Source of the DNA: Amyloporia xantha
Taxonomy: Eukaryota > Basidiomycota > Agaricomycetes > Polyporales > Adustoporiaceae
Length of the DNA: 64,000 nt
Assembly (NCBI GenBank): GCA_036971615.1
Contig: JAYKKR010000024.1
Span: forward strand, 1 to 64,000
Reading direction: 5' to 3'
A program made the position numbers and the translations under genes. Position 1 is the stretch's first letter; every line of letters begins with the position of its first letter. Below the pieces are notes generated by a model. It worked only from the letters and a program-made list of their open reading frames with translations, was not told the origin of the DNA and did no database searches. Below, piece by piece: positions 1 to 64,000 of the stretch.

Positions 1-112
1 CCTAACCTAACCTAACCTAACCTAACCTAACCTAACCTAACCTAACCTAACCTAACCCTAACCTAACCTAACCTAACCTAACCTAACCTAACCTAACCTA
101 ACCTAACCCTAA
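1..112. repeat. Telomeric repeat array (CCTAA)n
   Basis: The window opens with about twenty tandem CCTAA units, interrupted by two 6-mer CCCTAA units, one near position 56 and one at the inner edge near 108. On the G-rich strand this reads TTAGG with occasional TTAGGG. C-rich repeats at the left edge are the expected orientation for a chromosome end. Most Agaricomycete telomeres are TTAGGG, so the 5-mer majority is unusual. It could be a variant telomerase template, a variant-rich inner zone, or a consensus artefact. Confidence 0.95.
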
Positions 113-537
113 GCGCGTTCTTTTCTCTCAACTCGTCTATTTACGGTATATTACCCTACTGTACAGGGTTTCGCTACGTAAATGTACCTCCCCGCTCCTA
201 ATCGGACCTACCCAAACCCAGAAGGGGGGTAAGTGTACCCCAACCCAGTTACGAAAACCCTATATAATTGAAGGCAAAGCTTATGATGATATTTGCTCCC
301 TTTATTCAGACAGAGCATATGACTTTCACTTATTGATGGAAGCCTTATAGACAGAAGGTATTCATGTTGAGTAACAGTCTTGGAGTTTGATTCAATAAGC
401 TAATAATCATCTCAATGTCTGGCTTTAATCACAATATATTGTAATTGAATGCCTCCATTGACATAAGCAAGTAAAAGAAAACAAATGGATATTATTGCAG
501 ACAAACTGTTTACAAATATTCAAGTTTCCATGCACCC
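113..537. other. Telomere-adjacent non-coding sequence
   Basis: I see no coding potential here. It is AT-rich from about 265. A stretch at about 235-270 (containing TACCCCAACCCA and CCCTATAAT) resembles a stretch at about 20,350-20,385, so it may be a copy of a subtelomeric boundary sequence. Confidence 0.5.
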
Positions 538-574
538 ATGAATACCGTCGTCGACAAAATTCATCTCCTGAGGC

Positions 575-705
575 TGCCTGAGAGGCGCCTCATTACCCAA
601 TATAGTAAGCCTCAGTGGCCTCTGAGGCGCCTCATTGCCATATATGGTAAGCCTCAGTGCCTCAGAGGCGCCTCATTACCAAATCAGGCAAGCCTCAGTG
701 CCTCT
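575..705. repeat. Three 41-42-bp tandem repeats with palindromic core
   Basis: Three consecutive units each carry the perfect palindrome GAGGCGCCTC, starting at 582, 624 and 665, followed by CATT, an AT-rich stretch and AAGCCTCAGTG. The period is 42 then 41 bp. The block lies about 250-370 bp upstream of the SET-domain gene, so it may be a promoter-proximal binding array or simple subtelomeric satellite. Further GCCTCAG fragments continue to about 870. Confidence 0.75.
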
Positions 706-947
706 CATGCCATTTGTCAGCATTGGCCTCAGAAAAGCCGTACAAAATGCTCACTTGGCCATGAATATGGTCGTCGACCAAATTCAATCTGGCTTACAGA
801 CTCACTCTTTCTGCCGGCCTCTTGCCTTTTATGGGTGCCTCAGTTCCCGCGTGGCCTCGCCTCAGTCGGAAATGGGGCCTGTTCCGGGGGAGTATATAAC
901 TAGGGATTCTGAGGCAGTAAGTCCGATGAATAACTGTGAAGGAATGA

Positions 948-1742
948 TTGAAAGGATGCTCACCAAAGATGAGCAGTCTCATCATGCGATATGGACTGCT
1001 GTATTCGGAGCACAGCATGGTGAAGCTTGAGAAGGTGTCATTTGATGGGGAACACGCGTCGCTCGGATTCCGCGCTGCAGTGGATATTCCGCCTGACAGA
1101 TATCTTCTGACGACGTGCTCATCGATGTCATTGGACGTGGTTCCATGGGAGTCAGGATTTTCGCTAATACAGTCGTCGAACAAACAACGTGGTCCCCGAG
1201 GAGTCCGATTGATCTTGGGACCGTTCCGGTTTGGCAACCATGACTGCCAGCCGAATTGTCAGGTGAGTGGAAGGGAGCACGAGGGAAGTGCATAGCAGGA
1301 AAAGGGAGTGAAGCTGAGAAATGGGATGATCGAACAGATTGTGGCGATACCGAACAGCCACGCATACGCATGGTTCAGCCTGCGGAAGATATCGGCAGGG
1401 GAGAGCGTGACGGCGAGCTACACGGCGGAGGGATACATGGAGAAAGACTGTCGTTGCGCGAGCTGTCATCCGGAAGCGCCTCCTGAGGCGCCGCGCCGAG
1501 GAATTGACTATTCGAAGTTTGTGCCGAGCGAAGAGAAACCAGGAAGACATCGGGGAGGGAAGAGAGCGAGAAGAAAATGGAGGAAGAAGTATGGACAGGG
1601 AGATGGTGGAGCGAACGGGGAAGCGAAGGAAGCTGGACCGTCGCGCAGGAGGGCAGAGGATGAGTCGGTGCTGGCAGGAGCAGGAACGCCGGGAGGAGAA
1701 GGCGAGGAAGCGGACGAAGAGGACGATATCTGGTCGTCGTGA
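948..1742 (+). CDS. SET-domain protein, SUV4-20-like (two exons)
   Basis: Likely histone-lysine N-methyltransferase-type protein. I model exons 948-1262 and 1338-1742 (about 239 aa) joined by a 75-bp GT-AG phase-0 intron. Exon 1 ends in the SET signature FGNHDCQPNCQ (NHxCxPN, S-adenosylmethionine and lysine-channel motif). Exon 2 opens with IVAIPNSHAYAWFSLRKI, then AGESVTASYT, then the post-SET cysteines in KDCRCASC. The motif order and spacing fit the SUV4-20 class seen in many mushroom genomes. The C-terminus is basic, then acidic, and probably disordered. Exon 1 starts close to the SET core, so an upstream exon may be missing: an in-frame start before 948 is not visible, and a different reading frame is open from 635 to 1030. 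The gene is only about 0.9 kb from the telomere. The SET assignment is firm; substrate and activity are unknown. Confidence 0.75.
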
Positions 1743-3381
1743 CGGAATATAAGAGCATTGAGGCTATCGCTCCAGAATAGGGCATGATACATGTAAGTAT
1801 TGGGGCGAGCCGAACAATTTCAACTCTGATCGAACGATACTGGTACGCAGGGCGATCGGTCTACAACGATTGTGCGTGGAACTCTCTGAGTACGGCAGAA
1901 ATCGAAGAAAAAGACATGTATTGCATTATGATCGCACAGTATATACATGATACATGAGAACACTACTACGGCGAGCGCGAGGATAGTACAAAATACGGAA
2001 AGGCGGAATGCAAAGGGGGACAGGGGAGGAGGCGCAGGTATTGAGAAGCGTATCGCGCTTAGAGTCGTGGAAGTTGTCGAATGAGCGAAGAAGAAATGAG
2101 AAGAAAAACCGAAATACGCACGTGAAAGGGGACTCTAATGAGCGCGAGGAAGGCACGGGATCGAACGCGCGAGGTCACGAGGTTTGAACGCGTCGAGATC
2201 GAGATGTGGCTGAGATGTGGCTGAAGTTCGATCTCCGATCGAACTGAGTTCGATGAGGTCTTGACGCGCTGTCTCTCTCTTTCCTCACTCCCTCCACCAT
2301 CCTCTCCCTACTCGATTCGTACCTGGCAGCGTCGGCGCGTCCTGGCGGTGACGTGCAGTCCCTGTGCACGGAGGCCAAGGCGCCCGGGATAGCTGTGTGC
2401 GCCGGGCCTCCAAGCGCACACTGCTGTCATCAAACGAACGTCAATGACAACGCGGATATGAATTCGACGACGGGAGGACGGGGGGAGCGAAGAGAAGACA
2501 CGCCAAGAGCTCAAGCCACGCGGATACGCGCGTCGGTCAAGCAAGAGGCAAGCCACGCGGATACGCGCGTTGGGCCATGCAAGAGGCAAATCACGCGGAT
2601 ACGCGCGTCGGGCCATGCAAGAAAAGAAAGCGAAAGAGAAGGTAAGGAAAGCGAAAGAAAGGGAGAAGGTAGGGAAAGCGAAAGAAGAGGATAAGGTAGG
2701 GAAAGCGAAAGAAAAGGATAAGGTAGGGAACACGAAACCGAAGGAGACGGCAGGGAAAGCACAAGCGAAGAAGAAGGTAGGGACAGCGAACGAAAGGGAG
2801 AAGGGCTAAGAGAAGGACACCGCGAGAAGAGAAACGAACGCAGCGTCGAGGGGAAGAAAAGGAAGCTAAGAAAGACGAGCGACGAGGTAAGATAGAAATG
2901 ACGGAGGCACGCAGAGATGCGAAAGAAACACGGAACGAAACAGACACAGGGCGCGCCGATAGACTACAGGGGAGAGAGAGACAGGAAGCGACATGAACGG
3001 TGAGTGCGAGGGCGCTGTATAGTGCAGTCCTCGCAACAGCGAGGGCAGGCCCACGGAGGGCGTGCAACTAACCGAATAGCAGTGTGGCTGCGGATAACGG
3101 TAAGCGATGCGAATGCGAGAGGGACGGAGACACTGCGAAGGTGCCAACAAAAGGAGATAAGTCTCCACCATTCCCTGGCAGCAACCAGGGTGCAGTTCGA
3201 ATGCGGTGAGTGCAATTATCGTGACATGGGTGCCGCATCGAAGTAGTAGTATTACAAAAATGAGAAATAAAATAACATTTGGAATACGGGTGTGAATGTG
3301 CGCTGTGAATGCGTACAAATGGAATAAGACTCGGATGCCCGATATACTGTAATAACAATAACAACAGAGGCGTTAAACTGA
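1743..3381. other. Non-coding, low-complexity subtelomeric tract
   Basis: I find no convincing gene. At 2510-2620 there are three imperfect units of about 40 bp built on CACGCGGATACGCGCGT. At 2630-2800 there is a purine-rich minisatellite built on AAGGTAGGGAAAGCGAAAG, which produces spurious long open frames on both strands. Confidence 0.6.
2510..2810. repeat. Purine-rich minisatellites
   Basis: Two adjacent tandem blocks are visible: CACGCGGATACGCGCGT units at about 2517, 2556 and 2594, then GGTAGGGAAAGCGAAAGAA units of about 30-33 bp from about 2640 to 2800. They share no obvious relation to the palindrome families elsewhere in the window. Confidence 0.75.
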
Positions 3382-3615
3382 GGAATAGCGTCCCGGGACG
3401 CTATTCCTAATATCGACGTACCTTTATATCCGTGGAATAGCGTCCCAGGACGCTATTCCTCAGTAATTCACATCTGCATTTTCATGGAATAGCGTCCTGG
3501 GACGCTATTCCACGGATATAAAGGTACGTCGATATTAGGAATAGCGTCCCGGGACGCTATTCCTAATAATATCTACCTAAGCGTATTGTGGAATAGCGTC
3601 CTGGGACGCTATTCC
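3382..3615. repeat. Family-1 palindrome array, 5 copies at an exact 52-bp period
   Basis: Copies of the 26-bp palindrome (arm GGAATAGCGTCC, 2-bp centre CG, CA or TG, then the reverse-complement arm) start at 3382, 3434, 3486, 3538 and 3590, so every step is exactly 52 bp and every spacer is 26 bp. Spacer 1 and spacer 3 are exact reverse complements of each other, so 3382-3459 and 3486-3563 form a larger inverted repeat. The array sits 3' of gene A1 (stop codon at 3759), in its 3' untranslated or flanking region. Confidence 0.97.
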
Positions 3616-3758
3616 TAAGATCGACGTGTGTTTCACGCACATGAAGGTAACACGGAACTGATCATGATATTAAACAAACTGCGCGAAGAGTGTAAGATAT
3701 GCTAAAATAAAACTATGCGTTCGACTACGACTGCTACGTGGATAGTGACATTAGAGAA

Positions 3759-6700
3759 TTATGCATCGATGACAATAGGATCCTCCGCTTCGTCTCCCGT
3801 TTCAAGTTCGAAGGGATGTTTCTCTTCGGCCTGCTTCATCAACGCCTTCCAGATGGGATCGTCGTGGTCTTCATCGGAGCTGCTGGAGATGTCGATGTCG
3901 AGGATGGAAGTGAAATCCTGCGTCGCCTTCCCCTTTCCCTTCGCGTTGCTTCCCTTGCGAGCCGTTCCTTTTCCCTTAGACTGTGGGAGGGAAGACGCGA
4001 CCACGGTTGACGAACCCTGGACGAAATCTTCACCGTTGGCGGAGGCTAGGCGAGGACGCTTTGAAGAAGACGGGCCCATCATATCCGACGAGCTGTCTGT
4101 ATCATCGTCGTTGAGGATTCGATCAACCCATGCAGGCGTAGATGAGGGGGCGTGACGGTGTTTGCGACGAGAAGCAGATGCGGAGCGCGTAGAAGGGCCG
4201 GGCGCGTCGAGATCCATTGGCAAATCGAAGGTCATCAAGTCGTGACGAGGGGCCGTAGGGTAATGCGGATTGATGAGCGGAGCGTCGAGCGTCGGAGGTG
4301 TGAAGGCGGTGCGTGCGATGCACTGGCCACGGTGCTGGGCGAGTTCAAGAGCCATGGGTGCGCCGAAGATGAGAACGCAAGCGTCGAAAGGGCCATAGGG
4401 GAGATCGTGAAGCATGGTCTTGAGCTTGTGATAAAGATCGATGAGGATGTGGTCTTCGAAGAAGTTCCAGTCGCGCTTGAAGATTGCGGCTTTCCAGATC
4501 TTCGAGCCGGAAGCCCAAGCGAGACCAAGACGCACCATGTTCAAGTGACCGATGCCCTTGGCGGAGTGCTTCTTGGTCCAAGGCTGTCCCAAGGCACCCG
4601 TACGAGCGAAATGACGACGAATGGGGCTTTGAGGGTCATGCAGGCCGATGATGTAGGTGGTGACCATCGGAATGAAAGGCACGGGGTCCTTCGAGCCCTT
4701 GCGCGTAGGATGAGGCTCCCATGGGAGCTGGCGGATGGCATGAATGGTCTCGCTTTGGCTCGCGCCCAGGGGAACTACCCTCTTGCTCGTCTTGTCGTAG
4801 AAGACATTCGGCACCGCCTTCGACATGGAAATGGCGAAGAAGAGGGCTAGGTGGTGGACTTTGTTGGCGAAGTTGAAGTTCTCCTTGACGTAGCGGTAAG
4901 TCTCCATCACATATCTCGCTGCCTCCGAGTTTGCGTCGCCGCCGTCGCCGTCGTCGAGGATCAAACTCTCGTAAGACATTTCGAATTCGTCCGGCAAGAC
5001 CTGACACTTGAAGACAGTGTGCAGCTTTTGAATCGGAATGTCAGAGGCTGTCCAAGGGGCACGGGTGTTCTCGGCGGCGGCGCGTCGACCGGAGGTGCTA
5101 GCGATGATCTGGTGAGTGACGGAGGGGCTTTGCGTCATGGCGAGGCGCATGGTGCGCATTTCCTCGTACTCTGCGCCCTCGAGCATCTTGCCGATATCGG
5201 TCCAGAAGCGCGGCGAAGCCAATCTGTGCGGACGCCCTTTCTTGCCGGAGTGAGGAGGCTTGTCAGGAACGAAGCTGATGAAGGAGCTGTCGATGGCCAT
5301 GACGAAAGCCTGACAGACCCAGTTGCGAAGACAGTGCTGTCTGCGGTTTGTGAGGGCTGGACTGACGGATGGCTTCTTGAAGTCCTTCGGCGCGCAGGAG
5401 AGCATGTAGTGGACGGCGATCTTGATGACGGTGTTCATGGCGCCTCCGCTGAGTAAAGGAGCCTCGATGGGAGTGGAATCTTCCTTGCCCAAAGCGAAGA
5501 GACGACTTGCGAACTGGAGGATGGTCATCTTGGACTTGTTCGGATTGGGAAGTCCGAGGTAAAGGTCCTCTGGGTCAGCGGTGATGGCACGAAGGAGAGC
5601 GTCGTACGCGCCGTCCTTGTATGACAAGGGGTGGGCGGACTTGAGCCATTTGTCGAGTGCTCGCTTGCGCTCATCATGGTGCTGTCTGGTGATGATATCG
5701 GCGGACGCGGCGAAGCCAGAGTTGGTAGGGGATGGCTCGATCATCTTCCTGAGCTCCTCTTCGACGAGTTTGGAGACGCTAGCCTTGACGTCGGAAATGT
5801 AGACCTCGAGGGCGACCTCAGCGACCATGGCCGCATGCCGAACAGAAGGGGAATAAGACTTGTATTTGTGAGGCGGCATGTGGTGGAAAATCATGCTGAT
5901 GCGAAGGTCGGTGAAATACGCCTGGCATGATTAAAAAAGAGAACATCAGTAATGATCGAGATGAATGGAATTGAATGTGGGTGAGGCTTACCAAGAAGTG
6001 GACAGATCCATAAGTGAGTTCTTGCGCGCGGCGGGATGCCACTGCAGGGAGCCTGTTAGGACCGACGGTAGGATAGTCTTGTGGGCGCATCTGGAAGGAG
6101 GTGGTGATGGTGGGGCTTATGCGAACGATGGGGGAGAGGGTGGGCATGCCGAGGGTGAGGAGACTGCGAACGATCCATAAGGGGCCCATGGACTGAGTGG
6201 AGAGGACCTTGGCGTTTCCTGTGTGAGCATAGGCGAGCACGCGCTCGAGCATAGCACACATTTCGATATCGATGGCAGGGGGCCTGAGCAGCAGGTCGAT
6301 GACAGGGCCGATAGTGAAGATGATCTTGTCCAAGTTGTCCCTGTGATTGGCGAAGATGCGCTCTATGAGGGAGGTGACGCCATAGGACGTCCACTGATAG
6401 ACCGCAGGAAAAGCCTGGAAAATCAAAGGTGATGTGAGCGCTTTGAAGAAGAAGAAGGAGCAAAATGAGAAAAAAGACTGAATGAGACTTACATCTGCAT
6501 GAAAGACGACAATGTGTCTCTTGAGATCGTCGAAGACATGAGGATGGCTCCAGGCCGCGGTCAGCTTGAGGATGATGCTCTTGTATATCTCGCTGTAATA
6601 AAGAAGACAGTGATGGGGAAGGAAGGGAACTTGGATTAGTGCCAAGTGCGAAAAGAAAAGAAAGCGAGATAGAGGAAAGGACATACGTTCCGTGTCGCTG

Positions 6701-9447
6701 AGCCTCAGGGATGCTATCCATATCGATCTGGTAGACGTTCTCCATTCGCAAGGCGCGAGGGACGTCGGGAAGGTCGATGCGTTTGTTGAATCGTTCATGA
6801 GGCAGGTTGAGGGAGCACTTGCGCCAGATGTGACGATGGATTTTCTTGCCCTCCGGCGTTCGGGCGTATGCGCCAGCGAGGGCCATGCCGACGGAACCCT
6901 GGCAGATCTCATGCATGCCAGAGCTGGGGCGAACGCGATGGGAGATGCTGTTGTAACCCTGAAAGCAAACGGGCGTGACGACGGGAGCTGTGAACAATTC
7001 GTCCATGACGGCGTCTTCCTCATCGTCGGTGTCGACGACTGTGGGACGTCGAGAGCGAGTGCGCCGAGTCGAGGAGCGGGCTGTGGAGGAGAAAGGACCA
7101 GGGCGTCGATTAGTACGTGGACGGTCGTCGTCATCGTCGTCCTCGTCGTTGTCGTCTTGACCCTCATCCTCATCGTCCGTCTCGACATACGCGCGGCGAG
7201 CGGAAGCGGTGTCCCTTCGCGCACGACGCTTGCGGATAGCGTCGTAGTGATCGTTGATATTGTCGATGAAGGGCAAGACGGCGGTGGGGATGGCGTTGGC
7301 CTGACAGTTTCCGATAGTGCGGAGGAGGGCTTGAGGGTAGAGACGGACGCTAGTAGCGGAGCGATGCTCGGGGCGTCTTGTTTCGGAGTCGTTGTACGAG
7401 GACCGAGGAGGGTTAGCGTTTGTCGGTCTGGACTCCCAGCCCCTTCCGTCTCGACGGGGATACTCATGGCTGTCGTCGTCGTCGTCCAGAGTCGTCAGAG
7501 TCGGAAACCTCATCGAGTTCAGGCATGTCGGCGTATATGTCTTCCACTTCGTTTTCACCCTGAACGTGGCCCTGATCCTGGTCTCGAGGAACGCTCTGGG
7601 GCATGACGGCGGGTTCGAACATGTCGGCGCAGGTTTCGAGATTGAGGAGGGGGGCGCAAGGCAAGGCGTCGCTATCGACAGCGGCTTGGAAACGAGGGAT
7701 GCGACGGCCCGATGGATTAAAGATATGAATTGGATTGCCCTGCTCGTCTTCGTAAGGCAGGCGATGAAGTTCGCGAATGCGCTGACGAGTGTCTGGATTG
7801 GGCGAATCGTAGATGACGGGGTTCTTGTTGACGATATCGATAAGGGATCTTTTTTCCCACTCTCGAACCTCATGACAGCTGAAGAATATATTAGTGTGTG
7901 GGAAGTGAGATAGAAAACGGACAGGAAAGACTCACGAGATATGGGATGCGAGGGCGATAGAATAGAACTGGATCTTATGATACTTGCGGGACCTCTTCCA
8001 CACGTCGAGCTCAGCGTTGAATTGATCACGGACGGCGACGGGTTGGTTTTGGCCATATCGAACCGAGATGAATATAGGTTCGCTCTTCATTAAGAACCCG
8101 TCCTCCTTCCACTCAGCCGGAGCCTGAGCGAGCCACGGCTCCCACTGGTCACAGATTTGATCACTGAGCTTCACAGTATCGACCAGGCGCATCTCGAGCG
8201 CGTTGAAATCCCTGTTAAATTTTGAAGAACGCCAAGGGTGGAGAATGGTGGAATAGCGTCCCAGGACGGTATTCCGTGAAACGCAAGAGGTGAATATCGT
8301 AGGAATAGCGTCCCGGGACGATATTCCACGGAAACGCAGCATGAAGGTCGGATAAAAGGAGGTTTTCGTCAGTATATATCATGCAATAGATTAACGGGAT
8401 ACGCACAGGATATTGGTGCACTGAGACAGCGTGAGCTTTTTCGGGTCCTTCTCCCCGGGAGACCCGTAGGGCCGAGTGACGGCGATGGGCTGGGTGGGGA
8501 TCAAGCTGACGCAGTGGGCGAGGAACAAGCGCAACATCTCGATGTGATGAGGCAGCATACGAGAATCACCCGTTTCTCGAGCGGCGTACGACATATCACC
8601 CAACTGCTCTTGCGCCATCCTTTCGGCATCGGCGGCGCGCCAGTTGTGGGGGCGCATAGCGAGCCAGACCTCCGACAACGCGCAGCGGCCGACGTACATC
8701 ATACGACGCTCGGTGGAAAACCCTCGACGACCGAACTTGGCTTTGAAGATACGGTAAGGCTTGTGGACGTCGAGCACGAAGCTGTAGGTCGGATCGACCA
8801 CAGCGTTCGGCAGGATAGCGTCGAGGCCGGTCTCGCGAGGGACGACCTCCTCGTAGTCGATGAAATGCTCGCGGAGCTCCCAGACGAGATCGTCACTGTC
8901 AGAAGGGATCACGTACTTGGGGTCGATCTGGAGCTTGACCTTCTTGCGAAGAAGGTTGATGGCGCTCGTCTGGTCGTGACGCCTGAAGTTGCGCTCGAAG
9001 GCGGAGAGAGGAACGGTGATGGTGGGCTGCTGGTCCCAGTTGACAGGAGGGTTCCTGCTGTCCGCGTCGTACAGGAGACAGCGTTGCACCTCCTCTTGAC
9101 CGAGGGCGTCGTGCGCGAGGATCCCGTTGGGGACATCGTCGATGTCGAACGGGCCCAGAGCGCCGGCAAGAGTGAGCTGGAAATCGCTCGTCTCTTCGGC
9201 CCTGGAGAACAAACACGATGGTGAGCCTCGTATCTCCTGCGCAGAACGAGTAACACTTACGCATCTTCCTCAGTGACGAAGTTCGCGAGAACTTCGTGCG
9301 CCGGAGGAGGCGCATTTCCTTCGTCCGCACTGTCGCTGCTGAACACCAAGACAAAGAGGTCAGCAAATCACTCATAAATACAGAGTAGCGGGTTCCGACT
9401 TACACGTCGAAACGAGCAGCGATATCGTCCACGTCCATGGGGTCCAT
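3759..9447 (-). CDS. Module A gene 1 (A1): large subtelomeric protein of unknown function
   Basis: Function not recognised. I model eight exons: 9404-9447, 9261-9338, 8407-9201, 7936-8211, 6687-7878, 6493-6592, 5992-6414 and 3759-5921 (about 1,690 aa). All junctions are GT-AG and keep frame except one break inside the fifth exon near 7,490, in an acidic GAC-repeat stretch. That break could be a real frameshift or an assembly indel. The start MDPMDVDDIA is chosen because B1 shows the same three-short-exon opening. Conserved blocks shared with B1 include MMYVGRC, YGQNQPV, SHRVRP and FIPMVT. The middle and the C-terminal 150 residues are acidic and serine-rich, ending DPIVIDA, and look disordered. 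No transmembrane segment is evident. The third intron (8212-8406) carries two family-1 palindromes. A2 lies 786 bp upstream in the same orientation. It may be an intact member of a subtelomeric family or a recent pseudogene. Confidence 0.75.
8250..8327. repeat. Family-1 palindromes inside A1 intron 3 (2 copies)
   Basis: Copies start at 8250 and 8302, 52 bp apart, with a 26-bp spacer. Both lie within the 195-bp intron 8212-8406. The homologous intron of B1 (55,195-55,595) instead contains four family-2 palindromes. The copies have one or two arm mismatches (GGTATTCC and GATATTCC at the right ends). Confidence 0.95.
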
Positions 9448-10233
9448 GAAGGGCAGCAGAGTCGAAGGATTTTGGAAAGCGAGTAGAGATAGATGTAGAG
9501 AAAGCGGGAGAGCGATGTTCGAAGACAAAGGACGCTATGCTTGTCTGAGGACAGGCTCTGCAGAGCATGGAGAGGATGAGGCTGGCTTTTATACACCAAC
9601 TGTTTGTTTGGATATCGCCTTCGGCCGTACGACCTGGTCGGGCCACTCGCAAATTTGGAATAATTTGAAACATTTCGGTCTCAATTTTTCTTTCGTTGAC
9701 ACCCGACGGAGCGTGACCCGACCCTGAAGCCGTCGCTCGTCGGCAAGCTTAACAGGGAATGGAATCGGAAAGGCGAGATCGCGCTGAACGCGCGATCTAA
9801 CCAAAAGCGGATTCGACGCGTTAACTCAAAGGTGGGATCATCGGTAGTCCCGCATTAGGGACGCAGCGGGGATCTCGCATGGATGAACGCTGCTGCGGCA
9901 CATACCATTAAGGGAAATGAGATCTGTGTTTCAGATATACTTCCGGGTACTACTCCGCGCCGGACGGGGCGAAGTCGCTAACTTCGCAGGCATCGGATGC
10001 AATAGTAGTGCGCTTGACACGCAGCCTGCCTCCGAGGCCAGTGCGCTCGAGACAGATTCCACTGGTATACACGCTCCAGAGTGCATAAATGATAACTATT
10101 GCCATTGCAAAGGTACTGCTATTTAAGTAAAGGACATGAAGCAGGGTGAAGATATTAGTAGCAGGAAAAGGCGCAACGTTGCGCCGATAGATAAACGAAA
10201 ATGACATAAGCTGCATGACAACGAAATGTGCGA
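9448..10233. promoter_or_regulatory. A2-A1 intergenic region and presumptive A1 promoter
   Basis: About 786 bp separates the A2 stop codon from the A1 start on the minus strand. It contains no palindrome of either family and no convincing gene. I could not identify a clear TATA element. It must hold the A2 terminator and A1 promoter if the two genes are transcribed separately. Confidence 0.35.
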
Positions 10234-13200
10234 CTAGACGTCCGACACGACAAATCTCGACTGCGAGGACGACGACCCCTGAGCGCCAGACTTCTGCGAA
10301 TTGGACGGTTCCATGGGCGCTGCGGATCCAGATCGAGAGCGCGAGCCACCACGCTGTTTCTTGCCGGTGCCAGGATACGAAACCCAATTCGAGCGAGGAG
10401 GCTGGCCTTGCGCTGTGAGTTCGTCGCGGCGCTGCTCCATGTTAGCCACCGTTAAGGACTCGCGCACAGCAGCAGCCATTGAGCTTGCGCGAGTTATCCG
10501 AGGAGTGAACACAGGACGCGGCGCGGAGATCGAAGCGAGGGGCTGAGGCACATTGCCGGATGTGCCGGTGTGTGCCTGCGCGTGACCACTGTCGGACCGT
10601 TCGTCCTGGCGCATTTTCTTGTCAGGACCTAAGCAGATGCAAAAGGAAGTCAGATTGAGGGAAGGACAAGATGAGAGACAAAAAACATACGTTGCTCGTG
10701 CCCCGCGCTATTTGAGCGATCTCGTTTTGCTCCGAGCGCGACAGCGGAGGAATTGTCTTGCCGTTGCCCGAGCGAATCCGTATGAAAGCCAGAGTCGACA
10801 CTGGAGTGCATTTCGAAGTCTTCCTGGGATGACAACGGCGCAGAATCGTTGAACTGACTCTGGGTGAAGTCTAATCCAGCGTTGCGCTCACGCTCCTCTT
10901 CCGCTTCCTGCATCTCGATCTCGAGTTGCTCTATGTCATCCGCATACTTCTCGAAATCTTGAGAGTCTGTGAACTGCAAGGGAGCTTGGTGAGGCCGATG
11001 CGCTGGCTGACGAGCGAGATGATCCGATGTCTCTGGAACGGTGGGCAGGGCGAATTGCCTCTGGTAGGCTGCTGGGCCGCTGGGCCGCTGCCTGTGTTCC
11101 TGAGGGAAATAATTGGGCTGGCGAGACGTACCAGCGCGACGAATGGGAGACGTGTACTGCGATGGAGGATACGGAGAATTAGATGCGAAAGAGGCATCAG
11201 AATCCGAGCTGGCAGGAGCAGGGGTGGGGGGCATCGGCGGTGGAGTCGAAGATGGCTCCGCAGGGATCGTGGCTTCTTTTGTAGCCCTGACTTCCTCTTC
11301 GTGTTTCTTGATGAGAGCGTCCAGACCGAACTTCTGTAGATCCTCCGGAGACATGTACTTCTCTATCTTCCTGATCACGTCTGGAGCGAACGACGCAAGG
11401 CCCTCGTTCTTGATAACGCGAATGGCAGCGTTCATCTTCTTCAAACGATGGCTAGTGAGCGGAAGCACAGTCTCTGCAAACAAACGAAACATCATTAATG
11501 TCTCAGTCATGTGCGAGGTTAGGCTAGACGAAGCACTCACGATTCTGCCCAGGCAATTTAATGAAGAAATTGATATCCCTGTTCACCACGACATCCCGAT
11601 TGAATTTGTGCCGAGGAGGGATAGGAGAGTTCCAATCTATGGTAGCTTTGGGAGTCCTCTCCATCCTCGTCTTCCTTCTCTTGGGCGCGTCCGGAATGTC
11701 ATCAACATTGATAACCGATACTTGAGAGGACGATGCTGTACTGGAATCAGCACCTATCATAGCGATGTGAGTTGTCACATAATCACACAAAGGATGTGAT
11801 AGGAAACTCAGGAATAGCGTCCTGGGACGCTATTCCACGAAACATCGAGCACGCATACTCATGGAATAGCGTCCTGGGACGCTATTCCACGAAACATCGA
11901 GCACGCATACGCACGGAATAGCGTCCCAGGACGCTATTCCACGAAACACCAAGCACGTGTAAGCCATGGAATAGCGTCCCAGGACGCTATTCCTGGTTTA
12001 CGAACGTGCGAAGAAGAGAAAACTTACCTCCTCTGGGTGGTGCAGATCCGTCTGCGGTTTGTTCAGCCATGGGCTCGTCCTCGTCGTGAACGAATATTGC
12101 GTTCTCTATGGGTCCCTGTCCAATCATCAGATGCTTCAACATGTCCAGGTCCTCAGACGCGGCGCTCGACTCCCGCATGAATTTCTCCAACCGATCGGAT
12201 TCCTGCTCCAACATGTCGCAGATGTGGTCTCGGTCACTGTCGATCCAGTACTGCTCATCGTCGTCCGCAGATGCGCCTTCGTCAGCCTGGCTCGCATCGG
12301 TGTCCATAGGAACGTCTTGGCTCGCCGCAGGGGTATCCAAGGTCGTGGCGAGACTCGACGGCGGAGCACTCGCCTGCGTTTCGGTCAACAAGTCGTCCTC
12401 AGACTGGCTCGCTGTAGCAGCCAGCGCAGCCGCGGCGGTCTGGGCATCCTCCTCCATTATTGCCAGCCGCCATTGAGGTATCTTTGGAGCCGCTGCGCTT
12501 GGCGCTTCGATCCCGCCCTTCTTCGCCATCTGTTCCCTTCGCCAGCGAGGTAGTATGGTCGCCTTCTTGGGAGGTTGGCTCGGCGCTGCTGCCTTGGGCA
12601 GCTCTTCAACGTCTTCCTCTTCCAGATCCATCGGCGATGACCTCCCCGATGTGTTCAAGTCCTCCGCCTCAGCTGGGGTGATGTCTTTCGTCTCCCCTTC
12701 CATCGCCCCATCCGTCGCGGTGGATACCTCTCCGCCCGTGCTGTCGACTTCCATCGCTCCAGGCTCCTCGACTGGCTGATCCCCGTGCTCCGACTCCATC
12801 TCGGTTTCCGGAGGTGCCCCTCCTCTTCTTCCGAACGCTCCCCTTCCTCTTCGTCAGAAGGTTCCCCCTCCTCCTCGTCAGAAGGTTCCCCCTCCTCCTC
12901 TTCTTCCACAGGTTCCGTCGGCTCTCCGATCTCGGACTCTCCCTCGTTGCCCTCGGACGCACCCTCCGACGGTTCCACGTCCGACAAGTCGTCGTCGCTC
13001 GGAATATGCCCTTTTGCAACCTTCTTCGTGGCCTTCCGCTTGCCTTTCCCGTAAGCCGCCTTGTCATGCTTCGTCCCTCCCTCTTCGCTCTCTTCGCCGC
13101 TGTCACTCTCGCCCCCCTCGTCGCCTGTGGGCTCCTTTTTGACCACCAGCGTGATGTTTTGCTTGGGAGGCGCCGTTTCCCGCCTGGTGTTGCTGTATAC

Positions 13201-16200
13201 GCTCGTCATCGCTTTCAGCAGCTGTTCACCATAGTTAGAATTTTAGAATATTGTGTAATAAATGTGCATGTCCTCACATTCGACTCGCCAGCCATCCCTT
13301 CAGAATATGTCGAATGGTTGCTGTGGACATATCGTCCGTATTCAACGTCCTGCAAGTCGAACCGCGGCTTGTCGCCTTCGAAGTCGTATTGGTCCCACAC
13401 ATTACGATTGGCGTTGATGTCGAGCACCTGCCGTCGTTCGAAGTCAGCATCCCTCCCCATCGCGTCTCACAACCATTTCGCTTACCTTCGCCAGCAGTCT
13501 CGTCGCGATGTACACCTCTCGCGCAACAGCTGGCTGTTCACGCTTCTTCGCAACAGCTCCAGGTTCGTCCGAGACCACAATCCGGTTGTGGTTGGCAGGT
13601 GGAAGTCGTGCAACAGACATCCGTTCAATCGAACGGATGATCGACTGCACCTCCTGGCGATAATGCGCCGTCGACTTGATTCGATCCAGCGCCCTCAACC
13701 CCTCTAACCCCCCCTTCACTCCCGTAGGCCACTCACGAGCGATCGGCTCGTTCTTACCTGTCGTCTGTTCCAGGAGCGTCTCGTCCCAGAAGTGGAACTT
13801 CGCCGTCGGCATGTTGCACATCCGGTTCTCTTCCTCGTTCCACTCCCTCTGCGGCTCGATGCTGCTCTCGATCGCAGTTCGCAGAGCCTCCCGCAGATCC
13901 AACGTGTCCGCGTGCATCGTCTTGTGACGGTAGCTGGTCACCGTGTCCTCTTCCACGATCATCGCAGCGCAAAGCCATTTCGGCGGATGGCTGCGGATCA
14001 GCAGCCCTGCGATGCGTGGGTGCGATGTCAGTCCCAGACGACCCCCAGGAGGTGGACGGAATCCCGCTTTTCTTTCCGTCAGCATCTTCGCCCTCGCCGC
14101 GCGGTCCGTCTCGTTCCTCTTCAGGTGCGGCAGCAGCCACTCATGACAGTTGTCAATGTCAGACTGGTTCCTGTCGGACATCCATGGCTCCTTTTTGTAA
14201 ATCGTCCAGAGTGTACTGTCTGCGTCTTCGGCTTGCACCATCTGCTCCACCTTCGTCTTGTCTGTAATTCGCGGAATAGCGAGTTCGATCAGATCGCACT
14301 CCAGGCGCGTCATCGATCGAGGGCAAAAGTCGATGAGGACCTGCGCGATCTGCGAGCCCATGCACATGTCAGCACAAATGTACTTAATGCTAATCATAAT
14401 CGTATCCACGCACCTTATGATACGCTTCGCGAGCGCGGATGTGCGGAACCGAGCGGACAGCGTTGTAAATGCATGTCGAGCCGTCGTTCATGATCTGATC
14501 CCGCGAGTTCTTGCCACGGTAATACCACCACAAGCCTTCGAAGTACCCACATACCTACAGAAGCGCCCATCAGTGGAACACATTAGGGAAAAGAGCAAAC
14601 AAACTCACCTCCTGCTGTGCCAGCGGGGTCCGCAGGAACATCTGGTTGATGGCTGCCATCATCGACGCGCAGAGCAGTGGCAGCGGAGGCGAACGATGGA
14701 TATCGCTCTGCCTCGACAGTAAAACGAACGTCCGCGCGAGCACTCGATCGGCGTGTGCTTCGCTGACCTCACCTTTCTTGACCATAATCTCCAGCCGCTC
14801 ATCGAGCCAACTGATGACCCTGGTGCGATATCCCTCGAGTTTCTTGATGTATGTCCCCTCTTTCACACCGATCCAAGGGAGGGAAGGTCCAAAGAACATG
14901 TTGAATACCGTGTCTAGGCCATCCAGCGTGTCCCTGTCCTTGAAGATCTGGAGCTCTCCCACCTTGCCTCCTTTGATGTCTTGAAGCCACTTCTTGGCCG
15001 TCTCGACTTCAGGGAGCTTGGCGTACTCAGCGGAAGATAGCGTTTCTTGCGCCTTCTCCAGATTCTTGATGAGCGTCGAGACCTCTTCGAGCGATGGGAA
15101 ATTCTCGCTCGCCGATTCGATGCATGACAGCTCCAGGTGCTTCATGTCGAAAATGACGGCGAAATGCTGTGTGGAATGATTGAGTGAGAATAAAAGAAAT
15201 TATATGACAAGACAAACGTACCGCAGCGTGAATGTTCACCAGCGAACACAAGAACTTCATGGTGAAGGTCTCCTGTCGACGCCAGTATGAACCCATCTTG
15301 TTCATATGGGACAACATGCGCACAATGTGGAAGTTCGAGAGGATGCGATTGGTGCGCGAGTTCAGCTTGTCGTCCTTCAGACCCCTGACCTTGTTCTCGA
15401 AAAACGTCTCTCCCTGCTTGAGGTACTCCTCCAGCACAGCGAGCCTCGACACGAGCAGCTCCTCGTGCGTCTCGCCATAACGATGCTTGACCTCGTTGCG
15501 CGAGAGATGCTTCGAGAGACTGCGGTTGTTCTCGAGAGCGCCTGCAAAAAATGATATCGTCAGCGCCGATAAATTATATTATTAAGTCGAGACGAAGAGG
15601 GGCCGTCGCGGAATAGCGTCCCAGGACGCTATTCCGCCAGGACGCTATTCCGCGACGCACGCACATACACGCGGTGCGGAATAGCGTCCCGAGACGCTAT
15701 TCCATGTTATATCGACCAGCGTGAGGATGAGGAATAGCGTCCTGGGACGCTATTCCGCACCACGTGTATGTGAGGCGTCGCGGAATAGCGTCCTGGGACG
15801 CTATTCCGCAATATCGATGGAGCGGCGTTATACGGAATAGCGATCCAGGACGCTATTCCGCATACCGTCGAATAAAATAAAAATAAAAATACGCGTATAC
15901 TTACGACGGTCGTAGAGCTTCACGCCCCACCAACGAAGCTCCTCGATCTTCTTCTCGGTGTCGGCGATGTTGTTCGCGATCCGCTGGTCCTTCGCCTGCG
16001 CATTCGCATTCCCCGCCTCGAGCTTCTTCTCGAGCTTGTTGCGGTCCTTCTCGTACACCTCGATCTTCTTGCGCAGCTTCTCGACCATGTGGTTCACAGC
16101 GGCGTGACGATGCTGCCCACCGCACGCCATGATCTGGTACCCGCTCGTCTTGAATTTGAGCTTCGGAAGGTTGATGCCGCCCAACTCGTCTTGACTCGGC

Positions 16201-16705
16201 TCCATGTCCAGGTCCTCCGGATACACCGCCAGGGGAAGCTGCGAGTCGCTCGCATAGCTGTGCACTCCGTTAACATTGAGGTTCTCCTCCAGGCCGTCCC
16301 GCTGCTTGACCACCATAGGACGAAGATTTTCCCCGCCGAAAACAGGCGAGTACGCCTCCGTCTCCAGCATGTCGATTCGCGCGAACCCGAGCCGGTGCTG
16401 CGTCGCGAGACGGTCGAGCTCGAGCGTTTCCTCAGGTACCGGCTCGAATTTCATGACCTGCGCCCCTCATCTATTAGCGAATTCGTTCCCTCCCAAGAAA
16501 TTCCCTAACTCACCTCGACTTCCTCCTCCTGATCCTCCTCCTCGTCCTTGCGCTTCTTAGCAGGTTTCTTCTTCCCCTTTGCCCCCGCCGCCGCTCCCGA
16601 CCCCTCCGCGCTGGCGCCCTCAACGGCCTTGCCCGCTTTCCGCCCTGCAGGCTTCGCCTTCGCGGCGCTCGGCCCCGCCGTCGCAGCGTTCGATTTCGGA
16701 GGCAT
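10234..16705 (-). CDS. Module A gene 2 (A2): large protein with ParB/Srx-like motif
   Basis: Function not established. I model eleven exons: 16514-16705, 15905-16457, 15222-15541, 14609-15166, 14414-14554, 13486-14349, 13278-13427, 12028-13221, 11541-11753, 10691-11473 and 10234-10628 (about 1,790 aa). All splice phases agree except for one frame break near 12,800-12,830 in a Glu-rich run. After a Lys/Ala-rich start (MPPKSNAATAG) comes a block ending YQIMACGGQHRHAAV near residue 177. GGQHR in this setting resembles the GxHR/GERR box of ParB/sulfiredoxin-fold proteins, and the upstream IDMLETEAYSPVF and QLPLAVYP resemble that fold's N-terminal part. A coiled coil follows (VEKLRKKIEVYEKDRNKLEK). 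The C-terminal third is acidic and then Ser/Pro-rich. Introns 15,542-15,904 and 11,754-12,027 carry family-1 arrays. B2 is the counterpart. Confidence 0.72.
11811..11993. repeat. Family-1 palindrome array in an A2 intron (4 copies)
   Basis: Copies start at 11,811, 11,863, 11,915 and 11,968 (steps 52, 52, 53), inside intron 11,754-12,027. The three spacers are related, each starting ACGAAACA and containing GCACG, unlike the spacers of other arrays. Subtracting four 52-bp units leaves about 66 bp, a normal intron length for this genome. Confidence 0.97.
15610..15859. repeat. Family-1 palindrome array in A2 intron 2 (5 copies plus a half)
   Basis: Full copies start at 15,610, 15,678, 15,731, 15,782 and 15,834. 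The first step is 68 bp because a 16-bp partial copy (right arm with flank) is duplicated after copy 1; the others are 53, 51 and 52. The spacer edges around 15,660 and 15,757 are inverted relative to each other (CATACACGCGGTGC versus GCACCACGTGTATG). The array lies in the 363-bp intron 15,542-15,904. Confidence 0.96.
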
Positions 16706-17211
16706 CTTGGACTCAAGGGTTTCGATTTTAGACTGGAAGCAGTGAGCGAATGGATTTAGTATGTGGATGTGTAGACCAACAGCGCGAACACCAATTCGGG
16801 AAGGCCGCTCAGCGCCGGCGCGCGCGGCTGCGCCCAATATAGTCATTCTTTCCCACACTCTTGGCTCGATCACTTCGGCGCATCTTCTCTCACAATCTCT
16901 CACTTCTCATCCTTCTCCGTACTTCTCGGACTCCCATATTCCCTCCCTCTATCACATACATCTACATAGTCACCTTTCAATATATTTTTCCCTCATCCGA
17001 CTTGTATCATACACATGCTACCGGTTCACCGACATGTTCTCCTTCCCAACCATTTATAATGTCCGGTAGCATCATGTCGTCCATTTCCTTTTCAACCAAA
17101 CAATGTCAGATTGCACCCAGCTGCTCGGCTCCTCCACTACAGTAGACACATGCTGCGCATAGTACATCAAACGCACACTCTACGACTCCACTATTCCATA
17201 CCAGTACATTC
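16706..17211. other. Upstream region of A2
   Basis: A pyrimidine-rich tract of about 500 bp (CT-rich from 16,860 to 17,060) is typical of a fungal promoter or 5' leader on the opposite strand. No gene seen. Confidence 0.4.
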
Positions 17212-17623
17212 TCACAGCTTCGACCCCTTCTTCACCGATTCCAACATCCTCAGCTGTCCCGGAAGCACAGCAGGACTCATCGACTTGATGTCATGCGCTA
17301 ACGAGATGATCTCCCTGTATTTCCCGATCGGAATCCCGTCCGCATCGCGCGCACCATATATACCAGAAAGCACCGCCATTCCAAATCGTGCCATATCCTG
17401 TCAATTCCATGTAAGTCCATAGCCTTCAAACACCTCTCTATGGACTTACTGCACACCACAAGACACGTTCCGCCCACTCCAACCACATCGCAGAGAACAC
17501 GAACGGCTGCGCCATAGGTCGTTGCTTCCATTCCAACTCGAGGCCGTCAAAACCTTTCGTGACCATACCACACACTCCAACGAGCGTGTTCGCAGGAGGC
17601 GGGAACGGATTGTTGCCTGTCAT
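17212..17623 (-). CDS. Small protein of unknown function, copy 1
   Basis: Not recognised. Two exons, 17,450-17,623 and 17,212-17,397, joined by a 52-bp GT-AG intron, encode about 119 aa starting MTGNNPFPPPANTLVG. The end of exon 1, WLEWAERVLWCA, matches WYEWAQRVLWYG at the same position, just before the single intron, in the gene at 18,339-18,712, so the two are probably diverged paralogs. No domain or signal peptide is evident. Both genes are on the minus strand in tandem, separated by a short family-1 array. Confidence 0.55.
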
Positions 17624-18056
17624 GGTGGATATGATGAGGACAAAAAGACTGAAAGTACGTCTTCCGACCCACCGCTGGCTTTCATATACGTCTCCTTTTA
17701 GCGCCCATGCCTTTCCATCACCGAATTGAACACACGGCTGTTTGACAGAAGCTTGATGCAACATCACACGTGGATCCGCATACAGGCAAAAATGAGGCCG
17801 TTCGCGACCATCAACATGGTTCGTGTCCACAACGCTCTGCACGTACATAATTTAGACACAATTCACTTCATGTTGTAAATAATGAATGTTTAATGTCCCC
17901 CGAAATACGCAACGAGAGAGGCTATCTGCATCCCTCAATATATTTCTATGTGAAGACGGCATACTAAAAAAAAACCCACAATAAATCATGTCCTGTTGTG
18001 CGCTCCGATCACCCGTTCATATCTCGATCGATTGGCCGATCGAGCGATAGAATGAC

Positions 18057-18186
18057 GGAATAGCGTCCTGGGACGCTATTCCTGATATCTTCGATATAGA
18101 GATTACACGGAATAGCGTCCTGGGACGCTATTCCTCGGGTATCCAACGTCGAGATGTTACGGAATAGCGATCGTGATCGCTATTCC
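18057..18186. repeat. Family-1 palindrome array, intergenic (3 copies)
   Basis: Copies start at 18,057, 18,109 and 18,161, exactly 52 bp apart with 26-bp spacers. The third copy has a changed centre (GCGATCGTGATCGC) but is still a perfect palindrome, which suggests compensatory change or gene conversion. It lies between the two small paralogous genes. Confidence 0.97.
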
Positions 18187-18338
18187 GCGCTGTCACACTT
18201 TTCATTCCATACTAAACTATTAAATATAGTCTTTTCTGTGCATGACACATGCACATTTTACCCTTCTACACAAATGCTACGGTGATCCTACTAATAATTA
18301 TTCATACATTCATACATCTAATAAACTGTTGCTTACCA

Positions 18339-18712
18339 TCAGTCAGCTTGGACGTCCTCCATCCTTGCTTCATTCTCCATGTCTTGAACAATCTCCGCCG
18401 CAAGTTCAACCAACGGACGGTAGATCCCAAGCACCTGGTAGATGATCATCCCTGGGTTATGCGACCTCAGCGTACCCATTAGCACCATGTACTGCCCAAG
18501 TAATATAGGTCAGCTTTCACATAACTGTTGTTGACACAATCACTCACACCGTACCATAGGACTCGTTGAGCCCACTCGTACCACACCTCCGCCGGATGTT
18601 CCGTCCCTCTGCTCGCAACTCCCCACTCCCACTCCACTCGCAGCCCCGCATACCCTAGGCATGCCACATGGTACATGTGCTCATTGTATTCCTCCTCAGA
18701 GATCGTCGCCAT
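18339..18712 (-). CDS. Small protein of unknown function, copy 2
   Basis: Not recognised. Exons 18,548-18,712 and 18,339-18,491 joined by a 56-bp GT-AG intron encode about 105 aa starting MATISEEEYNEHMYHVACLG. The shared WxEWAxRVLW motif ends exon 1 in both this gene and the one at 17.2 kb, with the intron at the same place. The remainder is diverged. The C-terminus is acidic (EIVQDMENEARMEDVQAD). The protein is likely soluble. Confidence 0.55.
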
Positions 18713-19267
18713 CGGGATACGGGGATAGGTATTCTTTTCGCATTTCGTCTCCTCTTCCCCTCTCTCTTATAACACTATTCCTCTATCTTACGTTTCAGAA
18801 GCCCTCGCCTACATCTCAATATATTCAAGCTCTTCCCAGACTATTTTTCAGATCCTCAGATCCCCAGATTCATTCAATTCTATCTCGCTTCTTCTCCGGT
18901 TCTCTCCTTGATGCGCCCTGTCACACGCATCATCTTCTCATCTATATATGTCATCCTCCGCGCATCACATCATTTAGTTTTGACATGAGAATAGCGTCTC
19001 TGCATCCCCATCACCACATGGCCCGCCTCACCCAGTACACAAGGTCTCCTTATCATAGGCCTTCCATTGGCTAATTATCCATATCCCCGATCAAATACAC
19101 ATATTCTACAACATCCATCTTTCTCCATATTCCCTTCGCTTTCTTGTCTGCCTTCCTGGCGCCTAATTATTTAAACATGTCTTGTCTCAGCCAAAGTATT
19201 TTATTTGACAACCATGTGAGTATGCTCATGTATGTACTTTTGAACGTCACTGATCCCTATAATCGAT
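18713..19267. other. Non-coding spacer
   Basis: A CT-rich stretch at 18,730-19,000 resembles the one upstream of A2. I see no gene or palindrome in it. Confidence 0.4.
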
Positions 19268-20313
19268 GGAATAGCGACACGGACGCTATTCCACATATTT
19301 CCTCGTCGCATTCCGTGGAATAGCGTCCCTGAACGCTATTCCACGAGTTCGGTATGTCTTTATTTTTATCAGACAGAGGCGCATAATCATGGAATAGCGT
19401 CCTAGGACGCTATTCCATAGTTTCCACTTTATTATTTTTGTATAAATCAACGGTGCGTATTCATGGAATAGCGTTCCAGGACGCTATTCCTTGAACACGC
19501 ACATTTAATTTATATAAAAACAATAAAGTAGCAATCATGGAATAGCGTCCCAGGACGCTATTCCACGGATCTGTCATGTCTTCGTTGGCATCAGTCAAAG
19601 ATACATAATCACTGAATAAGGGTTCTGCTCCTTCAATGATATTGTCTTTATGTGAATCCAAAATGTGTGTTCATGGAATAGCGTCCCTGGACGCTATTCC
19701 ATAATTGCTACTTCATTGTTTTTATATAAATTAAATGTGCGTGTTCATGGAATAGCGAACACTATTCCATCATTTCCACTGGGTTGTTTTTATATAAACC
19801 AAAGATGCGTATTTATGGAATAGCGTTCAAGGACGCTATTCCACAGCTTGACTCGTATTTATTATTGCCCTCCAGGGACACTACCCATGGAATAGCGTCC
19901 CAGGACGCTATTCCGCGACTTCATCATATCTTCTTTGTCATCAATCAAAGACAAATTATCCCTGAATAGGGTTCCTGTTCCTTGGGTTTTGCTGTCTTTA
20001 TGTAAATTAGTGGTGCGTGTTCATGGAATAGCGTCCTTGAACGCTATTCCATGGTTTCCACTCATCTTTGTTATCACCACTCAATGGTTCATAACCATGG
20101 AATAGCGTCCGTGAACGCTATTCCACCATTTCATCATGTCTTTGTCTTCGCCTGTCAATGCCATTACATCACGGAATAACGTTCAAGGACGCTATTCCGT
20201 GGTTTCTGCTCTCTTTGCCTATGTACATTTAAGGTCCGCAACTTTTTGTCACTTGTCAATTCATGTCAGTTGAGGGTGCATATTTATGGAATAGCGTTTC
20301 TGGTCGCTATTCC
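19268..20313. repeat. Dense family-1 palindrome field, 13 copies, 74-bp period
   Basis: Copies start at 19,268, 19,317, 19,391, 19,465, 19,539, 19,675, 19,749, 19,817, 19,889, 20,025, 20,099, 20,173 and 20,288. The dominant step is 74 bp (six times), with 136 bp twice. The 68-bp step follows a copy shortened by 6 bp, which restores 74. Spacers share AT-rich motifs such as TTTATATAAA and GGTGCGTATTCAT. Copies are more diverged than in the 52-bp arrays, and several keep complementary changes in both arms. No gene lies in the field. Confidence 0.95.
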
Positions 20314-20390
20314 ATGGTTCACCACTTAAGATCCCTAGGAAAACCCTAGATTTACCCCAACCCATTTAGAAAAACTCCCTATAATGCAAA

Positions 20391-21023
20391 TCACAACGAG
20401 TCATCACTCTCCTCGACTTCATCGGCATATACAATCTTGGTGCTGTCAAATGTGTCAGGTAGAGGAGGTACAAGACCAAGGGGTTGTGTGGATTTGATAA
20501 AATGACGAACATACTCCAAAACAGTCAGGTCAGACTGGAACTCGACATAGCTGTCAAGGAATTGAGCATACGCCGGCTGCCGGATGCTCATCACATTGTA
20601 TTCAGTCCGGCCGACCATGACCGTGGCTTGAAAATCGGCTCCAAGGGCAAGCAGTGCGGTGTGATCGGCTTGGAACGGTTGTCCTTCCTGCACAACCCAG
20701 TCCCAGAACGGGTCGAACAGAGCAGGCAATCCAAACTGTTGGACTGGCTGAGCTAGCACAAGATACACGCACTCACGACTCACCGTCTCATACAATGTTA
20801 GCACATACTGAAACATGGCCACGTCTCGCCCCCAACCCACCATCCAGCGTTGACACACATCAGAAAAGCCCGTAAATTCTTTGTCGTCCATGTTGTCATC
20901 GAATAGCGCCATCAGGGCAGGGTACGCATCCCGCATGAGCCGCATCTGGAATTCGGCTACACGGGCCCGCGTCATGCTCTCCATTCTCTGCGCCCAACGG
21001 ACCATGTCGATGCGCATGGGCAC
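20391..21023 (-). CDS. Hypothetical single-exon protein, 210 aa
   Basis: Not recognised. An uninterrupted frame starts MPMRIDMVRWAQRMESMTRA and ends with an acidic tail (YADEVEESDDSL). It is Trp/Phe-rich in the centre (QRWMVGWGRDVAMFQYV, FDPFWDWVVQEGQPF), and no known motif is visible. The stop codon lies only about 80 bp from the last palindrome of the 74-bp field. It could be one exon of a longer gene, but I see no matching neighbouring exons. Confidence 0.45.
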   Translation of the reverse strand: MPMRIDMVRWAQRMESMTRARVAEFQMRLMRDAYPALMALFDDNMDDKEFTGFSDVCQRWMVGWGRDVAMFQYVLTLYETVSRECVYLVLAQPVQQFGLPALFDPFWDWVVQEGQPFQADHTALLALGADFQATVMVGRTEYNVMSIRQPAYAQFLDSYVEFQSDLTVLEYVRHFIKSTQPLGLVPPLPDTFDSTKIVYADEVEESDDSL

Positions 21024-21049
21024 ATAGAACAGAATGAACCACAGGCATA

Positions 21050-21180
21050 GATATATGGATAGTCACATGTTCTGGCGATGCTGTGTCGATATCGTGTCGA
21101 TGCAGCGCCGATCCTGCGTCGATACCATGTCGATACAGCACCGATGCAGCGATACAGTGTCGATACAATGACGAAACATG
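21050..21180. repeat. Short GTCGATAC-type degenerate repeat
   Basis: Several imperfect repeats of TGTCGATAC and GCAGCGCCGAT occur between 21,080 and 21,170. This is a local low-complexity patch with no clear function. Confidence 0.5.
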
Positions 21181-21569
21181 CACGTGACCAACTACAAGAA
21201 ATGGCTCGTCGCCTGCAGGATGAACTGCATGCTGACATTGCCGGAGCTCAGCTGGAAGCTGCCGTCCCTGTAGCTGCTACAATACAAAAACACCACAGGC
21301 TATTCAAGTGCTTCGCAAGGCTCGTGTGGTACCGAAAGTCGACTCGCCTTTCGCAAGAGAAGACACGACGCTGCAATTTTAAATATGAAGTCTATCCTGT
21401 CCTGCGCCTCTACCAGCTCCCTCGCGTGCAACACTCTGTCCATATTTACTCTTCCTGCAGCATGCAACAATAACGTCTTGTACATCTTCAACTAATGCAT
21501 CTCATCTGGTGTTATTCCCAAAAACATCGCAAGACCTCTCAGTGAGGTCGTCGTCTCTCTCGCAAATGT

Positions 21570-22360
21570 GACATCCTCTTTGCCTCTCTCTGAAACACAG
21601 ATGCCTTGGCGATCCAGCTCGACAAAGATAAGCGTAAGGGAGACTTTCTCGACGACAGCCACCAAGACGATGTCACTAAGAGGGCTTCAAGAGGCTGGCT
21701 GTCGACCGGCCGGACTTGTGCACACAAGTCTCCGAAGCCGTCCAAGTCATCACCAACGCTTGCTCGCAGCTCTCCGCTGCCCCGACGAGTCGTCCTTCAG
21801 ATCCTTCAGTAGTCTCATCAATCTATCCTCAGCTACACCAGGTTTTCCTCTTCGCCGTGAGGTCTGCGCCCCACGCAGGCCAGCGGACGGCAGCTCTCCA
21901 GGAACTCACGGGACTCATCGAGATGCTCGGTGTCTTCAACGGGATTCCCATTGGCCCAAGCCCCTCCGTACCTCCACACACCCACACCCACACCCACGTT
22001 CCTCCCTGGGGCAGCGTCGCAGGCGCACCGCTACCTGGGGCTCCTGCAGATTTGGGCACGGCCGTGAAATCCTTGCCTCGTCCCCACCTGCGTCAAGGTT
22101 CTCCACCGGCTGTCCTCCCTCCGCGCGCACTAAAGGCTGCACACACTCGTAGAGCACCCGTACCGCTGTGCGCAGTGCCCAGCGTTGTTCGTGCACAATC
22201 CTGATTTGAAGCGCCATGCGTGGCTCCATGACAAGAAGGCGTGGCAATGTAGCGTGTGTGGCAAGTTCTTTTCGCGGGGGGACGCGAGCAAGCGACATAA
22301 GGACGCACAGGGACGGTTTGGCGGAAAGGGCAGCGGCGAGGCGGGGGTGGGAGAGAGCAT
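21570..22360 (+). pseudogene. C2H2 zinc-finger protein pseudogene
   Basis: Remnant of a probable DNA-binding protein. Fragments in different frames read FLDDSHQDDV near 21,640, then SEAVQVITNACSQLSAA from 21,722, then three zinc fingers: VKVLHRLSSLRAH near 22,100, RCAQCPALFVHNPDLKRHAWLH near 22,165-22,230, and QCSVCGKFFSRGDASKRH near 22,248-22,300. The first finger contains an in-frame TAA right after its first histidine. A one-base shift separates the finger frame from the upstream part near 22,075, and another shift lies near 21,690. The order matches a common mushroom transcription-factor family, but the copy cannot encode it. The open stretch 22,185-22,643 alone could still make a fragment. 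Confidence 0.65.
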
Positions 22361-22802
22361 ATGTGTGTATGCGGAGGTGAAGGAGGTGGAGGTGGAGAAG
22401 GGCAAGGGAGACGAAGAAGCTAGCCGGGGGGCGAAGGTGTGGAGTGTTATTGCTGCAAACCAGATGGTCAGCGGGCCATATGGCGGACCCGCAGGTGTTC
22501 CGGGCGCAGAAGATGGGCGGATGGGGGAAGGCGAGATCGCACTTGAGGTTGTAGATGAGGCACAAGGCATTGTTCTATGGCTACATGGACTATTGCAGGC
22601 GTATGTAGCGACGGGCCTCCTATTTCTCATCTTTGGATTTTAGCCCTCAGCTTCACAGTGCTCCACAGCGGAGCCGTGATCAAATCACTCGTAGTCAGTC
22701 ACGGCCCAAATACAACTAAATCGAATAAAAAATATGTGCATGAGTTGTGCGACTGGTAATCTACTTGCAGACAGGGACCGAGAAGCATAAGCTGTCTACC
22801 GC

Positions 22803-23668
22803 CTAGAAGTGGATCGGCTTGGAGTATGCCGCCATGGCAGCCTCCTTGAACGCCTTGCTGAGCGTAGGCTGGCAGGGTGAAATTTAGCAAGATGTCTCAA
22901 ATACGGGCTAGAATGATACATACGTGGGCGTGGGTTGTCCGCGCAACGTCTTCCGAGCTGGCGCCGTACTCAAGCGCGAGAGTTGCCTCACCAATCATCG
23001 CACCAGCATTGGGACCTAACACGGTCGTCAGCCTGTATGACACACAGAAAAGCGAAAACACTCCAACACTTACTGATAATGTGAACACCCAGGATGCGGT
23101 CTGTCTCCTTCTAGGTGATGAACTTGACCTGGCCCTCCGCGTCGAGGTTCTCCTTTGCACGCGAGTTAGCCTGGAAGGGAAACTTGCCGACCTTGTACTG
23201 CACACCGGCAGCCTTGAGCTCCTGCTCCGTCTTGCCGACCCAGGCGAGCTCGGCGTGCGTGTCAACGACAGATGGGATCGCGTGGTAGTTGACATGTCCG
23301 TGACTGGTCCTGATGTATTCGACGGCAACGATTCCCTCCTCCTCAGCCTTGTGTGCGAGCATAGGGCCGAAAGTCACATCGTCAATGCATTTGACGCCCT
23401 GGACAGAGGTGTTGTACTGGTCATCGATGACGATTCGGCCCTTGGGGTCAACCTCCACACCAATCTTCTCGAGGCCGAGGTTCTTGGTTACAGGGACACG
23501 GCCGACGGAGACAAGCACGACGTCTGCGTCAAGCTATGGACAATGACATTCAGCGAGCGCAAAGAGCTATGGAAGAAATCGAAGTGACAGTTTCCTCCTT
23601 GCCACCTTTCGCGTCTTCGGTCTTGACGTAGACCTTGCCGTCCTGCTTATCTGCGGGCGACTTGTAGA
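22803..23668 (-). pseudogene. Dihydrolipoamide dehydrogenase pseudogene (C-terminal part)
   Basis: The intact family (E3 subunit of pyruvate and 2-oxoglutarate dehydrogenases) is a mitochondrial FAD disulfide oxidoreductase. Here only the C-terminal half survives. In minus-strand order it reads [95 protein letters not shown] and MAAYSKPIHF. Introns are still recognisable. A TAG at 23,111-23,113 replaces an expected glutamate codon right after VKFIT. The FAD-binding N-terminus with the redox-active CxxxxC is absent. The copy is a truncated, inactivated duplicate of a housekeeping gene. Confidence 0.85.
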
Positions 23669-25257
23669 GCACCCATAGCAGCATGACGTGAGCGGCGAAA
23701 AACAGCCTAGATTTGTCAATACATATCAAAAGCATAATCGAACAGTGTGTACGTGTGCGCTTGGAACGCAGACAGCGCGCGCTGTCGCTTCATCCCCAGC
23801 TTCGTGGACATTCGAACAGCCGCGAACGTCCACCGTCCGATCCCTTGGCCCGTCGCAGAGTTGTAAGGGAAACGGGAGTGCATTCCCAGGGAGTCTGTCC
23901 GCTGCAGGGCGGGCGCATATACTTGCCGTAGACAACATGTAGTGTCTGAGATGCTCGGGAGTGGGACTAGGCGTGCGGGGCGATGCAGACGAGGGTTGGA
24001 GTCTTGAAGCGGATAGAATGACGGCGGTGTTCGTCCGTCGAGCGCAGCCGCCGCGCGAAAGATCGGATGGCGCGCTTGCAGAAGCTCTCCTCGGTTAGTC
24101 TGGTGCACCTGGTTGAAGATGCAACACTGCAGCACTAGAGATGTGAGTGGTCTGTCCACGCCGCCGTACATAGTGAGAGCGAGAGCACGACGCGCAAGTG
24201 GGTGAATGGGGTGGTGGAGCACATGATTATATAGTGGATGCGGAGACTTGCATGTCTGAACGGGACTAGGAGGGAAAGCAGGCTCATGAGAGAGACCGCG
24301 CCTGCAGAGCGTGCAGAATGGCAGCATGGCGGGCGCGTCGGCACACACTCTTTCTGAGGGAGACCGTGCCAGACGTTGACATGGACGAGTCTTCTTGTAG
24401 CAGGCAGTATGCAGAGATCATACGAGTCGATGTTGCGATTGAGGGTACAGTGAGAGGGGCACGGGGCCTGAGATTCTGCGCATTATATGAGCGAGCGATG
24501 TCCCATTGTGGACTCACCGTGTATGCTCGATATTACTCATGCTGCCCACAGCGCGCCGCTGCACCCAATCGTCTAGAATGCGATCGCCACGGCGCACGCC
24601 CCCATCCTCACTAAGCCGCCCTGTTGCCTCTGCTCACAGCCCTCCCTCGCGATCCTCCGTGTATCTCGCATCTCGCATATCCCACATCCACGCCCAGGGA
24701 ATGAGGGTATCGCGCCTATGATCAGCCAGAAGGCATTTGATGCGGTGAACGCCTTACCCGGTGCAATGGGATGTGTGACGATACTTCCAGACATAGTTCG
24801 GACATGGTTCGGACACGGATGTCCGGACTTGGACTCGGAGAGGGTCGTGTCGAGAGCTTGCAGTTACAATGCAGGATGTCGTTGGGAGTGTGAATGCGCT
24901 CTGAGGGACGGGCAAGTCGTCTTGTAGCGCGCGCGGCCTGTAGGGTTCGGCTCCTGTGATATGTTTGATGTAGGAGGGTACTCGCGATTGCATCCGCACT
25001 CACTGGGAGAAATCTTGTCCGGTAGGACTTATGCTCTGGCAGGTAACTGCAAGCTACATGAGCGAGCGAGAAACGAGAAAGGTGGAACACGGACTCGAGT
25101 GCTGACCTTGCATCTCGACTGCTTGCTCACCGCTGGATCGAGTTAGAGGCCCAGGGATCCGCGCAGCACGCGCATAGAGTGCCAATGCTTCTGCACGTAT
25201 GTCTCCCATCTCCCATCTCCCATCTATCACATCTATTCATCCCTGCGCTGTCATGTC

Positions 25258-25450
25258 TCCGAACAGGCAGGCCGTTGATGTGCTGAACTGGCGCGCTAGA
25301 GTGCACGGCGAGGAGACACAGCAGGGCGGGAGGCTCCGCACTGAAGAGGTAAACGAAAGGGAAGCCGGCAGGGTGGGGAAGCTGGATAGCGGGCAGGATG
25401 CGAGTGGACAGATAGAGCGTCGGGGTGGAGGCGTAGGGAGAACAAAGGAT
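25258..25450. repeat. Dispersed repeat, copy 1 (direct copy at 35,215-35,400)
   Basis: Both copies share GTTGATG(T/C)GCTGAACTGG, GGCGAGGAGACACAGCAGGG and AACGAAAGGGAAGCCGGCAG in the same order and orientation. The 35-kb copy has a short internal deletion. They are probably remnants of an old duplicated element. Confidence 0.8.
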
Positions 25451-26744
25451 ACAGAGAGGGACCTAGAGTAGGACAGAGTCTGGCAGAACAGCGACGTCGG
25501 TTGGGCGTCTCTCCCGACCGATCGCACGTCTAATTCAGAACTGTCTGAAGATCGCCGTCTGAAGACCATCTTATGAGTCATGATGCATGACCGTCCGAAG
25601 ACTATTGGATCACCCTGACGAGAACTCCGGATCGGGGAACATACAGCAAATATTCCGAAATGCGTGACTTAGGATTACTAACGGACATCTAGCTACTAGG
25701 TACACGCTGGTATCCTCAAGTCTGCACTCTGTCAAGAGTGTACGACTACGCGCACAGTGCTGCTCGAACTCACACGAGTCCCCGCCGGATACAGTACATA
25801 AATTTCGTCCGTCGCTACCCTATACACTGAGTGCGCTACTAGCCGTTAGATTCTATCTAACAGCGGACAGACTTGCACTCAAATGGAGGCGTTCCAATAT
25901 GACGTCTTTTTAGGTATGTAATGTTATCTCTACCTATCGTGTCTTCAAAGACTGTTGATAGCTGTGTGTGTAGTCATTTTTAATTCAATGGATAGCAAGT
26001 GGTACAACCTTACACTAATATCCGCCGTCCATTGCGACAAATGCAGTGGCTAGGCTCCTCGGCAACGAGCAGCGAATAACGACGCATCCGTTCCTGGACT
26101 CACGCCTACTGATCTATGCAATAGTATCCGCGCGCAGTCACATCGGACGAGGCACATCAATACATGTTTCAACGAACTTGTACGAACCGTTCGAAGGTAG
26201 GCTACGCTGATCGAGTCTTGGCTGGTGACCATTGGGCTAGCATACTCGGCGGATGGACAGCATGGTGGGCATTAAGCTTACTCACAGTCCTAGCGGTGAG
26301 CTCTCCATGTTTAGGCCAACTCGTACAAGATCACGAGCTCACAAACTTTGCTCTTGACTTATTCTCTCTGCAGGCTGATGTTATTCTGTTATTCCCTGCG
26401 GCGCGCTCTGTGCAGTCTGCCATACTAGAGCCTCAACCAATGCAACTCGGAGACCCGACGTCGTCCATATCGGCTATGCTACCCAGCGCCGGACGACTCT
26501 AACGGTCGGCTTTCTGTGTCTGCATGAACTCGTATCACATCGCTGATGAGTTGTACCTCCCTCACCTGGATTCGATGACCAGATGCTATTGTACACAGCG
26601 CGCAGCTCTGGACACGAATCTCTGGTGCTTTTACTGACCGGTACGTCGTTTCCCCGTCTGTACTATTTCGTTATGGCTGATTCACAGACCTTGGCTTCAC
26701 CAGCTGGCCAATGTCAAGGTCGAGGTCTTCTGAAGTGTTAAGTA

Positions 26745-26885
26745 TGACGTGCGCTCGAAGCGGGCGAGCATGTGTTTACTATTCCTCGTTCGCTCATGGG
26801 CTGATCGGACACCCTCAGCATTGTACCGGCCAATGGCTTCGTGAGGCGGAGCCTCGCTGATCTCAACGCACGCCCTACAGCATGG
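26745..26885 (-). repeat. Dispersed repeat, inverted copy at 34,940-35,065
   Basis: The reverse complement of this block and the 34.9-kb block share GGCGTGCGTTG, CTCACGAA, ATGCTGAGGG and TCCGATCAG in order. Translated in matching frames, both give CC(R/M)ACV then EG(V/I)RS, which hints at an ancient coding origin. Confidence 0.65.
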
Positions 26886-27635
26886 CATTGTTGTTCTTGT
26901 ATGAAATACATACCAGTAAGTTCGCTCGATCGAAACCATGCCGGGCCAACACTGACAGTGGCAAACAGATATATTCGCGATGTACTCCGCTGTACAGTCT
27001 CTCGAAACAGTCCGATGTAAAGCGGACGGCTCCCCAGCGCATGCCGAAAGTCCGGCTGACTGTATCCGGTGTTCACATCCAAACAGTGGGAGTGGGATGC
27101 TCAGCACAAGCATCACCTCGCCACGTTCGCACCTCTGCACGCTGGATACCCGCAGTCGAAATACGCATTAGCATTTTGGCTAGCAGGCACTCGCACTCCA
27201 TCGGCTCAGGAACCGACTAGTAGAGTGAATACATACCAGGATCAATCTGCGCATCGTAAGAGTCATGGATGCGAGTGAAGGTGTGGGGCCGGTCGAAGCT
27301 AGAGCCCTGCAGTGCTGGAGCTATGAGTGGACGTGTCCGGAGAGGAAGATGCTAGGACTGGATGAATGCGGAAGGGCGTGGGTGTGGAGGATACACGTCT
27401 ACGGTATTATCTTGTGTATCTAGTCATCCTCGCTCGAGTGTTGTTGCTCGGGCATGCTAGGCATAGGCGTGTCTTGTGCTAGTGAAATGGCGTCGTTCTG
27501 TGGGTTCTGCGCTGCGCTGTCGAATGCAGACTGGCAGCGGGTGTCGGAGGAAGCGCGAGCGCAGCAGAAGTCAGCGGAACACCTCAGTGATAAGCAACCA
27601 GCAGCAAAGCAGCCACAATAACACGACAATCACTC

Positions 27636-29000
27636 ACGCCCTTCGAGCCATCCTCATGCTTCGGTACCAGCGTCAGGTTCTTGCCCTCCTGGAAGTGCTG
27701 CAGTCCGACAATGTCTACCTTGTCGCTCGGCTACACCTTCTCGTAGTCCTCAGGGTCAACGAACGTCAGCGCGAGCATGCCCTGATTCTTCAAGTTCATC
27801 TCGTGGATACGCGCGAATGACCGCGTGATGACAGCGATTACACCAAGGAACCGGGGCTCGACGCAGCGTGCTCACGCAACGAACCTTCACCGTAGTTGTG
27901 GTCGCCAACGAGAACCCACTTAATGCTGTGATCGCAGTAGTATGCGGCAGTCTGCGGAACAGCACCCCATTCGCCAGTAACCTGGTTCTTCACCTTGTTC
28001 TCCTCGCCGTTCTCCGTGTTGATAGCACCAATTAGACAGTTTTCTGTACAGCCGAATCAGTAATATGCAATACGCAACCTTTACATGACAACGCACGGGA
28101 GATGTTCTCGAGATGTCCACGGTATTTCAACCAGGGGCCACCAGCCGAGATGTGGTCAGTCGCTGTGATAGTGGCCCAAGTCAACGCAAGTCCATTTCTT
28201 CACCACAACAGACATCACTTACTGCACTTGCCCTTCACCTTGATCAGAATCCGCAGGTCGGTCGGCGTCTTGCCATCCCATGGCGCGAACGGCCTCAGCA
28301 CCTGCAGACGGTCACTCGTCGGGCTGACGGCTACCTGCACGCTCGCATGGTCAGCCGGGGGTGCCTGGAACGTGTTCTGGCCAGGGTCGTATCCCTTTGG
28401 GGGCAGCTCGTTGCCAGTGGGGTCTGAGAACTTGAATGGCTTGCCGTCAGCGCCAGTCAGAGAGTCCGTGAGCGGGTTGAAGCGGAGGTCGCCAGCGATC
28501 GCAAATGCGGTGACGATGTCCGGAGACGCGACGAATGCGTGCATCGCGGTGTTAGCGTCGTTACGGCCAGTTACCAGTAAAGTTACGGTTGTACGAGGTG
28601 ATTATATGAGCTACGAGCGCTGTACGATGTAATTGAAGATACGCACCGGAGTTCGCCTCGCCCTTCTTCACATCCTGCCTGTCCCATTGACCAATGCAAG
28701 GGCCGCACCGTTTGCCAACAGCAGTCCACCTGCCTCCTCGAAGGCACCAATCTGACCATCACGCTCGATCGTTGCGCGCACCTGCTCAGAACCAGGGGTG
28801 ACCGTGAACTTGCTCTTCGTCTGCAGACCGTGCTCGGTAGCCTCTCGCACGATGGACGCAGCGCGGGACGTGTCCTCGTACGACGAGTTGGTGCATGATC
28901 CCATAAGGGCAACCTTGAGCTCCGCAGGCCAGCCGTTCTGCGCGACTGCGTCCTTGAGCTTCGAGATCGGGGTAGCCAAGTCCAAGGTGAACTGTTCACT
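27636..29000 (-). pseudogene. Mitochondrial aconitase pseudogene (C-terminal part)
   Basis: The intact enzyme interconverts citrate and isocitrate with a 4Fe-4S cluster in the TCA cycle. Recognisable pieces in minus-strand order are [32 protein letters not shown] (one cluster-cysteine motif), [88 protein letters not shown] and VDIVGLQHFQEGKNLTLV. A two-base deletion near 28,712 shifts the frame so that the expected cysteine motif before IGQWDRQ is read out of frame. A TAG precedes the PSDKVDIV segment. The N-terminal half is missing. Like the lipoamide dehydrogenase remnant, it is a dead partial copy of a TCA-cycle gene. Confidence 0.87.
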
Positions 29001-29854
29001 ATGGGTATGTTCTCTAGCTCGCGACGGGCATGATGCATCTTGCGTCCACAGCGTGCATCTGTCCTTACTGGACCACAGTTCACAAGGAGCGCAAATAGAG
29101 ACTCTCTGCTGGCAGAAGAGTGTCCATTTCCTGAGCACTGCTATTCAGCCCGTTAGAGAGCGTGCTCACGCTGTGCGCTGAGCACATGGCCTCGTGCGTA
29201 GGGCTTGCTGAGCGAGATTGATGGCGCGGAATGACAAATGCGCATAGTTATGATATCGACAATCGAGGGCGGGAGGAGCCCAGCTGCAGCGGTAAACAGC
29301 TCACAGACAGAGGTCGGATCTACAACCAGTGGAAACATTGGAATGGACGTACAGGCTATACACGACTCCTTGCACATTCATCTTCTCCTGGCCCTGAACC
29401 TTCTACTACTGGGTGCGGATGGTGCGAGCATGCGTTCTCAAAGAGTGCTTGGTCCATGCGGGCTAGGTATCAGAGACTGATTGCTTGAAGTATTGGCTAC
29501 TGCTCGGGTGTTCGTTCACTGGGCCCCGCTGTTCTGCGGCGTCGGGATGCGCGTACACGCTGTTATACAAAGTCCACGCCCGAGAAGCGAGGTGGGCAGC
29601 ACGGAATGGACAAACACACAGGGCGAGAACGGACACTGCTAGGACAATCGCGCGCAGGAGGAGGACGGAGCTGTGAGACAGTGAAGGGTCCACAGAGCTG
29701 TTTAGTATGGGCGGGCATAGTGACAGACAAGACATGCAGCAGCAGAGGGGAGCAGCAAGAGATGGAAAACAGAGTTCAGACATGGAACGAACGAGGTGAG
29801 GAGGGGGAGAGCAATTCGCAGTGACAGTGCGTTGAGGGTCAACAGAGTGATCGA

Positions 29855-30060
29855 TCGAACCTGAAAATCATCGTCTGAAGCTGGAGATCGTCTGACGACC
29901 GTCTAAAGGTCTGAGGATCGCCGACTAACGACCATCTGAGGAGTGTCTGACGACCGTCTGAAGAATACTGATCAATAGCACCCTCACCATGTTCCCCGAT
30001 CGGACAACATACGGCGTAAAATCCAAAGTGTTCGGCTTAGACTAATTGCATATTTTAAGG
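29855..30060. repeat. CGTCTGA-rich dispersed repeat
   Basis: Units such as CGTCTGACGACCGTCTGAAG are followed by ATGTTCCCCGATCGG, ACATACGGCG and a TTCGGCTTAGA-like stretch. Related blocks occur at 25,530-25,680 (partly inverted: GATCGGGGAACATAC) and 33,725-33,900. The three blocks are about 4 kb apart. Confidence 0.6.
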
Positions 30061-33000
30061 TACGTATGAGTATTTCTCTTACGCCTGCGAGCGCAAAACA
30101 CGTACGCTGCCCTCCCGCTGGAGCAGGAAGAGACGCGTTCGTGACCGTCTTTGCAAAGGTAAGCTCTACACTGGCTGTTTATTCTTGCAAAAGCTGACTA
30201 AAACTGCTTCCTTATTGAATCTATGACCCTAACCATCACAATCTTGCGTGCTCTGCGTACGGCACAAGAACCAGTATATCTCTTAACCTGAACCTCCGTT
30301 CATCTTCCTTCTGGGAGGACATATTGATAATCGCTATCCACATTCTTTATGTGCTCATGGTCACCTCTCAGGATACGTGCTTGTCTAGTAGGTTCCCGTT
30401 TCGTTCTCGTCTTGCTGATGAGTGTTTCAGCTCATCGTTCATATTTGCATGACGGATGCCGAGCGTGCGGTGTACGCTAGCCCGTTGGTCAGACATCACA
30501 TCCGATTCTTCCCAATATCCACTGACACCTTAAACGGCGCCGCAGCGACTCCGGACGATCATCACAGCATCCATACCCTATCACGAGCATGGTGCTATCC
30601 ACTCGATGTGCCGATCGAGGCTAACTGTCCTGGCTCATATGTATCCCTTGTCATTATCGAGTGGGAATCGTCTAATGGTCCCAGCCAGTCACATATCCGC
30701 TTATATCTTCTCAGCACTGATAAATTAAGCTCGACGATACATGCGTGTAATCTGTGTATATCCACATTCACATCCTCATCCGACGGTATCGGCACTCACC
30801 AGCCCGTACTTCCACGTTGCTGATAGCCGCTCATTCCTCCGGAACGGAAGCCACATCCTTTGAATTCGATCCGTGAAGAATGTGGGCCGAGACGCTATGT
30901 TGTTCGTGCATTGTTTGCGCCCGCGAATAGAGCGATTCCCACAACGACTTGGGCGTGACGGTTCCGATTAGATTGAACGAGAAAACGACGGGACGATTGC
31001 AGCCTCAGGTGCCGGGAGTCAGCAATGCCTCAGCACGTCGAGTGAAGGAGCTTAGTCTCACCTGAGTGCGAACAGTACATGGCGAGTTCAAACTCTGCTT
31101 ACATATCCGAATATCCGTAGCTCACTGTGATGAGCAGAATAGTCTTACTAGTTTTCGTGTAGATTACTTACAGGTACATGACGGTGCAGTGGATGTCCGC
31201 GCCCACAGTATCTCTGTGCGAGACCTCCAGGGCGATCTCCGTGCCGCTATGATCGACCGATCAGCAGGCCCACCTGCAGAGCACATTCTCCGCTGTGCCA
31301 TCTTGCATCTGCCTCTGCGCGCTATAAGAGAACGACGGCGTGGACGGGTGCACCTATCCGCAATGTCTGTTTGCTGCCGGGAAGCATGCTACTCGCCCGA
31401 ACGACATGCAGTTAATCAGAGAGAAAAAGATATGTGAACTACATGCCGTTCTGTCACTAGAAGTAGCCGTAGCTAGGCACAGGCGGACGCCCGCTCGCTG
31501 TCTGGATCGTCCAGCAGACAAACCCGGCGTCGCGAGTACAAGCACGCTTACTCCCAGCGATAACTCCTAAGATAAACGGCTTGTTGGAGTGACCAAGTCA
31601 GTGCTCGATCACTGACACAACTTCAAGTTCGTAAGCTTGTCGGTGTCTGGACGAATTCGTACAAGATCTCACCTCTCTAGTACCCATCGCCAACGCCGGA
31701 CGTCGACGCACTAGATTGACTGGCTCGATTCACACGTCCATCATTTCCCGGCTCTGCCGTTTGAACATTTAGGTTCTCATTCGCGTAGTTCTTTGTCCGT
31801 TGTTAGGGGCATAGCGTCAGTGAGTGGTTGAATTGACAATGTGCCGTAGTGCTCACCATAGAATCAAATTGCCTCCCATAGGGCGAGCCCATGCGCAGGC
31901 TCATTCAAGATGCGGACAGCGAGGCCCCGTGATGGACTTCGATGACGGGTGGTGAGTGCATCCAGTATTTGTAGACAAGCTCGAGCACTCACCATTCTTT
32001 CTTGTACTAGAACGGGCAGCGAGACGATCAGTCTGCGTGATGCAGGCACAGTAAGTGCTTCTGCATTCCAGTCCGTCGGACTTCTGTGTAAATGGATAAA
32101 TTAATATAGGACAGCCTCCATGTAGAGTACACATGTCGCTGCGACGGATGTCCGGATGGCGAGCACCCTTCGCCCTCCTTGCCGTGCGGATCCATAATAG
32201 ACGAATGGGCACACCATGTCACGTCCCAGCACTGCAATCGGGTCAGCATGAATCATCCTCGAACGGCTCGAGCATCAGCCAAACACGGACGATGCACTGC
32301 CTCCTCGCTCCCACTCCGCAGACTCCCAGATGGGCCCAAACATCCGCTGCCCGACTGCCTAGCGCACTCCAGAGTCTGCACAGCGAGAAGCAACCCAGAA
32401 GCGGCTGCCTCTCGCTGTACAGCCCGCCAGTCTGCCTGCACACAGGAACAGAGACTAGCCAGACGCCGGCATTCTCTCGCCTGCTGGCTCAAACCCGCTT
32501 TGTGCATCTTCCCCCGGCACGTCATCGGTCCGTCCGTATGTTTGCGAGCTGATGAGAGGAGACGGACATGCGCACCCTGATGCGCTGGGGAGGAGAGAGA
32601 GAGAACGGATAGCTACGGTGGATACAGTGTACCCCTTTGATGGCGATGGTGGACGGGGAACATAGGAGTGCTCAGACGTCTGAGAGCGGAAGAGCGGGAC
32701 TGCCCATACAGGGCCAAGTAGACGGCGTTGGGATCATGAAATGGACAGTGAAACGACAGACGGAATCCGACCTTCGAGCGCAGAAGAGACGGTGCTATGA
32801 GCGGACAGCGTCCGTCCATTTCGCGAAGCTTGACGTTCTCCTCTAAGCGTTGTGCGCGAGGGGTTTGCTGAACGAGGTGGACCGTGCCTGATCGACGGAT
32901 TCGCGTAGTTCGGATGCTGAAGAGGGAAAGGCGCTGTGCTGCTCCATCGAATGTGAAATAGCAGCGAGTGTCGAAGCGACGTGGGCACAGTGGTAATCAG

Positions 33001-35214
33001 CAGTCAAGGGTGAGGACAAAGAAGTGGACTGGACATACCTTGGCTTGCGAGTGTGAGCCTCAGTGCGCACGAACAAAGAGGACGGGACAAGCGGAGACAC
33101 GGGGGAGGGCAGAGCTGAGAGGAGCCAAGAGCGGAATATGGACAAGAGCACGAGCACGCTGTAAGGAGATGGAACGAGCGCGAACCTGACACAAAGGGCG
33201 AAAGGACGTGTATGCGGAAATGATAGCAATTGAGATCTGAAATCACATAACGGCGAGTGCATGGAATCATGTACTTGTTGTATTTGCTGTGGAGGAGCGC
33301 AATTTAGCGCAGCCGACTAGAGAGTATACGCTCTCTATGATGGGCGCGTCGCTTGCACTTTCACGTAGTGAGAACGCTCGAAAAGGCGAGAACCTGCAGA
33401 CATACCTTGGCTCGTAGAGACCTTCTTTCAATAATCATCACCGCCTGATGCCCTGCATCACCCATAAGATCCATCCAGGAAACGCTATCCTTTCGAGGTG
33501 GGACACATCAAGATTGCGTATACACAAGGAGAGCTTGAGGACGGGTGAGCAGAGGAGACTAGGCACGTCGAAAGAGATCATTTATAGAGATCGGAGGGTG
33601 GTGGACAGACAAGCACAAAAAACAGAGATAGGACGGATAGCGAGGAGCGAGTATTGAATAATAAACTTGTGTATGGACGCGACTTCCGCTGCCCGGGCAC
33701 CCGATCGTCGACCGTGCGCCACACGCTGAACTTTCGAAGGACCGTCTTACGACCGTCTGACGACCAGCGATGTTCCCCGCCCGGGAAGTATGTAGATCGC
33801 AAAGAGGAACATCCACGCCCTGCACCACAGGACAGTAGTGACCCAAGACACTCCCGCACACCTCAAAAATCGTGAAATCTTGGACTTAGGTTCTTCAAGG
33901 ACTCGGGTCGGTATCATTATCTATGAGTATGTGTTGATTTCTTCTCCTCGTCCTTTCGGGTATTAATAGCTAGCAGATGTTTATACAGATCTCGTGAATC
34001 AAACGAAAAGACGGCAAGGCGAGGTGACAAGAAGAGGAGGGGGGAGTGGAGGCATGGGATGTGGGACGGTGGAGATGGAGGTTAGAGATGGAGGGCAGAA
34101 GGTGGACGCTAGACGGTGCGTGGCGGACGTATTTGTGAGCAACCGGAGGAGGGTTGGAAGGGCGGCGGGAGCTGGGTGAGTGGTGGTGGTTAGACGGATT
34201 ATGGAGGCGCAGATGGAGAGTCAAGAACGGCCCCGCTAGTCGGTCTGTGCTCGAGAGGAGCACAGAGCGCGAGGTATGTTTGCGCTTTGATCTTTTGTGC
34301 CTGCTGACGGCTCTTCGCTTGTAGAATCGTACGCGAGCGGATGCGTCCGCTGTCGGCGATTCCTGTCCGTTGAACACGAGTAGTACTCGGCGCTGACGGT
34401 CTGCGGCGCCGACCTCGCCAGCCGCGCTCAAGCTCTGAACACTCAAGTCATCCATGCGCGCCTTCAATGCGCATCCAAACAGTTCTGCTATCCCCTGCAC
34501 GCCTTGTTCGGCTCTCTCGGGCAGCATTCCAGCACCCGTCTACTCCATCTCTCAGAGCAATGTGCCTGTCCGGTATGACTACCCCCTCCGCATCGTCCAG
34601 TTTGATTGCACTGAAGCACAATCCCGCAAGCAGACAATCTTGTGCACTGTAGAGCGTCGGGAGTGGTACCTTGCGCACAAACAGACATATGAGGGTTGCG
34701 GGGTTGCGCTGGACGTTGTAGTTTCTTTGACGGCAGATGTGGAGCGTGGAGCGGGCGCGAATGCAGAGAGGCGAGCTTAGTAGGAAAGCCAGGGAGCGGA
34801 GCGTCCGGCGCTGGGAGTCGATTAGTTCCCTGGGGGACCTTGTTCTGAGAATGTAGGCCCTAGATCTATCTGTTTACGCGATCGTCAGAGCAGGTCAGGC
34901 AAGGTGTGAATCGAACGACCACACTGTTTGCATGATCATACCATGTCGCCGTGCTGTATGGCGTGCGTTGGGGTCAGCCAGGCTTCAGCTCACGAAATAA
35001 TTGGCACATATGTACCTAGACTACATGCTGAGGGCATCCGATCAGTCTGTGAGCGAAGAGTGTCCATGACTCAACACTCAATCCTCGAGCTTTGCGCTGA
35101 TGCAGCGCATTGCAGCTCGACTGAACGCGCATAGAGTGCCTATGCCTCCGCCCACGTGTCTCCGATCTCTCATCTCCCGTCGCATCTAGCCATTCCTGCA
35201 TCATCGCGTCTCCG

Positions 35215-35400
35215 AATGAGCAGACCGTTGATGCGCTGAACTGGCGCGCTGGAGTGAATGGCGAGGAGACACAGCAGGGCGGGAGGTCGGAGATGTGAAC
35301 GAAAGGGAAGCCGGCAGGGTGGGGAAGCTGGGTAGCGGGAAGGGTGCCAGTGGACAGATAAAGTGTCGAGGTGATTGAGTAGGAAGAATAGAGGTTACAG
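35215..35400. repeat. Dispersed repeat, copy 2 (direct copy of 25,258-25,450)
   Basis: See the 25.26-kb entry for the shared motifs. This copy lacks the short CTCCGCACTGAAG segment present in the other. Confidence 0.8.
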
Positions 35401-37387
35401 AAAGGGACAGCAGCTCTCGACTAGAACAGACTATCAGACGGAAACACCTTACTGGGTAAATCTCACGGGCGTCAAGTCTAACTCGAGGCGCAGACCTTAT
35501 GGCGCAAGGGCTAGCCATAAGAATCGGATGTGATACCTCGAGCTCACCATTTTCGACACTCATCCGGCGTTCGTGTAGCCATCCTGCGCCGTCAGCCAAC
35601 ACGCCATCTGTTCATTCTGTCTGGTCCACCACAGACCCAAGGGAATGAAATATCGTCTATTGGGAGCTACTTTCTTACGGTGCATGTTCGTGAATTCGTT
35701 CCTTTCAGTAAAATATATTGGTGCGACACTAATGAATGCATGTACATACGCTGATGATCTGTATTTGACCCCGCCAGCACAGCCCTCATTGGACGGGAAG
35801 CCTCCACGCACGAGCGGTGCGCACGGACGTTTGTTGCTGATCGTCCTATCCTACACAGACAGGAGTAGCTCCGGACGGTCGTTTGGTGAGTCGAATGCCT
35901 GGTCCATCGCTGCCCTGCACTGACCGCTTGCCCAAGCGCATCACTGAGACCGGCGATGTCCAGCGATGCGAACGGCACGGACGCACGTACCTAGCTCAGT
36001 CATCACGACGAGCTGACAGACGGCGAAGACCCGTCCTCGGTCGTCGTCATCGTTGCCTGGGTCTGTCTCCGTTGTTACCAGTTTTCTATCGCGCTGACAC
36101 TTCCACTGGTTCAGAGTCGTCGTAACCGCATGACAGCGATGAAAGACTCACATTTGGTGAGTGATGCATCCACAACTTGAATCCCTCGTCCCGCGGCGCT
36201 GATGTTCCCTCGTTGATCCTTCTATCTAGCCCGTCCCTCTCCTGCCGCCTGCTGAGATGGTGGCACGGGTGCAGTCCGCCCCGCCGTGGGTACCACTTCC
36301 TGTCAGTGACTGCACAGAAGGAGACGGCCCGTCTCGCCTGCAAGGCCACGCGCCGCGTCGGACGGGGAGAACGAATACATACCTGTATGTAGACGGTAGC
36401 GTAGACGGCCACAGATGCCTCGTGCTTCGTGGAAGCACTTGCAGTGGGAGGGTATTAGACTTTGAGTTCTTGCGGAGACTGGTGCGCTTGCATGTTCGGG
36501 CGGGGAGAAGGTCGGGAGACATCCGTAGCGTCGTTCGGGATGTCGGAATGTCGGGGAGGGATACACGTTGATGCTGAGGCGAGCGCAGTGACGTCTGCGG
36601 AGCTGATGCGTGCCGGTCGAACGCTGTGAAGAAGATCACATCTAGAGGCGAGAGGACGCGCTGGAAGAGAATCAGACGGAGAGCGCGTACCTGTATGGTC
36701 CACGGCCCTTTTATGCATCGTGTTTTGATCGCAGGCAACTTGCAGAGCGGACCGCAGTCGTCTCAACGGCTGCTGGCTCTCAGCGAAAGTTGAGCGCCGA
36801 GGGGATGACGCGGATGCATCTATCTAGTGTAGTGGAGCGTCGTAGCTACTGCGATGGACGAAGGACTCGCAGGGATGTAAAGTACGTGCTTCCCCTGTGA
36901 ATGCGGGCCTGCCGTCCGGTGCATCTGAAGTGTTCGGCATGGCTTGCAGGCTAAAAGAATCCCATTCGATGGGAAGGGTGTGCGTTTAAGGTGGAGGGGT
37001 TCGTGAGGGAGACAGGAGAACATGTATTGACGGCCCTCGACTTGCGTCTTCTCGCCATCTGTAGGAATTCGGTTAATGCGCACATGAATTGTTCCTATAG
37101 GGGCGACCTCAGAATTGCAGATCTGGCACTGAGAAGGCCATGCGGTTGGTTGATTGTGCTCCTGGTTCAGGAAGTGGTGCGCGGGGCATGTTAGGAGATC
37201 GGGGGGTTCACATACAGTATGCAGCCCGCGGACACACCTTCGGTGTTGATAGTTCTCGCGCATACGCCTTGCAGCAGGTAAGCGCAGTGTGCAGCCAGCG
37301 ATGAGACTGAGGTGTAGCACGGATATATGCCAGACCGTCGTAGATACCTAAGCGGACAGGGGATATAGGGACATGTCGAGTACGACC

Positions 37388-38446
37388 CTACAGACGGATG
37401 ACGTCCACCGGCCTGTGGATGCGCGTACTCGAGCAAGCGAGACGTCGACAATCGGGGTGTCTTGCGAGCTGGAGCACACGAATGGAGGGATTCAAAGGGT
37501 GTCTATTCGAAACAATGCTGCTGTATCCACGGTGGGCGAGAGCGAGAGCGACAAAAGTCAGGGAGGCTTTGGTAAGTTCTGCACTTCCGTGTTGGCACCC
37601 GTGGAAGCCGATCATGAATGCCCTCTTGACGAGACCGCTACTGCGGTCCAGTTTTGCGCTACCGTTGAGATACTGTTGGGGTGACTGGGCCTGAAAGGCG
37701 GTCCTCGCGACGAAAGCCGACTCGACCTTCGAGACGGTAGTGCCGAATACTTCCTCCACCACACACACCCAAATCTCGAACTCATCCCTCGCACAGCGCA
37801 ACCGCTCACGCTCCTCGCTCCACTCCTCCTGCACACCGCTCCAGCGCCCCTCGACGCTCTTCTTCCACTCTTTCACCATCTCGGTCAGTGAATGCCGCTC
37901 ACGCACCTGTTCGTCCTCAGCCAATGGAGTACACAAAGAGGACGACGTGTCTTGTCGCACGGCATTGACGAGCTGTTGAGTCGTGTCGGCCTGCACTTGC
38001 ACCTGGGATTGTGTGTCGTGCACAAGACTTTTGAGCGCCGTAACTTTGGACTCCAGCATGGAGATTGTTGACTGCGCAACAGTTTGCTGGGCTTCAAGTG
38101 ACCGAGACAGCTCGAGCGCAGACTCGAGCTGCTTTGAGAGGAACGACAGTCTTTGTGATAGATCATCAGGAAGAGGAGCAGCAGACGCTCCGGGAGTTGT
38201 AGTCAGAGGAGGTGATGGAGAGACTGATCTTGAACGTGAAGGCACTTCAGAGCGACGACGAGGACGGTCGTGGTGATCTTCGTCCTCTCCCATACCCATA
38301 CCAATGAGCTCAGGAGTCCTCGGGCATCCAAGCTCATCCCTTGGTCTTCTCCGCTCCTCTTCCTCTTCCTCTGCAGCCAGCTGCTCCTCGTCAGGGATTT
38401 GAGTCTCTCTAGGAGCCTGAGACACTCTGTCAAAACCTCGGATCAA
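37388..38446 (-). pseudogene. Truncated coiled-coil protein gene
   Basis: Not assigned to a named family. An open frame of 352 codons has an acidic start, a Ser/Pro stretch, then a clear coiled-coil region near residues 95-235 (LSQRLSFLSKQLESALELS, STISMLESKVTALKSLV, LTEMVKEWKKSVEGRW, EEWSEERERLRCARDEFE). After about residue 245 the sequence becomes compositionally different and looks like read-through into unrelated DNA. No matching exons are seen on either side. I regard it as a fragment of a larger coiled-coil gene; a short functional protein cannot be excluded. Confidence 0.5.
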
Positions 38447-39307
38447 TCCGCCTCACCTGCGACTTTGCAGCAATAACCTTGAGAACAGGGATTGCACCCA
38501 GCAAATGAGCCGCGCAGGAGCAGAGAGGGCAGGAGAGTGTATACATCTTGCTGTCGGCGCGCATACATGCTGTTGTCCAGGCTTCGTGACTGAGTAGGAG
38601 TAACACAGCAAGGTCGACAGAATGGGATGGGCGAGCACCACACGGAGAGAGCTGACGCTGCCCAGACGATTGTATGTAAAAGGAATGGATCTACAGTGCA
38701 TAGTATACACGTCGAGGGGGATGTGCCGGCCAGAAGCAAACAGCCTGCGAGTGATGTTGTCAAGTACGTCGTTTCAGTCCAACAGACTCGAGAGGGTGTC
38801 AAGTGTGTGAGTACATGGCTTGCATGGTCTCGTAAGGGAGGCAGAAACCCAAGACGAGGTGAACCCAAGAGCACCGGGCTGAAGGCTTGCCAGGGTGAGA
38901 GCAGTCAAGGGGTGATGTGTGTCGCCGTAGGTATCCTGCGCAAAACAAAACATGTCCCACCGATGCTGAGCGTGTAAATACACGGCTCGCAAAGGTGGTT
39001 GGACGAGCGAGATCGTCGGGAGAGCCTGAGTACTCACCTGAGCCCCCTGCACGGCTGCCACCCTGCGCGCTGTCCCTCGTCTGCCTGCCGTTCTCCGCAA
39101 CATCCTCCCTCCAAAATACCTTGGGACGAGGCCGACGGCCGATACACACGAGTCGCAAATGGTCCGGCGCGTGGTGGAGGGTGTGGTGAAAGACCCAGTC
39201 CCGAGTTGTCGGGCGGGTGTGGCACGGGCGCTTGACGGCTCGACTTGTCCCGAGCATATCTCGACAACGCCGCTTGCGACTGCTACGGGGTAACTTGCGA
39301 AAGCAAG
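38447..39307. other. Non-coding spacer next to the B1 3' end
   Basis: No gene recognised. Around 39,280-39,340 there is a local inverted repeat of GCTACGGGT/ACCCGTAGC with CTTGCGA/TCGCAAG flanks. Confidence 0.4.
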
Positions 39308-40114
39308 CTACGACCCGTAGCTACGAGTCGCAAGCGAGTCGGTGGCGAAAGGGGACGGGATGAGGGAGTCGCAAGAGGGACTTTGCGGGTGACGCCGACC
39401 CGTGAGACACCTCTGATCGCCGTTGCCGCCGGCGACGAACGGCTGATCTGCGCACCGTCGCCCTTTTTGCGAACGGTAGATAGGATGTCGGGCTTTCGAT
39501 TGAGGGTGTTCCGAGGGCAAATGGCGCGGAATTGATGGACGGCAGGACGGGAGAGTACGGGAAGTGCCGAATGGACCATTCGGCGGCTGGCATATGGGTA
39601 GAATATCAAAAGGATCTACATCTGCATCATCTTCATCATCACTGGGGACCATTGCACGCCTCTTGCCTCGTGCGGTGGCACTGAGACCTGTCCTGGACCT
39701 TGGGTTTGATGAAGATGGCCTAGCATCGTCAAGGAGGATGATGGGCTGAGAAATGGAACCCCCCGTGATGTTACTTGGCCTTCTGATGAGCTGCCCATCC
39801 TCCACCAACCTGTCTGCCATCCACTGCCCTCCGATGGCTTTGACCGCATCATAAGGACCGTATGGAGCAGAGTTGAAGAGGGTGAGCAGCCTTTGGTAGT
39901 ACCTGATGAGCTCCTCGTCCTTGTGGAATTTCCAGTCCTGGCCGAAGATGGGCTTGATGATTTTTGTCGAGGTGGCACAGGCGATACCCATGCGAACGAG
40001 ATTGAATGCGGTCAAACCTTTGGCGTTGTGCTTGGCAGTCCATTGGGGACCAAGTGCGTTTGATTTGCTCTTGGCGACTGATTTGCAAAGGGGTGACTGT
40101 GGGTCCCACAAAGC
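39308..40114 (-). pseudogene. Module B gene 1 (B1), 3' part, separated by a transposon
   Basis: The frame continues the broken B1 gene. After PALWDPQSPL it reads KSKSNALGPQWTAKHNAKGL, FNLVRMGIACATSTKI, FGQDWKFHKDEELIRYY and APYGPYDA, which line up with A1 segments DPQSPIRRHF, GQPWTKKHSAKGIGHLNMVRL, KRDWNFFEDH and LPYGPFDA. The sequence starts abruptly at the left target duplication of the KDZ element, and the 5' part of the gene resumes on the other side at 51,415. Joining across one target copy restores FILALWDPQSPL in frame. The tail is Ser/Asp-rich like that of A1 but different in sequence. Confidence 0.85.
40107..40114. repeat. Left target-site duplication of the KDZ element
   Basis: CACAAAGC here is repeated at 51,415-51,422. 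Eight base pairs is the size expected for KDZ/Zisupton-type elements. The two copies lie at homologous codons of the interrupted B1 gene. Confidence 0.9.
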
Positions 40115-40953
40115 AGGCCTATGTGCCATATCAATACATAATTTAGCTGTCCCAAGTGCAGGACCGTGATGTATAACTCACTGAGCCTACAGCCGCTGCT
40201 GTTCATACATGAACACACAGGTCGTCATGTATTACCGTTCACGCCCATAACTGGTAGCAATCGGTCACGCGCCCCGCCTTTTTCGCCGGTGCGCCCCGGC
40301 TTGCCTTCCGCAAGCGCTCGCTGAGCAGCCAGAACCTTATTCCAGCTTGTCGATCTGCAGTCCGCCCGATCTGGGTGTAGCGCCTTTCCCTATCTGGACG
40401 GCGGGCCTTCTGTGCTTCTTGCGCTCCCTTTGATGGGTTCTTCGTGTGGGCGCTAACCTCTTCGCATGAGGACTTGTGTATATGCGTCTTCCTTCGCTGA
40501 CATCATCCCCCCAATACCATGGCCAGACGCTGTCACCGCCAGTGCGTGCTCCTGACTCCGTCTCGTCGTCCATCACAAACATAACATACACATACCGAGC
40601 CATTCCGAACCTTAAGTTCACTTCAATTTGCAATAGACTGTGACAACTTTTTTTTTATTATCACAGCGATTTTTAAGACATTATGTAGCTACAGCAAGCC
40701 CAAGAAAATATGACTACAGCAACATAAAGTAATACGGGATCTTCAGGTACATGCTGAGAGCCTGATGGGTATAGACATGAGCCGTTAAGAGCCGGAGATC
40801 AAGAATACAACACCACGCGTACAGCAAGAAACAGGCAGACATGAGGGGACCCAAATCAATGGAGCGAGGAGAAACTAATTATACGAACGTACTTGATACT
40901 ACAAGAATCGAGGTGGTAACCACTAAGCTCACCGAAGCCCCCTATTCACCAAT

Positions 40954-43272
40954 TCATGCAGCAGTCTTCCTCTTCTTTCTAACCGCCGACCCTCCTTCAC
41001 CCGCCGCACCTCGCTTGGCACGGCTCGTCCCATTCACCTTCCCGTTCGAACGACCTGAAGGGCCTGCAGCGGCCCCTGCAGGTGTCGGAGGAATGTTCTC
41101 CTTCCCGCGCGATCGGCGCGCAGCCACCCAGCCCGCATCAGCAGCCTTTGGCGCGGTGCGATTACGCTTAGGGCGTAGATCTGCCGGCTGTGATGAGCCG
41201 CCAGCATGCGCTTGGTCTCCCGGCAGGACGGCGAGAGGTGATCGGCCAGCATCAGAGTGGGCCATATCCAGTGGTCCGTCGTTCGCCCTGTCGAGCTGAG
41301 GAGGTTGCTGAGACTGGGTCTCCGCCAGCTGACCGTGACCTCCAGACACCATCACCTCCAGTGAGCTAACCGCCAGCCCTTCCTCCTGGCGCAGTACCGG
41401 TACGAATCCCGCGGCCGGTGGCGTAGCATCACGCACGGAGACGGCGTTAAGGGACACCACAGATGGCTCTAAGGGGGCGCCATTAATTGACACCTGAGAT
41501 GACAGCGTGGCTGACATAAGCGGGTCCGGCGCACGGGCCTGTTCATGACCAAAAGGTGGGTCCGGGACTATTGGCGATGTCATGGGATGTACAGGCTCAA
41601 CGCGGGTGACAGCCTCTTGTAGTGACTGTAAGGGCGGGGTGGCATGTAAGAGACTCGGTGACAAAGGCGGCCCCAGATTGGCTACTGTGGGCATCGGCGG
41701 CAGTGCCGCACTCAGCAGAGAGAGGAGAGCGAGAGGGTTCACTGTTTCCGGCGGCATCACTACACCCTGCATCGCCGGAGCCAGATAGTCCGAGGGGACC
41801 AGATCGTGGCTCATGGCCGCGAAGGTGCCCATGTCGAAGTCCTCCCAGCGCGGTGATTCAACTTGGAACCGCATGGGTTCGAGCGCCGGATCCAGCACGT
41901 CCGCTACCCTTGTCGCAGAAGGGGTTGCGAAGATATTTTGAGATGGCCTCGGGCTCCTCGGAGCCTGCTCTTCGCCGCCCGGATCTGCGTCTTGACTGTC
42001 TGGTAGCACCGGTACCTCGGCGTGGATAGCCGTGTCCCCACCGTCGTCCTCCTCCCCGTTCTCGTCTTGCCCCCTTCCAACTGACGAATCACAGGTCCCC
42101 TCCGTGGCTCCGTTTAGGCATGTTTCGGAGGTGGTGGCGTCAGGTATAGGTGAAGGTACATCGGCATCAATGTCGCTGCCGAGAGCACGACGTCGTCTGA
42201 CCTCAGAAGCTGGTGCGGATCTCAGTTTTGAGCGGGAGCATGTGGACGACGTGCACTTACGATACATCACGTTCAAAAAGGCCCCGTAAGGTTTAACCCA
42301 CTGATTTTCAAAGTCGGCCTGCGCTTCTTTGAACGTGTGTCCGGCAGGAGTCTTCCCGATATGGATACTTCAGAAGCAAGATAAGCAAGAGCGGGCCGTG
42401 CCGATTGAAGCACTCACGAAATGGTCCGCACGTCGCCTCCCTCTTCAGGACATGGCCCGCCGCCGATCAGGCTGAACGCCCACCCACTGCGCGCTGCGAG
42501 TGCTTTGAGCACGTCGCACAGGAAGGCGGGTACATCATCAATTACACTAGATACATATGAGCAGTGAGAGCAGTGTGACTCTAAGAATCACATACCTTTG
42601 ATACTCCTGGGGCGATGGCTCACGCTCCTTCTCTGCGTCTGACGCTTCTGCTGCCCGCTTTGCCTTGCTCGCCGCAACGAGGGTATGCATAGCCTCTTGG
42701 ACCGCGGCCGGCTCCGCCTCAAACACCTCACGCGTGTGTCGCCTGACGATCTCCAGCGTTTCCGATCGTGTGGCTTGGCGCGCCTCGATCTCAGCGGTAA
42801 CGAGCGGCTTGATTTTGGTCTGATAGTGTTCCTTGGAGTACATCTCAACTACCTGGGGGGCACGATGAGACTTGTGGGCTGTGAGCGACTCCAGAGTGAG
42901 GGTTGCATGACGCGACGTTGCGACCCCACGGCCCTTCTGAGATCCGTTATAAAACTTTTGTTTAATTTTCTTAGAGGAGTAATTTAGTCAATGCATACTT
43001 GTCGATAGGGAATCTCAAATGCTGACCTCCTTGCGCTTATTAATCGCGTCAGCTAGCAAAGTTTCTTGCTCGGGGGTCAGCTCGTCGGCACACTCGGGCC
43101 CGTATAGCATATCATGTTCCGGCCACTTCGTGAACCACTCATGCTCGACAGTCGACCAAAATTTGCCAATTGAGCCCGCTTTCTGGGCTGCTAGAAAGGC
43201 GGGACGCTTGTCTTGGAACCATTGTAGCTGTTCAGGTGTTCCCCACGGCTTCGGCGCCATCGCTTCATACAT
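40954..43272 (-). CDS. KDZ accessory protein (about 664 aa, unknown function)
   Basis: Five exons with consistent phases: 43,027-43,272, 42,596-42,852, 42,418-42,546, 42,261-42,367 and 40,954-42,209. The first intron would use GTCAGC as donor, the weakest call. The N-terminus (MYEAMAPKPWGTPEQLQWFQ, FWSTVEHEWFTKWPEHD) is a helical Trp-rich segment. I recall similar proteins beside mushroom KDZ transposases, but name no domain. The middle is a charged helix (AEIEARQATRSETLEIVRRH). The last 420 residues are Pro/Ser-rich and end in a basic, nuclear-localisation-like tail (RAKRGAAGEG, VRKKRKTAA). It probably acts in the nucleus with the transposase; this is inferred from position only. Confidence 0.7.
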
Positions 43273-43592
43273 GGAATAGACTCTGGTCAGCAGGAGGTAC
43301 GGGGAGATGCGTGGATAGATGGGGCTTACCGTCTGAGGAATGGAGCGTCCGAGACCTGCCCATACATTGGATCCTGTGCATTATGAGAGTGGACGATCCA
43401 GGACGGTGGCCACCCACATGGTGTGGCAATTTGAAATGCGAATCGCGGCCAGCAGCAGCTTTCAAGAGTCTAATTGCAGTCGGGGAGTGGGAGCCAATGA
43501 GGATCTGGCTCGGGCGCCTGGATGCTCATATAATCCGAGAGGTGTCAATCTGCGATCCTTCATCAAACTCCCCAGCCTTCCCACAGTTCACT

Positions 43593-44367
43593 ATGCATCA
43601 CTCGCCCGGCCCGCACAACGAGGGAGGTGACGCTGAGCCATCTCCCTCGTTGTCCTTCACCGTCGATGAGGTCGTGTTGGCCCTCCAGGCTCTCGCCCTT
43701 GGTGAGTGTCTCCCTGGCGCTCATTTTCCATGCTAATCAACTACACAACCATACACAGCTCGAGACACAACGACCGCCGCTGCTCCTGGCCCTGCCACTC
43801 CTGCGCCTGCGCCCGCACCCACCGCTGCTCATGCTCCCGCTACTGCGCCCGCTCCCGCTACTGCACCTGCTGCGGCGCCTGCTACTGCGCCCACTCCTGG
43901 TGCTGCTGCGGTTCCCGCTCCCGCGCCCGCTGCTCCCCCCACTCCTGCACCCGCTGCCCCGCCTGTTCCCGCTGGCCCTCCTCCACCCTATGCTCCCGCT
44001 GCTGGCCCGGCTGGTGGACCTGCTCCTGTTGCCGCTCCTGTCCCCGCTCCTGCCGCAGCTCCAGCCATTCACGCAGGCGCTGCTGGCAATGCCCCCCAGC
44101 CCCCGTACATCCCTATCATCGATGCGGACGTCCCCGGGCAGCGCTTCTACATGATTTCCCGTGGACGCCGTGTGGGGGTGATCCGTGACTGGTAAGCTCC
44201 GCCGTTGCTCACTGTCCGCCCCCTCCTTACACTGCCATAGGGCGCAGGCGGCGGTGTACGTGTCGGGTGTTTCCCACGCGTGCTACAAGAACTACAGATC
44301 CCATGGTCAAGCGCTGGCGGCCTTCCGTGAGGCCGAGCGAGCAAACCATGTCGAGGAGGTGTTGTGA
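43593..44367 (+). CDS. KDZ accessory protein with RNase H1 N-terminal (viroplasmin-like) domain
   Basis: Three exons (43,593-43,701, 43,759-44,191, 44,241-44,367), all GT-AG and in phase, encode about 222 aa. A short N-terminus (MHHSPGPHNEGGDAEPSPSL) is followed by a roughly 100-residue Ala/Pro low-complexity linker. The C-terminus reads RFYMISRGRRVGVIRDW, then AAVYVSGVSHACYKNYRSHG, then AAFREAE. This matches the short fold found at the N-terminus of eukaryotic RNase H1 and in caulimovirus viroplasmin (FYxVxxGRxxGIxxxW...VxGxxxAxxKxFxS), which binds RNA:DNA hybrids or double-stranded RNA. No RNase H catalytic domain is present. A nucleic-acid-binding helper for transposition is a reasonable guess. 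Confidence 0.8.
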
Positions 44368-44663
44368 TGGCTGCCCCACGAGGCGTGAGGTGGTGGCGCC
44401 CAGCGGGCTTCGCGTCTGTAATTTCTCTTCCCTTTCTTGGTACGCGCGAAGGGGGATCCATGGTCCCCTCGGCGTAGGGTCGATGTCCTTATCTGTTGTA
44501 TATCCATTTGTATATCCGTGCTGTCATGTATCCGTGCTGTCGCTAGCGGGCCCCGGGGCTTCGTGATCCTGTGTACTCAATATAGTTAAAGTCAATGTGA
44601 CCATGTGTGGCTGCCGTGAATAATCGTTCAAAAGCATAGTCCCAATGGCCTCGCTTCTCCGCA

Positions 44664-45417
44664 ATGGGTCGCAAGGCCAAGTATCTCACAGAATCTGCGA
44701 GGCAAGGGGCTAGACAGGATCAAAATGCGAAGTATTGGCAGTCAGATCAGTAAGTACAACATTAATTGCGTCATAGCTCAGAGACAGCCCCGCCTAATCC
44801 ACCTGTGCAGAGGACGCCAAACGCGCGCCAGACAGAATGAGCGCGCGTCGTTGGCCCGCGCCAACCAAAACCGAAGCCCCTTCCTTGGGTGGAGCCCTGG
44901 AGATATACCGCGAGAGGTACTGACGCGCGCAAGGCGTAGTTATTCTGTGAAAACCGGTGTTGCAAGGCCTGCGTTTGAACTCGGTCTGTGGGCATCGCCG
45001 TACATGTTGACGCTGCCGAAGTCATTGCCCTGCACGCGCGCCGAAGCGAAGAGGTTGTCAGGAAGCGAGCGCGAGAGGCTCCAGCATGAGGTGCATACCA
45101 CCATGGACTTGCGATTGGTGGGCGAAGGTTATGGTCGTTATGTCGCTTTTAGCAATCCCGACTGTGAAGAAGCATGTAGTCAAGCGAGGCGGGAATTGGC
45201 AGAGAGAATACAGAGTTGGGAGAGGGTGAAGGCAGCCCAAGCCGATGGGCCAGCGCGCATGGGGTGGGGGTATGAGATCGGCTTGGACTGGGCCGCGAGG
45301 ATGATATGTTCTTTGGCAAGAGACCTGGAGTTGAGGAAACAGGGCCTGAATGTGTACGAGGCGGCGAGTCAGGAGGCCCGCCTGCCCTGGCAATGTATGA
45401 ACGCGCGCATAGAGTAA
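44664..45417 (+). CDS. KDZ accessory protein (about 230 aa, unknown function)
   Basis: Two exons, 44,664-44,749 and 44,811-45,417, joined by a 61-bp GT-AG intron. The start MGRKAKYLTESARQGARQ followed by RQTRARQNERASLARANQ is a basic, Arg/Gln-rich helix recalling small proteins encoded next to fungal KDZ transposases. The C-terminal half is helical (CEEACSQARRELAERIQSWE, WAARMICSLARDLELRKQGL). No catalytic motif is visible. Choosing the upstream start, rather than an in-frame methionine at 44,725, gives the conserved basic opening. The gene lies 297 bp after the viroplasmin-domain gene in the same direction. Confidence 0.65.
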
Positions 45418-46523
45418 ATACAACAGCTTGTTGAAATATCACGCACCAGAGGCGTAGTGCTCAATAATGAGGTGGTGAGCCATGCGCATGAACGGTAAGT
45501 AGGTAGCGCCTGACTAGCCGAAGTGCGCAAAGTCTCGCGTCCGGGCATGCATGAGCCGGTGCATGTACGGGCTGGAATTTGGGCCCTCTGGACATTCTGG
45601 CGGGGGGACTTGAGGCGGCATGGGCCACCTTAGTGTTATTCACTATTGTACAGACATACGTATGATATTTAACCCGCGTTCGAGGGCTTACAGTGGGTCA
45701 AAGCCCACTTATGTTGAGACCAGACTGTAGCATGACGGTTATTTGAGCTGTGATTGGCTGGGGCATCACCACGTCAGTCCACGGCGCGCTTGCTCACGTG
45801 ACCGCGTGCCGGCCAGCTGGCACGCGGGTTCTCCTGCATGGTAGACAACTTAGGGCCGACGGTGGACAACTAAGGCGGGCGACCACCTGGCTGTCCAGGG
45901 TGGGCGTGGGGCCATGACGGTCAGGGTTTTACATGCTCAGGCGTGCACGCGTCCCACTGACATGACTGCGTAGTATCGCGTATCCTTCGGCGCCGCTTTC
46001 GCTGTCCATTTCAGGCGACGAGCGGGGCGCAAGGGGACGCGTGGGGACACTACCGACGTGGCCTATGGAATTCCATCCTGGTGCGCGTGGCTTGAACGCG
46101 CTGGCGTGGCGGGAGAGCGTGATGACAGGCGCGAGGCTGTCATATCCGCGGACGAAGGTATGTGTTCACACAGTGCAGATCCATCCACGAAACGCTCACC
46201 AGTGTGCACATGAATCGTAGTCCATTCGAACTCATCGTGCCCCCCCGTGCAGGTAACCTCGGCGACGTATGCTGGGCTATGCGCCTTGGCAGCTGTCATC
46301 CCCGGCCCATCCTTGGTTCTGACTCGGGATTATCTCCTCCATGACATGCCCGTGCACGCACCTGGTGAGTGTATGGTCTAGACTGCAAGTAGCCACGCGG
46401 TCCTCCTAATGAATTCCTGTATGGTCCCCTCAAGTGTAGGCTTCGGACTTCCTCCTGGAGCTGAGTTGCTCCCCGAGGAGTGATCTCCCAGCTATGTTAG
46501 GAGACTTTGGAAGGGGCTAGGCA
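45418..46523. other. Internal non-coding region of the KDZ element
   Basis: About 1.1 kb without a supported gene separates the accessory genes from the transposase. It probably holds the transposase promoter. A CACGTGACCG/CGCGTGCCGG-type GC-rich patch lies at 45,780-45,830. Confidence 0.4.
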
Positions 46524-49500
46524 ATGTCTTACATGCCATGCGTGTATCCAGGCCTAGATTCGCCGCCTCCGTTCGAAGACTCAGACACTATGACCTTCCA
46601 AACGCAGTGGGCCCCACTATCCTCAGACTCCGTCCCCATATTTTCACCCACTTTGCAATCCCCCATGACTCCTCTCAAGCGACTCAACGCGTTGTGGACC
46701 TCATTGTCGCGTAAGATGGGCAAGAAGCGACGTGGGCGCGAATGGGAATACCACACCGTCCCCAACGACGTGTGCGCCGGCCCTGCTGCAACTCCACGCT
46801 CGGTGGCCCTTACCCGCCATGTCACTTTCGTCCCCGATGCCGATGTCAGTACAGTATCCGTGCAGACATCCTACTATGCCACTCCTTTCGAAGAGGCTCT
46901 CGCAGATGATCCGTCCCCCTTGTCCTTGCTCCCTCCCTGGCTCCCGGAACATGCGTCTACCATGGCGGATGAAGACGCCTTCGAGCACCTCGAGGAGACG
47001 TATTTCTTGGACGCGGTGGACGAGCTGGAGGCCCCCAAACGCGTGCGCGCACCTGGAGTGAGTGACTGTCATTGCCCCGATGCCGGATTCCTGATCATAT
47101 GCGGTGCAGGACCAGCCTTTGCGCGAATGGGCAGCGGAGGTCGATACCTGGTTGCTAGAGGTCATGCGCATAGAAGGCCGCGGGAACTACACGGACGAAG
47201 TGTGTGCTTCATGTCGTGGTCACGGCGCCACATATCGTTGTGGTGACTGCCTGGACCTGCGCTTGTACTGTGCGGCTTGTACCATTGAAAGTCACCGGCG
47301 CCATCCTTTTCATCGTTTGAGCGTAAGTAGTAGTACTAGTCCCTCCTGTGTGCGGTGCCACTAATCTGCTGTGCTGGCAGAACTGGGTCAAGACGCACTT
47401 CTCCCGCACCTCATTGAAGGCTCTCGGCATGCGTATCCAGTTAGGGCACCCGCCCGGCGAGCGGTGCATCAATCCCAAGCCTGCTTTTGCAGATGACTTC
47501 GTTGTCCTGGACATCACCGGCATTCACGCGGTTGGACTCGATTACTGCAATTGTGAACACGCTATTGACCGAGCGACACAGCTGGTCCGCATGCGCCTTT
47601 TCCCCGCGACCTCTAAAGATCCCAAAACAGCTGCCACATTTCGTTTGCTTGAACATTTTCATCTGCTGTCAACCCAATCAAAGGTCTCAGGCTACGAGTT
47701 CTACCAATCCATTGCCCGGCGCACCGCCAACACTGGAGTGGACCCCCCAAAGGTACGCGTAACATGACTGTATGTGTGACCTAGGCTAACCATGTGAGGC
47801 CACAGGATCGTTACCCTTCGTTCATGAGGATGGTACGCCAATGGCGCCATCTCAAGATGCTCAAGCGCGGCGGGCGGGGTCATGACGTTGGAGGGGTGAC
47901 TGCCGTTCCGGCTGGTTCATGCGCAGTCATGTGCCCCGCGTGCCCTCAACCAGGCATGAACCTACCTCCTGACTATCTGAAGGCGCCGCCATCACGCAGG
48001 TACGAGACATTTCCTGGTCCTCGCGAGAGTGCCGCTCAAACCTCCTGGTCCGTAGTTGGTTATACCGACTCTTTCTAGGTCTCGATGCCAACTTCCGGCT
48101 CAAGCGCAAGAAAGTGTCATCGGATGAGGCCGATCCTGGCTTGAACCACGGTGCCGCCTACTTTGTCGAAGAGAAAGCCTACAAGAAATTTATCGAAAGC
48201 AATCAGAAGAAAGTCCCAGAGGAGACGAGCACATGTCACAATCATGATGCTGTCAAGTTGGCTAACATCAAGAAGTTCGTAGGCACTGCTGCCAGTGGTG
48301 TCGGTACGGTTGAATGTACACGGCACGATATGAAGCGGCCTTGTTCAGTGGGTGACTTACAGTACGGCGAGCGGTGAGTCATGCTGCCAACCTGCAGGAA
48401 ACATGACACTGATCCTTGTGATAGCTACGTCAATATGGATTACCTATTCTTCTCCAGTCTGGCACAGGCACAGGCCCAGAGCCCCGCTGGGGACACAATT
48501 CAAGTGGCGGTGTCTTACGATATTGCATGTCAATGGTCGCGAAATCTGTGGAAGCGGCTCTCTGTCTATGAGTGCTCATTCGACCCGGTAACACGCAAGA
48601 TCATTTTTCTTGTTCCGAAGTTCCATCTACCGGCCCATCAATCTTCCTGTCAAACCCGATACTCGTTCAATTTTGCACGGGGCGTAGGTCGGACCGACGG
48701 GGAGGCGGTGGAGCGTGGCTGGGCAGCGGTCAATCCGTTCGCCTCGAGCACCAAGGAGATGGGCCCCGGCTCTCGGCGAGACCTCCTCGACGATGTCTTC
48801 GGCGACTACAACTGGCGCAAGGTATGCCAGCTAGGTAAGAGCCGAGCGTACGAGTCTGGATCCACTGCTGACATAATAGCAGGTCCCACATTGTTCGCCA
48901 AAATCAAAACAGCCCTGCCAGCACGTAATGAGCATGCCGCCGCTTTCGACCAACTTACCGAGGTCATGCCACCTGAGCGCGTGCGTGAGTGGACTGCAAT
49001 GGTTGAGACTTGGGAAGAAGATCCCAGCAAGCCTAATCCTTTCGAAATTACCACACCGAGTAAGCGTGCCCTAGCCTCATCTGCCGCATCGACAGACACT
49101 GACATGCTGGACACGCACAGACATCACCCAGGCTGCCGTGCGGCTTCACCTAGCCGAAGAGGAGGCTCTACAGCTGCGACAGGGTGCACGTCTTAGCCTC
49201 CATGACGAAATGGCGCCCAGTGTGATGATCACGGCGGGCCTGGACTTGGAAGAACAACAGTAAGTTATGTATGAGGTTATACATGAAGACCTCTAAGAGC
49301 TTATGCTTGTAGACGCCGCCTGCGCATGGACACCGCGGAACTAGGGCCGCACTCTACCGACCTTCAGCGGGCGAAGGTCATGGAGAGGCGGAATGCACTC
49401 CTTCGAAAAGTAGAGGCCTGGATCGACATCCAACAAGCATACATCCCCGGCGTTGCAAGCCTGCGCGCACGCCGGGTAGCCGAGGGTGCAGATGGGGCTG

Positions 49501-50351
49501 ACGCGCAGAACATCCCGCTCCTTTTACCATCAGAAATAGGCTCCGACCTAGTGTGCGATGCCAAGCTGCAAGACGTCGAGTGGCGCCTTCGCTACGCGCA
49601 GGCGCATGACGTCCTAAACGACCTTCGCCGCCATCTTCGCCTTCGCACCCACCTCTATCATTTCAAGGATGCCTTCGTGCGTGGGCAGCGACCTAACACA
49701 CGTGCACGGTCCATTATCAACAACGTACAGGACAAGATTGACGCAGATGCCACCCGCTATCGGAAGACTCGCGGTGCTCTCACTGCGCTTGCCTCAGCCT
49801 TAGGTAAGAGTGGCTGGGAAGCGATGATCCGACCACTGGAGCCCACGGATGTGCGTGCAATGACAGACGGGGAGCAAGGGCAGAGTGAGGGACGGCGTAC
49901 ACTCTCATGGATATGGCTAGCACCTGGAGTTGGCGGGGAGGATGGGCCTCAAGATGCGCGCGTTCAAGAATGTAAGTCATGATTACTGTCCCTGATCACT
50001 ATACGCTTATAACCACAACGTGAAGCCCTGCGCGTTGAGTGGTGTAAAGCAAGAGCTCGAGCACATCGCTGGTCTGAGGAGTGTGAGTTGCTATTGGAGG
50101 AAATGAGGAGAGTGCTCGCGTTCCATGACGCGAAACGTGCTTGGTGGCTGGAACGCCGTCGACCCCGTCCTGAGCTGAGTGTCGATTATCAAGAAGGCCT
50201 CGCAGCGTATGCACAACGCCAGGCGGAGGTGCGGTCTTCTATGCGGGCGGCGTGTGCGCACATCTGGCGATTTGTGCCCGAATATGTGCAGGCTGGAATG
50301 AACGCGCGTGCTTCTGCAGTGGCGACAGAAACACCTTCAGATGCAAAGTAG
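46524..50351 (+). CDS. KDZ transposase with CxC zinc-binding region (ten exons)
   Basis: DDE-type DNA transposase of the Kyakuja-Dileera-Zisupton superfamily. Exons: 46,524-47,057, 47,110-47,322, 47,381-47,752, 47,806-47,999, 48,056-48,373, 48,425-48,834, 48,883-49,059, 49,121-49,259, 49,313-49,971 and 50,026-50,351. All phases agree and give about 1,113 aa with no stop. Residues 210-246 form the cysteine cluster typical of mushroom KDZ proteins (CASCRGHG, YRCGDC, LYCAACTIESHRRHPFH). Likely catalytic acids are Asp in GLDANFRLKRKK (about 448), Asp in VSYDIACQW (about 576) and Glu in TDGEAVERGW (about 637). The C-terminal part is long and helical (RLHLAEEEALQLRQ, LDLEEQQRRLR), as in the family. 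Because every motif is intact, the element may still be active. Confidence 0.92.
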
Positions 50352-51414
50352 ATTGCAGAGGGCTCGGTTTTAGTTCAGCTTATGTCACTACTTCTTGAAG
50401 TCGGGTTCAGTGTACTCTTAAAATATGACAGATGGTAGTAGAAAAGTTATTATGATTAAAAATACGGGCTGTGTGTATATGTAATCACATTTATGGCACC
50501 ATGTCAGACGGTTCAGGCTCCCAATTGAGTTAAAGTGCCCCATCAAAAACCGAGTGGACAGTTTTTATAAGGGCAAGCGGCCGCAGGAAACGAGCAACCC
50601 TCGTATATCACAGTGGATGGATAGTGCGGCCAAGCAGTACCTCTAGACGAGCGCGTGTGTATTAAGTTCGCGCATAGAAGCGTGAGCGGCGAGAACGCGT
50701 GGGGAGGGCGCGCAGGAGTGGCTTGAATAGGTAAGTAATGGGTGAGATATGAAGACCTGCTGTAATTACAAAGCAAAGGCTGACAGGTAGCTATGTGAGC
50801 CGGGAAAAAAGCGTACAGGGCGCGGGGAGGGAGGTGCTAAGGGCGGGGCAAGGCGGGCGGAAGAGGCGCCCTACGACCCGAAAAGGAATGAGGAAGAGCA
50901 TATGGAGTAAGTACAGGGATGGAGATTCAAGAGCAGGGCAAGGCAGGCAGGATAGCAGGAGCATGGAAGTGCCCAGAAAAGGAGTGAGGGAGGGCGTACA
51001 GGGCGCGGGGAGGGAGGCGCAAAGGGCGGGGCAGGACGGGCAGAACAGGCGGGCGGAACAGGCGGGCAGAACAGGCGGGCGGAACAGGCGCCCTGATTCC
51101 AGAAAAGGAACGGGGGGGGAGCAGAGGCCCGAGGGCGGGGAAACAGGCGCCCTGTGATCGGATATCAGATCGCGGCTGTATGACACAGATAGGCGCCAGA
51201 TGCCGAGCGCCCGACAGCACACGGGGCGTTATGTCAGCATATGTCAGCAGGCACCGCCGGATGTAGGCCTGCGCCAGCGAGGGACAGGCCGGCCATACAT
51301 CGCTGTAACGAGTGTTCTATTATGTATGAACCACCGCTCTACCTACAGGGGATCATACATCACGATCTAGCTGTGGGTATAGGTGATTATGTATCAGCCT
51401 GCCAGGTACTGGTG
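50352..51414. repeat. KDZ 3' region with G-rich minisatellite
   Basis: No gene. Two related G-rich blocks (50,815-50,890 and 50,995-51,150) share GGGCGCGGGGAGGGAGG and GAACAGGCGGGCGG units repeated about 12-13 bp apart, followed by AGGCGCCCT. The terminal 120 bp carry the subterminal ATGTAT motifs. Confidence 0.7.
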
Positions 51415-51422
51415 CACAAAGC
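51415..51422. repeat. Right target-site duplication of the KDZ element
   Basis: CACAAAGC, identical to 40,107-40,114. The base before it is the last base of the element. Confidence 0.9.
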
Positions 51423-52703
51423 GAGGATGAAGACTGTCATCATAGGGATGAAGGGATCTTGACGTGTGTTGCCCTTGCGACCCATGTTTGACAACCAGGG
51501 AGCGTGTCTGACGGCCTCTGTGAGGACATTTGCCGAATGGGTGTTGGGTAGGACACACTTGGAGTCCTTGGTCTCGAAGAAAACGTTGGGGATGAAATGG
51601 GAAAAGACGATGGCGAGGATGAGAGCGAGATGGTGGATTTGGTTTCCAAAGTCGAAGCGGTCGAAGACGTAGTGATAAGTCTTGGTGACGATATGCTCGC
51701 GGTCGCTGTCCAAGGTACAATTGTCGATGGTGAACTCGGAGGGGGGGACTTGGCGAGTCAAGACGGAGGAGAGTTGAGAGAGGGGGATGGCAGATGCGGA
51801 CCAGTCGGCACGGGTGCTGAGCTGAAGGGCACGAGAGGTGATGGCTGCTGCGAGTTGTTCCTGGTTCTCCTCATGGTTCTGTACGGCAGGGCGGATGAGT
51901 CTTGGAATGGTGTGTGCGTCTGGAGCGTCGACCATGATCCAAGAATCGAACTGGGGTTTCCTGGATGTTCTTCCGCCTTTCTTCTTGCCCTTGGGTGACT
52001 CATAGTGCCAAGGTACGAAGGTGATGTCGTGGGCTTGGATGACGAGAAGGAAGAAGTCGACCATCCAGATGTGAAGGTGCTTGTCGGACATGTTAGGCGG
52101 GGCCAAGTTGAGCATACCGGTGATGGCGAAGCGGAGGACGGCGGGAGCTGTGCCCTTGGAAATGAGGGTGCGGCGATGGTGTGTGAACTGCCTGGTTTGC
52201 CCATCTCGAAGAGGAGGCGTGCGAGAGCCCTGTGAGGCATGCAACCGTCTGTGGGATTCGGGAGGCCTCGAGCCATGGAGGTGATGTCTGCATTGACCGC
52301 TCTGATCAAGGCGGCGTAAGCGATACCTTTGTTAGACATGCTGAGGGGTTCTTCATCTTGAGCCACGCTGCGAGCTGCTTGAGCCTGTTGTTGTGGAAGT
52401 GGCGTGCCTCTGGCGACATGTTCTCTATGTCGATGGAGGAGACCTTCTTGACGTCGAGGCGAACGGCGTGGGCGACGTACTGCTTAATGTCCTCTATGAT
52501 GATGGTTAAAGCGATGTCGGCCATCATGATGGCCTGACGATGTGCTGAGTTGCCCTCGTACTTGATGTACTTGATGGGGATGGGCTTGTCCTTCATGAGG
52601 GAGAAGCGAAAGTTGGCCATGTACGCCTGTGGAGAGCAAAGAGAAATATATGTCAGTGTGTGTGTGGGGGGGGATGAAGCATGTATAGAGAGGGACCGTG
52701 GAC

Positions 52704-52904
52704 GCGCATTGGCCCGAGCAAATGGAAGCGCGAAAACGGACGCCAGGAGCGACTGTGATGGACGTCCATGCACGATAGGGGCCGTTTGCGCGCATCGGCC
52801 CGAGCGAACGGAAGCGCAAAAACACGCCATAATTGTACGGCGTGCGAGGCAGGGTCGGTGTCGCAGTGTGCAAAACGCGCTTTTGCACGGTCGTGCAAAA
52901 GCGC
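52704..52904. repeat. Family-2 palindromes in a B1 intron (3 copies)
   Basis: Copies of the 28-bp hairpin (left arm GCGCWTCSG type, right arm CGGAAGCGC type) start at 52,704, 52,790 and 52,877, steps of 86 and 87 bp, inside the 330-bp intron 52,627-52,956. The homologous A1 intron (5,922-5,991) is 70 bp and has no palindrome. The third copy has changed arms (GCGCTTTTG/CAAAAGCGC) that remain complementary. Confidence 0.93.
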
Positions 52905-55260
52905 CAACGGGACGCTATTGTGGTGATGGTTGACAATAAGGAAAAAAAACACTCACCGCTGCGACGGATGCTCCCCAGGTTAACATGATGGCACGTGTGG
53001 AAGCCGTGGCAGGCAGTCCATCAGGGCCGTATGTGGGCCACTTGGCGGGGCGATGCTGAGGGGTTTCTTCTGATTGAGATGGAAGCGGATGTCAGGGTGG
53101 AAACAGGGGAGACCGTGCTCGAGGATGCCGCGATCGATGAAGAGAGGGCACATCAACTTTGTGGCCAAGACCTGGGCGTTGCCGGTACATGCGAAGGCGA
53201 CCAGGCGCTCAAAGATGGAAATCATCTCGACGTCCGTGGGGGAGATGGTGTTACCCTTTGCGATATCGGGAGCGAGGGCCAAGTACAAACGCTCCAACAG
53301 AACACATATGGCATATGTGGTCCATATGTAGAGGGCGGGGAAGGACTGTTGTGGACCCAAAAAGGTTCATACATAAGTAATAATGCGAGATACCGCTGTG
53401 TGGACTCAGGACTGACCTCCGGTTTGAAGACGACGAGATGGCTTCGGAGTCTTTGAAAAATGTTCTGAGAGATGGTGGCGTTCACGAGGCGCATGACGAT
53501 GTCACGATAGAACGTTCTACATAAAGGGAGGTCAGGTTGGGAACACGTTAACGTTAAAGGAAACCGCGGTAGTACTGACAATCCCGAGCGCTTGATGGGA
53601 GGAATGTTGTCCATGAGAATGGTGACGACGTTCTCGATGCGCAGCGATCTGGGAACGGTGCCGGACTCGATCTTTTGACGGAATCGCTCGTGGGGAGGCC
53701 GAGATCGTGTTGATGCAAGAGGCGAGTGTGAATAGATTTGCTGCGAGTGTCGGAGGCCCATCCGCCTGTGCAGGCCTGAGTGAGACCACCTGTACAGACC
53801 TCCTGGAGACCTGCGGTGGGCCTGATGCGATGGGAGACCTCGTTGTAGATCTGGCAGGCGATGGGGAGAACGATAGGGCCTTGTCCTCCGTTTTCTCGAA
53901 CGTAGTCGTCCATCTGCTCGAGCAATTCGGCGTCTTGGAGCTCTTCGATGACTTCTTCCTCGTCACGACCGTCTTCGTCCATATAGTCCTCATCATCGTT
54001 GTCGTTGTCGTTGTTGAGGACCCCGGTGCGGGGCGGAGGAGGACGTCTGTGGCGGAAACCTGGAGGGGAGGAGGGACATCCTTGCGAATTTCCTTCTCGA
54101 GGTCAATGATGAAGGGGATGTAGAGGGGAAAGAGGCGATTCGCCTGAACGTTCCCGTAGATCTTCAAGAGGGCTTGGGGGTAGCCATGTAGCTTCAAGCC
54201 CTTGTCTTCCGTTCCTCGATTGCGGAAAAAGTCCTCTATCTCTTGACTCGCCTTCTTGAGTTCCTCGGCTTGGTCGTGGATATTGTCCGGGAAAGGGTTG
54301 TTGTCATCGTCGTCATCGTCGCCGTCGTGTTGGTTGTCATGGTCTGGGGGGTCGCTGGAACCAAAGTCGCTTTCCTCCATGAACCAGTTGGGATTGTCCT
54401 CTGATGGGTTGCCTTGGGGGTCGTGGTCCTCCTCTTGGTCCTCGTCACCCTCGTCCACTGTGTTGCGTCGTGGAGGTCGCTGGTGATACTGACTTTGTTG
54501 AGACTGGGACTTGCGTGCGCGATCTGCCTGGCGGATGTATTGCAAGCCTTCGCCGTTGTCGTTGAGGTCGTTGAACATGTCGTGGATGTTGCGGAGGTCG
54601 AGGAGAGCGGCGCACTCTGGTTTTGTGAGGTCGACGGGTCTGTGGATGCGAGGGATGCGACGGCCATCTGGGGTATAGATGGGGATCTCGTTTCCTTTCT
54701 CGTCTTCGAGGGGATAGGAGTGGAGATCGAGACCGTCTTCGTCGTCTTCATGGGTGTAGCTCGGGAAGACTCGCGGGTATTGAGCGTAGATGTCCTCCAC
54801 CGGGATGGGTTGGAAGGAGGTGACCTGTCTGATCCTGTTATTGTGAAAGGGAGGGAAGGAGAGATGAGTTGGTGTGTACATTATTGTATATATTGAGAGC
54901 ATCGAGGAATGTACATACTGAATGTGTGTGGCGATGGCGATGTCGACGGACTTGAGACCGAGCCAGTTGCGTTCTTCGTCCCACTGCTTCATCTCTTGGA
55001 CTGCTGCGCCTTTTACGCCGACGGGTTGGTTCTGGCCGTACCTGCAGGTGATGAAGATGGGGGAGTGTTTGGTGATGAAACCGGCTTTGCGCCAGCGACC
55101 GGGGGTGTTCTGTACCCAAGGTTCCCAGGAGGAGCTGAGGAGGTCGTGAAGACGGCGTGCATGGGGAAGGGTGAGTCGAATGTTGCGATGCTCGCTGCGA
55201 AATGAATATCATGAGTGAGCGGATATAGAGACGAGGATGGTGAGTGAAAGACGCAATAAC

Positions 55261-55556
55261 GCGCATCGGCCCGAGCGAACGGAAGCGCGATAAGAGCGTA
55301 TATTTATATGCATGTACATGACGTGGATGACGACGGACACCAGTAACGCGCTTCCGCGGAAGCGAACAGAAGCGCGATCTGGGCACCTATGTGGTGTGTG
55401 CGCACGACGTTGATATGACCAACACGGGCCGATAACGCACTTCCGCACGGCGATGCGGAAGCGCGATATATACGCTACATATATATATACACGCACGTGA
55501 TCTATGTGACGCTAGAAGCGTGCGGAACGCGCTTCCGCACGGCCGTGCAGAAGTGG
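55261..55556. repeat. Family-2 palindromes in B1 intron 3 (4 copies)
   Basis: Copies start at 55,261, 55,348, 55,437 and 55,529 (steps 87, 89, 92) within the 401-bp intron 55,195-55,595. This intron corresponds by flanking protein sequence (TNIL before it, WEPW after it) to A1 intron 8,212-8,406, which holds family-1 copies instead. Confidence 0.93.
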
Positions 55557-55625
55557 GAACGGGGCACAGTAACGTAAAGAAAAGAAAAGACTTACAAGAT
55601 GTTGGTCACGTCCGAAAGGGACCAC

Positions 55626-55632
55626 GCGTTGA
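55626..55632. repeat. Left target-site duplication of the foldback element
   Basis: GCGTTGA, repeated at 57,867-57,873. Deleting the element and one copy joins LDKDLNA to WSLSDVTNIL in frame, matching the A1 layout before TNIL. Confidence 0.85.
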
Positions 55633-57866
55633 CACCAACTTATGTAGACCTGATGCACCAACATGTTGGGTAGGCCCAAATGCGGTTATGCACCAGGCAG
55701 CGCATTGGCCTGGCTGTTGGTGCATCAGGTGCTAGGGGCCAAATAGGGCAGGTGTAGTGTGACAGTAGCTGGTGTCGTATGGCTTATAAATCAGGCCGAA
55801 AGCGGAAATATACATTAAATCTATAGCAGATGTGTATAATTCAAACTCAGCCGGTATGTAAGCATCCAAATAAGGAAGGTGGGCATGTATGGGCTCATTT
55901 GGATGCTTGTAATGGTGGCTATTAGAATCTGTTGCTTGTAATGGATTCTAATGAAACATATTACTATTGTATACCATTAGAATGCTTACAAATGGGGCTA
56001 TTCAAATATTGTAATGAAAATTGTATTGATCTAGGCTGGTAGAAGCTTGTATTGAATGCCACTGTTATATACCATTAGAATGCTTACAAATGGAGCTATT
56101 CAAATATTGTAATGAAAATTGTATTGGTGCAGGCTAATAAAATTTGTATTGGATGTATGCTTGTTATATATCAGTAAAAAGCCAAAAAAGTGGCAATTCC
56201 CACAATGGGATTGACAAGTGCATCTGCTTGTAGGTAAATGTTGATTTCATATGTTGGCTTTGTATGCTTGTATTCCTGGGCCTCTAGGCCTTTCCACTGA
56301 CCACACAGCCAATATAGAGCAATACAGATGCTGTATAACCATTTTCAGCCAAAATAATTTTCATACGCACCGCGTCCAAAAACATATTTTGTGTTTTCTG
56401 GCTTAAGTAAGCAAGCTATGGTGCTCAAACAAATTTTCCCATATCACTGGAGTGATCGTCTATGACTTTCATTTATACCATATATGGTAATTTTCACTTT
56501 TGGAAATCTTGCCTCAGGTCCAGGGGATGTATAGATACATAGAGCAGACATATGGAGGGTGTAACAGTCATCAAACTATGTCTAGATAAGTCTGCAATAT
56601 GTGTTTGGCATGAGTCTTATATTGGTCTTACATTGGTCTTACATGAGTCTTACATGAATGTTCATGTTTCACCACCCTGGTTATGCTAGTGTACGTACTT
56701 CAGTCACTCATATCCTAGTATCAATGGACACTCAAACCAGTGTATACTCAATGTGTACAAAGTGATTGAATGAGCTATGTATGTAGTTGCTGTTGTGAAA
56801 GACTGACCACTGTTGAAGTGCACACAGAACAAGAGTGGTGAGGCATGAACACTCATGTAAGACCAATGTAAGACCAATATAAGACTCATGCCAAACACAT
56901 ATTGCAGACTTATCTAGACATAGTTTGATGACTGTTACACCCTCCATATGTCTGCTCTATGTATCTATACATCCCCTGGACCTGAGGCAAGATTTCCAAA
57001 AGTGAAAATTACCATATATGGTATAAATGAAAGTCATAGACGATCACTCCAGTGATATGGGAAAATTTGTTTGAGCACCATAGCTTGCTTACTTAAGCCA
57101 GAAAACACAAAATATGTTTTTGGACGCGGTGCGTATGAAAATTATTTTGGCTGAAAATGGTTATACAGCATCTGTATTGCTCTATATTGGCTGTGTGGTC
57201 AGTGGAAAGGCCTAGAGGCCCAGGAATACAAGCATACAAAGCCAACATATGAAATCAACATTTACCTACAAGCAGATGCACTTGTCAATCCCATTGTGGG
57301 AATTGCCACTTTTTTGGCTTTTTACTGATATATAACAAGCATACATCCAATACAAATTTTATTAGCCTGCACCAATACAATTTTCATTACAATATTTGAA
57401 TAGCTCCATTTGTAAGCATTCTAATGGTATATAACAGTGGCATTCAATACAAGCTTCTACCAGCCTAGATCAATACAATTTTCATTACAATATTTGAATA
57501 GCCCCATTTGTAAGCATTCTAATGGTATACAATAGTAATATGTTTCATTAGAATCCATTACAAGCAACAGATTCTAATAGCCACCATTACAAGCATCCAA
57601 ATGAGCCCATACATGCCCACCTTCCTTATTTGGATGCTTACATACCGGCTGAGTTTGAATTATACACATTTGTTATAGAATTAATGTGTATTTCCGCTTT
57701 TGGCCTGCTTTGTAAGCCATACGACACCAGCTACTGTCACACTACTCCTGCCCTATTTGGCCCCTAGCACCTGATGCACCAACAGCCAGGCCAATGCGCT
57801 GCCTGGTGCATAACCGCGTTTGGGCCTACCCAACATGTTGGTGCATCATTAGTACATAAGCAGCTG
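55633..57866. mobile_element. Foldback element, 2,234 bp, with about 1-kb inverted arms
   Basis: The left arm (about 55,633-56,677) and right arm (about 56,835-57,866) are near-identical inverted copies around a loop of about 157 bp. The ends are imperfectly paired over the outer 27 bp (CACCAACTTATGTAGACC versus CAGCTGCTTATGTACTAA, then TGATGCACC on both). An 11-bp unit (TCTTACATGAG) is duplicated near the inner end of the left arm only. No protein is encoded. It is a non-autonomous foldback or long-TIR element; the 7-bp duplication alone does not identify a superfamily. High arm identity suggests recent insertion or ongoing correction between the arms. Confidence 0.93.
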
Positions 57867-57873
57867 GCGTTGA
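57867..57873. repeat. Right target-site duplication of the foldback element
   Basis: GCGTTGA, identical to 55,626-55,632, lying in B1 exon 3 coding sequence. Confidence 0.85.
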
Positions 57874-58865
57874 GGTCCTTGTCCAGACCGTACCGATGCT
57901 GCGGATGGACAGTGATGCCTTGGAATCCCATCTCGGCCAGCTGCGTCGAAAACCAGAGGAGAAAGATCTTGACGTTGTGGGCGCTGAGGCGGGAGTCTTT
58001 GCGCGTCGGGGCGACAAAGGTGACGCTCTCCTTGGAGCTGTCCAAGAAGTCGTTCGGCGCAAAGGCGACCCATAGCTCCTCGTCTCGACAGCGGCCGACG
58101 TACATCATGCGCCCGTCAGGGTTGAAACCCATGTCCCCGTGCTTGGCGCGCCATTCGCGATAGGGCTGCTTGAGGTCCAACTCAAGAGTGAAATGACGAT
58201 CGGAGAGTACGGTGGGGAGACAGGCGTCGAGACCCATACTGGAGGGAACGCACCGCATGTAGTCGATGAAGTGGTTGTCTGCGGTCCACTTGAGAGACTT
58301 GTCGAGGGTGGGGATGATGAATTCGTCGTCGACGATGATGGCGGTGCGTTTCTTGAGGACGTTGACGGCATGCTCTGTGCTGCTCGCGGTGCGGGAGAGG
58401 GCTGCGTTGCGCAAGACGGACAGGGAGAGCTTCTGCTGATAGGTGCGATTCCACAAGTTCTCGTTGTTGGCGTCGTGGTTGTCGTCGAGGACGTCCTCGC
58501 GCAAGACGTGCTCGAGGACCTCGCTCTGGTCTATGTGGGTGTCTGCGGTGAGGCCATCTGGGAGGTCGTCCAAAAGAACGGCTGGCGGCGCGCGGAGAGC
58601 ACGTCGTCAAGACATGCAGAGCTGAAAGAAAACGAAGATATATTTAATAAGTTGATAGACGAGAGGATGAGGACGTACTTTGCGTATTGCTGAAGGACTT
58701 GGTGGGGCAGGAGGTCCGGGGCTCTCGAGTCTTCGTCAACCTGTGCGCTGGAGGTTGAAAACGATAAGAATACGAAAGAAATGAGAGAAAAACGAGAACA
58801 TACTGGGAACTGCGAGGAGGAGGAGGAGGAGGCATGCGAGCTGAGGACGAGGTTGCGACGGACAT

Positions 58866-59727
58866 GTTGGCTTAGAACAGAGTGGGAGCTGAGCTGACAG
58901 TACGAGACTCGAGAAGATGAGAGGAGGAGGAGGAGGAGGAGGAGGAGGAGGGGGTCAGTGACACGTCTGAATGAACTGGTAGACGAACCGGTATGGATCG
59001 GTCCAGGCTGGGACATTAATTAGTGTGTGGCAACCAGGGTTGGATGGGAGGGAGATCGGAGAAAATTAGTGTGGAGCGATTGAGGTAGGATCGGCTATAG
59101 TGCTGAAACAGGGGAGAAATGTTAACCATTGAATTGATTGAACGGATAGTATGGGTACCTTGGGGATACTACATGATGATGCGTGTACGCTGTGAGTACA
59201 GTGCAGCTATAGGACGAGTATGAAGAGCGTGAACGGAGAATGAGCGGGCGGAATCGAGGACTTACTACGAAGATGATGATGATGATGATGATGATTTGAT
59301 CGAGTCGGACGAATCGGAAGCGAGAAGCCGGAGCCGGAGCGGAAGACGCGAAGGAATCTTGAGATAAAGTAATAAGCGAAAAGATGGAGAGTATATTGAG
59401 AAGATGATGGGGATGAAACAGGGGCGTACGCAGATCGGGCGCAGTATGGGATCGAACGGTATCGGTCGCGATGAGATAAACATGAATGCATTGCGCGTAG
59501 ATAGCGACGGTAATACATTGAGTATGATAATACGAGAATACGTCCGAGCGGGGCGTAGCGAAACACGTACATGACGAGAGAGAAGAGAACAACGATACAA
59601 TTACATGAGTATGATGGGTTGAACCATCTGCGAGGGAACGTAGTTGTACAGGAAGAATCATGCATCATATGGGTTGAACCATATGATGATGCAATAAAGA
59701 CGAGAAATGTACGCAGCGTGGAGACCC
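58866..59727. promoter_or_regulatory. B2-B1 intergenic region
   Basis: About 860 bp, similar in size to the A2-A1 gap (786 bp). It includes a GAG microsatellite near 58,920-58,955 and a GAT microsatellite near 59,272-59,296. No gene or palindrome of either family is present. Confidence 0.4.
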
Positions 59728-62700
59728 TCAGAGCTCGTTGATCGTGTCGTCATTCTCTTCGTGAGCAGGCAGAGAGGCTGTGGTGAAGGATAAGGGGAGT
59801 CAGATCGCGCGTGCTGGAGGGTTCGGTTAGGTCTGAAGGGAGAGCTGCTCACCGAGGAAACTTCCGGACGGGCGAGCGGAGGTGTTGCCTCCACCGCGAA
59901 CGCCACTGCCACTGCCACTGCGAACGCCACCGCGAATGCCAATGGCAACTCCACCGCGACGAGGACGAGGACGAGGAGGGCCCGAGGGTTCCATAGGGCG
60001 AAGAGAGGCTGCACGCCGGGGCTGCTCTCTACGTGGAAGAGGGGAGGTGGGGGGAGGCGTGGGGGACGACCTCTGGGAGAGGGTAGGGGGAGTCAAGGGG
60101 CGGTAGGGATCCTGAGTGAAAGGGTGGTGGAAGAGGTTGGTGCGGCGGGGTGGAGGAAGAGGGTTGGCGGAGGAGGGGGTGAACATGTCGGGGAGCTGGC
60201 TGCCTTGCTCAGCGATGACCGAGGCCTGCGTGTTGTCTAAGGAGCGAAGGCAACAACATATTTGTCAGAAATGTATAGATATATATACGAGACGGAGAAG
60301 GTGCCGATAACGCGCATCCGCCAGAGCGAACGGAAGCGCGTCAAACGGCTTAGTATGCACGAATAATATTCGATATGACGCGCTTCGGCCCGAGCGTACG
60401 GAAGCGCGTCACGCGGGGGTACATGAAAATACTACCCTGTATATCGCGCTTCCGTTCGGTCGTGCGGATGCGCGTCGAACGAATATATGTGTGCACACCA
60501 CGCATGTATCGCGCTTCCGTTCGCTCGGGCGGAAGCGCGTCGTACGGTCCATATTGGAGTATAGTACCCCGTATGACGCGCTTCCGTTAGCTCGTGCGGA
60601 TGCGCGTTCGATGGAGTGTCTGAACACACTCTCGAGGTGCGTGGATCGCGCTTCCGTTCGTCCGTGCGGATGCGCGTTCGACGCACCAATACGATATATA
60701 TATATATATGTCTCGTTCGCGCTTCCGTTCGCTCTGGCCGAAGCGCGAAACGAGACACACAGAGGCGAACATGTTTACTCACCGATGAAGTTGTCGTCCA
60801 TCTCTTGGTCGTCGTCATCAGGCTGACCGGGTGCGAAGAGCACGTCACCCTGGATGTCCTGCTGCTCCTGGTGCGCAGACACGCCGGGCTCAGAGGTCGT
60901 CTTGCCCTTCCCCGTGTCGTCCCCCATCTCCGCATCCTCCTCATCCTCCTCCTCCTCCTCCTCGTTGCGCTCAGGGGTCTCTCCACGGCGCGGACGCTTC
61001 TTATCCGGAGAGGGTGTCGTCGCCTTTTTCGAATTCTTGGAGACGTTTGAGTTGCTGCGCTTCTTGCCCGCAGGCCCACTCTCCCCCTGTCCATCTCCGC
61101 CTCCTTCGCCTTGCTCACCCGGGGCCTCCGGTTCATCATCCCCACCCTCCTCTGGCTCTGGCTCTGGCTCTTCCTCCTCTTCCTCATCGTCGTTCTGCTC
61201 CTGCGTCAGCTCCGGCTCACCAGCACCTTCAGGTGCAGCAGCGATCTCTGCCATGGCCTTCTTCTTGGCAGCCCGCCTCGCCCGTTTCTTCTCCTCCTCC
61301 TCCTGTTGCAGCGCCTGGATGTGGGACTCCTCGAGGTCCATCAGCTCCTTCAGGTCGGTCTCAGTAGGTACGTCCTGCGAACACATATAAAAATAATAGG
61401 TCAGATGTCGGTATCCGTCTCTCTCGCACGCTCAAACGCACCCAAGGATATTCAAAGCGATCCGAGTATTGCGCATTGGGCAGCTGCAGTGAATTCGCGT
61501 CGTACGACTTGAGCAGAACGGAGGCATCGAGCCGCTCCGTCCAGTTCTCGGTAACTTGACGCTCGCGATTGTGCGCCACGGTACTGACGATCGCCTGCGA
61601 ACACATTATAATGAGAAGTACGTCAAAGTACGCGCGCGAGAGAGAGAGAGAGACACGATCGCTCACCTTGTGCATCTGGCGCATCGTGAACGCGACCAGT
61701 CCGTCCAGCGGACGCGTCGTTGGATCCTCGTCCACGTTATCCTGCGTGACCAGCCGAACCGACGGGAGGTTCGCGATCAGCGTGATGAGACGCTTCGCCT
61801 CCTCCAAGTCGTGGTCCGCCTGATCCGAGATCTCCAACGCCGAAAGGTCCTTGACGGTCTCAGCGGCCTTGCCCTTGCCCCGGCTCTTCCTGACTGGCTT
61901 CGCTGCTTTCGACGCCGACCCAGAAGCCTCCGCCTTCCGCTCATCTTTCGCTTTGCCCCCGGCCTTCGCCTGAGTCGTTCCACCGGACGCACGACTCGTG
62001 CTCTCCGCCGTCGCCGTCCCTGCTGCCTTCTCCAACCTCTTCTTCTTCTCCTGATCCACCACGTCCATCTGTTTCTTGCGCTGCGGGTTGGCCTCCCGCG
62101 TTTCGGACTCGACCCACGTCGGATTCGACACCTCCTTCGTCTGCTTCGTGAGATCGCACTCATCCCACCATTCGAACTTGACCTCCGCAGACGAGTCCAT
62201 ACCCTCCGACATGATCTTGGCGATATCGTCCCGCAGATCCAGGATGACCGGAGGCGTCGAGTCGAACATGAACGCACGGAAGTGGCTCATCTCCAGAGCC
62301 GTCACCACCGCCATCGACGAGATGTCCCGCCGGAGGTTCTTGAGGCACGTCCAGCCCTTCCTGCCCGTCTTCGGGTCCTCCGCCAGCTCGCCCCTCCACG
62401 GCATGCCCGAGAACCACAACGCTCGCCACCCGAACAGACACTCGACCTTCTTGTGGTCCTCCCGAGCGACGAACTCGTTCCGCGCATCTATCAACGCCGT
62501 CACGGTCTGCACGAGCGACCTCGGCGCCATCACCTTGTCGAAGTCGATGTACTTGAGGTACTCCTTCGCACTCTCCACTTCTTCCGCCGACGGCTCCCTG
62601 ACGCGCGTCTTCTTCCACCCACTCGACCAGAACATCGCGAACATGCCGGTCCCGAGCTCTTTCTTCGTGTTTGAACGGCTCCAAGTCGCCGACTCCGGCA

Positions 62701-64000
62701 TCAGTCTCCAGTGCACGTCCAGGAACGACGCCGCTTCGTCTCGCGTGCTCCACACCAGCCTGGCCAGCCTGGCGCACGTCTTCTCCACCTGCCCCGGCAT
62801 GATCCCCGGCCATTGCTCGATCGTGTTGAACACCGTCAGCCAGTGGTCGGCGATGAACTCGGTCGAGTTTGTCATCGACGTGCACAGTGCGAACGGTTTG
62901 ATGAACCACGCGATCTGTAAAAAAGAACATCCGTCAGCATACTCATAGCGTCGTCAGATCGCGCTTCCGTTCGCGCTGGCCGATGCGCGAAAACGGAGGC
63001 CCCCAGGGACGTCGTCCGATAGACGTCGATATCGCGCATCCGCTCACGCAGGCGGATGCGCGTCATTCGACGTTCATGCACACGCACGTGTGTCGTCACG
63101 CACTCGTATGACGCGCATCCGCCCGAGCGAGCGGATGCGCGATATACGCACCTTGTGCGCATTCAATCGAGGTGCGTTTGACGTGCTTCCGTTCGACCGT
63201 GCTGAAGCGCGTCAGACGCACCTCTCATCACGCATATACAAAAATATGTCCCGATATCGCGCATCCGTTCGCTCGGGCGGATGCGCGTTATCGGACATAT
63301 TGGAACAGAGTATAAAATGTTCACTCACCACAGACCATCCAGACGAGTACAGCTGCAGCTCGCTATCCAGCGACGCCAGATACGCACGGGACAGCGGGGG
63401 AGGAGGTATGAAGAGATCGTATGCGTACATCTCCGCAGGCAGCGGCGTGTACAGCATCTTGATCCGCGCTAGCACCACCTGCCGGAACGCCTTCTCCTCC
63501 TCGTTCGCCGCCGGGTTCCGCTGCCAATGCCCCTCCAGACTGTCCATCAGCTGCACGCTGATGTCCTCCAGCTGCTTCCGCGACGCCTCCGTCGTCTTCC
63601 CCAGCTTCCAGTCCTCCGTCCGCACAGCAGCACGGAACGCACCGTCAGCAAGAACCATCACCGCGTCGTCCTGCCACACCTCCCAATCAGGCGTACCACG
63701 CATCATCAGCATACGCTCCTCGTGGTACCCTATCCACGACAGTCGCTTGCTCAGTCGCGTCATCCTCGCATGCAGGTCCTCGTCCCGGTACTGCTTCTCC
63801 AGGTCCTCAAAGTCCTCCATCAACTTCCGCTGGAGCTTCGAGACATCCGCCACAGTCTTCATCTCAGAGTGAACCTCCTTCGACCCCAGCAAGCCCATGA
63901 TGTCCGACGACTGCTGCCCCAGGAACACGAACAGCTGCAATATATATATATATTTCAGCATATGTCTCTCCATCGTAAGCACCCATACTCACCCCGAAGT
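59728..64000 (-). CDS. Module B gene 2 (B2): paralog of A2, 5' end outside the window
   Basis: Function unknown. Exons in the window: beyond 64,000 to 63,993, then 63,329-63,934, 61,667-62,914, 61,442-61,594, 60,783-61,374, 59,853-60,236 and 59,728-59,777. All phases agree with no internal stop, so unlike B1 this copy looks intact here. Position, direction, intron layout and local similarity (ILDLRDDI...FEWWDE against TLDLREAL...FHFWDE) make it the counterpart of A2; overall identity is low. The middle holds a Lys/Ala-rich segment (KKKRLEKAAG, VRKSRGKGKAAE), then a long Glu/Asp-rich region (EEEEEEPEPEPEEGGDDEPE) and an Arg/Gly/Ser-rich end (RPRPRRGGVAIGIRGGVRSG), suggesting nucleic-acid or chromatin contacts. 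The part that would hold the ParB-like box is beyond the edge. Two introns carry family-2 arrays. Confidence 0.75.
60312..60746. repeat. Family-2 palindrome array in a B2 intron (7 copies)
   Basis: Copies start at 60,312, 60,380, 60,446, 60,511, 60,578, 60,648 and 60,719 (steps 65-71 bp) inside the 546-bp intron 60,237-60,782. The clearest copy, at 60,511, has arms GCGCTTCCG and CGGAAGCGC around TTCGCTCGGG. Spacers differ in sequence. Confidence 0.95.
62961..63286. repeat. Family-2 palindrome array in a B2 intron (5 copies)
   Basis: Copies start at 62,961, 63,034, 63,113, 63,183 and 63,259 (steps 73, 79, 70, 76) inside the 414-bp intron 62,915-63,328. Several have ATCCG/CGGAT in place of TTCCG/CGGAA in both arms, so the hairpin is preserved while the sequence changes. 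Confidence 0.95.

Follow-up and report, generated by a model that had tools for sequence, protein, structure and literature searches.

Why short palindromes should alternate with spacers of equal length, at nearly constant steps, in a fungal genome is the question raised by the window, i.e. the whole 64,000-nucleotide stretch that was analysed. The palindromes are real: with up to two mismatches they are matched 128 times in the 46.8-Mb genome, a count that takes in some sites of the related family B (which differs from A by 2), against 0 for the reversed-pattern control. All 50 of the 50 places listed from these 128 matches lie inside copies of a subtelomeric element, here termed element A, which spans approximately 3382-20386 of the window. 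The arm GGAATAGCGTCC alone has 57 matches in the window at no more than one mismatch, compared with 0.31 expected.

Palindrome arrays of element A

Within the window, element A contains 30 counted palindromes. They sit either between genes or in corresponding introns of homologous genes, with introns inferred from GT-AG signals and homology. Array 1 (3382-3615; like the other arrays, assigned to neither strand) contains five dyads at 52-bp steps. Array 2 (8250-8327) contains two dyads within an inferred intron of gene G1 (8212-8406), and each of these consists of one A-type and one B-type half-site; its reported position is right, but its arms carry one mismatch. Array 3 (11811-11993), which has four dyads and tandemly duplicated spacers, lies between the G4/G3 gene and gene G2, array 4 (15610-15859; five dyads and one extra half-site) occupies an inferred G4/G3 intron (15542-15904), and array 5 (18057-18188; three dyads, 52-bp steps) lies between G5 and G4. 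The initial annotation placed all five of these arrays correctly but overlooked a sixth at 19281-20313, which comprises eleven dyads and degenerate sites, has steps of 72, 74, 115, 136 and 142 bp, and adjoins the right end of the element. Among the 24 steps shorter than 260 bp between the 30 palindromes, thirteen measure 51-53 bp and ten exactly 52 bp, one exact step fewer than the eleven first counted.

What A conserves is a pair of inverted half-sites separated by a constant gap, GGAATAGCG-N8-CGCTATTCC, and the gap is 8 in 27 of the 40 inverted half-site pairs no more than 60 bp apart. All 60 half-sites agree at positions 1-6, 8 and 9, which the search pattern itself fixed, though three substitutions per site were allowed. 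Only the 9-bp half-sites are constant, while the centres and positions 10-12 vary. The early suggestion that the spacing could reflect a protein dimer is upheld as a possibility.

Related families carry other half-sites

Every one of the four families (A, B, C and E) is characterised by a half-site and a fixed gap of its own. The half-site and gap are GGAATA(T/C)CG-N8 in B, GCGCWTCCG-N10 in C and GCGGCAT-N16 in E, with 200 exact genomic copies of the C type and 85 of the E type, and 0 for each reversed-pattern control. Inverted pairs no more than 60 bp apart have a gap of 8 in 14 of 17 cases in B, of 10 in 8 of 8 in C and of 16 in 5 of 5 in E. Counting of each half-site in A, B, C, E and control stretches, in that order, gives an almost diagonal matrix: 62, 0, 0, 0 and 0 matches for the A half-site, 2, 33, 0, 0 and 0 for B, 0, 1, 24, 0 and 0 for C, and 2, 0, 1, 18 and 2 for E.

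Family C is also represented in the window, with two dyad arrays (neither strand assigned) at 60312-60746 (seven sites, 65-71-bp steps) and 62961-63286 (five sites, 70-79-bp steps), one mismatch per half-site being allowed in both. At 51380-55640, five exact C half-sites include no inverted pair, and with one mismatch allowed the inverted pairs have a gap of 10 in 4 of 5 cases. The centres in C are partly conserved, often as TTCGNTCGNG, which indicates that more than the half-sites is kept in this family. A step histogram of the stretches analysed retains the proposed 52-bp peak for A and B (52/53 bp) but not for C and E. Because the steps are approximately 70 bp in C (65-80 bp; up to 89 bp in one intron) and 50-64 bp in E, 52 bp is specific to A and B rather than a general ruler; the 65-80-bp steps of C also misfit a 10.5-bp phase.

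Homologous positions hold differently coded sites. At the c|b junction of G1, dyads are present in A, B, C and E, each with a different code, and differently coded dyads occupy the G4|G3 junction in A, B, E and a paralogue on contig C57, whereas the b|a intron of G1 holds sites in C and E and none in A. The family-C homologue of G1 in the window (39308-58606, minus strand) is split by two inserts, one bearing KDZ (about 40115-51414) and the other palindromic and 2.2 kb long (55633-57866). Its c|b intron (55195-55595, minus), flanked by the same exons as the array-2 intron of A, contains C-type dyads at 55261, 55348 and 55437. In its b|a intron (52627-52956, minus), position 52790 holds a C-type dyad and position 52877 a palindrome with a different core; one mismatch per half-site is allowed for these C-type dyads. 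Where the homologous exon ends, exact E dyads are also present at C15:5815, 23535 and 28822, C36:19484 and 24764, and C6:922545.

Palindromic mobile units are known from fungal mitochondria, and the sites lie in DNA read as non-coding, as would be expected if small MITE-like units had repeatedly inserted into the non-coding parts of the element. However, the steps are regular (52/53 or ~70 bp), the code and gap differ per element family while the intron positions stay the same, and no copy lies outside the elements among the assignable listed places (50 each of the 128, 200 and 85 matches), which makes this origin highly improbable.

Half-site letters, not base pairing, are conserved

The palindromes might instead act as RNA hairpins (in introns, UTRs or small-RNA precursors) or as extruded DNA hairpins. 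Perfect 12-bp arms in 19 of the 30 A palindromes agree with this, as do the presence of sites in introns and flanks and weak miRNA-like covariance matches, which remain below the gathering scores of their families (0 of 16 listed Rfam matches reach that score in the four loci searched, all outside the window). The inner positions of the A palindromes, however, vary without compensation: 6 arm mismatches could wobble only in plus-strand RNA, 5 only in minus-strand RNA and 4 in neither. In B the corresponding numbers are 6, 6 and 5, perfect arms are found in 1 of 15 palindromes, and the half-sites likewise have invariant positions without compensation, with one exception. In E the half-sites and gap are kept, yet most of the 16-bp centre is unpaired (six exact dyads have 1-4 complementary pairs out of 8), and two longer palindromes of this family lie between neighbouring dyads with varying gaps. 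What is conserved in A and B is the letters of the half-sites, not base pairing, and a hairpin function is quite improbable.

Spacers

Ten of 99 comparable spacer pairs exceed a 1% shuffle threshold, compared with approximately 1 expected. The claim that spacers mostly differ thus needs to be narrowed by these ten related pairs, but it agrees with five spacers of 26-27 bp (3564, 15704, 15808, 18083 and 18135) that belong to no pair above the threshold, which indicates that spacer length is kept where sequence is not. Regular palindrome arrays with many unrelated, equal-length spacers are borne out. Spacers 3408 and 3512 of array 1 are exact reverse complements. The array at 11811 is a tandem repeat with spacers 73-92% alike, and its unit number differs among the copies on contigs C10, C17 and C23; simple tandem duplication, against which the initial annotation had argued, is the ordinary explanation for this array, whereas many other spacers are unrelated.

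A diverged satellite, in which 52-bp units without function were duplicated and their spacers decayed, would explain this tandem array with its varying unit number, and the inverted spacer pairs would represent local rearrangement. The half-sites are nevertheless identical while several spacers of no detectable similarity are still 25-27 bp long, a single code extends across all six arrays of element A, and in other families the homologous introns hold a different one. The satellite reading accounts for array growth, not for conservation, and as a full explanation it is rather improbable.

Alternating repeats and spacers of equal length are common to these arrays and to CRISPR arrays, and had suggested a CRISPR-like system. 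In CRISPR-Cas, however, cas genes lie near the array, spacers are unique and come from other replicons, and a single direct repeat is identical throughout, whereas here some spacers within an array are tandem or inverted duplicates of one another, only the 9-bp half-sites are constant, and these are inverted and differently coded in relatives. Two of 20 spacers were searched across this genome (up to three mismatches) and have no match outside their own arrays, and no cas gene family is listed by Pfam for the long ORFs of the element or its neighbours. Immunity through acquired spacers has practically no likelihood.

Genes of the element

G1 (3759-9269, minus; a model with inferred introns) is a homologue of DUF8190/PF26608-type proteins of Suillus, Pluteus and Lyophyllum. 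The largest G1 frame matches protein P0001 with 31% identity over 73% (E 5.6e-63), and the c and b exons also match, so that by alignment G1 is judged homologous to the DUF8190 (PF26608) family over most of the protein. PF26608, which we infer from database names to be DUF8190, is the precomputed domain listed for 36 of 44 family proteins; hmmscan lists it neither for the six of them that were scanned (P0001-P0004, P0031 and P0035) nor for the window frames. A literature search with the term "DUF8190" returned no paper, and a Foldseek search with G1 returned no match with E≤0.001. G2 (10653-11829, minus; boundaries approximate) consists of open frames with no assigned family. G4/G3 (11990-16906, minus; exon ends approximate) comprises an exon with a GGQHRHAA motif, the array-4 intron and a large part with no assigned family. 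Open frames kept in B (17215-17851, minus) may be the 5′ part of G4, and G5 (18342-18766, minus) is a small conserved two-exon frame.

Pfam, NCBIfam and PHROGs scans list no convincing DNA-binding domain for any frame scanned. The GGQHR(H/Q)xAA motif of G4/G3 may resemble ParB/sulfiredoxin, and by this motif the G4/G3 protein is a first candidate for a binder of the sites. Domain scans list no ParB model for the G4 frames, the predicted G4 fold is unusable (pLDDT 45.6), and ParB_N (PF02195) has no match in this genome at E≤10, compared with matches in 11 of 14 control genomes. The lack of any recognised DNA-binding domain among the element proteins would suit sites read by host-encoded transcription or silencing factors. 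Such factors seem unlikely, since the four codes in one genome are each tied to one family, for which linked, co-diverging binders are the easier account.

A proposed model of self-marking arrays

In this model, the arrays are quite probably binding sites for a dimeric DNA-binding protein, on a superfamily of multi-gene, subtelomeric and probably mobile elements. A protein dimer would read the half-sites, and because site and genes diverge together, the binder of the family-specific sites is probably encoded by the element itself. The regular spacing in A and B (52-53 and 74 bp) would let neighbouring dimers touch. Since the site differs from one family branch to the next, each element may thereby label DNA as its own; the arrays would mark the whole element for self-recognition, possibly in partition or clustering, in switching its own genes off or on, or in transposition. 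The arrays would expand and contract through duplication, deletion and inversion between sites while the spacers drift.

The layout is like that of plasmid parS or operator arrays. In the centromere-like ParB-parS arrays site specificity varies between plasmids, and arrays of inverted-repeat sites with family-specific sequence are found here. The parS F locus of the F plasmid has twelve 43-bp repeats in tandem that contain ten 16-bp inverted repeats (PMC6238139); as here, inverted-repeat sites are repeated in tandem, there for a dimeric protein. The present arrays differ in belonging to a eukaryotic subtelomeric element, in lying also in introns and in having several codes per genome. A bolder reading, tentative and open to considerable doubt, would be a eukaryotic superfamily of giant selfish elements in which each family encodes a dimeric binder and carries a private dyad code along its whole length, introns included, so that copies recognise, cluster or segregate themselves and ignore relatives, like plasmid incompatibility groups.

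If the model is right, related elements in a single genome carry four or more naturally occurring variants of a protein-DNA recognition code, and binder-site co-evolution could be tested directly. The arrays would also give DUF8190 proteins a first functional setting, show selfish elements sheltering their control sites in introns, and point to a new kind of large element at basidiomycete chromosome ends.

Element ends and chromosomal setting

The contig starts with (CCTAA)n telomere repeats (1-112, plus strand), which adjoin a truncated family-C right end (...AACCCTATATAAT|; 108-268, plus). The right end of element A (...AAAAACTCCCTATAAT|; 20340-20386, plus) is precise: the boundary is identical at 8 genomic places, and the flanks differ among the 7 of these that were read. 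Neither a left end nor a target duplication was detected, and transposition is therefore only inferred; the elements are probably mobile.

In subterminal transposon arrays such as those of En/Spm, a protein encoded by the element binds short TNPA motifs that occur in either orientation. Arrays of that type lie near the ends, whereas the present sites run through the whole element, introns included, and no transposase was identified in the element. Terminons, or telomere-associated Penelope-like elements (PLEs), are likewise large, multi-gene and telomeric with truncated copies, but dyad arrays, present here, are not described for them in the available part of the source (PMC6431247), and here the genes point away from the precise (right) end. 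No reverse transcriptase family is listed for the element ORFs scanned, a set that excludes small exons and the undefined left end. Starship giant transposons are also large multi-gene fungal elements, but their hosts are Pezizomycotina and the host here appears to be a basidiomycete; Pfam lists no DUF3435 captain recombinase for the ORFs scanned, the left end of the element being undefined. The elements are a little-known multi-gene family at fungal chromosome ends.

Truncated A copies adjoin PLE-like remnants that carry a hammerhead-like string and two or three CCTAA units. CCTAA units stand immediately ahead of truncated A on contigs C55 and C19, where they seem to belong to the neighbouring PLE-like remnants, and on C10 element A joins B without CCTAA units.

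Palindrome arrays of element A

The five array positions claimed by the initial annotation (3382, 8250, 11811, 15610 and 18057) are correct, and a sixth array, absent from that annotation, spans 19281-20313 with steps of 72, 74, 115, 136 and 142 bp. At up to one mismatch, the palindrome arm has 57 matches in the window versus 0.31 expected. The full palindrome has 128 matches in the whole genome at up to two mismatches, a total that takes in some sites of the related element B, which are two mismatches away from those of A; the reversed-pattern control gives 0. The 50 matches listed are all exact, are distributed across seven contigs and all lie within copies of one repeated element, element A (approximately 3382-20386 in the window). 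This copy contains 30 palindromes, and of its 24 steps below 260 bp, 10 are 52 bp and 13 are 51-53 bp. The A and B steps agree with multiples of 10.5 bp (mean cosine of 0.80 for the 34 steps and 0.54 for the 12 distinct values), and the family C steps (65-80 bp) do not fit such multiples, which indicates that helical phasing is at most an A/B feature.

Among 20 spacers of 20-60 bp, 10 of the 99 pairs of similar length exceed the 1% shuffle threshold: three at 11811, the exact inverted pair 3408/3512, the inverted pair 19417/19491 and five weak pairs, one of them inverted (3460/8276) and the other four within array 6. A further inverted pair (15636/15757), kept out of the comparison by its length, was seen by eye. 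Additionally, the copies on contigs C10, C17 and C23 differ in unit number. These observations indicate array turnover in which units are duplicated, deleted and inverted. Spacers without mutual similarity are still 25-27 bp long.

Conserved half-sites and family-specific codes

In the 60 half-sites of the 30 A palindromes, positions 1-6, 8 and 9 are invariant (the search pattern set these positions but tolerated three substitutions per site). Of these half-sites, 57 have G at position 7; variation occurs at positions 10-12. The 15 B palindromes (30 half-sites) contain one exception at positions 1-6, 8 and 9, and position 7 is T in 26 and C in 4. The arms are perfect in 19/30 A palindromes versus 1/15 in B. 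The mismatched arms would form a wobble pair in plus-strand RNA, in minus-strand RNA or in neither in 6, 5 and 4 cases in A and in 6, 6 and 5 cases in B; thus, there is no wobble bias on either strand, and compensation is absent. These patterns indicate that the conserved entity in A and B is an inverted half-site pair at a fixed gap rather than a hairpin.

The B, C and E elements share the layout of A and have different half-sites. Inverted pairs within 60 bp are at gap 8 in 27/40 cases in A and 14/17 in B. For C, the gap is 10 in 8/8 exact pairs and 12/12 pairs with one mismatch at 57867-64000; at 51380-55640, exact half-sites give no inverted pair, and 4/5 pairs are at gap 10 when one mismatch is allowed. 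For E, on contig C15, the gap is 16 in 5/5 exact pairs and 9/13 with one mismatch. The C dyad centres are conserved in part, and in six exact E-type dyads only 1-4 of the 8 central pairs are complementary. The longer E palindromes at 11911 and 15982 are sited between neighbouring dyads, so inverted duplicates are also present in E arrays.

The matrix of half-sites against elements is almost diagonal, with no more than 2 matches in any off-diagonal cell; each family has its own site code. Across the genome, exact dyads number 200 for C and 85 for E, with 0 in each control and 50 places listed for each; among the matches listed, the E dyads are on contigs C6, C15, C35, C36 and C57. The palindrome arrays are real and unusual; the likeness to CRISPR that had been proposed for them is wrong, and they are family-specific dyad-site arrays belonging to subtelomeric multi-gene elements that form a superfamily. 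In A, the two dyads of array 2 (8250 and 8302, spanning 8250-8327) each combine one A-type and one B-type half-site, and hybrid dyads of this kind also occur at C23:2575397. Such dyads look like half-sites changing one at a time and are possible intermediates of a code change.

Placement in introns and intergenic DNA

The element A genes G1, G2, G4/G3 and G5 are on the minus strand, and the dyad arrays occupy both intergenic DNA and introns. The intron boundaries were derived from GT-AG signals together with homology at the protein level rather than from transcripts. The place between G1 exons c and b holds dyads in A (intron 8212-8406), B (without assigned intron ends), C (55195-55595) and E. 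The intron between exons b and a holds dyads in C (52627-52956) and E, and that of A is without them. The G4/G3 intron following the exon with the GGQHR motif holds dyads in A (15542-15904), B, E and a paralogue on contig C57. Judged by position only, exact E dyads are also present where the homologous exon ends in six more paralogous places on contigs C15, C36 and C6.

Candidate reader protein

The data establish the site code and where the sites are placed; a reader protein and a purpose for the arrays are inferred. Pfam, NCBIfam and PHROGs scans listed no convincing DNA-binding domain for any frame covered. The GGQHR motif of the G4 exon, invariant in three aligned sequences (A, B and E), may resemble ParB/sulfiredoxin proteins. 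The direct test of a ParB-type reader is negative: ParB_N has zero genome matches at E<=10, and 11 of 14 control genomes give matches. The predicted fold of G1 is of moderate confidence (pLDDT 76.0, pTM 0.50), and a structural search with it returned no convincing match. G1 is homologous to 44 DUF8190/PF26608-type proteins (39 from Suillus, 2 from Pluteus, 1 from Lyophyllum and 2 without a species name), a range that points to a basidiomycete host; no paper on DUF8190 was found in the open-licence literature searched.

In layout, the closest likeness is to plasmid centromere/operator arrays such as parS of F, which an excerpt of PMC6238139 describes as 43-bp tandem repeats with 16-bp inverted repeats. 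If a dimer binds, the dyad arrays would work like such an array; they are not classed as ParB-parS because of the negative ParB_N result.

Element ends and subtelomeric neighbours

The right end of element A is at 20385/20386, and alignments reveal an identical boundary at 8 genomic places, with different flanks in all seven copies read. The distance to a contig end is 9.8-63.4 kb for seven of these right ends and 117 kb for the eighth; evidence of a telomere, in the form of telomere-type repeats, is limited to the ends of contigs C17, C19 and C55 and, as short repeats, C22. The best long copies are on contigs C10 (99.4% identity to the window) and C23 (97.6%). On C10, the right end of A is fused directly to the broken end of an element B, and B and A share 67-76% DNA identity. 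At the window start, telomere repeats adjoin the 161-bp right end of family C, a part covered by 37/46 genomic matches of its query, window included. Short tandem repeats (units of 41, 38 and 27 bp) are present between the telomere and element A at 575-704 and 2504-2804.

The telomeric setting and multi-gene size are shared with terminons, as described in passages of PMC6431247. Conserved sequences with two to three CCTAA units at their end are present at C10:132000-132132, C19:17080-17350 and C55:7800-7857. They stand where truncated A begins on C19 and C55, and a C-type copy presumably begins at the one on C10. The hammerhead-like string CTGATGAGTC..GACGAAA, read on C10 and C19, precedes the CCTAA units; a search of four loci against Rfam listed no ribozyme. 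These remnants look like telomere-associated Penelope-like elements and, on C55 and C19, are neighbours of truncated A, not A itself. Penelope-like elements are linked to telomeres in the Agaricus bisporus telomere-to-telomere paper (PMC7473861), in which a text search returned no mention of palindromes. Among titles and abstract openings of the open-licence literature on palindromes, subtelomeres, mobile elements and mushrooms, no matching prior report was recognised.

A seemingly giant family E element of at least 35 kb (C15:1240-36623) contains several paralogous G4-like genes, one G1 and one dyad per approximately 1-2 kb. The family-C G1 gene in the window is split by an insert of approximately 11.3 kb (40115-51414) with a KDZ transposase frame at 48378-49196 (PF18758, E 1.3e-38). 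It also contains a 2.2-kb insert (55633-57866) that matches itself in inverted orientation (94% across 2249 columns), and related pieces adjoin element A ends on contig C34.
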